Of a DNA stretch of 50,127 nucleotides, positions 1 through 50,127 are shown piece by piece. Source of the stretch: Blepharisma japonicum (Eukaryota > Ciliophora > Heterotrichea > Heterotrichida > Blepharismidae); contig CATKHK010000151.1 in the NCBI GenBank assembly GCA_949751835.1, positions 1 to 50,127 on the forward strand, written 5' to 3'. Each line of letters begins with the position of its first letter. The stretch's first letter is position 1. The notes under the pieces are model-generated. The model searched no databases and was not told the origin of the DNA. It saw only the letters and a program-made list of their open reading frames with translations. Both the position numbers and the translations under genes were made by a program.

Positions 1-109
1 GAAATATTACGTCAAAATCTTGTTTAAAAGTATCAAAAATAGCTTGTTTCAATTCATTAATATTGGAATTTTCGCTTATATTAATTGAAAAGGTCGCATA
101 TACTCTCAT
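1..109 (-). CDS. UBL-TPR-ZZ family protein A, N-terminus only (runs off left edge)
   Basis: Only the first 36 codons are in the window, starting at the ATG complementary to 107-109. They encode a beta-strand/helix start (MRVYATFSINISENSNINEL, then KQAIFDTFKQDFDVIF) nearly identical to the starts of the genes ending at 1703, 5350, 8935 and 13559. By analogy this is the beginning of a ubiquitin-like domain, followed outside the window by a linker, TPR-like repeats and zinc domains. Upstream DNA (110-337) resembles the 5' flanks of the paralogs at 3587-5350 and 7220-8935, including the AATTGAATTCAAT motif. Whether the rest of the gene is intact cannot be judged. Confidence 0.75.
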   Translation of the reverse strand, partial: MRVYATFSINISENSNINELKQAIFDTFKQDFDVIF

Positions 110-337
110 TATTAGATAATTATAATTAATAATTATATATATGAACAAGTTAAGACTAAAATAGATATAAGACGTTTAATCACATTTTATAAGACTGATT
201 CTTAATAAAGGCTTTATAAATATAATTCACATACTTACTTAAGAGAAACTTTCATATGTTTTATAGAATCATTAATCAATAATGTTAAAAAAAGGAATTG
301 CTAGAGTGCAGATAATTTAATTGAATCTTAATTGAAT

Positions 338-880
338 TCAATCTTAGATACTATATCAATACATATTATTGGAATACCAACCAGTCCGGCCAATTTTCTT
401 CTTTTGTGGCGAAAACGCCCCAATAGAAACTTTCATCAGCAATACTGGTTACATTGACTACTTGGCTCAGGAGATGCAAGCACTTGTTGTATATGCAGAG
501 CATAGATATTTCGGTAAATCTTTGCCATTTGGCAACAAGACATACACTTCATATAACATGAAGTACTTATAACCACATCAAGCTTTGACAGACTGGGCTT
601 ATTTGATCACTAATCTTAAAAAAATCTATCAAAATGTGCCAGTGATTGCATGGGGAGGTGGATATGGAGGAATGCTTTCAGCTTGAATGAGAATGACTTA
701 CTCGAACCTTATTGATGGTGTTATAGCTTCATCAGCTCTTGTCTTATATTTCAATGGGACAGTAGATCCAAATGCTTTCAATGCTTTTGTTAAAAGACAA
801 TATGCCTTACTCGAGCCTGATTGTTCCACTATATTGCAGCAGCTTTTTGATTATATTAAATCACTTTACTTAGAAGCCTG
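338..880 (+). pseudogene. truncated, frameshifted copy of the S28 peptidase-like gene
   Basis: This stretch is a close nucleotide copy of about 2030-2575 in the neighbouring S28-like gene. It has no 5' end, no 3' half, a one-base deletion in a C run near 399-402, and a TCA-to-TAA change at 570-572. Smaller compensating indels occur near 825-850. The surviving core includes GGGYGG where active S28 enzymes have GGSYGG, so the parent already lacked the nucleophile. It is joined on the left to the 5' flank of UBL gene A and on the right to the cut 3' end of UBL gene B. The in-frame TGA at 685-687 reads as Trp: the intact copy has TGG there. Non-functional remnant. Confidence 0.85.
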
Positions 881-1703
881 ACTGTGTGAAAAATCAGTTT
901 TTTGGATCGTCCTCGATGCCTTCATCGAATAAAATCAAAGCTTTTTCTTTATCTCCCAAATTATAAAGCTGTTCTATTTTTTCAACGTCGATCATTGCGT
1001 GGGTATCACTGATATCTTGCTCACTTTCTGCACATTTTTCTTTGCACAGTTTTATAATTTCAAATTTACAAAGCTTGAAAAAATTCTCTAAATCTGGATG
1101 CTGGATTAAATATATTTCAACAAATTCATCATAGAAAAGAGGATCCTTTCCTAATTGAATGATAATATTACTTCATTCTTTAATGTTCTTTATGCTCTGA
1201 AACCATTGCATAGCGTTTTGCTTTATTTGAAGGTCGTCAAAAAATATAGTTTTATCTTTTAACTGATCTTCTTTTATATCAGTTTTTATATTATGATGTT
1301 CTTGATGACTCTCGCTGTGTATTTTTGAAGCTGGCTCTTTAAGATACTCTTTTTGATTCTTATTTTCAGCTTTTACTTTGCTCTCCTCTTCATTTTCTTG
1401 CTCTTTTGAAAATTCAATCGAGTTTGTAGAATCTGCTTTCTCAGCTTCTTTAATAGATTTTTCTGCTGCCTTGGAGTAAAAACACCTATTTTTGTCATCA
1501 TTTGCTTTTAATTTCCTGAACATTAAAAATAATTTGGAATCTTGTGACACGTTTATTTTGTTTAATTCTTGGTCTTGCTTAGCTCTCTTTCCTCTAAATA
1601 TAATGTCGAAATCTTGTTCAAAAGTGTCAATAATAAGCCTTTTTAGATCATAAATGCTGGAATTTTCGTTTATTTCGACGTGAAAGTTTAAATGGATTCT
1701 CAT
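870..1703 (-). CDS. UBL-TPR-ZZ family protein B, 3'-truncated
   Basis: A 277-residue reading frame with Trp-encoding TGA at 1171-1173 and near 892. Residues 1-70 are the ubiquitin-like domain, with the family pattern FRGKRAKQDQELNKI and a hydrophobic LFLMF strand. Residues 75-150 are a Lys/Glu/Ser-rich linker. Residues 175-260 carry the family block QLGKDPLFYDEFVE, the KLCK segment and the first TPR-like helix pair (QLYNLGDKEKALILFDEG). Homology stops after DDPKN, about 17 codons before the stop, where the DNA passes into the S28 fragment. The later TPRs and both zinc domains of the full-length paralogs (571-587 aa) are missing. It shares a 170-bp divergent spacer with the S28-like gene. It is probably a pseudogene or a shortened protein. 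Confidence 0.7.
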
Positions 1704-1873
1704 TTATTATTTTATTATAATTCATTCATTATGTTATAGAAATAGATTATAAAAATATTATTAAAATAATTACTGTACAAATGTTCTTAATATTAACAGC
1801 ATAAAAAGTAAGCATTTCTTATGATCTTAATAAATTAATTCAATATTTAACCCTGCGAGGTATCTATAGATAA

Positions 1874-3307
1874 ATGTGGAGCTTTATTCTCAACTTATTA
1901 GTATCAAAGTCTTTGGGGCTTGAAGTTTCCCCAGAGGAGGATTCATTTATAGGCGCAGTTCCTCCTGGGTATGAACAGGCTAATTTTTCAGCATACATTG
2001 ACAACTGGGATTACAATTATTATCAATATAATCTTAGATACTATATCAATACATATTATTGGAATGCCAACCAGACCGGCCCAATTTTCTTCTTTTGTGG
2101 AGGAAATGCCCCAATAGAGACTTTCATCAGCAATACTGGCTTCATTGACTATTTGGCTCAGGAGATGCAAGCGCTTGTTGTATATGCAGAGCATAGATAT
2201 TTCGGTAAATCTTTGCCATTTGGCAACAAGACATACACTTCATATAACATGAAATACTTATCACCACATCAAGCTTTGGCAGACTGAGCTTATTTGATCA
2301 CTAATCTTAAAAAAATCTATCAAAATGCGCCAGTGATTGCATGGGGAGGTGGGTATGAAGGAATGCTTTCAGCTTGGATGAGAATGACTTACTCAAACCT
2401 TATTGATGGTGCTATAGCTTCATCAGCTCCTATCTTATATTTCAATGGGACAGTAGATCCAAATGCTTTCAATGCTTTTGTTACAAGTCAATATGCCTTA
2501 GTCGAACCTGATTGTCCAGACTATATTGCGACAGCTTTTGATTATATTAAATCAATTTACTTAAAGACCAGCGAGTATACTCATCTCCAAGAAACTTTTC
2601 AGACCTGCAACCCAGTTTCAGAGCCAGAAGACGTTGGACTTATTCTGAATTGGCTTCAAATTTCATTCACAGATATGACACTATATAATTATCCTTATCC
2701 TTCAAACACTGTTTTTCCACTCCCAGCATACCCTCTAAATTTAACCTGTAACATTTTCAATAACGTTAACATCAGTGATGTTTGGGAAGTCTTGAGTGCA
2801 GCCAAAAATGCTGCAAATATCTATTATAACTATACAGGCCTGAATGCTTGCAGTAACACTTATAACCCGTTGAGCCATGGAAACTTAGGGAACCAACAAG
2901 GCTGAAGCTATCTACTATGCAGCACATTGAATTTCCCATTTGGAAGCGCCCAAGAAACCTCTATGTTTGGGGATGAACCATTTGATCAAGAAGCTGTTAA
3001 TAACAACTGCTTTAACCTTTGGGGAAGAACCCCACAGATTAATTATGCAAGCCAATGGTATGGAGCAAGCAGTAATCCATTTCAGACCTGGCAGTATGCA
3101 ACCAATATCCTGTTCAGCAATGGAGAATTGGATCCTTGGCAGGTTGGATCAATCAGAGAATCATCTGACGCTAACATAATTGCCTTCGTCATGTACGGAG
3201 CTGCTTCTATGATGGACTTAAGACTGCCTAACGTTGCTGACCCTTCTGACATAATATTGGGAAGAGAGACTGAAAAGGATGCAATCCAATATTGGTTGAA
3301 CGATTAA
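1874..3307 (+). CDS. S28 family serine carboxypeptidase-like protein, catalytic Ser and His lost
   Basis: 477 residues, continuous if the TGA codons at 2285-2287 and 2903-2905 are Trp (DWAY, GWSY). The fold matches prolyl carboxypeptidase/DPP7-like secreted peptidases: GPIFFFCGGNAPIETF, then VVYAEHRYFGKSLPFG, then the nucleophile-elbow region, then NGELDPWQVGSI, then MDLRLPNVADPSDI. In active members the elbow is GGSYGG and the His motif GAHHLDLR. Here they read GGGYEG and AASMMDLR, so the nucleophile and histidine are absent while the Asp of LDPW remains. The N-terminus is hydrophobic (FILNLLV), compatible with a weak signal peptide, and several N-glycosylation sequons occur. An in-frame TAA directly precedes the ATG, fixing the start unless a short upstream exon exists. 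It is probably a secreted or lysosomal pseudoenzyme. Confidence 0.88.
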
Positions 3308-3586
3308 TTTAATCATTTATTAAAGTGTGTTATATTAATCTAGCTCTATGCTGTCTGAAATCTGGACTTCTTATCTACTTTGGCTTTATTTCCTCAGTTG
3401 GCTTTGGCTTGTTATATAACTTCTCGAATCAGAATTTTCTCTTCACAAATTCTTCGCAAAAAATTCAGAGTCTTAGTGCTGCTTGCAGTCAGTTAGAGAT
3501 TTCTGCGTTCTCAAAAGTTCATTCTCTTTCATCCTGCGGGATATGTGAATGGAAATTAAAAATTGGCTATGCTTACTCTTAGTTAC
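3308..3586. other. spacer with a possible decayed minus-strand exon
   Basis: Between two convergent stops. Read on the minus strand in one frame, the stretch is rich in Lys, Glu, Ser and Gln (for example RRMKENELLRTQKSLTDCKQ) for about 80 codons but is broken by three TAA codons. That composition suggests an old coding relic. The open plus-strand frame over the same bases is hydrophobic, has no recognisable motif, and is best explained as the antisense shadow of that relic. Confidence 0.3.
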
Positions 3587-5350
3587 TTAAGGAATTTTCA
3601 TTTTAATCATGACATGCCAAATTTTATGACCTGAATGTTTCAAACAGTTTGCAGTCTTTATTTCGCCATCAAGAAATTTATTTTGGCACCCTTCGCATAA
3701 ATGAAAATTAATGCAGCGGGCACACATGTAGAGATTGTCGTTAATTTCTCCATCACAATATCCAGAATTCGAATTATTACAGATATTTTTATGAATTTTA
3801 TTTTCTTGGTCAGATGGAAACTCTATATTTTCATGAGTAGATGCCCCGAACTTTAGCTTATTTAATTCTCTTGTTTTTGGATGGATCACAAAAGTAGAAT
3901 GTGGATGGGCAAATTTAGCTGAGCCTTTTGCATAGAGTTTAATATTTTTTTCGCAATTATCACAGTGATAATGATTTGGATTGCAATATAAGCACAAATA
4001 TTGAGTATCATTGCCAGTAAATATTGTGTTGCAAATATTGCATTTTAGCCCTTTTTTAATTGAAAATTCTGGAAATTGATCTTGAAATATTTTCTTTGCA
4101 TCAGGAAAAGTTTTATGGAAACTTTTAATTGAAAAAATTCAATCTATTTTAAAAGCACTAATAAAATATTTGATAGCTTCTTCTCTATCATCTAAATCAT
4201 AAAAAATTTCGCCCATTAAAGTTAAGAGTGTCGCTTCATTTGGCCAAATAGTAATTCCTCTACTAACTACTGATAAAGCCTCAACTTTTCTTCCAAGTAG
4301 TTTAAGAACAATCCCCCTTCAATAATATGAATTAGTCGGATGCAAATTGGTTTTTATAGCTTCATTATAAGCATCATAAGCCTCATCATTTCTACCTAAA
4401 TCTTTTAAAACAGCTATTTTTAATGAGCGCATGTTTCCATCATTAGGATTCATTTTAATACTTTTATTACAGAAATCCAAAGCTTCTTCTTTCTGTCCTA
4501 AATTATAATAGTTTTGAATTTTTATAAAATCTAGATTAGCATAATCATGCTCAATGTCCTTGGGGATAGCTTCTTGATTAAAGATAAACTTATAGACTTC
4601 CTTTTGGCACAATTTTATAATCAAAAATTTGCAACTCGTAAAAAAAGGTTTATTATTTGGGTGCTGGAATAAACTTTGCTTAACAAATTCATCATAGTAG
4701 CTAGGATCCTTTCCAATTCGCAAAATATATCCTCTAGATTCGATATCACTTGCCATCTTGCTAACCCATTGCTCAGCAGCTTGCTTTATTGAGAGGTTGA
4801 GGTTTGGAAAAGTTGGGATGCTGATGTTTGAAAAAGTTGGGAATTTTGATTGGTTTAGGTCTACTTCATGAGTTTCTGAATTATGCAATTCTTGATTATC
4901 TTTGATTTGTGCTTTTGAATTTGTTTCTGGAGAGGAATTCGTTTTATATTGATCAGCTTCTATCTTTACTGCTTCTTGGTGGCCTTGAATTTTTGAGGTA
5001 ATTTCTATTTCTTTGGCTTTGCTTGTACCATTACTTCCCTCCTTTGAGGTTTTTGAAAAATCAGCTGAATTTATAGAATCTGTTTTTTCGTCCTTATTAA
5101 TAAATTTTTCAATTGTTTTTGGGACAGAAATGCTAGAATTGGCTTTCCTTGCTTTAAATTTGCTGAACATCAAGAATATTTTGGAATTTTTTGATTTATT
5201 TATTTTATTGATTTCTTGGCCTGGCCGAATTTTCTTTCCTTGAAATATTACGTCGAAATCGTGTTTAAAAGTATCAAAAATAACTTCTTTTAGGTCATCT
5301 ATATAAAAATCTTCGTTTATATTGATGCAAAAGGCCACATTTAATCTCAT
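3587..5350 (-). CDS. UBL-TPR-tandem ZZ zinc protein C (full length)
   Basis: 587 residues, with Trp TGA at 4319-4321 and 4139-4141. Residues 1-72 are ubiquitin-like: FQGKKIRPGQEINKINKSKN then KIFLMF mirrors ubiquitin's GKQLEDGRTLSDYNIQKE then TLHLVL. Residues 75-190 are a polar linker. Residues 205-260 are a conserved helical block (RIGKDPSYYDEFVKQS). Residues 275-415 are TPR-like helix pairs (YYNLGQKEEALDFCNKSIKM, LGRNDEAYDAYNEAIK, DREEAIKYFISAFKI). Residues 433-490 are a first zinc domain (CNIC, CLYC, HCDNC, FAHPHSTFVIHP). Residues 520-587 are a second (CARC, LCEGC, GHKIWHVMIKM), both ZZ-like. ZZ domains bind N-terminal residues or histone tails, and UBL plus ZZ recalls autophagy or N-degron adaptors. 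Function here is inference. Confidence 0.85.
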
Positions 5351-5930
5351 TATTAGATCTTTATAATTGATAATTAAATAGATGTGCGCATCATAAATTG
5401 ATTAAGGCAAAACAGATATATGATTTTATAAGGCATTTTCTTTATAAATAATAATATCGGGATGTACAACAAAAAGAGACTCATATTTATGAAATCATCT
5501 ATGTGATTATATTAAAAAACGAGGAATCACTAGAGTGGAAGTGCAGATAAAATGGTTGAAGATAGCTTTAAAATCTAAAAACCTTATCGAAACCTTAATT
5601 GAATTCAATATGCTTCTTGTGCCTAATCCTTTATGATCATTTAACTGAGTTTAGCATGGTATTATTTGCTTGAGTAAGCTACTGAATGAAGATAAAACTC
5701 TCAATTCTATAAAAAAAGATGAAAAAAGTGAATCAAGATCTAATCCTGCTTGTTGGGATCAGTCTACAAATAAGTCAAGCAAATTTGGTTGATTCAAAGA
5801 GGTTATTTCACGATTGGTTTGAAATTCAAGCTCTTCAAATATAGAAACTCAGCATGCGAAATACCCTACTTAAGGAGTATAAATGATAATATTAAATTAA
5901 ATTACGGCCTTAAGACCTAAAGTCTGGCCA
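5351..5930. other. 5' flank shared with paralog D, with an unassigned open stretch
   Basis: AT-rich upstream region of gene C. About 5515-5770 is alignable by eye with 9090-9330 upstream of gene D (GTGCAGATAAAAT..., CCTTAATTGAATTCAAT, GCTACTGAAT), showing that the duplication unit included several hundred bases of 5' DNA. On the plus strand about 5650-5880 is open for roughly 75 codons with TGA=Trp (KKDEKSESRSNPACWDQS) and ends in TAA. It has no clear start and the equivalent in the D flank is broken, so it may be a relic exon. Confidence 0.4.
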
Positions 5931-5954
5931 TTTCGACTGAATTCTCTAGCTATT

Positions 5955-7060
5955 CTAGTTTTCCCTCACACAATTCATCACGAATTTCTTCCAGAAAATC
6001 TTTCTCCAATCATCCATGCTTGCTATTGGCCTAACCAAGCCATCAAATTCAAATAAAGCTGCCTTTGTAATCCTATCATTACCGACAAATGTTCCCTAAC
6101 GTGAATGATTCTTATTATTTCCGATACATCATCAATTAGTAGCTTATATAATGGTACTCTTTCTACATTATTCCCAATAAGCCTTCTAAGTCTATTAATA
6201 GCTTTAAGTCTCTTATCTTTGTATTTTATACATTGATTTACAGCTAATATTGCTGCTTTTTCCGGCTATATATTAAGTGTCATATTATTTTCATCAAATC
6301 ATTCTGAGACTTTAAGTATTATATATATATCCAATTGTCTTTATGAGGACAAGATGAATGAAGTGTTATCTGCATATTGAAAATTCGTAGAGGTTTTTAA
6401 GTCAGGAAATCTAGACACTGATATATTAATACCATCAAATTTCTTTTCCATATCATCAGCATATATATTGGACAATGTTGACTAAATCGAACTTCCCTGT
6501 CTCACTCCTTTTGTTATGAAGACTTTTTCAGTTTCAAGCCCGTTTATAACCATTGTAGTGTATTCTCCTTTATGCAATTGGGATATTGAGCATATGCTAT
6601 CTTAATGTGCTTCCTACTTTTCAGTTTGTCTATAAGCTTCCTACGCATCACATTATCATAAGCGCCTGCGAAATCAATAAAAAGAATTAGCAATCACTAT
6701 CTCTTTTTGAGAGATATCGTTTGCTCGCCTTCAAGAGTATATTTAAACAAGAAAATTTAGTAGCACAAGATAACCTGTCTTCTGGATATTTCAAGATGTT
6801 CAATTCTTTTTAGTTCAGCTTTGTCTAGTATCTTAACTTAGTATTTTCTAATGAGTTTGGTCTTTACGAATTTAATTTAGTTGAATCCCTTTATCTTTAT
6901 AAATAAAAATAGTTTTGCATCATTTGCTTCATTGGGAATTCCGAACTTTCTAAATGAGTTGAGCTCTCTTATTAAAAGCTTAACAACAATGCTCTTGACT
7001 TTTTGATAGCTTCACATGTTAAATCATTAGGTCCAGAAACTTTCCATAAGGTTTTAATCT
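5955..7060 (-). pseudogene. degenerate non-LTR (LINE-type) reverse transcriptase
   Basis: On the minus strand the RT palm motifs appear in the correct order across several frames: SGPNDLTCEAIKK (RT region 0/1), then LFLFIKIKG, then FIDFAGAYDNVMRRKLIDKL (motif A, catalytic Asp), then ITKGVRQGSSI (motif B), then FQYADNTSFIL (motif C, YADD changed to YADN), then a following SEWFDENNMTLNI block typical of the thumb approach. In-frame TAA and TAG codons and at least two frameshifts interrupt it. No endonuclease, poly-A tail or target duplication was recognised. Motif A and B wording fits non-LTR rather than LTR elements. It lies between UBL genes C and D, which are duplicated around it. Confidence 0.85.
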
Positions 7061-7127
7061 TAAGTCTTCAGGTTCATAATATTGGAGAAGAACTACCACG
7101 ATTTATTGCTTGAAATTAAGTTTAGCT

Positions 7128-7195
7128 TAATTAACATGAGTTTTTGATGCTGCAACTAGCGAGAGAGTTAAGACAGTGAGAATAATCAATTTCAT
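7128..7195 (-). pseudogene. orphan signal-peptide-like mini ORF
   Basis: Starting at the ATG complementary to 7193-7195, 22 codons read MKLIILTVLTLSLVAASKTH plus two residues and then TAA. This is a textbook secretory signal sequence with a hydrophobic core and a small-residue cleavage region, but no mature protein follows in frame. It sits directly 5' of the reverse-transcriptase relic. It may be the remaining first exon of a secreted-protein gene destroyed by the element, or a chance ORF. Confidence 0.3.
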
Positions 7196-7219
7196 TGTTA
7201 TTAAATTATCGTTTTAATC

Positions 7220-8935
7220 TTAAGGAATCTTCATTTTAATCATGACATGACTATTCTTATGACCTAATTTTTTTAAACATTCTGTAGTATTTATTTCACC
7301 GTCAAGAAATTTATTTTGGCATCCCTCACATAAATCGAAGTCTATGCAATGGGCACATTTGTAGCGATTTCCATTAATTTTCCCGTTGCAAGACCCAGAA
7401 TCAGAATTATCACAGCTACATCTATGATTTTTATTCTCTTGATCATATAAAAACTCAATATTTTTATGAGTAGAAGCCCCGAACTTAAGTTTATCTAGCT
7501 GACTTATTTTTGGATGGATCACAAAAGTAGAATGTGGATGTGCAAATTTATCTGAGCCTATTACATCGATTTTAATAATTTTTTCGCAATTATCGCAGTG
7601 ATAATGATAGGGATTACAATATAAGCACAAATATTGAATATCATTATCTGTAAATATTAAGTTGCATATTCTGCATTTTCACCCTTTTTTAATAGAAAAT
7701 CCTGGAAATTGATCTAAAAATATTTTATTTGCATCAGGACAAACTTTTTTGAAATTAGCAGCTGAATATCTTGCATCAACTTTAAAAGCAAGAATAAAAT
7801 ATCTGATAGCTTCTTCTATTTCTTTTAGATCATATAGAATTATTCCCTTTATAACTAAAAGACTCACTTCATTAGGCCAATTAAAAACACCTTCACTCAC
7901 TAGTGCTAAAGCCTCAACTTTCCTTCCAATATGGTAAAGCATTTTACATCTTCAAGAATATAAGTTAATTGGAGGCGTATTGATTTTTGTCGCTTCATTA
8001 TAAGCATCAAAAGCCTCCTCATTTCTACCTAAATCGATAAGAAAAGCAACCTTTAATGAGTGAAAAACTCCATCTTCTGGGATCATTTTTATGCCCTCAT
8101 TGCACAAATCCAAGGCTTTTTCTTTCTCTCCTAAATTATAAAGAGCTTCGATATTTTTATAGTCTAGACTGTAAGGCTTTTTGTCAGACACCTGCTCAAT
8201 TTCATTGGCTTCTTGATTAAAAATAGACCTATGAACTTGTTCTTGGCACAATTTTATGAGCTCAGATTTGCAAGCTGTAAAAACAAATTCTGTTATTCAG
8301 CCTTCAGCAACAATTTTATCATAAAAGCTAGGATCCTTTCCTATTCTAAAAATAACTTCTCTTGAATCGCTATTACTTGCCAATGATCAAACCATTTGTA
8401 TGGCAACTTGCTTTATTGAAAGATTACTCGCTGGGAAAATTGAGTCTTCTGAGTGGCTTGCTTCTCATTCATCAGTTTCTTTATGATATAATCCTTGATA
8501 TCCTTCTTTTTGTGCTTTTGAAGTTGCTTCTGAGCAGGGTTTCTCTTTTAATTGATTTGCTTCTATTTTCTCTGATTCTTGATTACTTTCCTTTTTGGAA
8601 GTAGCAGGTTTTTCTATTTCTTTGTCCTTTGAGATTTTAGGAAAACTGACTGGATTTGTAGAATCAGTTTTTCCAGCATGATCAACAAAATTTTCATTTA
8701 CTTTTGGGGCAGAAATGCTAGAATTGTCTTTGTTTGCTTTAAATTTGCTGATCATTAAGAATATTTTAGAATCCTTTGATAGATGCATTTTACTAATTTC
8801 TTGGCCTGGGTTAATTTTCTTTCCTCGAATTATAACTTCAAAATCTTGTTTAAAAGTATCAAAAATAGCTTGTTTTAGCTCATCAATATTAGAATTTTCG
8901 TTTATATTAATGCAAAAGGTTGGATATATTCTCAT
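7220..8935 (-). CDS. UBL-TPR-tandem ZZ zinc protein D (full length)
   Basis: 571 residues, running through Trp TGA codons at 8465-8467, 7952-7954 and 7679-7681 and two more near 8391 and 8298. The ATG at 8933-8935 is chosen because it aligns with all paralog starts; a longer in-frame extension to 9046 is hydrophobic and not conserved. Residues 1-70 are ubiquitin-like (IRGKKINPGQEISKMHLSKD). A Ser/Glu/Lys linker follows, then RIGKDPSFYDKIV, TPR-like repeats (LYNLGEKEKALDLCNEGI, LGRNEEAFDAYNEATKI), zinc domain 1 (CRIC, CLYC, HCDNC, HSTFVIHP) and ZZ domain 2 (NGNRYKCAHCIDFDLCEGC, HKNSHVMIKM). ZZ2 is the best preserved in the cluster. It is a close paralog of gene C. Confidence 0.85.
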
Positions 8936-9390
8936 TATTAGATTATTATTATAATTGATAATTATATAGATATGATAGAAAGGCCAAAATAAAAATATGA
9001 CTTTTAATTTTTGATAAATAATATAAAATTTAATTAAGATATCCACTTAAGAAACCTTTATATATTATAGAATCTTTAATTAGCAATGTCAAAAATAAAT
9101 TGATATAGTGGAAATGCAGATAAAATAATTAGAGATAGTTTGATAGCCCTAAAAGCTTATTGGAACCTTAATTGAATTCAATCTTACCAAAATATTAAAC
9201 TTAGTTTATCATGGCGTCTTTGATTTTAATAGGCTACTGAATAGAGATAAAGCTATTTAATGCTATAAAACCTCTGAAAAAAAGAGTAAATCAATATTCT
9301 AATCCCGTTTGTTAAGCCAATCCATATATACTTATTAATTTGAAGACAAAAGCAAGAGTCAATAAATGACAAAATATAAGATAGAAACGT
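8936..9390. other. 5' flank of gene D, homologous to the gene C flank
   Basis: AT-rich. It shares interrupted similarity with 5351-5770 and, over a shorter stretch, with 110-337 (GCAGATAA, CTTAATTGAATTCAATCTTA). No gene is visible. The equivalent of the short open stretch in the gene C flank is closed here by TAA. Confidence 0.5.
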
Positions 9391-9400
9391 ATAAACTGCC
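9391..9400 (+). repeat. left copy of 10-bp direct repeat ATAAACTGCC
   Basis: An exact copy recurs at 9921-9930, so the pair encloses the IS110-like remnant. It could be a target-site or flank duplication left by insertion. A chance pair cannot be excluded. Confidence 0.4.
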
Positions 9401-9419
9401 ATTCGGTTCGGTGCCCAAA

Positions 9420-9893
9420 CTGAGTTTTTAAAAATATTAGAAGTGATCCTGACAGAAATTACTGGGATTAAACATTAATATGTCTTGACTTTTGTCTCTA
9501 ATGTAGGATATCGATTGATACAAAAGCTTTGCATCCTGGATTGATCTGTGCTTTGGAATGAAGATTTCTTGGAGTAAAACGTCTAGTAGCAAAAGTAAAC
9601 CATGTGCCTATAGGCTCGCCGAGGAATTATGCATGGCCGCAAGTACTCTCAGTAAAAGCGAGACCTATTTTGAAGCCTTTTTGTGTAGTCTTAACGCCAG
9701 ATTAGGTTGTACCAATGCAACTACTACAGTGGCTCATAAAATGGCTGTTATCATCGGCAGCATAATTAAAAAAAGCTCAAGGATAGCACAATTAAAAATC
9801 TGCACAGCTTTACTGCAAGATATGCTCGGCGTTCAACCCCAAAAGCTCTCTCAATACACATTTCTAGCAATCAAACTGCCCAATAAATTATGA
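9420..9893 (+). pseudogene. IS110/IS1111-like transposase C-terminal remnant
   Basis: The readable frame (about 9480-9893, TAG at 9504-9506) contains, in order, the pattern of the Transposase_20 (IS116/IS110/IS902) C-terminal domain: KSFASWIDLCFG (bacterial consensus about HLASWAGLCPG), a basic SKTSSSKSK loop, LAEELCMAASTLSKSETYFE (consensus LVEAAWAASRTKGTYL), LNARLGCTNATTTVAHKMAV (consensus LAARRGKKRAIVAVAHKLLV), then IIGSIIKK. A frame-shifted EITGIK just upstream may be the IPGIG helix-hairpin-helix. The N-terminal RuvC-like DEDD catalytic half is absent. Base composition is more GC-rich than the flanks. The 10-bp direct repeat ATAAACTGCC brackets it (9391-9400, 9921-9930). It is not functional. 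Confidence 0.6.
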
Positions 9894-10107
9894 TTTGTTA
9901 TTTGATTCTTCTTGCTGTGCATAAACTGCCTTCATATCGATGCTGGGCAATATTGTCTTCTTCTCATTAACAGCTTGCCATTTAAAAAGGGCTTTATCAT
10001 GAAAATTGATGCTAATCACTTGCCCTGATAGTGCGATTTTCTTACTCGAAAGTCAAAAATATTGTTGGATAAATTCTCATAGAATTATCAAAATCGTGTA
10101 GAGAATT
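9886..10107 (-). pseudogene. unidentified minus-strand open stretch
   Basis: With TGA=Trp this strand is open for about 70 codons and ends in TAA near 9890. It has convincing coding composition: SKKIALSGQVISINFHDKAL, FKWQAVNEKKTILPSIDMKA, then VYAQQEESNNKS. There is no ATG at its start. Its upstream end abuts the start of the Sel1-like gene on the other strand, and its downstream end reaches the IS110-like remnant. It looks like the C-terminal piece of a lost gene. No family was recognised. Confidence 0.35.
9921..9930 (+). repeat. right copy of 10-bp direct repeat ATAAACTGCC
   Basis: Partner of 9391-9400, 530 bp away, immediately beyond the end of the IS110-like reading frame. Confidence 0.4.
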
Positions 10108-10125
10108 TATAAAAGGTTGCAAAAT

Positions 10126-11004
10126 ATGATGGACTCAGTTGATTTTCAAGGAATTGGAACTCCAGAAATGTTTTTTGAAATCAATTTAGAAGAAATAGAC
10201 CCTTACTCGCTTTGCTCTTTTAAAGAGCTTCAATATGAGAGGTTTGAGCAAGGGCTGGATCTTTTTATTGTTGTTATATTAGGCCAGAGATGTGTTTATC
10301 TTTTTGAAGCCTCACGCTTTATAGAGGATGGTATTAAATCTCAATGGGTGAATATAAAAAACCCATTTACTAGAGAAAATATTGATAGATTTGGTATTTA
10401 TTTCTCATCTAAAGACTCCCCTAGATTTCAGTTTTATATGAACAAAGAGGAAGTAATGGTATCTCCGAATCATTTGCCTATATTATGGAATGATCATACA
10501 AGAGAAACATATATCCGGGCTCAATTTTTGTATGCCTATGCAGAGCCTCTTCAATCAAAAAATATATACAAAGCTATAGAATTATACGAAAAATCAGCTG
10601 AGCTAGGCTTTCAAGATGCGTTACTAGCACTTTTTGATATTTATTATAATTTAAAGGACAAAGAAAATTGCATGAAATATGCAGATAAGTGAGTAGATAG
10701 TATGCCGATAAAGCACGGTGTCAATAATGCTCTCTATTTCATTAATATTATAAGAAAGGAGTTCAAGGATGAAGCTTTAGCCCTTTTTCTCCATGAAAGA
10801 CTTTGTCGAAAAACTTTTAATTGCATTCCTCTTTCACTATTGATTGACAAATATGAAAAAGGTATAGAAGTAGAGAGAAATTTATCTTTGGCAAGAGAGT
10901 GGCGACAAAGGCTTCCAGAGGGTTGGCAAAATGCCCCAATGTCTGAATTTAGAGATCATCTTCTAGAAATTAAATATAATTTTGATCGTGATAGCTATCC
11001 ATAA
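10126..11004 (+). CDS. Sel1-like repeat protein
   Basis: 292 residues, with a Trp TGA at 10690-10692. Two adjacent ATGs (10126 and 10129) begin the protein. Residues 1-120 form a compact, unassigned domain with INPFT-like wording (WVNIKNPFTRENIDRFG), faintly reminiscent of U-box or RING-like cores but without Cys pairs. Residues 125-200 contain a Sel1/TPR-like solenoid (AQFLYAYAEPLQSKNIYKAI, ELYEKSAELGFQDALLALFD, CMKYADKWVD), the pattern used for protein-protein interaction. The last 80 residues are helical with a final REWRQRLPEGW. It is a stand-alone gene between the transposase relic and the detached ZZ fragment. Function unknown. Confidence 0.75.
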
Positions 11005-11233
11005 AAATAGTACGCATATGCAGTTGGTCTACCATAAGGATTTCATTTCTTAACAATAAATAAGAATATTAAGACTTTAAAAAAGGCTAAGTGAAACAAA
11101 AAACCTTCCAGGAAGTTTCTCAGTCCATTTTTTCTTTTAAAAATGATGTAAAAAGAAAAATTTCACTTTTTTAGTAAAAACTACATCGGTAATTTGTCGA
11201 GTCTGCTCCATTTTTTAAAAAAGTATTTTTAGT

Positions 11234-11440
11234 CTTAAGGAATCTTTATTTTAATCATGACATGCCATATCATATGACCTAAATTTTTTAAGCGATATTT
11301 TGTCTTTATGTCACCCTTAAGTAATTTATCTTGGCACACATCACATAAATCAATGTCAATGCATTGGGAACACTTATAGCGAACTCCACTGATTGTCTCA
11401 TCGCAATATCCAGAATCAGAGTTATCACAGAGGTTAACAT
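11234..11440 (-). pseudogene. detached C-terminal ZZ domain of UBL protein E
   Basis: The minus strand encodes the second zinc domain and exact family C-terminus: NLCDNSDSGYCDETISGVRY, then KCSQCIDIDLCDVCQDK, then HMIWHVMIKIKIP and TAA. It has no start and lies about 0.6 kb downstream of gene E, which lacks precisely this part. The sequence TTATCACAG occurs at its broken edge (11422-11430) and at the corresponding place inside gene E (12139-12147). It is therefore probably the original 3' end of gene E, separated by an insertion. All zinc ligands are retained. Confidence 0.75.
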
Positions 11441-12062
11441 TAATTTATATGCATATTGTGAATAACAGTAAATTTTTTTAAAGTTTTGCAAAAAAACCCT
11501 AGAAAAAAATTTTGTGAATGAATTTACAACATCCTAATTTTTTCTCATTTTACAAAAGAAAAAATTAAAAATATTAAAGGAAGTTAATGGAATGAAATAA
11601 TAGAAATTTAAGGTTATTTGAAATTGTGTTATATCCAAAGAAAATGTAAACATGTGATGAATAAATGGGAAAGAGATAAGAAAATTATTTTAATTTTAAT
11701 TGTTAAGAGATTTTTATGTCAAGTTGATGGAAAAGAAGAAAATTTGAGAAGAGCATGAGCTGTATTTAAACAGCTGATAATAAAATTAAAATTAAATGAA
11801 TAAATTGGCAAATAAATTAAAGTGTAAATACTGAATAACTTATTAATTATTAGTCTATATAATAAAGATCAAATGAATTAAGAAAATATAAGCACCACAA
11901 GCTGAGTTTATTTTACTATTTAAATTTTGTGCTTCGAAAAATTGTATAAAAAAAACGTGAAAAAATTGATGTGCAGACGATAGAGAGCTCAAAATAATTT
12001 TTAATGACTGCTATAATTCCTATAACAATATATCTCGTTTATAAATTAAAAGAGTATTACTC
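11441..12062. other. AT-rich insert-like segment in gene E
   Basis: About 620-700 bp of very AT-rich, stop-dense DNA between the cut end of gene E and its detached C-terminus. No ORF, terminal inverted repeat or recognisable domain was seen. The flanking TTATCACAG copies are 717 bp apart. However, similarity to the paralogs seems to extend slightly past the left copy, so the exact boundaries are uncertain. It could be a retained germline-limited segment or another insertion. Confidence 0.45.
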
Positions 12063-13559
12063 CTAGCAATTAATATATGAATGTTTAAAAAAATTAAGTG
12101 CATGTGAGTTACAGTTAAATGCAAATCCATGTTTATACTTATCACAGAAGTACTTATGTTTTTTATCTTCTTGATCAGATGAATACTCAATATTTTTAAT
12201 AATAGATGCACCCAATTTTATATTATTTAAGAATCTTGCTTTTTGATGAATCATAAAAGTAGAATGCTGATGTGCAAATTTAGCAGAACCTTCTACATTA
12301 CATTTGACAATATTTTCACAATTATCACAATGATAATGACTTGGCTCGCAATATAAACACAAATACTGGGTATCACTGCCAGCAAATGTTAAGTTACAGA
12401 TATTGCATTTTAAGCCTTTTTTGATGGAAAAACTTGGAAATTGTTTAAAAAATATATCATTTGCATCAGGAAAAGTTTTTACGAAATTGATTTTTGCATA
12501 AAGTCTGTCAATTTCAAAAGCAAGTATGAAATATTGTATGGATTCTTCCCTCTCATTTAGATCGTTTAGAATTTTGCCTTTTTCAACTAAGAGCTCTGCA
12601 GAGTGTGGCCAAACTAAAATAGCTTGATTTATAACAACTAAGGCATCGATTTTTCTTCCCATATCCCTAAGAATTTTGCATCTTCAGCGATGGTTATTAG
12701 TTGGGGAAGAGTTAACCTTTATGCCTTCATTAAAAGCATCAAAAGCTTCATCATTTCTATTTAATTCAATAAGAATTTTTACTTTTAATTCATGAAAAAT
12801 TCCATCGTTTGGATTTGTTTTAAGACCTTGATTACATAAATCCAAGGCCCTTTCTTCTTGTGCTGAACGTATGAGTCTTTTAATCCTGTCATATTTTAAA
12901 ATAGTTTTTTCATCAGGAATTTGCTTAATTTCTGAATTGGAATAAGGCTGAGCTGCTTTTCTCTGGCACAATTTTATAATTTTAGATCTATTATCTGTAA
13001 AAAAATTTTCTAAGCTTGGCACCTTTCTCGAAATACTCTTAATGAATTCATCATAGAAATTGGGACCCTTTCCAATTAGCATAATTACTTCGTAAGGCAT
13101 GGTATTGACTAATTGCGTAGCATTTAGAGTTATAGCCGAATTGTCACCTGAAATAGCTTTATTTTTTGGCTGGCTTTCTTCTTTTTTATTATTTTTGCCT
13201 AAATCTTTCTGATTTTTGTCTTCTGCTTGAGGAAAAACTTTTGTGCTGGTATGCTTCTCCTTTGAAAAATCGCCAGGATTTGTAGAATCTGCACTTTCGA
13301 GTTGGCCAATGGAATTTTCACTTAATTTTTGAGCAGACAACATAGAATCAGCATTTCTTGATTTAGTTTTGCTGAACATTAAAAATAATTTAGAATCATT
13401 TGATATATTTATTTTGCTTAATTCATGGCCTGGCCTAATTTTCTTTCCTTTAAATATAACTTCAAAATCTTGTTTAAAAGTGCCAATAATAAGTTCCTTT
13501 AATTCATCGATGTTAGAATTTTCGTCTATATGAACATAAAAGGTCAAATTTATTCTCAT
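12063..13559 (-). CDS. UBL-TPR-ZZ family protein E, second ZZ domain lost
   Basis: 498 residues, with a Trp TGA at 12684-12686 (NHRWRCKIL) and TAG stop at 12063-12065. Residues 1-72 are ubiquitin-like (FKGKKIRPGHELSKINISND, KLFLMF). The linker is Ser/Lys-rich. MLIGKGPNFYDEFIKS and TPR-like repeats (RSAQEERALDLCNQGL, LNRNDEAFDAFNEGIKV, REESIQYFILAFEI) follow. The first zinc domain is complete (CNIC, CLYC, HCDNC, AHQHSTFMIH). After CDKYKHGF the sequence leaves the family and ends within 25 codons, exactly where the other members enter ZZ2. Its real 3' end appears to lie at 11234-11440. It is the most diverged member and is divergently arranged with the transporter at 13817. Confidence 0.8.
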
Positions 13560-13816
13560 TTTTACTTATATAAAAATTATGCAAAATTATTTTAACTATT
13601 ATATACATCTTTATTATTTTTTGCTAAAGAAAATATCTTTCTTTTAGGTCTTTATAATAATAAAATAATTAAAAGAGATATTAAAATGCAATTTACTAAT
13701 TATAATTTTCGCAAACTAATTTCCTAGATTTATTCCTTTAAATTTTCCATTATTAATCAAACCACTGTAAATTTTAACAATAAAATCAATAAATTTCAGC
13801 CAAGCTTACAATAAAT

Positions 13817-15154
13817 ATGATTAATCCAGCGGAAGCTTGTCTAAATAAAATTGGATGGGGAAAATACCAAAGAAAAGCATTCCTATGCTGTAGCGAATCG
13901 GAAGCTATGTTCATCGCAGTATCTATGCTACTCCCAATCATAGCTCTCCAGTTCGAAGACTATAGCTTTACTTTTCGAGGACTCCTTAGCTTTTTGGTTC
14001 ATTTCTGTGCCCTCATTGCGTCGAACTATTTTGGAAAAAATATCGCAACAATAAGCCATATCTCAGTTTTTAAGAACTGGGGAGGCTGGCTAATGGTCCT
14101 TGGACTGCTTAGTCTTTTGGGCTCTTCAAGTTATTTTTATGTTTTATTGTCAATGATCCCAATAGGAGCTGCTGGGGGTGCTGATATGGCAATTAACTAC
14201 TGTGTCTTATACGAAAGCATCCCAGTCCAAGACAGAGCATGCTTTAATAAAGTTCCCTTTGGCATAAACATACTTGTAACTGCTATATATGCAGCAGTTT
14301 TGGGGCTCGAAATATACGGATTTAATATAGCCCAAAATTGAAAAATCATTGTTTCGGCGCTTCTGCTGATACATATATGTTTTTCTTTTGTAAGACTTAG
14401 CTTGGTAGAAGGGCCACTTTATTTGTACCTTCAAGGGAAAAAAGAAGAGTTTAAAAAGGCTGTCAGAACTGTAACTTATAAATAGATCGTAATTGAAAAT
14501 GGACTCAAAGACACCAGCATCGAAGAAACGGTTGCATTTGATAACAAGCAAATAGACTGGTGCGATAATTTTGGCGAGCTTTTTAAAGATCCTTTATCAT
14601 CCTCTACCTTTAAACTCATGCAAATGTTCTTCTGTGCCTTCTTTGCAATTGAAGGTTTAGTCATGTTTATGCCAAGTCTTATTATATCAAGCAGCAAAAC
14701 TGAAATTTTCACTTGTTTAGCAGTCATTGAAGTCTGTGGATTGCTTTGGAAGATTTTATCTGAAGTTTTTACTTTCGGCAAAACATTTAGAAAAGCCTTG
14801 GTAATTTTGAGCTATTTCTTGATGTGTTTGATAATCCCAAGCTTTACCTATGCAAAGGAGCTCAATTGCAATTTGTGTAGCAGCGTGCTGTATGGAGTTA
14901 CGTCAAGTATTGGGATACATGGACTTTATTCGTTAATACAAGACCAATTTCCGGTGAAAAATAGCGGGCCAGCATTTAGTGTGATGGGGAGTATGGGAAC
15001 TGCTGGGAGTATGATCGGGGCATTGGTTTCAGGAGTTATTTTAGATCAACTTGGTGGATTTTATGCAATTATTGAAATTTCAATATTATTGGGGATGACT
15101 GGATTAATTGGGTTGACCTTAAAACCAATCCCTAATGAAAAGAAGACTAATTAG
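13817..15154 (+). CDS. MFS transporter, SV2/SVOP-like (copy 1, one 15-nt intron)
   Basis: 440 residues after removal of a 15-nt intron (14471-14485) and with Trp TGA at 14339-14341. Multi-spanning membrane protein of 12-helix type. The N-terminus INPAEACLNKIGWGKYQRKA is followed by helices, then GAAGGADMAINYCVLYESIP, corresponding to the SV2/SVOP/organic-cation motif (G-x-G-G-x-x-P-x-x...E-x-x-P). A cytoplasmic loop carries the intron, and a second half follows (LSSSTFKL..., GIHGLYSLIQDQFPV, SVMGSMGTAGSMIGALVSG). Without the intron the frame would end at the TAG inside it. The substrate cannot be deduced. It is a tandem paralog of the next gene, in the same orientation, 186 bp apart. Confidence 0.85.
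14471..14485 (+). other. 15-nt intron
   Basis: GTAACTTATAAATAG starts with GT, ends with AG and contains an in-frame TAG. Removing it joins AVRT to IVIENGLKD and makes the coding length divisible by three. The paralog has an intron at the same place. Its size is diagnostic of heterotrich ciliates. Confidence 0.9.
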
Positions 15155-15340
15155 TAAAAATTAAGAATTAATTAAGTCTTTTTGTGAAAATCTATATAAT
15201 AAATAAAACAAATTGATTATTTATTATTAATAGAAAATTATTTTGTTAAATTATCCCACAATTTCTTATTTTTTAGTTAATTTAATAATAAGGATCAAAA
15301 TTTATCTAATTTAAAGCAAAATGATAATAAATTTGGGAAA

Positions 15341-16676
15341 ATGGATAACCCTGCTGGAAATTATCTGACAAAAATAGGCTGAGGAAAATATCAAAAAAAA
15401 GTCTTCCTCTGTGTATCAGAATCAGAAGCAATGATTATTGGAATATTAATGCTATTGCCAACCATAGATATTCATTCTATAGCATTAGTAAGCTCAGAAA
15501 AATCTATATCAGCATTTATAATGAGCTTAAGTGCTATATTTACATCAAGCTATTTATGAAAGCACCTTCAGAAAATAAGCCATATTAATATTTATAAAAA
15601 TTCAGGATATCTACTATTATTAGGATTGATAATCCTCTTATTTGCCTCATCAATTTTAGAAATTTATATATCGATGATTGTAATAGGAATTGGATTAGGA
15701 GGTGATTGTACATTTAATTTTCATATTTTGTGTGACAGTTCTCCAATAATAGGAAGAGAACACTTCAAATGAATATCTGTTGGAATTGATTTTATTAATA
15801 TTTTAATATATAGTGGGATATGTGCATTGGTATATTACAAAATTGATATTTTTCCTTATTGGAAAGTTATAGTTTTTTTTCTAATACTAATCCACAGCAG
15901 TTTTATGCTTCTTCGATCATCATTAGTTGAAGGACCTTTACTACTATACAGCCAAAATAAAAATCAAGAGCTTAAAAGTGCTTTAAAAGCAGTAAGAAAT
16001 ATATTAGATAGCTACAGAAAATGGAATAAAAGACTTTAATGTCGACTTAAATGAAATCCAAGACCACCCAGCTTCAATTCAATACAACTTGAAAGACTTA
16101 TTTAAGCCACCTTTATCATCAGCCACTTTTAAACTATCAATGATAACTATTTTTATCTTCTCAAGCTTTATAGGCTTTGGGCTATTTATTCCTGAGTTAA
16201 TATTAGTCCCAAGCCAATCTCAAAAAATTGGGATATTAGCTGTTATGAGATTTTACGCCCTAATGGGAAAATTTTTATCTTCCATGGGAATTGGCAGCAA
16301 ATTTAACAGGAAAATAACATTTTTAATAGCTTGTTTCGCTGTTGGGGCCTGCGTTTTAAAATACTCTCATTCAAGTGATTTTTATCACTATATAAGATAC
16401 AGTGTGATTTATGGAGTTTCTTCAAGTGTTTCAACTGCGGCTCTTTATTCTTTAATTCAAGATAATTATTCATCTGAATACTGAGGACTGGCTTTTATGC
16501 TAAAGAATTATATGGAATGTATTGGAAGCATACTTGGTACTGTTCTTTTTGGGACTTATTTTAGTTCTTTTGGATCCGCACATGTTCTTATTGGGATTGG
16601 CTTGATTTCTATTTTGGCAGGATTGATCGGAATAATCCTCGAAATAAAATCAAGTAATGAAGATAAAAACAACTAA
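15341..16676 (+). CDS. MFS transporter, SV2/SVOP-like (copy 2, one 16-nt intron)
   Basis: 439 residues after removing intron 15992-16007, with Trp TGA codons including IGWGK (TGA, where copy 1 has TGG), TSSYLWKH, HFKWIS and SEYWGLAF. The start is fixed by alignment with copy 1 (MDNPAGNYLTKIGWGKYQKK). The organisation is the same: about 12 hydrophobic helices, GIGLGGDCTFNFHILCDSSP motif, ALYSLIQDNYSSEY, and a last helix pair in MLKNYMECIGSILGTVLFG. The C-terminus is short and charged. It is more AT-rich and diverged than copy 1 but intact. It ends 50 bp from the convergent TauE-like gene. Confidence 0.83.
15992..16007 (+). other. 16-nt intron
   Basis: GTAAGAAATATATTAG. Removing it restores KAIATENGIKDFNVDL, matching IVIENGLKD in copy 1, and gives a length divisible by three. 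Without removal, translation stops at TAA 22 bases later. The phase-0 position is the same as in copy 1 but the intron is one base longer. Confidence 0.9.
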
Positions 16677-16726
16677 ATTATCTTATAAAATTTTAATTTA
16701 TTAACAGTTTTTACAATAATTAATTA

Positions 16727-18148
16727 TTAGCAAAATGCATTAAACCCATACTTCATACTCCCATTTTCTATTTGGTCTACTGCATTAAGTATCCCATACA
16801 GAGGAATCCCAACCAAGCTTACTATCATAGTAATCGCTAAAAGCAAAATAATAAAAGACACTCTTTTGTATTTTTGCACAGTTTTCAAGATCAGAAAAGT
16901 TCCTATTGATGACCCTGATACGGCTGACACAAACATCCATATCCCATAGGAGTAATTAATTTGGCCTGATATGATATATTGGAATATTGATACAAGGGAT
17001 GTAAAGCACACAATAAAAGAAGAAGAAGCTGTAGAGACTTCTGGTCTAATTCCAAGATTTAATAATATTGGGTTCATTATAACCCCTCCTCCTAATCCTA
17101 ATAAGCTTGCTATCAGACCTGAAAACATAGTAACAAAACTAACCAAAGTTGCATTCTTTTTGTTCCATTTGATATCATTAGAATCAAAATCGTAATTTAA
17201 TTCAATTTTTTTATGTATTTTTCGTATAGCAAGATATTCAGCAACTCCTCCTAAAGTTAATAAAAATGTGGCAAAAAGTGCAATATAGATCCAATACCAT
17301 TTGCTGCATTGGGAAAACCCTAAAATTGAGGTAAATCCTTTTCCTCCTTTCATAAGAGACCCTAAAATTGCACAAATAAAGATAAAGAGGATGGCTGCGA
17401 ACTCTTTGTATAAAATTATTTTTTCTTCTTGATGGTAAAGTTTTTGCAGCTCAGGATCTATTTTGGCTTCTTCGCTCACTAAAGAATGTTGAGAATTTGG
17501 TGTTTTTTCCTCTTTGACATCCTGATTATCATTATTTGCATTATCTTCAGGAGACTGGTAAAACTCCCTTGTTTGTATTTGGTTGGGTTTTCCTGGCAAA
17601 ATTTCTCTTTGGAGTTTTTCTTTCTTATAAAGTCTTATGAATTTTTGTATAGAATTATAGCAGAGGAATACAAGAAGTATAGTAAGGAGAGATAGGATTA
17701 TATATGATGGAAAACCTTTGTTTAAGATTACACCAAGTGTTCCGCCAAGCAGCATGGGGGATAATATAAACATGATCATCTCATAGTTAATAAGAGGACG
17801 GATTTTTGTTGGGTGCCTTGATGGGATCTGGATTATTACTGTGGTTAAGCTTCCTCCAAAAACTATTATTTGTGATAAAGGTACTGCTGATTGTGTGTCA
17901 AATCCAAAAAATACTAAGCACATAAGGACATTTAGTGCACCGCCACCAACTCCTGATGCGTTTGATAATGCGCTGGCTAAAACAAGCAATATGGTCCCAC
18001 CAATTTCTATATCAGCGACCGGTAAAAGATCTTTGTGTGTGCATTTTTTGTCTTCGCATTTATTAAGGCCATGGCAATCGCTATCTTTTTGACAAGATTC
18101 GCATCTGCATAAAATAATTAAAGAAAGCAAAATAATAGCAGTCTTCAT
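16727..18148 (-). CDS. TauE/SafE family membrane exporter with Cys-rich luminal N-terminus
   Basis: 473 residues. The protein begins with a signal peptide (MKTAIILLSLIILCRC), then a short Cys motif domain (CQKDSDCHGLNKCEDKKC), then two halves of about four helices each. Each half carries the TauE/SafE signature: SNASGVGGGALNVLMCLVFF in the first and LLGLGGGVIMNPILLNLGI in the second. The two Gly-rich loops pair in the internal duplication typical of this sulfite/organosulfur anion exporter family (PF01925). A polar loop of about 70 residues (220-290) separates the halves. No Trp TGA is required. Substrate is unknown in ciliates. It converges on MFS copy 2. Confidence 0.88.
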   Translation of the reverse strand: MKTAIILLSLIILCRCESCQKDSDCHGLNKCEDKKCTHKDLLPVADIEIGGTILLVLASALSNASGVGGGALNVLMCLVFFGFDTQSAVPLSQIIVFGGSLTTVIIQIPSRHPTKIRPLINYEMIMFILSPMLLGGTLGVILNKGFPSYIILSLLTILLVFLCYNSIQKFIRLYKKEKLQREILPGKPNQIQTREFYQSPEDNANNDNQDVKEEKTPNSQHSLVSEEAKIDPELQKLYHQEEKIILYKEFAAILFIFICAILGSLMKGGKGFTSILGFSQCSKWYWIYIALFATFLLTLGGVAEYLAIRKIHKKIELNYDFDSNDIKWNKKNATLVSFVTMFSGLIASLLGLGGGVIMNPILLNLGIRPEVSTASSSFIVCFTSLVSIFQYIISGQINYSYGIWMFVSAVSGSSIGTFLILKTVQKYKRVSFIILLLAITMIVSLVGIPLYGILNAVDQIENGSMKYGFNAFC

Positions 18149-18818
18149 TCAGAAAATTATAAATGGATCATGATAGTGGTTGAAATCAGCATTCTCTATT
18201 ACTGATTTTCCATATTTAAATTTTGCCATCTTTAAATTTACCGGTTTTTAACTGGGCAATTTTTTTGAGACTTAAGAGATTGGAAAATTTATATATCAGA
18301 TGCATCAATTTTAACTCAGCTTAAAGCAGCCAAGCCAAATAGTTATGCTAAATCAAAAATTATGCATTAATAAAAAAAAATCTATAGTGAAATTATAAAT
18401 GATATAAATATTTTAAATTTATTATACTTAAACGCATTGAAAATCAAGAAATTCAATTCTGATTCATTAAGTTGGCGAGCTTGCAAAGCAAATTAATGAT
18501 GCTCTTGATAATATAATTCAATTCGCTTGCTTAGAAATAAACAGCTAATTGAGACTTATAAAGAAAAACGAGATGATTGAGGAAAAGAAGTGAAGGGTAT
18601 TATATATTTGCAGAAAGTCTTGATCACTAACTTTGGAGAAAGACGCAATTTTTTTCTTCTTAAGCTGCTAATGTATAAGCAAAGCTTTAAATTATTAAAC
18701 TTCAACCAAAATTTAACAAATACACTCAAAGAAGGCTAAATAGATATTTTCTCTAATCATAATTTTTAGAGCTATTTTATCATTAGACTAAACTGCATTT
18801 TCTAAATTTTGTTTATCT
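18149..18818. other. spacer, no gene recognised
   Basis: 670 bp between two minus-strand genes: the upstream region of the TauE-like gene and the 3' side of the exonuclease gene. AT-rich with scattered stops. A stretch near 18450-18590 has weak coding character on the plus strand (ELAKQINDALDNIIQFACLE) but no start and several stops. No RNA gene seen. Confidence 0.4.
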
Positions 18819-21449
18819 TTACCCACAATTAGTTATGTCTACTCTTGTTAACTTACTTGATGAGGATTTCTGGCACATGGTGTTAAAAGTATTTGCAAGC
18901 AACTCTAACTGCTCAGCTGTTACCTCACTCTTCATTCTTAGATAAAGAAATGGCAAATAATGGGCGTCACATCTTGCATACTCCAGCATCGGCTTTGGGA
19001 TTGGCCTGATTCTCCAATCAGCGATTTGAAAAGTCTTATCAATTTTAATTCCCAAATAAATATTAATTAAAGACGCCAGCGATTGTGCCTCGTTTTCCCC
19101 AGCAATTACTTTGTAAGCTCTTGCAGTGTCAAAAATATTCACTGCAAAAGCGGAAAAATCATTTTGCAGCCATGCTAGGTCAGAATCTGATCCATGGAAA
19201 ATTTTGAGTTTTTCTTTATCAAGCATTAAATTTCTTAAAAATTCTCCAACGTTTTTTCTGTTGGCAAGTAAATCGACCACAAAGTCTTTTTCTCCTGAAG
19301 AAATCTGAACTAAGCAAATGCAGCCTTTTTTTGCATCAAAATTGTGGTACTCTAAATCAAACCCTATAACTTTAATATCCTGGAAATAAGATTTCATGTT
19401 TTCCAGTGACTCTTGTGTATCTACCCAAACTGTTTCAGTTTCTTGAATTTCTTTAAGGGTGACATTTATGCTGTAGAAATTATTCTGCATTTCTTCTAGA
19501 ATCAAAGGATGCTTGGGAACTGGCCCTGAGGTGTCCGTGAATTCAATACTTTTCACATAGCTGAAAATTTCTTTTTGGGAAGCCTGCTTATAAAGATCTC
19601 TTAAAAGTGCTGAAAAATAAGGGAAATTGTGAATTTCTGATATCATAATGGCGTTTAAACCTTCTTTGTCTTCTAATGTTATATACTGGATAGGATCTCA
19701 AGCCATTTTTACTAAAACCGCAGCGATCTGACATTTTCCATATCTTGCAGCAATATGCAAAGCAGTTTGTCCTGTGTTTTCATCAGTTTTCTTTCACAAT
19801 TCATTGTCTTTTTCTATCATTTTCAAAGCCAAAGTTTCATTTCCTCTCGATATAGCTAAATGTAAAGCTCTTGCAGTCGGACTCAGCTGGCTTAACAAAT
19901 CATTTATTTCTAAGCCAAACTCAATCCCTATCTCCAAAATTTCATTCGGGATTTCCTTATCCCACTTTCCCAGCACAAGATCCGCTATCTTCTTATTTCT
20001 CTTCAGCCCAAGCCTTAATTCTGCCAAGCTTAAATGCCTTGCCGAATTTTCCAAAATCCACAAGGTATTTTCATCATTTCCTTCTTCTAAGGAATAAGAA
20101 ATAAAATCATCAGGATTTCTAGATGTATAACTAAACAATTTTTGTATTATAGGAAACTTACTATCTTTTATACCGATTTTTATTGTATTTTCATCACAAA
20201 TAGCATTTCGTGATATCAGAAGGTCAATAACTTTTTCTTTATTAAAATGAATAGCGTCTTCAAGAGAAGTCCAGCCACTTTTGCATTTGGAATTTATATC
20301 GACCCCATGGTCAAGCAAAATCTGGGCACAGTCTACATGTCCACGGTAGCAAGCTTGATGAAGAGGTGGGTATCCATAGGAGTTTTGATGATATACGTTC
20401 CCACCTCGAGCTATTAGAAGTTTTAAAGAATTTTCAGCCTTTGTAGAAGCAGCTATACATAAAGGAGTGTTTCCTGAATCGTCCATAGCTTCTATATCAG
20501 CCCCATGGTCTAATAAAAGTTCAGCGGCTTCTGGACAGTCATTTGAATTTTTGCCCATTTTCTTGTGAAGCCTACCTCCTGCGCAGCCCCACACTGCATT
20601 ATGCAAAGGTGTCCTTAATTTAGCATCTGGAGTATTCAACTGTATTCCTGGGATTTTTAATAAATATTTCATAATATCAATTGCACCATTTCATGCAGCT
20701 TTACTTAAAGCAGTCCTCCCCAGCACAGTTCTAGCATTAGCATCGCATCCTTTTTCTATCAAAATATCCAAAATATCAAGCCTTTGTGCACTTGCAGCCC
20801 AAAAAAATAGAGATCTTTTTTGGTTTTCTATATGATTTAAATTAGCTCCCAGCGTAACCAAATACTTAAACATTTCAATATTCTTGCATTTTACCGCATA
20901 AAAAATCGGTGTCAGTCCTTCTTCATCTAAAGTCTCAATACTTGCTCCGTTTTCTATTAATAAGTTTAATGCTTCGAAGTTTCCTAGCTTGCAAGCTATG
21001 TGGATAGGTCTTGGGCCTTCACATATAGAATCTCTTGCATTTATATTGACAAGGCCTATAAGACTCTGAAATTTCTTCATATCGTTGGATTTTAATGCTT
21101 CAATAAGCCTGGAATCAATGATCTCAGCATGCTTTTTGTAAATTTCGTAACTTTCGTCAGGAAAAATAGTAAAAATGTGATGGAACCAACGACAGAGGTG
21201 CTGCGGCTTCAGTTTGCTTGTGAGAAGCTTGGCAAAGGATGGGATATTTTTGAGCTTGTAGGCAAGATAGAAATCTTCTGAGGAAAGCTGAGAGCCGGTG
21301 AGGAAGGTTTTTGAGAGAAGATATTCGTTGATATAGCCATAGGATAAGTGAGGCTTCTCGTAATTAATAGAATCAATGAAAGAAACCCATTCAGAGCTTG
21401 GTGGCCGAGAATTACAAAATTTTGAGAGAGCTTCTTGATACCAATCCAT
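18819..21449 (-). CDS. GST_C-like / ankyrin-repeat / DEDDy 3'-5' exonuclease fusion
   Basis: 876 residues in one frame, with Trp TGA at 20691-20693, 19794-19796 and near 19698. Residues 1-95 resemble the GST_C-like fold of synthetase-associated proteins (EWVSFIDSINYEKPH, LLSKTFLTGSQLSSEDFYLA, HLCRWFHHIF). Residues about 105-600 hold ten or so ankyrin repeats (GNTPLCIAASTKAENSLKLL, GYPPLHQACYRGHVDCAQIL, TGQTALHIAARYGKCQIAAV). Residues about 670-850 are an Rrp6/RNase D-type exonuclease: ExoI VIGFDLEYHN, ExoII IFHGSDSDLAWLQNDF, ADWRIRPIPKPMLEYARCDA with ExoIII Tyr-x3-Asp. All four DEDD acids and the Tyr are present, so the nuclease should be active. No HRDC domain follows. The likely role is RNA trimming with ankyrin-guided targeting (inference). 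Confidence 0.87.
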
Positions 21450-21961
21450 ATTAATCGGAGATCTAATAAAAGCATTTTTTTAATAAGCAGTGACTAATTA
21501 GTTATAAGAAAAATATAATAGTTAGTATAGCACAGTTATCTAAAATATTAGAAAATAAATTAATATATTGCTTTTTATTTTTGGGGTAAATAGTTAGAGT
21601 TACAAATTTAAATGGATTTCTGCATTAATCTCTTAAAGACTTGAGATTTGCAGCATAAATTATAATACTGTCTTCCATCATTACATTTTAGACGAAGAGC
21701 GGCTTCTGAAATTCATAAAAGTTTGGCAGCAAAGCTGAAAGTTTAGCAAACCGTGAAGAAGTTGCAAAGGATTTCTCTATTTTTCTCAGTTAATTTTAAA
21801 AAATAAGCAATTGTTGGCACTTATAGCTGAGAGCAATAAAAATTAAAAAGTTTTATAAAGGTAAACCTCGGTTTTACAATTTATTTGATTTTTGGGATTA
21901 GAATTGGCACATAAGATTTATTAAGACAAATTTAAAGATATCTTTTAAGTAAGTCTTAAAA
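21450..21961. other. spacer, no gene recognised
   Basis: 512 bp between the start of the exonuclease fusion and the stop of the Cys-rich gene 1. AT-rich. No ORF or repeat that I can support. Confidence 0.5.
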
Positions 21962-24900
21962 TTAGATTAAGTAAAAGAGACTTACGAATCCCAGCAATAG
22001 CCAGGAAATTCCTAACTCCAAAGCTCCAGAGCTCCTATCAATGCAACTGTCAGTTGAATTGCTGAACCTCTTAGAGGTATCCGTACAAGAGCAAGTGCCA
22101 TTCCTATTATTAACCATATTATCAGAGTCATAACAACTCAAACAGTTATTCTTTGCCTGACAGCTGCTACAAGTTTCATCACACTTCAGACAAGATTGAG
22201 TATCTTCATCAGGATACATATGCAGTGGACAGGTGCATTGATGCGTATCAGTATTAAAGTTCTGTAGAACATAAGAGCACACACAATTTCCTTTTCCAGT
22301 ATTCGTCATATTCGCCTCAAAACACTGTGTACAAAAAGTTGCGCTTCCACAAATTTCACATCCAGACTGACACTGTGCACAAGTGTCAACATTTTCATAA
22401 AACCCAGAATTGCAGATACAATTAGGATCATTCTGCTTGAAGCTGGCATTCGGGTCATTGCAGACACAAATTCCGTTTTTAAGGGTTGAATGAGCGTCAG
22501 AGCAAGTCTGGCAGTTATTAGCTGCTGTACAAGTGACGCAGCCAGGAGGACATTGGTCACAGGTGTTTCCGTTTTGATAGTAGCCTACAGAGCATACACA
22601 GGTCTGGGTGGCTACGTTATAGGTCCAAGCTGGAGTCCCATTACAATGACAAGCTCCATTTGTCAATGACTGCTGGTTTTGGTCAAAGCATTGGGTACAT
22701 TCAACTGCTGAGGTGCAGGTTTCACAGCCTAAAGAGCAAGCTTCACAAGTATTTCCATTCTGGAAGTATCCGTTATTACAGACACAAAGGTGTTGGTTAT
22801 CATTATAAGTTGAGTTAGGGTCATCACAGCTACAAGTCCCATCATTATCAATAGTCATATTTGGATCCCAACAGGTCTGACAGTTAGCTAAACCTGTACA
22901 GACTTTGCAGCCTTCAGAGCACAAAGTACAAATTCCTGAGTTATTAGGGTCGCTGAAATACCCAGAATTACAGACACACATATTTGTGTTAGGACTAATA
23001 TAAGCGTGTTCATCATTGCAAATGCATTGGTTTTGCTGTCCATTGTAGGTTGCTTTAGGATCATAACATTCTTGGCAGAATGAATTAGAATTACAAGTTT
23101 TGCAGCCACTAACACATGCAGAACATACAGTGCTTGAGGAGAAGTAGTAGCCTTCATTGCAGACACATGCATTATTTATTAAGGTAGAGACGTCTGGACA
23201 TGCACAAATAGGAGCTGCTGACATGTGGGTGGAGTCTATGCATGTAGTGCAGCTGTTAGCGGATCCAGAGCATGTAGCACATTGGGTACCACAAGCTGAA
23301 CATTCAGTAGAAGAGCTGAAGTAATAGCCAGTATTGCAGACACAAGCAGTATTAACGAGAGATGATAATGCAGGGCAGGCACAGGCAGGGGCTGCTGACA
23401 TATGAGTTGTATCAGTGCAAGTTAAACAGTTAGTTGAAGAGGTTTCACATGAATTGCAGTTAGGGGAACATGCAGAACAGACTGTAAGGGAACTGTAATA
23501 AAAGCCAGTCTGACAAACACAAGTTTGGCCTTGCAAAGTACCGTTTTCTGGGCAGAGACATGTAGGGGCAGCAGTCATATGGGTAGGATCAATACAAGTT
23601 GTGCAGGTAGCTGAGTTTGTTTGACATGTTGCACACTCAGGATCACAGGCAGAACATATAGTATTGCTGCTGAAATAAAACCCTGCATTGCATTGACAAG
23701 TTGCTCCTACCAAAGCCCCATTATTTGGGCAAGAACATGTAGGTGCTACTGACATATGAACGGTATCAACACATGCTATACAATTGGCCGCTGAATTTCT
23801 GCAGGTTGCACATTGACCGTTGCAAGGTGAACAAGTGCTTCCACTCAGCCAGTATCCATTAGCACAGGAACTGCAAGTAGTTGGGGACCCAGAACATGCT
23901 GTACAAGTAGGATCACAGGCTATACAGGTATTGGTGCTGAGATAGTATCCAGGGACACAGGATTGGCAAGTGGTGGCAGTTCCTGAGCATTGCAAACAAG
24001 GAGTTTGACAAGCATCACAAGTCCCAGCGTTATTGAAAAAGCCAAAATTGCAAGTACAGACTTTTGATTCAACTACAAAAGATGCATTGGGGTCTTTGCA
24101 TGCACAAGTATTGGTGGTTGGATTTAAATTCATGTTATTTTGGTCATTGCAGACGGTGCAGGTAATTGCAGATGTAGAGCATTGGGCACATGGTGGAGTA
24201 CAGGCAGAGCAAGTGCCTTGATCAAGCCAAAATCCACTAACACAAGCTGTACAAGTAGTTATAGTCGTAGTGCATTGTGTGCAAGGCAATTCGCATGCTG
24301 TACAAACGCCAGCAATACTTGTATATCCTGAATTACATTGGCAAGTAGCAGTTTCTATGTTAAATGACGCATTTTGATCAGTGCATGCACAATTTCCACG
24401 ATTTAGGGTCATATGTGTTGGATCATCACAAGATAAACATGTGGTTGGATCAGTATCGCATGTTGCGCATGGAGCTGTACATGTGGTACAAGTATTAGCA
24501 TGAAGATAATAACCATTGATGCATTGAGTGCATGTAGTAGCTGATCCCGAACATTTAGAGCATGGTGGAGTGCATAGGGAACAAGTTGTAGGTTGGCTAT
24601 AAAAATATCCAGGATTACATTGACAGCTTCCATCAACTAATGCACTATTTTCTGGGCAGCTGCAATCTGGAGCGGCTGTCATATGAGTTGGATCAATACA
24701 GGCCTGGCAATTAGTAGATGATGCTGAGCAAGTTGCACATTGATTAGCACAAGCACTGCAAGTAGTGCTTGCACTAAAGAAATAGCCTGCATTACAAACA
24801 CAATTTGCTCCTGTTTGAACTGAATTAGATGGGCAGGCACATGCTGGTGCAGCTGTCATATGAGTAGTATCGGTGCAAGTTACACAAGTCGCAGCAGTAT

Positions 24901-27900
24901 TTTGACATGTAGCACAATTGGAATTGCAGGCAGAGCAGACAGTACTTGCACTGAAATAATATCCTGCATTACAAACACAAGTTGTTCCTGAGAGAGCTCC
25001 ATTAGTTGGGCAGGCACATGCTGGAGCAGCTGACATATGAGTGGTATCACTGCAAGTGACACAAGTCGCAACATCTCCTTGGCATGTAGCACAATTGGGG
25101 TTACAAGCAGAGCAGACAGTAGCTGAGCTAAAAACATAACCAGAATTGCAAACACAAGTTGTTCCTGAGAGAGCTCCATTAGTTGGGCAGGCACATGTTG
25201 GAGCAGCTGACATATGAGTGGCATCACTGCAAGTTACACAAGTCGCAGCATTATTTTGACATGTAGCACAATTGGAATTGCAAGCAGAGCAAATAGTATT
25301 TGCACTGAAATAATAGCCTGCATTACAAACACAAGTTGTTCCTGAGAGAGCTCCATTAGTTGGGCAGGCACATGCTGGAGCAGCTGACATATGAGTTGGA
25401 TCACTGCAAGTTACACAAGTTGCAGCAGCATCTTGACATGTTGCACAATTGGAATTGCAAGCAGAGCAGACAGTGCTTGCACTGAAATAATAGCCTGCAT
25501 TACAAACACAAGTTGTTCCTGAGAGAGCTCCATTAGTTGGGCAGGCACATGCTGGAGCAGCTGACATATGAGTTGCATCGCTGCAAGTTACACAAGTCGC
25601 AGCAGCATCTTGACATGTAGCACAATTGGAATTGCAAGCAGAGCAGACAGTACTTGCACTGAAATAATAGCCTGCATTACAAACACAAGTTGTTCCTGAG
25701 AGAGCTCCATTAGTTGGGCAGGCACATGCTGGAGCAGCTGTCATATGAGTAGAATCTGCACATATTCCACAATTATCTTTACTATTGCTACAAGTTGCGC
25801 AATTGGTATCACAAGCAGTGCAAGAACCAGGGACTCCAAAGTAACCTTGGTTGCACTGGCAAGCTGTATTGAGAGCATTGAATGAGGCATTCGGATCTGT
25901 GCAAGTACAGACTCCTGTTTCAGGATTGCGTGTAGTATTACCAGGATCATTGCAGGACTGACAGTTTGTTGCAGAATTCACACAAGTTGCACATGGAGCT
26001 GTGCATGGTAAACAATTACCACCACTTTCATAATAGCCAGCATCACATGTAGTGCAATCAGTTGCTGAGTTGACACATGAAAGACATGGAGGTTGACAAG
26101 CAGAGCATGTAGTAGGTGAACTAAAGTAATAACCTGTATTGCAAAAGCACGATGCTCCTGTTTGAAATGAATTAGCTGGGCAGGCACATGCTGGAGCTGC
26201 TGACATATGAGTTGGATCACTGCAAGTTACACAAGTCGCAGCAGCATCTTGACATGTTGCACAATTGGAATTGCAAGCAGAGCAGACAGTGCTTGCACTG
26301 AAATAATAGCCTTCACTACAAACACAAGTTGTTCCTGAGAGAGCTCCATTAGTTGGGCAGGCACATGTTGGAGCAGCTGACATATGAGTGGGATCGCTGC
26401 AAGTTACACAAGTGGCAGCAGTTGTTTGGCATGCAGCGCAGTTGGAATTGCAAGCAGAGCAGACAGTGCTTGCACTGAAATAATATCCTGTATTACAAAC
26501 ACAAGTTGTTCCTGAGAGAGCTCCATTAGTTGGGCAGGCACATGCTGGAGCAGCTGACATATGAGTTGTATCACTGCAAGTTACACAAGTTGCAGCAGCA
26601 TCTTGACATGTAGCACAATTGGAATTGCAAGCAGAGCAGACAGTATCTGCACTGAAATAATAGCCTGCATTACAAACACAAGTTGTTCCTGAGAGAGCAC
26701 CATTAGTTGGGCAGGCACATGTTGGAGCAGCTGACATATGAGTTGTATCACTGCAAGTTACACAAGTCGCAGCAGCATCTTGACATGTTGCACAATTGGC
26801 GTTACAAGCACTGCAAACAGTAGCTGAACTAAAATAATAGCCTGCATTACAAACACAAGTTGTTCCTGAGAGAGCACCATTAGTTGGGCAGGCACATGTT
26901 GGAGCTGCTGACATATGAGTGGTATCGCTGCAAGTTACACAAGTTGCAGCGGCATCTTGACATGTAGCACAATTGGAATTGCAAGCAGAGCAGACAGTGC
27001 TTGTACTGAAATAATATCCTGCATTACAAACACAAGTTGTTCCTGAGAGAGCTCCATTAGTTGGGCAGGCACATGCTGGAGCAGCTGACATATGAGTTGG
27101 ATCACTGCAAGTTACACAGTTCGCAACAGCATCTTGACATGTAGCACAATTGGAATTGCAAGCAGTGCAGACAGTAGCTGAGCTAAAGAAATATCCTGCA
27201 TTANNNNNNNNNNNNNNNNNNNNNNNNNNNNNNNNNNNNNNNNNNNNNNNNNNNNNNNNNNNNNNNNNNNNNNNNNNNNNNNNNNNNNNNNNNNNNNNNN
27301 NNNCAAACACAAGTTGTTCCTGAGAGAGCTCCATTAGTTGGGCAGGCACATGCTGGAGCAGCTGACATATGAGTTGGATCGCTGCAAGTTGCACAAGTCG
27401 CAGCAGCATCTTGACATGTAGCACAATTGGCGTTACAAGCACTGCAAACAGTAGCTGAACTAAAATAATAGCCTGCATTACAAACACAAGTTGTTCCTGA
27501 GAGAGCTCCATTAGTTGGGCAGGCACATGCTGGAGCAGCTGACATATGAGTTGGATCGCTGCAAGTTGCACAAGTCGCAGCAGCATCTTGACATGTAGCA
27601 CAATTGGAATTGCAAATATCGCAAGTTCCGCTTTCATTTAAAAAGAATCCATCATTGCAAGTAATACAATTTTGATTATCACCATCACATGTTTTACAGC
27701 CACCTTGACCAGCTTGACAATCTTTAAGGATTGGAACTTCTTTAATCAAATAATTCTTTATTTCTTCCTGCATTGCTTGTTTTTCTTCTTCTCTATCCTC
27801 AAAAAGCGCATTTGAAATTGCAATACTCAATTCTTTTAATTGTGAAATTTCATCAAGAATCTTAAATTCGTCCTCATTGATTCTCAATGCAGCAGACAAA

Positions 27901-28340
27901 AGGATTTTTTTATCACTAAGCTCACATCTCTTTGATGTGATAATTCCTTTATTTTTATTGCTGACAGCAATAATAGCAACATCTGCTATAAGATTTTCAC
28001 TTTTTAAGGCCTGGCTGGACTCGATATCTGTGCATCGATTATTCTCTCCAAGTCTGAGCTGTTCTGTTGAAGACCTTGTGAGTACCAAATCAGAAATAAT
28101 TTTCGCTGAAGTCTTCAAAGTCAGCTGCAGGTTTCTAATGAGTTCCTCATCTACAAAGGATTTTCCAATAACTTCAGTATGGATCTCTAAAGGCATGAGG
28201 TCTTGTTGGTGAAACTCGGCAAGCCTTTTCGGAGTGAATTGAAGAGTATCACTGGGGTCTTTAGCTTTAAATTGGGAAGAAGAAGCCACAAGACTAAGAA
28301 ATGTGAACATGACGACCCATAGGACAGTTCCTTTCAACAT
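21962..28340 (-). CDS. giant Cys-rich repeat surface protein 1, probably GPI-anchored (contains assembly gap)
   Basis: At least 2092 residues, interrupted by a 100-N gap at 27204-27303. The ATG at 28338-28340 (MLKGTVLWVVMFTFLSLVAS) is chosen because paralog 2 starts identically; it opens a signal peptide. Residues 20-215 are a unique N-terminal domain (DTLQFTPKRLAEFHQQDLMP). From about residue 220 onward the protein is almost entirely CxxC modules (CNSNCATCQDAAATCVTC, CACPTNGALSGTTCVC), 59 residues long in the regular part, more varied toward the C-terminus. It ends in a hydrophobic tail (SWLLLGFVSLFYLI) without a cytoplasmic part, as in GPI signals. The pattern recalls ciliate immobilization-antigen-type surface proteins and furin/VSP-like Cys repeats. 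Frames on the two sides of the gap agree only if the true gap length is a multiple of three. Confidence 0.85.
24780..27610 (-). repeat. 177-bp tandem coding repeat array
   Basis: Within Cys-rich gene 1, near-identical 177-bp units (59 codons) repeat in register. For example, the CCTGAGAGAG landmark recurs at 25341, 25518 and 25695. A more divergent block at about 25750-26170 interrupts the regular units. Further degenerate units extend to about 23100. Homogeneity of the central units implies recent unequal exchange or gene conversion. Confidence 0.9.
27204..27303. other. assembly gap (100 N)
   Basis: Exactly 100 N, a conventional placeholder. The bases on either side (GCATTA and CAAACACAAG) join to form the normal unit sequence, and the frame is restored if the gap is 0 or n x 177 bp. 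It therefore marks collapsed or unresolved repeat units rather than a break in the gene. Confidence 0.95.
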
Positions 28341-30154
28341 TTTATTATCACCACATCTAAACATGCATGAAAACTTATTTGACTAATTGTAGGTTTGGAG
28401 ATATGGTGAAAAAATGTAAATTAGAAAATTGTAATATTTATTAGAATTAAAATTAAAGAAAAGCATTTTTGAATTTCTGATTGGGATAAAAAGCAGCAGA
28501 AAATTAGTAACTAAATAAATAAAATTTTATTGATTAACTTTGCAGATCCCTAAGAGAATAATGAAGCCATTCATATATTTTTTGAAAATTTCATTTTAAG
28601 GGCTGTTCGTAGATGAGATAGTGATAAGTTTGTTGGTATGAGAAAGGGATTGAAAATATTCCTTTTAGAATAGTTGAATCAATTTTGGTGCTTTACTAGG
28701 AATAAATCAGTCCATGACTCTTAAGTTGGCTGTGGCTGAATAGTAATTGATGATTCATGAATAGCTCATTTTTCAAGATTCTGTGTCAGAATGTCTTCTA
28801 AGAAGGTAAATATAGCCCAGTTCGAAAAATTGGTATTTGAAACTTCTGTTCTATTTTAGTTTGGCCTCGGCTGCAATTATATCCAAAATATCTGAACTTT
28901 TTAAAGTAAATAAGATGCCATTATTTTTAGTAATTGAAAGAGCTAAGGCAAGTTTACGTGAAAAGAAAATATCTTTTTACTTGAAACTAATTTATGTACT
29001 TAATTTCGAATTATTTTTATAATATTCGCACAATTAAATATAAATAAAAATATTTTGATAAAATGAATAGCCCTAATATATCTTTTATCATCCTTCAATG
29101 ATTCTACTCCTTTTTGCATTTTTATTTTTAAAAGCTCTATATTTTCTATTCTTATCACTTTTATGTCTTTTAAGTTAGCAGATTTTCTGTGTCTCTGCTT
29201 TCCTCCAGCCTTAATTCTATCTCTTTTCCGTGTTCTCTATAATTTTTCCTGCTCTTCTTTCTATCTTTTCATGCTCTTAATGATCATTTAAGAAATAAGA
29301 AGAAAATTTTGAGTAACTTGGTCTTTCGATAATCTCTCAAATGCTGCTGGATATTTTTAAGCCTAAATTCATTGTTTCCAGGTGCAAAATTTTACTAATT
29401 GATACTGAATTCTAAGATCACAATTTAATGCTCCTCTGAAACTTGCCAACCTTTGGCTTGGAGTGTGATTCAACATATTTATTTTTATCTCTAATTATAA
29501 CGCTTTGATAGTGGCTTCATTAAATATTTCAGGCCTCTTAAATCTAACTACATTATTTTATTTCTTTTCTATTTAAAATGCACTATGAAAAGGGTAATAT
29601 GTTCTACTAAACTTGATCTAATTTGAGAGTTCGGTTTTGAAATAAATTAAACTAAGAATAGAGAATTCAGGTGCCTTTAGTTGAATTTAGTTGCGTTTTG
29701 TTATCTCTTTTGATAAGAGTTTTCTGTATCATTTCGATTTAGCATCTAGGGTAAAAATCAGGTCTCATATTAATGGAAAAAGGTATAAATGCATTTTAAG
29801 TCAGCTAAAAATTTCCCAAACTAGCTCATTAGTTTCACTCTAGGAGTAGCATGCTTAAGATTAGCCTTTAGAAACATCATAAAAAATATAAAAAATAATT
29901 TTATTATTTTAATGTGTTTTAATTTATTTAATAGAAGTATATGAGCTCTTAGCAATACCTGAAAAATTGGCATATCACTCATTTATGCTACTATTCTAAG
30001 CTATATTTCTAAATTTGAGTAAATGCTAATGCTCATCTAAGATAATAAATCTAAAAATTGGATAAAATTAAGTTATCAATCTTATTTCACTTTGAATTTG
30101 CATTAAATTTTTAATACATAAGACTAAGATTAATTCTATGATAGCTTATTAGAT
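28341..30154. other. long spacer: duplicated 5' flank plus a decayed minus-strand coding relic
   Basis: About 28341-29030 matches the 5' flank of Cys-rich gene 2 (33011-33590), most clearly around GCTGCAATTATATCC (28869 and 33439). Further on, about 29060-29560 on the minus strand is coding-like but interrupted by TAG/TAA (RTRKRDRIKAGGKQRHRKSA, LKIKMQKGVESLKDDKRYI, DKNKYVESHSKPKVGKFQRS). This basic, helical composition suggests a dead gene of unknown family. Nothing is seen in 29600-30150. Confidence 0.4.
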
Positions 30155-33010
30155 TTAGGCCAAGTAAAAGAGACTTACGAATCCCAGCAATAGCCAAGAA
30201 TTTTCTAACTTAAACGCCCCGGAACTTGTATCAATACAAGAATTAGAAGTAATGCTGAATCTCTTAGAAGCATCTTTGCAAGAGCAAGTGCCATCCATAT
30301 TATTAACCATATTGTTAGGGTCATAACAATCCAAACAATCATCACTTGTCTGGCAGCTATTACAAGTTATATCGCACAACATACAACTTTCTCTATCTAA
30401 ATTAGGATACATATGCAATGGACATTCGCATTGATGCGTCGCATTATCAAACGTCTGCAGAGAAAAAGGACACAAACAACTTCCCTTCTCATTATTAGTC
30501 ATATTTTCCTCAAAGCACTGCATACAATAAGTTGTGTTTTTACAAGCCATGCATCCTGACGAACAATGTAAACAAGTGTCCTCATTTTGATAAAACCCAG
30601 TTACACACATACAAACATTCGATTGGAATACCGCATTTGGGTCATTACAAACACAAATTCCGTCTTTAAGGGTTGAATGAGGGTCAGAGCAGGTCTGACA
30701 TGTATTGACATCTATACAAGCTATGCAGCCAGGAGAACATTGGTCGCAGTTTGTTCCGTTTTGATAATAGCCTGCAGAGCATACACATGTCTGGGTAGCT
30801 GAATTATAGGTCCAAGCTGGAGCCCCATTACAGATACAAGCTCCATGTACCAATCACAGCCTAGTATCATCATAGCATTGGGTACAATAAGATGCTGCTA
30901 AGCAGGTTTGACAGCCTAAAGAACAAGGCACACAAGAACTTGCACTCTGGAAATATCCTTCATGACAGACACAAAGATGCTGAGTATCATTATAGGTTGA
31001 GTTAGGATCAGGACAGTTGCAAATCCCATCTTTATCAATGGACATATAAGGATCCCAGCAAGTCTGACAATCAGCAACACTCGTACAGACTTTGCATCCT
31101 TCATAGCATGAAGTACAGAGTCCTGAATTATCAGTGTCGTTGAAATATCCAGGCATACAGACACAAATATTTGTCTTAATATTAATATAAGCATGTTCAT
31201 CATCACAAATGCATTGGTTTTGCTGCTCATTGTAGGCTGATTTAGGATCATAACATTCTTGACAAGATGTAAAAGAACTACAAGTTTCACACCCTAAAGG
31301 ACATGGAGAGCATACTTTTGTTGAAGAAAAGAAATAACCTTCATTGCAAACACATGTGCTGTCTATAAAGGTAGAATAAGTTGGGCATGCACAGGCGGGG
31401 GCTGCTGACATGTGAACGGGGTCTACACAAGTATTGCAGATAAGAGGGGCATCATTGCATGTCACACAAGAAGGGCTGCATGCCTCACACTTGAAGCTGT
31501 TGGGGTTGAAGTAATACCCAGCTACACATTGGCATTCATCCCCAATGAGGGTTGATAATGCAGGGCAGGCACAAGCAGGGGGAGCTGACATATGAAGTCC
31601 ATCAATACAAGTTAAGCAATTATCTTGGTGTGTTTGGCAAGATAAGCAGTTAGGAGAGCATGAAGAACAAACAGTATCGGAACTAAAATAACTGCTGCCA
31701 TTACAAACACAAGAAATGCCATCAAAGGTCGAGTTTTCTGGGCAGAGACATGCAGGAGCTGCCGTCATATGGACACTATCAGCACAAGTTGTGCAGTTCG
31801 ATGCGGTGTTTTGGCAATCAGCGCAATTAGGATCACAGGCAGAACATACAGTATCACTGCTGTAATAAAAATTTTCTTCGCATTGACAAGTAGATCCTTC
31901 TAAATATCCATTAGGTGGACAAGAGCAGAAAGGCGGGTCTCCCATATGGACAGGATCTACGCATGATAAACAATTTGCTTCTGAATATATGCAAGTCACA
32001 CAATAGCTATTGCAAGCTAAACAAGTAGTACCGCTCAGCCAGTATCCATTAGCACAGGAACTGCAAATAGTCGAAGATCCAGAACAAGCTGTGCAAGCTG
32101 GATCGCAGGCTATGCAGGTGCTGCCACTTAAATAATATCCAGTGACACATGATTGGCAATTGGAGGCGTTTTCTGAGCATTGTGCACAGGAGGTTTCACA
32201 TGAAGCGCAGAAATTATTATTCAAATAATAGCCATCTATGCATCCCTGACAATCTATTTCTGAAGTACATAAATTGCAAGGTGAAGTACACAAGACACAA
32301 ATTCCTGTATTATTCCAATAGCCAGGATTACAAATCTCACAGTTATTTTCATTTGCACAAGTCTTACAGTTATTTTCACCTTCTTGGCAAGTTTCAATAA
32401 TGTGGAACTCTGCCTTATCGAAATAATTCTTTATCTCTTCGAGCACCATCTCCTTTTCTTCTTCTCGATTCTCAAACAAAGTATCTGAAATTGCAGCGCA
32501 CAATTCTTTTACTTGTGAAAAATTGTCAAGAACTGAAAATTCCTTCTCATTAATTCTCAACACTATAGACAAAAGGGACTTATTATCGCCTAGCTCGCAT
32601 TTCTGTGGGGTAACTATTCTTTTATCATTATTGTTATTACCTGCAACAATAAAAACGATGTCTGCTATAAGACTTAGGCTTTTTAAGGCTTGGCTAGATA
32701 CGATATCTGTGCATTGATTATTCTCTCCAAGCCTGAGTGGCTCCTTTGAAGACTTTGAGAGCACCAAATCAGAAAGAATTTTTGCTGATGTCTTTAAAGT
32801 CAACTTCAGATTTCTGGTGAGTTTATTATTGCTGAAGGATTCTTCAATAACTTCAGCTTGGATTTCCAAAGGCATTAGGTGTTGTTGGTGAAGCTCAGCA
32901 AGCCTTTTTGGAGTGAATTGAAGGGTGTCTTTGGCTTTAAATTCAGACAAAGCAGCTGCAAGGCTATAAAATGCAAACATGAAAGCCCATAGAAGCACAC
33001 CTTTCAACAT
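30155..33010 (-). CDS. Cys-rich repeat surface protein 2, probably GPI-anchored
   Basis: 951 residues, with one Trp TGA at 30854-30856 (DTRLWLVHGACICNG). Tandem paralog of gene 1, with the same signal peptide (MLKGVLLWAFMFAFYSLAAA), the same N-terminal domain (DTLQFTPKRLAELHQQHLMP) and about 700 residues of CxxC modules. The hydrophobic C-terminus is also shared (SWLLLGFVSLFYLA, with a Ser-Ser-Gly omega-site candidate just before it). It lacks the homogenised 59-residue array, keeping only divergent modules (MSAAPACACPTYSTFI, CLACNSYCVTCIYSEANC). Most length difference between the paralogs therefore comes from repeat expansion in gene 1. Likely displayed on the cell surface. Function is inferred from architecture only. 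Confidence 0.87.
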
Positions 33011-34906
33011 TTTATTATAACCAATCTAACTATGTTAGAAATCTTAATTGAATGTGGTGAAAAATATCAAATGTCTAAGAAAATCTAAAATTAACTTTTA
33101 TTAAAATTTTAGTATAATTTAGGTAAAAATATAAGAGCCAAGTTACTGAAAGAATAAAATTTTAATTGGCTATATAGCTTTTAGTTCAGATGAATGAGGC
33201 AATGATTTATATTTTCGCAAATTTTATTCTAATGGTCTATTCATCCATGAAATAATATAAGTGTATGAAAATATTATGTTAGATTAGATTATTGAATTTG
33301 TGCTTAACTCAAATCTGTGTTGAATCATTAAAATAGTGATTCATGAATGGATTATTTTTCAAAATGACATATCAGAATATCTTCAAGGAAAATAAGCCAA
33401 ATTGAAAAATTGATATGAAATTTTCCAGTTTAGTTTCGTCTCAGCTGCAATTATATCCCAAAGTTCTGAAATTTTTGAAGTTAATAGCCTACCATTATTT
33501 TTAGTAATCAAACGAGTTAAAGCAAATTTACATAAAAAGAAAATATCGCTTCTACTTTATTCTATTTAAATAAAATCAATGTCAAAATAGGTATAAAATT
33601 TTATTAAATTATATTATATATTTTAGTTAAAAGGTTTATTTAATTGTTATAATTTTTCATATTGAATATGAACTGTTAATAACTCAATACAATTTTGAAC
33701 TTAAATATGAATTTAAAGATCTTGAAGTTTTAAACTTTTAATATTCCATATTCCCTTAGTTTTTAAGGGATTTTTCTTTTGCAATAATTTAATATTAAAA
33801 TTCTGAAAAATTTTACGGGTGATTTGGTTAAAAATATTTTAAAATTTTAACTAGAGAAATTGAGGGGTGCTACAAGCATAAATAAGATTTTATCTAATAA
33901 TATATCGCAAAAGGATTTGAGATTATCTAAAAGCTCTTAAATCTAGTTTTGTAATTCACGATCATTCATATTAAAGAAATATTATACAAAAAGGCCCAAA
34001 ATCACATTAGATAAAAATATAGTTCTATATATCACTTTTTCTTGAGCAGACAATATACATAATGAATTTTAAATATCGAAGTAAGAAACTTTTGTGAACT
34101 TCGACAGTGAGAAAAGTGGAGAAGTTTATAATGAAAGCTAAGATATTTATAAAGGCGAAGATTTTTAAAGCTTTAAATACAATTATTTGCATTATAATTA
34201 TTAAAAATGAGTTATTTCGTTCCTAATCTTAAAAATATCAAATAAGCCATTATAAGTAATCAAAATTGTCTATTATTTTATAGTAATAAAGCCCCAATAA
34301 AGAAGTCTATATTTCATATAATTAGTGGTAACGTGTTTAAGCTATTAGGCTTCTTTGTCTTTCGCAGATCTTTACAAAAATATAAGGCACTTTTGATTCT
34401 ATTAATCAAAATAAGGGTGGTAAATATTTCTCAAAAAAGCTCTGACACATCAATAGGCTCGAAATTTCGATAAAAATCTCTTTTGGCACTGAAATACTTA
34501 AGAAATATAATTTATTCGACAGGGTCAAATTATGTATTTATTATAAAAATGTCGAAAGATATAGCAAGATTGGCATAAACATGATATAAATAATATCCCC
34601 AGCATAAATGGAAAATAAGACTTGTAGTAAGAAAGTTCATACACAGTGTAAAATTCATTCTATTTAAACTATAGTATCGAGCTATCAAAAATTATAACGC
34701 TGATTCATAGTATTTCTAAAGTCTATTTTTTATTATTTTTCATAATGAATTACCGTGACCTTAAAGTCCGCAAACATTAATATTTTATCATTAAGTGAAT
34801 TGTATAATAATAAAAAGCTTGCTCTCGCTAGCAGACAGTATTAAGAAATAATGTTTCTCCTTCTTTGAAATCTAGATTTACAGCTATAATTGCTTATTAA
34901 ATATAA
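33011..34906. other. long AT-rich spacer with duplicated flank and a possible relic
   Basis: 33011-33590 is the 5' flank homologous to 28341-29030. 33600-34150 is AT-rich with no features seen. About 34207-34640 on the plus strand has long semi-open stretches in two frames (MSYFVPNLKNIK then TAA; SIFHIISGNVFKLLGFFVFR; FSKKLWHINRLEISIKISFG), compatible with a frameshifted dead gene of unknown type. The last 150 bp are the 5' side of the WD40-channel gene. Confidence 0.35.
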
Positions 34907-37900
34907 ATGGATAACTCAGCTCTCTTAGAGCCACTATTTATAGAAGAGCATGGATTTTTAAGGCACACCAATCAACAAAGTCAGATCACCGCACTTTCGC
35001 CTCCAATTTACCAAAAAAATAAGACTGAAGAAGAATTTTCATCTTTGAAGGAAGCCATTAACGATATTTCAGCCCATCTTGAAAAATTATTGCCTAGCTA
35101 TGTCAATATCCCTTTTTCTCTACAAGAAATAATACCACTTCAAGATGGAATTCATTTGCTAGCCACTACAAAAGAAGGTACAATTCTTTACTTGGATTTT
35201 TCAGCTCAGACTTTTGTCGAAAAAAAGATTTCAGATGGCGAATTTTCATTGCTCTTCATAGAAATGGATAGTTTAGCATATTTTTCTAAGGAAAATGAGA
35301 TTTTAAGTATTAAAATACCTTCGTTGGAAACAAGCAAGTTATGATCCTTTGAAGAAGGAAAGCAGTTGCTTGGCTTGAAAATTATTTTTGATCAAAAAAG
35401 ATTATTCCTCCATTTTAGAGACGAAATTTTATTGTTAAACTTGCTTGATCCAAATGAGACAAAAACACTGTTCTCAGGTAATTTTTTAAAATTTTCAATA
35501 TCACACAAAGGGCAGATTGCTCTTATTAACTCAGAAAGCCAATTAATAGCTTTCTCGAACTATAATGATAAAGTTGGTAAAATACTAATTGAGCCAGGGA
35601 GTTTAAAACTCGAATATTCTCCTAAACAATCGATGCTCATAATTGGCTACGAATATAATATTATTATTTTCAAAGCCTTAAACTTAGAAAAAATTATAAA
35701 TATAAAAACTGGCCAAAATAGGCTAGGAACGTTTACTATCACGAATGATGAAAAATTTCTACTGTTTCCAGACCAAGAAAATTTGCAATTTTTCGATCTG
35801 CAAAATTTTTGGATTAGAGAGACAGTAAAAATTTACAGTTTTCCCATCTTCTTTGTTGGATTAAGCCCAAATAGCGAGCATGTGTTTGTGAGCGGGTCCA
35901 ATGGGAAGTTTTACACATTACCTTTTCCGGTTATTGATTTTCAAAAGGCTATAGAAGCCGATATATGTGAACCTCTAGATGAGTCTACATTGTTAATTAG
36001 CAATGGAACAACTTTTCAGACATGAAAGTTTTTGACTAATGAGGTTACAGACATTGTCGATTTAGAAGGCAGCTATTTAAATATTATAAATAGTGAAAAT
36101 TTTTTCACAATCCGAGACCAAAAGCTGCATAAAGTCCATATCCCTACCAAGAGTATTTCTACAGTAATTTTAGATAAAAGCGTTTATAAGCCTACAGCAT
36201 ATTCGTGCTTCAGTCCCGATGGAAAATTGCTTGTAACTGGCAGCGAAAAGAAATTATTTTTATGGGATGTTGAGTCGATGAATATTATTAAAGAATTCGA
36301 GGGTCACAATTCTTGGAGTAGATGTATATACTACTTGCCTTTTTCAAACGCACTAGCAGGGATAGCTGAAAGTAAAACGCTAAGGATTTGGGACCTCAAC
36401 ACAGCAAAAGAAATAGCCTTCATTCAAGAAAGCGACATAATTTATATGATGGGTGTAACTCACAACGAAGAAATTATAATATTAATTACTGAAAAAGCCT
36501 CAATCAATTTCTGGGACTGAAAAAAGAAAATTCGGCTTCATTCAATAAAAAGCACAACCCCAGCGATAGGGCGAGTTGTTGTAACAAAAGACGATAGATT
36601 CATGATAGGCTTTTCTCGCGACGGAAGAGCTCTCTTTATTAGTTTAGAGACTTTTATCCCATTATTTTCATACAAATACCCCAATATGACAAATATGACT
36701 ACAAAAGCCGATGGAGATTATATTTATTTCAAAAAGTGGGTTGAAGAAGAAATTGATAGAGGAATGGACTGAAAGATAATTGCAATAGTCAGAGAAAATC
36801 CATTAAAAGCAAGCAAAATAACTTTTGCAGGACAAGGAAATAAATATGAATATATGAAATATATTTCAAAGCTTATAAATAGCAAAGAAGTTAAATACAA
36901 TCAGAATATGGATAGTTGGGTTATTTTTCCTTACATGATTAACACTTTACACCTTTATGCTTATTTTAATTATCCAAATCACTTAAAATTGGCTTTGAAA
37001 AATGGTTCTTCAATGATCAATACTATTTTTAATCAAAATCCATTATCCATAGCGATCCATAAAGAATTTTCCAAATGTATAGACACAATTATTACCCGCC
37101 TTGACAAATATTTGGCTATTCATCCTTATTCACTAAAAAGTTTAAGCACTGCTGATTTGGTCAAATTAAATTTATCAAGCTGCGATTCGTTATTAAAGTT
37201 TTATTATGCAATTTTTAGAAAAGATACAAGCAAACATGCTGCCAAATTTTGCAGTAAATCTGCTGAAATTCCAATACATTTTTGTTCAAAAAATATATTT
37301 ATTGAAAATAATAATTTTCTTGATGAAAAGAGCTTAAAAGAAAAAGAAAGGCCTATAACTTTTTTGTCTTCGTGTGTGATGCTGGATTTAAAAGAGGGCT
37401 CCCAAGCTTCGATAGACTTTTTGTACAGTGTCTATAACTCACCGAATCCAAGTATCATGATGGCTCAACTTATCCAAGAAATAATTCATTACAAATGAAA
37501 TAAACTTAGCTGGGTTGCTCACATTCAAGCACTCTTTTATGCTATATACCTGCTGAATCTTTCTTTGTATATTCTTTTTTTTATTGAAGAAAAAATTCCG
37601 TTGATTATGCTATTTACATTAAGTATGATTTTATCAATATACGATGCATATCAGCTATGGGTTTCTTCAATTAGTTGCTCTCAAGAGTTATGAAATTACA
37701 TATATAGGGCAAGGACAATATCTTCAATTATGTACTTTGCTACCTATCTAAGCCCAGAAATAAATTATAATATCCTTCTCCTCTTAGTGATAATTTCGTG
37801 GCTAAGAGGCATTTCTCATTTCAGAATATTCAAAAGTACCCGATATATGGTAAATTTGATATCTGAAGTTATTAAAGACATAGCTTCATTTTTTATATTG

Positions 37901-38425
37901 TTATTTTATTCCGCACTTTCTTTTACATTTATACTTTTAATTATCGATGAAAACGGCCCAAAATTTTTAGATTTCCTCCAAATGTCATTTAAATTTTGTG
38001 CAGGAGATTTTAGCGCATCTGGCATGAGTTCTATTCAGTGGGTTTGCTTTTTTTTGGTGGCTTTGGTTAATATGATTGTGATAGTGAATCTACTGATATC
38101 AGTTATCGGGAATATGTTTGGAAAGGTTCAAGAGAATTATATGATAACTGACATGCGTGAGCTCATAGGCATGATTATTGAAATAGAAGCATTGCTAATT
38201 AGTAATAGAAAAGTTTCAGAGCCTTGCTATTTCCAGATGTGCATGGGCAGTAAAACTGATTTTAATACAGACGAAACCAGCCGTACGATCCTTTTTGAGA
38301 AAAATGCTAAGAGTCTTCAAGCTAAGACGGTTAAAACTAATGAAGAAGTTAACTTCTTGAAGGCAAGCATGGTGACTATTGATAAAAGGCAGGAGAAGCT
38401 GACCGAAAATCAGATTGAAGAGTAG
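34907..38425 (+). CDS. WD40-repeat / TRP-like ion channel fusion protein
   Basis: 1172 residues in one frame through seven or more Trp TGA codons (for example 35342-35344, 36023-36025, 36518-36520, 37496-37498). Residues 1-630 are beta-propeller-like with recognisable WD repeats (CFSPDGKLLVTGSEKKLFLW, DVESMNIIKEFEGHNSWSRC, LAGIAESKTLRIWDLNTAKE). Residues 640-860 are ankyrin-like helices (LHLYAYFNYPNHLKLALKNG). Residues 865-1075 hold six membrane helices. The pore region LQMSFKFCAGDFSASGMSSI is followed by S6 (VNMIVIVNLLISVIGNMFGK), as in TRP-type ion_trans proteins. The C-terminal about 45 residues are a coiled coil (LQAKTVKTNEEVNFLKAS). It is probably a cation channel. Trigger and selectivity are unknown. 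A paralog lies inverted at the right edge. Confidence 0.86.
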
Positions 38426-39107
38426 AAGCCGATTTAATAAATTTCCTAATTCTACTCAATTATTTGAATATTGTTTATGATTTATTAGTTTGTTGCAATA
38501 AAATAGTGTAATTCTTTAGCAATCCAGGCTTATATAAGTAGCAAATTTGATTTCTCCATTAATAAATGATATTTTAACTCTTATTAAAATAAAAAATAAA
38601 ATTCCAGATGCTTTGAGGAACATCCAGTCTGAAATTTAACAAAATCTATTAAGACCTAAACCTATAATTTTTACTGTCGATAATTTGTAATAATTTGCAA
38701 TAGAGTATTGCTTGAAAGCAGTTATTTGTATTTCTCGCCTTCTAGTAGATATTAAAATGATATAATAAGCTGCTATAAAAGCCAAAGTTGCATATTTATA
38801 AGCTTTTAAGTTTTTAAAAGAAAGATGAAAGAAATCAAAATTGCAGCACAGAATTTTGAAAAAATTAAATGGACTTTTAATTGCATGATAAGCATTTTTA
38901 AAATTTTTAAAGCATTTCTGCTAGAGTACACTGAGCTTTACAAAGATTTAATAGTTGAGCAAATTATCATAATATTTAGATTATTTTGAAATAATATTGC
39001 CTATTTCTTTTAGTTTCAGAGGTATCATACTTATTCTATACACTACAATTTCGGCTGATAATAATTTTGAATTCCATTTTCTATTGAAATTAGCTATAAA
39101 TTATTAT
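38426..39107. other. spacer with one weak small ORF
   Basis: Between the channel gene and the convergent F-box gene. An ORF at 38825-39013 on the plus strand (62 codons with TGA=Trp, starting MKEIKIAAQNFEKIKWTF, TAG stop) has plausible composition but no motif or paralog and may be chance. The rest is AT-rich with nothing seen. Confidence 0.25.
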
Positions 39108-40085
39108 TTATTTAATTGGTTTGATTTCTTTGAAGCCTCCTTCTTTATTTCTAATATATTTCAAAATTTTATCAAAGCAATGATAAAAAGAATTTGCAAT
39201 TAATTTTTCATCAGGAAGTATTTTTTTATGAATTTTGCGAATATTAATTGAGTCAGTAATCTCTTTCAGTTCATTATAACAAGGGTCTTTTTCAAATTTT
39301 TTCAGCAACTTTTGTTTGTTTAAATTATGATACTCATCTAATGCCTTTTTAATCATAAAAACGTAGGTTTTTTTTGTGTTTCAGCTTCCATCATAAAATT
39401 TCAAATTTAATAAATTTGCACTTACCCCGTACTTTAACTTAATATCTGACTTATTTAGTAGCCTAAACTTATGAGTATTTTTCCTGCAGTTCAAGCAGAG
39501 TGGCTTTTTTAGCATTGGGCATCTATAAAAGTTGCTTCCTGTCAGTATTTTATGGCACCCGATGCATCCTTGAAAAGCCATTGATATATATTTATCTTTT
39601 CAGCTTGTGCATTGCTCAGAGATTTGAAATTCGTTTATAAAATAAAAATGCCAAAGTTCTTCATCTCACGTAATATGATAAAACTCCCTACAAACTAATG
39701 AAAGAGTTCTAGAGACCTCATGGGGAGAAATAAACCTAAAAACTTCTATTCAAGCTCTTCTATATCTCGATGGCGTTGATTCTACTTGTTTAATTAGATT
39801 TGGAGGAGCATGGTAAGGCTTGTCAAGAGGAGGATAATTTTGATTCCAGTTCTCAAGCCACGTATAGAATTTTTCAGCATCTTCGTCTTGCAAATAAACT
39901 GAAATATCAGTTTTGCAAATATATTGCTTAACTTTTGGGGTATAACAGTCAAGGTGATAATTCTCAGAGCCGTTCATATGGTAAATGTGAATGTTGATGT
40001 CGTTTTTTTTAATTCCTTTTCTGCATACCCAGCAGCAGGTTTTTATTGTCCTTGATAGTTGTGCTTTGAAATGAACTCTGAACAT
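39108..40085 (-). CDS. PARP-type zinc finger / F-box / XPA-like domain protein
   Basis: 325 residues, with Trp TGA at 39750-39752, near 39707, 39617 and 39381. Residues 10-50 form a PARP-finger-like zinc site (CCWVCRKGIKKNDINIHIYH then YHLDC, C-x2-C...H-x2-C). Residues 110-155 match an F-box (IEVFRFISPHEVSRTLSLVC, REFYHITWDEELWHFYF). Residues 170-230 have a C4-type zinc ribbon followed by an XPA-like module: CIGCHKIL, CLNCRKNTHKFRLLNKSDIK, LKYGVSANLLNLKF (XPA family wording about KYKLITKTEAKxxYLL). The C-terminus is basic and helical. F-box proteins recruit substrates to SCF ubiquitin ligases, and PARP fingers and XPA folds bind damaged or branched DNA. A damage-linked ubiquitin adaptor is a reasonable inference, not shown. 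Confidence 0.72.
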
Positions 40086-42195
40086 TAATATTATTATTGG
40101 AAATTTAATTATATAAATAAATCAGGTGTTTAGGTTAGCTTCAAAGGTGTATTATCATGGTGAGCTTATTAGGTACATCGTGAAGACGCCTAGGATGTGT
40201 GCTAGGGCCTAAGCTATAGTTGGGGTAATAGAAAATTATCTTAACTTTTGTATAGGAATGTTTGGAAAAGAGATAGAAATAAAACCTGAAATACCGAATT
40301 CGATATTAAAGTTTTATTATGGAATTTTAGAAAAGACACAAGCGAGAACAATATCAAATTTTGCAGCAGCTCACTGAGTTCCAGTTAATTTCTGCATAAA
40401 GATATTTTATTGAAATTCAAATTATTGTTAATAAGGCCTATAGACGAGAAAGAAATACAAAATATGATGAAGTTTAAAATTAGCTTCTCAAGCATCTATT
40501 TTTTTAGCGTTTATTACACCCCAAAAAATATATCATAATATACATTTATTCAAGAAAAAATTCACTATAAATGAGATATTAAAGCAATCCTTTATGTTTT
40601 ATATTTGCTAATTCTTGTTACTATTCCTTATTTTTTGAAGACAATATTGTTGTCTATTTTATTTGCACTCAAGTATACTTTCTCAATTTATGAAGTTATC
40701 ATCTAAGGCTTCTCCAATTCACGAGAACTTACGATGAGTGTATCTAATAATTTAGCATTTGAGATAAAATTTATAGCCTTTTCAGAATTACTTTAATTGC
40801 TTCTTATCAAATTTCAAGATAGAACTTAAAATAAAACCTGCGGAAATTTCACAATTTGATATCAATATGCGAAATGGATTCACACAAAATATAATATGGG
40901 ATCTCTAAACTTATCACTAGTTGCTCAAAGCTGGAAATCGAAAACTTTCCTATTCAAAATAATAAGAATTTGAACCATGATCAACAAGAATCAAATAAGT
41001 CCTTAAGACAGACAAAAAATAAAAAAGCTCAATATTATAATTTAAAATGAAAAAAATAAATGAATTTACCCAAAATTCAGATTTTTATGGAGGTTTTGGC
41101 TGCATTTCTTAACTAAAGTATTAGTTATGGATCTCATGAAAAATGAGAATAACGAAGATTATTCAAGGTGAGCTTTTGCTAGATAAAGAGATATATTGCA
41201 AGACTGCCAGGTTATGAAATTTTTCATATGAGTATGATGAATGGATAAATAGACTTTTCTCCTTGTCTTTTTTTATTTATAAGGTCAAATGACATGAGAG
41301 TTGAATCCTTTGTCTCAGGATATTTAGAAATTAGAAAGGCTTATCCATAAAATATAATTGATAAGCCAAAAGATAGCATTTTAAATTAAATTAGTAATAA
41401 ATTGACAATTAAAATCAGCCTTTTTGTATAATTGATTTTATAAATATAACTATAAAAAGAGTGTTATCTCTTGACCTCCAGTCGATTTTATAGAGTGCTT
41501 ATTTAATTAGTCAGTCTACCTATTTGGAAATTTTAATAGGAGCTGCATTACAATTAGATTTGCTTTAGCCTATCATAAATGGCTTAATATGCCTAAACTC
41601 TTAAGCAAGCCCATTCTTGTCATACGCATTTTCAAAATTATTATTCTTTATCTGCATCTAATCTTCGAGGTGCATTCAAATATGACAAAGCTATTAAGAA
41701 ATTCATGCAAGTTTATAAGTGAATGATAAAAAAAAAATATTTACAGGAAATTCAAGAGCGTATGTAATTCAATGTCCTAATCATTTATAAAATTAACGCT
41801 GAAGATGAGTATCATTTAAGCTATATTTGAAAAAAGAAAATTGAATCCTTATTCTTCTGATTCTGAAATAAGTCACACTATTTTTCTTGATTTTAGAGTA
41901 AAAAAAGCTAAATTATTCTTAAGATTTGATATCACAAGTAAGACTGTAAAAGAAAGAAAGTTAGTTATTTAAAAAATTTTAAATAACTATTTTACTCCAA
42001 AATAGAATATGATAATCCGACTACTTAGTAAAAAATTCTAAGAAAATTCCATTTAGCAATAATATGAAAAATTATTTGCCTTTTTTGTATAAGCACAGCT
42101 TTTCTCATTTAAAATTCTAATTATTTTCATGAATCTTCTCAGCATGCTTCTTCTCCTTCAATTATTTTTAAAATATTACATACAATTTAAATTAT
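40086..42195. other. 2.1-kb spacer with several decayed coding pieces
   Basis: Contains the channel-gene relic annotated at 40285-40745. About 40900-41062 on the plus strand is open and polar (SKLEIENFPIQNNKNLNHDQ), ending in TAA. About 41590-41890 is open on the plus strand apart from one TAA near 41766 (NLRGAFKYDKAIKKFMQVYK, KINAEDEYHLSYIWKKKIES), possibly a dead or intron-split gene. No family recognised for the last two. Nothing else seen. Confidence 0.35.
40285..40745 (+). pseudogene. relic fragment of the WD40-channel gene
   Basis: Alignable by eye with about 37185-37690 of the intact channel gene. For instance, TATTAAAGTTTTATTATG, AGAAAAGA.ACAAGC and CAAATTTTGCAG recur in order, followed by the segment encoding the first membrane helix. 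Many stops and indels. It lies between the intact copy and the inverted right-edge copy, so at least three copies once existed here. Confidence 0.7.
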
Positions 42196-43524
42196 TTATA
42201 TCCACTTTTTCAATTCTCTTCTTATACTCCTAACTTTTCCATCATTAATCCCCAAATATTCAATTCTACAGCTTGATATTTTCATTACTTCAGCTGATTT
42301 TGACGCATGCAGTGTTTTTTCTGCTCTGCTTAAATTTAGCTCACGTCTCTCTCCTTTGTGCGGTATATTCGAGAACCAATGATGCATAAGTGCTTTTTCT
42401 GGAGGAATTCTAAGGCCAGGACAAGAACAGGTCAACCTTTGGACTAAATTAATCCCATCAGGAGATATTTTTTTAAGTGTTTCATCTTGAAAGCAAATAT
42501 GGCAATCTCGATTCTTTTCAAGGACCCTTTGAGGAGTAAGTCCTTGGAACGGCATTTTGCCTGAAAGTAATGTGTAAATAATTATCCCAACGCTAAAAAT
42601 ATCTACTTTAATGCCATATGATTCCTGTCGTAGAATTTCAGGAGCTATGTATCCTGGAGATCCACAGCGGGTTGTTGAGTGTTCAGCTACTTCTGTAGCT
42701 AGACCGAAGTCAATCAGCTTGAAATCATAATCATTTTCATTTGATTTCAATAAGATGTTTTCAAGCTTAATGTCTCGGTGGATGACTCCATTAGTCTTTA
42801 AGTAGTCCAAAACATGAAGCATTTTTTGGGTAAATTGTTTGACTGAATTTTCTGAAAATCGCTTTTTTTCTATGATGCGATGATAAAGATCGCCTCCATT
42901 AACATAATCAAGCACCAGGTACACGCTCGAGATGCTTTCATAAACTTTATAAAGTTTAACAATATTAGGATGCTTTAGTTTCCTCATAATCTTGATTTCC
43001 CTAACAAGAGGCTGGATATCTTGAACTATTTTTTGCTTGCAGATTACTTTTATTGCATATTTTTTTTGGTTGTTTTTACATGTGGCTTCATAAACAGTAG
43101 AGAAGGCACCTTTTCCTATGACTTTTCCGAAGGTAAAACTGTCTTTAATCCCAGTCATAATCCCCGCTGACGATAAATGTCCCAGTCACACTTTCAACTC
43201 GTTTTCACTTTTTGTGTAAAAACATTTGGAATTGGCTGCATGGCCGATGAGGAAGCCATAAGAGGTTGTCTTTTCCACCTCTGCGATAAATGGCCCAATG
43301 AGTTTTCATTCAATATTTACCATGAATTCTGGATTTTTTGAATCTTTGTTGTGCTTAATTAAATATTTTTCTGATAGGCTGTATAAGTTTTCTTCGGTTT
43401 TATCTGGTGAAGTTGATTCAAGTAAAGTTCCTGTATGTAAGACAGGAGAGTCTTTAGTGATGTAAGCCTCCCAAAATCCTTGAGGGCTTTGTAATAGATC
43501 ATCTACGCTTGCAAATATCGACAT
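42196..43524 (-). CDS. PH-domain Ser/Thr protein kinase (CAMK-like)
   Basis: 442 residues, with Trp TGA at 43306-43308 and near 43192. The downstream ATG at 43158 would give a bare kinase, but the upstream frame is clearly coding. Residues 1-118 are a PH-like domain (MSIFASVDDLLQSPQGFWEA at the start, NSKCFYTKSENELKVWLGHL as the terminal Trp helix). Residues 127-385 are a complete kinase: GKGAFSTVYEA (P-loop), YAIKVI (Lys), HRDIKLEN (catalytic loop), DFGLA, TTRCGSPGYIAPE (activation segment, Thr available for phosphorylation), DIFSVGIIIYTLLSGKMPF. The C-terminal about 55 residues are basic. All catalytic residues are present. PH plus CAMK-type kinase is a common ciliate arrangement, suggesting membrane-lipid control. 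Confidence 0.87.
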
Positions 43525-43649
43525 ATCTTATAGTATATATATTATATCTGAATAGTTTTTTTTTTAATTTCACTTCCAAAGATGGAATTTTTCTTATGAG
43601 TTCTTTAGGGTTAATTTAAGAAATAATTTTATTTTATACTTTTTAGAAC

Positions 43650-44125
43650 AAAGGAATTGAGTAAACCTAGAAGCTTTGTTAAAAATTTTGGAAATAGAAT
43701 TTTCTTTATTTTACAGGATTTTCCGAGGTCCTATTTATTTCATTCCAGAAAATAAAACCTCAAGATAAGAAAAACTGAAAAATATTAATATTGATTAATG
43801 GCATATTTATAATTTTATTTTAGGTGAATAGAGTAGCTTATTAATCAAATTGAGATACTTTAATGAAATAAAATTATATTTTTTTAGTTAATCCAGATAA
43901 ACTAGCTTTTTTGTTCTCGGAAGTTTTAAAGCAAATTTCTCAAAGGGTTTTATGAAGAATCATGACAAAATTAAATAAATTGTTTAATAATATTGGATCG
44001 AGCATAATAACTTACTATAGGCTCTAGCTAGAAATGATGAAGGTATGATTAGAAAATATTTTAGAGTACAAAAAGCCAATGTCTAATCCAAAAGATGCCT
44101 GCATATATTTTGAAATAATTTATAA
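43650..44125 (+). repeat. tandem non-coding repeat, unit 1
   Basis: Left unit of the duplication. Landmarks are ATTTATTTCATTCCAG (about 43733) and AATGATGAAGGTATGATTAG (about 44033). Confidence 0.55.
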
Positions 44126-44284
44126 CAGCAGAATATGGAAATTCAGCTAGAAAAATAACTTGATTTCTGCTCAGAATTTCATTTTTATCATTTTTATTCT
44201 ATTCATTTAAGAAATATTAATTTTGATTCACCATTATGATTAATATTTGCAAATATTATCAACGAAAAAGAATTTTGAATCAGT

Positions 44285-44860
44285 TCTTAATTAAAAAAAA
44301 TGATCTAATCTAACTAGAAAGACTCTGACAATTTTTTCGAAAGAGAAATATTTTATTTTTACGGAATTTCTAAAGTCCTATTTATTTCATTCCAGAAAAG
44401 AAAACATGCGAGATGAGAAAAATTGAAAATATAGCATGATTCATTAGCAATTTTAATTAGGCTAATAAAGTAACTTTCTAATCAAATTGAATAACATGCC
44501 ATAATAATTAAGTTCTAGAGAATGAATGCAATAAAGAAATTTGTTAACTAATCATTTTTTAATATGCTCTTGGCTTATTTGAATACGTTAATCAAATAAA
44601 ATGATAATTTTTATATTATTTATCACATTTTCTGGCTAATGCAGACAAACTAGTTTTTTTGTACTCAAAAAGTTTTAACACAAGTTTCTTAAATAATCAT
44701 AAAAAAATCAAAAATAGATTGGCTAATCAAGACAGGACCAAACAGATGATCTTATACGCTTGGCTTAAATGATGAAGGTATGATTAGAAAATATTTTAGC
44801 TTTGCAAGAAGGATAATGCTTAATCAAAAAGACATTTCTATAGAATAAGAAATAATTAAT
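44285..44860 (+). repeat. tandem non-coding repeat, unit 2
   Basis: Right unit. It carries the same landmarks near 44380 and 44768, with insertions that make it about 100 bp longer. Confidence 0.55.
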
Positions 44861-45168
44861 TATTTATTTAAAATAATTTTTTTATTAAACTGTCAATCTC
44901 CTCCGCCTTTCCACCTTGTTTCACTTCTATTTATTTCCAGAATTTTTTTATAAAAGTATAATAATTTCATAAGCCAAAATTTTCTTAATTTCAATTTTTT
45001 CCATCCTTATAAATTCCAACCTAGACAAAAACATCATATAAATAATCATAATTTTAAATAACCAGATTTTTTTAATTTCTATTCTATTTCAATTACATTA
45101 TGGTTATCGCCCATTTGATGGGCCAACTTCTTAGACTTTTACTAATAATTTCTATAAATTTCGCTAAA

Positions 45169-46323
<1,155 letters not shown>

Positions 46324-47031
46324 GTTTAGAGAATATATAAATTTTCTATTTTTACAGAAATAACTCTCATTTTACTACATAATATTCCCAATCAGTCTTC
46401 CATCATGTTTCATAATTTTCATTTTTCAGTTTATTGTAAAAACGAGATTAATCTTAGCTCTCACCTTTTAGGCTATTTATGCTGCAATTTTATTAGATTT
46501 AATAAAAGCCACCTCTATCTAAGTCATGGCTAATTCCAAATGCACTTCGGCTGCCTCTCAATTCCATATTTCCCAAGAAACACAATCCACTATTTTTTTA
46601 TTCGCAATTCAAAATAATCCCACAGCAGATCTTGTGATATTTGGATAAACGCTATCCAAAGCTGCTTCTTTTTAGAAATCGCATTTATGGAAATATATAC
46701 ACTTTTCTTAGATAAGATTAAAGGCTGTAATTTTATTTCCAAGCCCCCTTGGATGCTCTTAAGAAAATGGTAATATTCCTATTTGTAAGGAAATAATTTC
46801 ATATCAATATTCTGTTGTTTCAGAGATTTTTTGTTTGGAAAATTATATAAAAGTATTTTTATCTTATTTAAAATATTGATATTTAATTCTATAATATTTA
46901 CCAATCAGAATTAATAATGTTTATAACAAATTAATAAAGCAAACTTATCTTTACCTTAAAATTTAAATTTCATATAGATTTTTTAATTGTAGTGTATTAC
47001 CTCTGCTTATTATAATAATTTTATATGTATT
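46324..47031. other. spacer with weak relic signal
   Basis: AT-rich. On the minus strand about 46500-46700 shows short coding-like pieces in different frames (KKKQLWIAFIQISQDLLWDY; MELRGSRSAFGISHDLDRGG) separated by stops, possibly a very old pseudogene. Nothing firm. Confidence 0.25.
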
Positions 47032-47490
47032 ATGAAGAAGAGAAATAGCATTTATTATTATATCAACAAAGCCATCACTGACATTACAAGTAGCCAATGC
47101 TCAGATATATTTGTATTTAGAAACGGCCAGCATTTAGCTTTTGCTGATGATATACAGCTTATTGGAGGAATTTGTGGACCTACTGAATCTCCATATGATG
47201 GAGGAATATTTTATATATCAATTGAGCTTTCTGAGTATCCGCCTTATGCTCATTTTGAATTTATGACCAAAATAATTCATCCAAATATTAGCAACGAAGG
47301 AAAAATTACGATCAACATGCCAGAATCAACAGGGTTAAACATAAAAATGGGGCTAAAGTGAATTATAAATTTGTTGAAGGAGCCTATTTGAGATGCTTCT
47401 GCAAGCATAGAGCTAAAAGACCTATGCAATGAAAATCCAGAGGCTTATTTTACTTATGTCAGAAATGCCAAAATCAAATATGCGAGCTAA
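47032..47490 (+). CDS. ubiquitin E2 variant (UBC fold without active-site Cys)
   Basis: 152 residues, with Trp TGA at 47359-47361 (MGLKWIINLL). The UBC fold is readable throughout: a first helix (SIYYYINKAITDI), GGICGPTESPYDGGIFYISI (consensus GPxxxPYxGGxFxxxI), the YPPYAHFEFMTKIIHPNIS strand and HPN motif, then the catalytic stretch. Where active E2s have NGxICLDIL, this has NEGKITINMPE, so the acceptor Cys is Thr. The crossover helix LKWIINLLKEPIWDASASIE and the last helices follow. Its 152 residues match the family's usual length of about 150. It is probably a UEV-like partner that guides ubiquitin chain type rather than carrying ubiquitin. Confidence 0.8.
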
Positions 47491-47933
47491 TGCTAATTAA
47501 TCAAGATATAATTATAGTTTTTAATAATCCTTCGAGTTTCAACAAAATTATTTAAAACTCTAGAAAATGTTGCTAATAAATGATGTTCTTTTCCATTTGA
47601 TATTGAAAATTACAATAAAATTTTCAAGTGTAAGTAGAAGATAGCATCCGATATTAGTAACCAAAGAGAATTTTTAGCTTGAAATTGGTGAAAATTATAT
47701 AATAAATAGGTATATTGCAATTAAGCTCGGAAATAGCTATTTGCTTTATCAATTCATTTCAACAGATCCATAATGTGAATTAGTCCTCCAAACATAATAA
47801 AGAGCTAAAGATTTGCAAAAGCCAAAGAGATGAGTATAAAATATTTATTTAATAAATTTTAATTGGAGTTGTCTCCAGTGTGGAAAATTCTTAAGGAGGT
47901 AAATTTGGCTATTTAACACATGATAAATCTTAT
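47491..47933. other. spacer, no gene recognised
   Basis: AT-rich stretch between the E2-variant stop and the Kelch-like relic. No ORF or repeat that I can support. Confidence 0.5.
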
Positions 47934-48262
47934 TTATTTATTTATTTCTGACTTTAAAAATTTTCTTTTGGTTAACTTACGTCGACCAGATCTTGCGATG
48001 CTGATAAGGTTCTGATCCATTACTGCTCCCACTTTTTCTTTATTTAAACCGATAAAGACGTGGGACTGATTTTGCCAAAACAAAATAGTTCGCCTTTAGG
48101 AAGAGGAGTTATGCATGTACCTCAGTTTAGCGTCTCTGGAGCAGCCAAAGCTATGACTGTTTCTCTTTCAAATTCAGCATCATAGATAAATAAATTTGTT
48201 TGATTATTGAAAGAAGGGATAAGATAAGTTTTGCGTTGATAGGTATATTTTGATTCATATTA
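47934..48262 (-). pseudogene. Kelch-like protein fragment with a frameshift
   Basis: The minus strand reads TYLIPSFNNQTNLFIYDAEF, ERETVIALAAPETLNWGTC, ITPLPKGELFCFGK, then after a one-base shift NQSHVFIGLNKEKVGAVMDQ and a TAA. The C-[IV]-x-x-L-P-x-G-[ED]-L-F-C-F-G pattern is a Kelch-type blade as found in large ciliate Kelch families. There is no start, no more blades, and a stop 5' of it. Dead fragment. Confidence 0.6.
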
Positions 48263-48492
48263 TTTTATAACCAAGGTGACTTCAAACTAATAAATATGTA
48301 TTCTAAGTATTTTATGATAATAATTTAGCTGAAACAATTTTAAGTTAGTCGGAAAAAGGCTAAATTCTATCAATAGAATATTCCTAATCTGATAAAGCCC
48401 TTTTTTATTAAATTTTATGCCCTCTTAGATCTGCTAAGATTTCCTAGAAAGATGCTAGTATAAAACATATTAATATAATTACGAGAATTAAC

Positions 48493-50127
48493 TTAATTAT
48501 TAGGCTTCTGCTCATCACTTGTTGCTTTGATCTCAATAAGCTTCTCCAAGTGTTTTTCGATATTCGCTGTACTTGCCTTTACAGCATTCACTTCTTCATT
48601 AACTTTCGCAATTTCAGCTTGAAGAGTCTTAATATGTTTTTTCAAAGGAATTGTTTTGTCGGTTTCATCTATATTATCATTGGAGTTGCTGTCAATACAC
48701 ATTTGGAAATATCGGGGATCTGAAACTTTTCTATTATTAACCAATATTGTTTCTATTTCAATAATCATCCCTACTAGCTCATGCGTATCAGCTATCTGAT
48801 AATTTTCTTGAACCTTTCCAAACGTATTACCTATAATCGCTATTAGCAAATTCAGCATTACAATCATATTAATCAAAGTCACCAAAATAAAGCAAACCCA
48901 TTGAATTGTATTCATACCAGATGTATCGAAATCCCCAACATCAAATAAATATGACATTTTTAGATAGTCTCAGAATTTTGGGTTATTTTCGTCTAAAACT
49001 AAAAATATAAATGCAAAAGAAAGGGTGGAATAAAATAATAAAATTAAAAAGGAAGTCATATCTTTTAAAACCTCTGTTATCAAATTTACCATATATCGGG
49101 TATTTTGGAATATCCTGAAATAAGAAATCCCCCTCAGCCAAGAAATTATGACTAAGAAAACGAGGACTTCATGATTTATTTTCCAGTCTTGTGGGTTTAG
49201 GTTGAGAACAAAGTATAGGATTGAGGAGACTATTCTTGCTATATCAATGTAATTTCATAAATCTTTAGCATAGCTAATTGGACAAGCCCATAGTTGATAT
49301 GCCTCATATATTGATAAAAGCATGCTAATAGCAAATAAAATCGACAAAACAGTCTTTTCTTCAATAAAATAAAGAGCATATATAGAAAGAATTAACATAT
49401 AGACAGCATAAAGGATCGCTTGAACATGCATAACCCAGCTGAGCTTGTCTCATTTATAACGAATTATTTCTTGAATTATTGGAGTCATCATAATATTGGG
49501 ATTCGGAGAGTCATAAATACTAAACAAAAAATCAATCGATGCTTGCGAGCCTACAGTCAAATCTAACATCACATAAGAAGACAAAAAAGTTATTGGCCTT
49601 TCTTGCTCTTTTAGGGCCTTGCTGTCAAGAAAATTAGAATTTTCAATGAAAATATTTTCTGAACAGAAATAGATTGGAATTTCTGTAGTGCTGCTGCAGA
49701 ATTTGGCAGCATGCCCACTTGTGTCCTTCCTAAATATTGCATCATAAAATTTCAATAAAGAGCTGCAGTTTGATAAATTTAGTTTAACTAAGACATCATT
49801 GCTTAAGCTTTTTAATGAATAAGGATGTATCGGCAAATATTTGTCAAGCGAGAAAATAATAGTGCTGACACAGTTAGAGTATCCTTTTCTAATGGCGATA
49901 GATAGTGGATTTTGATTAAAAACGGTATTGATCATTGAAGAGCCATTTTTTAAAGCCAATTTTAAGTGATTTGGATGATTAAAATAGGCATAGAGATGGA
50001 AAGTGTTAATCCTATATGGGAAAATAGTTCAATTGTCCATGTCTGGATTATACTCAACTTCTTGATTTTTTAGAAGCTTTGATATATATTTCATATACTC
50101 GTATTTATTTCCAGGCCCAGCACAAGT
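48493..50127 (-). CDS. WD40 / TRP-like ion channel paralog, C-terminal part (runs off right edge)
   Basis: 544 visible residues, open to the window edge with several Trp TGAs (DNWTIFPY, YKWDKLSW, DLWNY, KFWDYLKM). It aligns end to end with residues from about 640 onward of the gene at 34907-38425, in opposite orientation. The ankyrin-like block (INTFHLYAYFNHPNHLKLAL) is followed by six membrane helices, pore segment LKMSYLFDVGDFDTSGMNTI, S6 with INMIVMLNLLIAIIGNTFGK, and a longer coiled coil ending (LQAEIAKVNEEVNAVKASTA). The pore loop is more acidic than in the paralog (DVGDFD against CAGDFS), so selectivity may differ. The WD40 part lies outside the window. Confidence 0.84.

Follow-up and report, generated by a model that had tools for sequence, protein, structure and literature searches.

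Transposases of the IS110 family, for which the NCBIfam model NF033542 serves as reference, comprise a RuvC/DEDD part (Pfam PF01548) and a Tnp region (PF02371), with IS621 as the solved example. IS elements are described as elements of prokaryotic genomes (PMC11208158, available part). Eukaryotic genomes with IS110 genes carried along by bacterial DNA are nevertheless already in print. According to the available portions of the reports, Trichomonas vaginalis has an IS116/IS110/IS902 transposase gene, TVAG_243580, within its bacterial insert TvLF (PMC4082486), and an IS110 family transposase is listed with a Wolbachia-derived insert on scaffold741 of the ant Formica exsecta (PMC6469114). Further bacterial IS-type sequences in eukaryotic genomes, as cited in the accessible part of PMC10045372, are an IS5-like element in a bdelloid rotifer (single-copy by title) and IS481EU in parabasalids.

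This study concerns a stretch of 50,127 nucleotides from the ciliate Blepharisma japonicum (contig CATKHK010000151.1), hereafter the window. On sequence comparison, two collinear pieces at 9395-9779 are homologous to IS110 transposases. The favored reading, given a probability of roughly 0.85, is that the nuclear genome of a Blepharisma-like ciliate took up bacterial DNA with the 3' part of an IS110 gene, and that this DNA then decayed there as non-functional sequence. The locus would thus resemble TVAG_243580 as an IS110-family gene that entered the genome of a protist along with bacterial DNA; the latter, as far as its report is available, sits in a recent bacterial gene cluster and shares 94% identity with a gene from bacteria, whereas here a lone broken fragment is found. 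The ant case likewise has an IS110 gene in or beside bacterial DNA of a nuclear genome, but in the part of that report at hand it has a named donor and inserts of tens of kb, in contrast to a short fragment without a donor match. The rotifer element and IS481EU, to the extent covered by the source above, belong to other transposase families, and IS481EU is a proposed eukaryotic superfamily rather than one decayed copy. Neither an earlier ciliate IS110 case nor a mention of IS110 together with Blepharisma was found among the papers listed from a collection with few subscription papers and no preprints. If the favored reading is true, DNA of an RNA-guided recombinase gene is shown entering a ciliate nuclear genome, and the fate of such DNA is shown as well, namely truncation and breakage without expansion. 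The locus adds a small data point on transfer to protists that feed on bacteria and does not constitute a new system.

IS110 homology of the main fragment

The main fragment, or core, occupies 9519..9779 on the forward strand and corresponds to the C-terminal Tnp region of IS110 transposases (model positions 323-409 of 452). It is read in frame +3, which from 9531 onward also contains the peptides quoted in an earlier, sequence-only reading as IS110 C-terminal signatures; these indeed match IS110 C-termini. When the core was compared by tblastn with 72,556 plasmid records (7.3 Gb), 16 records matched (best E 2e-5), seven of which are annotated as IS110 or IS116/IS110/IS902, two as transposase, and one as hypothetical, with no gene listed for the other six. 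In the reverse direction (tblastn, plasmid proteins versus window), the core locus was the top match of all eight plasmid IS110 proteins used, with E-values of 3.3e-6 to 6.5e-10, the lowest being that of a Nostoc IS110 protein (43% identity over 77 aa); the eight queries were picked from the core-versus-plasmid result and are hence not fully independent.

Profile searches, proposed earlier as a check, gave a divided answer. Against the whole 45.2-Mb genome, NF033542 reached E 5.8e-4 at 9477-9773 with 23.5 bits, the curated cut-off being 140. Of its four matches at E<=10 genome-wide, the IS110 fragment is the sole one at E<=0.001, the next having E 0.098, and on the ORF alone the NCBIfam scan gave IS110 at E 0.011. 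By contrast, neither PF02371 (0 matches) nor PF01548 (0 matches at E<=1) recovered anything in the whole genome, and the ORF scanned with Pfam and PHROGs had no IS110 match. A profile of 60 relatives, each at least 400 aa long and chosen by likeness to the core, places the core with a domain E of 4.3e-24, a value that is partly circular and inflated because the relatives were found using the core itself. The evidence free of this circularity consists of the plasmid tblastn value and the NF033542 value.

The missing Pfam and PHROGs matches and the NF033542 score far under its curated cut-off are what would be seen if chance resemblance, or another protein family, explained the IS110 likeness. 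This explanation is already refuted by the tblastn values, i.e., E 2e-5 in 7.3 Gb and 6.5e-10 in the reverse direction, together with a second collinear piece that outscores 1000 random sequences, and it retains practically no probability.

A second fragment and a broken reading frame

The second fragment lies upstream of the core in another frame, collinear with it, at 9395..9514 on the forward strand (model positions 279-315). The 60-relative profile aligns its model positions 268-316 from 9368 to 9514 with E 7.6e-5, and according to the posterior line of this alignment the confident start is at ~9395-9407. Read in the frame from 9395, the stretch 9395-9521 scores 13.3 bits against the relatives' profile, with no reported match for the other two frames, and 1000 random sequences matched in dinucleotide composition, each read in three frames, scored 5.7 bits at best; E rises to 0.011 if the search is extended to the entire window plus 20 kb of contig C88. 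The profile used here was, again, built from relatives found with the core.

On the IS110 profile the two fragments are adjacent and in order, and between them, at 9515..9518 on the forward strand, the frame breaks (model coordinates 316 to 323): four nucleotides stand where six profile positions (18 nt) are expected, a net loss of 14 nt. The profile alignment and the frame reading also place an in-frame TAA stop at 9476..9478 (forward strand) in the second fragment. With this stop and the break, the reading frame of the IS110 transposase is not intact. An intron as the cause of the break was rejected because introns of Blepharisma stoltei add sequence, mostly 15-16 bp (PMC9942806, available part), whereas relative to the profile the window lacks 14 nt.

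Outside the two fragments, little of the gene can be traced. Model positions 1-267, the region of the RuvC/DEDD domain, have no significant match in 9047-10116 or elsewhere in the window, and the expected place of the last 43 model positions, 9780..9920 on the forward strand, has no detectable similarity (tail-profile best E 0.23). Full-length copies with DEDD residues, which the earlier reading had suggested to look for, were not found; the searches recovered the fragment only, and no RuvC part. A search of the window at Rfam gathering thresholds gave 0 matches, which says little on bridge RNA. Compared with IS110-family transposases, the locus is thus alike in the sequence of the C-terminal Tnp region and different in having no RuvC part found, a frame break, a stop, and the loss of the invariant Gly after the aligned Ser discussed below; unlike IS110-family elements, it has no element ends seen in the window.

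The same alignments bear on the argument from the genetic code. Upstream of 9519, frame +3 contains TGA at 9486 and 9516 plus one TAG within the NF033542 match, and two of the eight tblastn matches extend upstream to 9462 in this frame. Reading frame +3 here, TGA included, was rejected, given that the frame from 9395 yields 13.3 bits with the others unmatched; this frame has no TGA and a single TAA (9476). Both Trp codons of the core are TGG, and the TGA at 9891 in frame +3 falls past the detectable match. It had been claimed that a Trp-coding TGA lies inside the fragment, pointing to drift to the host code or to a code-4 bacterial donor. Since neither matched frame contains TGA, these code arguments fall.

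Decay versus constraint

The fragment is regarded as a pseudogene because of the TAA at 9476, the net loss of 14 nt, and the loss of near-invariant residues. Among 83 distinct relatives, 20 columns are at least 98% invariant, and the window keeps 10 of them; in a leave-one-out control, the worst relative keeps 95%. The lost residues include both Gly after an aligned Ser. This Ser codon (TCT), followed by Trp (TGG), is at 9567..9572 on the forward strand and falls opposite the presumed S241 when one relative is aligned with IS621 (8wt6). S241 is the catalytic Ser of IS621, with a role described for S241/G242 (PMC11208158, in the portion available). The assignment of S241 rests on the sole Ser-Gly pair there, the numbering being two off in the chain, and its equivalence with the codon at 9567 is unsure because the distinct relatives are split between Ser (48) and Thr (35) in this column. 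The next column is Gly in 83/83 distinct relatives and Trp in the window. As a side observation, if the column at 9567 is the catalytic place of IS621, many IS110 relatives would use Thr.

The core, in turn, has remained open. Frame +3 has no TAA, TAG, or TGA over 9519-9890, between the TGA codons at 9516 and 9891, and random sequences contain an open frame of at least 123 codons in 0.27% of cases if three stops are counted and in 3.4% if two are. Where the core has a gap, 82 of the 83 distinct relatives also lack a residue. For the first, second, and third codon positions, identity to 88 relatives amounts to 0.53, 0.66, and 0.31, which is the signature of a coding past and would imply protein-level constraint during much of the divergence. 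The core differs from its best relatives in ~52-54% of amino acids, and simulated neutral decay to 48% identity (400 runs) left the frame free of TAA and TAG in 9% and free of any stop in 3.5% of the runs. A stop-free core is therefore rare under neutral decay, so that either most of the divergence predates the decay or some constraint persisted. It is inferred that the divergence accumulated mostly in an unsampled lineage of bacteria, with decay in the ciliate as the later part; a period of constraint within the ciliate may have occurred as well.

The open frame bears directly on whether a functional or recently functional ciliate product exists, in which the Tnp region would be kept as a small protein, with a putative ORF at 9558-10031 (157 aa in code 4). 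The length of the open frame, seldom reached in random sequence, and a core left stop-free where neutral decay seldom leaves one are in line with such a product. However, half of the near-invariant positions are gone, including both Gly after the aligned Ser, no RuvC partner was found, the ORF continues past the homology into unrelated sequence, and the genome is without a second copy, which together make it very unlikely. The specific variant that ciliate use of a putative small Tnp protein kept 9519-9890 open long after transfer, as a domestication lately broken or still working from the ATG at 9558, is considered highly improbable.

Base composition, which the earlier reading had noted, is indeed locally enriched in GC, with 0.381 at 9391-9930 versus 0.256 at 9047-9390 and 0.323 at 9931-10116. 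GC3 is 0.40 in the core and 0.29 across 16 host ORFs, compared with a GC of 0.27 for the remainder of the window. The evidence from composition is mixed because, despite this higher GC3, the GC1 of the core (0.30) is already under that of the host ORFs (0.40).

Relatives and copy number

A scan of prokaryote genomes gave 270 relatives, and the 80 kept are all bacterial by title. The closest among these 80 of 270 is from a Desulfobacteraceae MAG (48% identity); other kept relatives are from Chlamydiae, Legionellaceae, Burkholderiales, and many cyanobacteria. In a tree of 90 rows (84 different) and 86 columns, the window forms a long branch (1.04), and no well-supported set holds it. The nearest relatives by path, i.e., a gammaproteobacterial MAG, Chlamydiae, and Desulfobacterales, were rejected as an indication of the donor, being not trustworthy with no supported partner. 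A viral route was also tried and set aside: one of 25 candidate viral-contig stretches encodes a relative, and two Wolbachia phage records matched with E 0.02 and 0.6.

The genome has one copy of the IS110 fragment by DNA, by protein, and by the NCBIfam profile, and none by either Pfam model. On these counts, the suggestion that the fragment represents an unrecognised eukaryotic IS110 lineage could not be upheld. An active lineage of this type finds no support, as there are neither several copies nor an intact copy.

The locus in its host genome

The surroundings of the fragment point to a Blepharisma-type heterotrich. Trp codons were counted in 16 of 22 window ORFs with 200 aa or more, leaving out the long ORF at 21962-27637, the overlapping one at 27201-28364, and four more that overlap the former; 44 TGA and 74 TGG codons were found, and the flanking ORFs use TGA=Trp. 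The related B. stoltei has TGA=Trp, CCCTAACA telomere repeats, and a 41-Mbp somatic genome (PMC9942806, available part). In the present genome, three CCCTAACA units in a row were counted at 168 places, 77 in forward and 91 in reverse orientation, and the pattern read backwards had 0 occurrences. Among the contigs listed, CCCTAACA arrays lie within the first 421 bases in C11, C36, C47, C69, C78, C80, and C89, and form one cluster in C4, C5, C6, C7, C17, and C38.

On the upstream side, the flanking host gene (7220..9046, reverse strand) has, by domain scan, TPR and ZZ zinc-finger domains with a weak ubiquitin match, and is a tandem paralogue. Downstream, a single-copy ORF with Sel1 repeats (10117..11004, forward strand; E 1.6e-6, 28.9 bits versus a cut-off of 30.7) encodes 295 aa with one TGA and has no other match at E<=0.01 in its own genome; it may have arrived with the IS110 fragment, and has one weak plasmid match (E 0.02). 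Other scanned neighbours have S28 peptidase, TauE, ankyrin-exonuclease, WD40, and kinase domains, and the ORF at 13817-14485 has no domain match.

The fragment sits in a spacer between tandemly arrayed TPR/ZZ genes; the array is present in the window (C151) and at the start of C88. Homology of this spacer to two paralogous units ends at ~9330 and resumes at the 3' end of the next gene at ~11200, delimiting a block at 9331..11200 (edges approximate) that holds the IS110 fragment and the Sel1 ORF and has no counterpart in either compared unit. In the C88 unit, ~150 nt lie between the corresponding spacer edges. The unit at 3587-5350 has, in the corresponding place, a decayed reverse-transcriptase relic (5755-7190, reverse strand; RVT_1 at 6221-6556, E 2.4e-4, under the cut-off), this being one of the 41 places that RVT_1 matches genome-wide at E<=1; none of its three separate pieces was matched in Pfam. 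Being absent from the two compared units, the block is unit-specific, as a later insertion would give; loss from the other two units would leave the same pattern. Two further observations concern the array itself. The TPR/ZZ paralogues in 1-13564 of the window and 1-13122 of C88 share 72-84% DNA identity in their matched parts, and both contigs begin inside or near the array, perhaps one array split by assembly.

The fragment was also said to be bracketed by a 10-bp direct repeat. Exact copies of ATAAACTGCC are present on the forward strand at 9391..9400 and 9921..9930, but they are a weak boundary mark: when pairs were simulated, chance produced a 10-mer shared at two places in 0.24% (+-20 nt) or 1.3% (+-40 nt) of them, and among pairs of places taken from the window at a distance of 530 bp the proportion was 2.6% or 5.3%. 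The confident start of the homology falls at the first copy. The repeat is not an IS110 end; it may have been duplicated when the DNA was captured. Insertion by the IS110 element itself was rejected because the homology begins partway into the gene and neither repeat copy lies at an element end.

Horizontal transfer, which the sequence-only reading had put forward, is the best reading because an IS110-derived remnant with bacterial kin lies inside the DNA of a TGA=Trp ciliate. The source of the transferred DNA would be a bacterium that served the ciliate as food or lived inside it. A piece with the 3' part of the transposase gene would have entered the spacer of the tandem array, probably as a linear fragment via break repair and not by the RNA-guided recombination of IS110, and decay would have followed its arrival. 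The fragment is most likely a fossil of bacterial DNA between genes, not a working element. Against this reading stand the stop-free core, the Pfam models that miss the fragment, and the tree, from which no donor clade was recovered.

A competing explanation is that the assembly is chimeric or contaminated, with a bacterial read fragment joined into a ciliate contig. Such a junction would fit a single, GC-richer copy with bacterial kin in a contig that begins inside a tandem array, which is hard to assemble, and stocks of B. stoltei are fed bacteria or algae (PMC9942856, available part). A contaminant would, however, be expected to be intact and longer, whereas here a frame-broken pseudogene of ~0.4 kb lies in a spacer, 9 kb into the contig; it is flanked on either side by ORFs that use TGA, eukaryote-type domains occur among the scanned neighbours, and the other bacterial IS markers PF01609 and PF01797 have 0 matches each. 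Contamination or chimerism is accordingly judged unlikely, and the embedding between host-type genes on both sides is as seen in the assembly.

Two minor observations concern other parts of the window. Beside a truncated array copy at the window start, the stretch 346-900 on the forward strand looks, by eye, like a pseudogene of carboxypeptidase S28, and a gene of the S28 type is located at 1874-3307. Farther away, at 21962-28364 on the reverse strand, a 1891-aa ORF and an overlapping 387-aa ORF are free of TGA codons, which the remaining long ORFs without overlap do contain, and the 1891-aa ORF lies, for most of its length, in a stretch with a GC content of 0.42-0.45.
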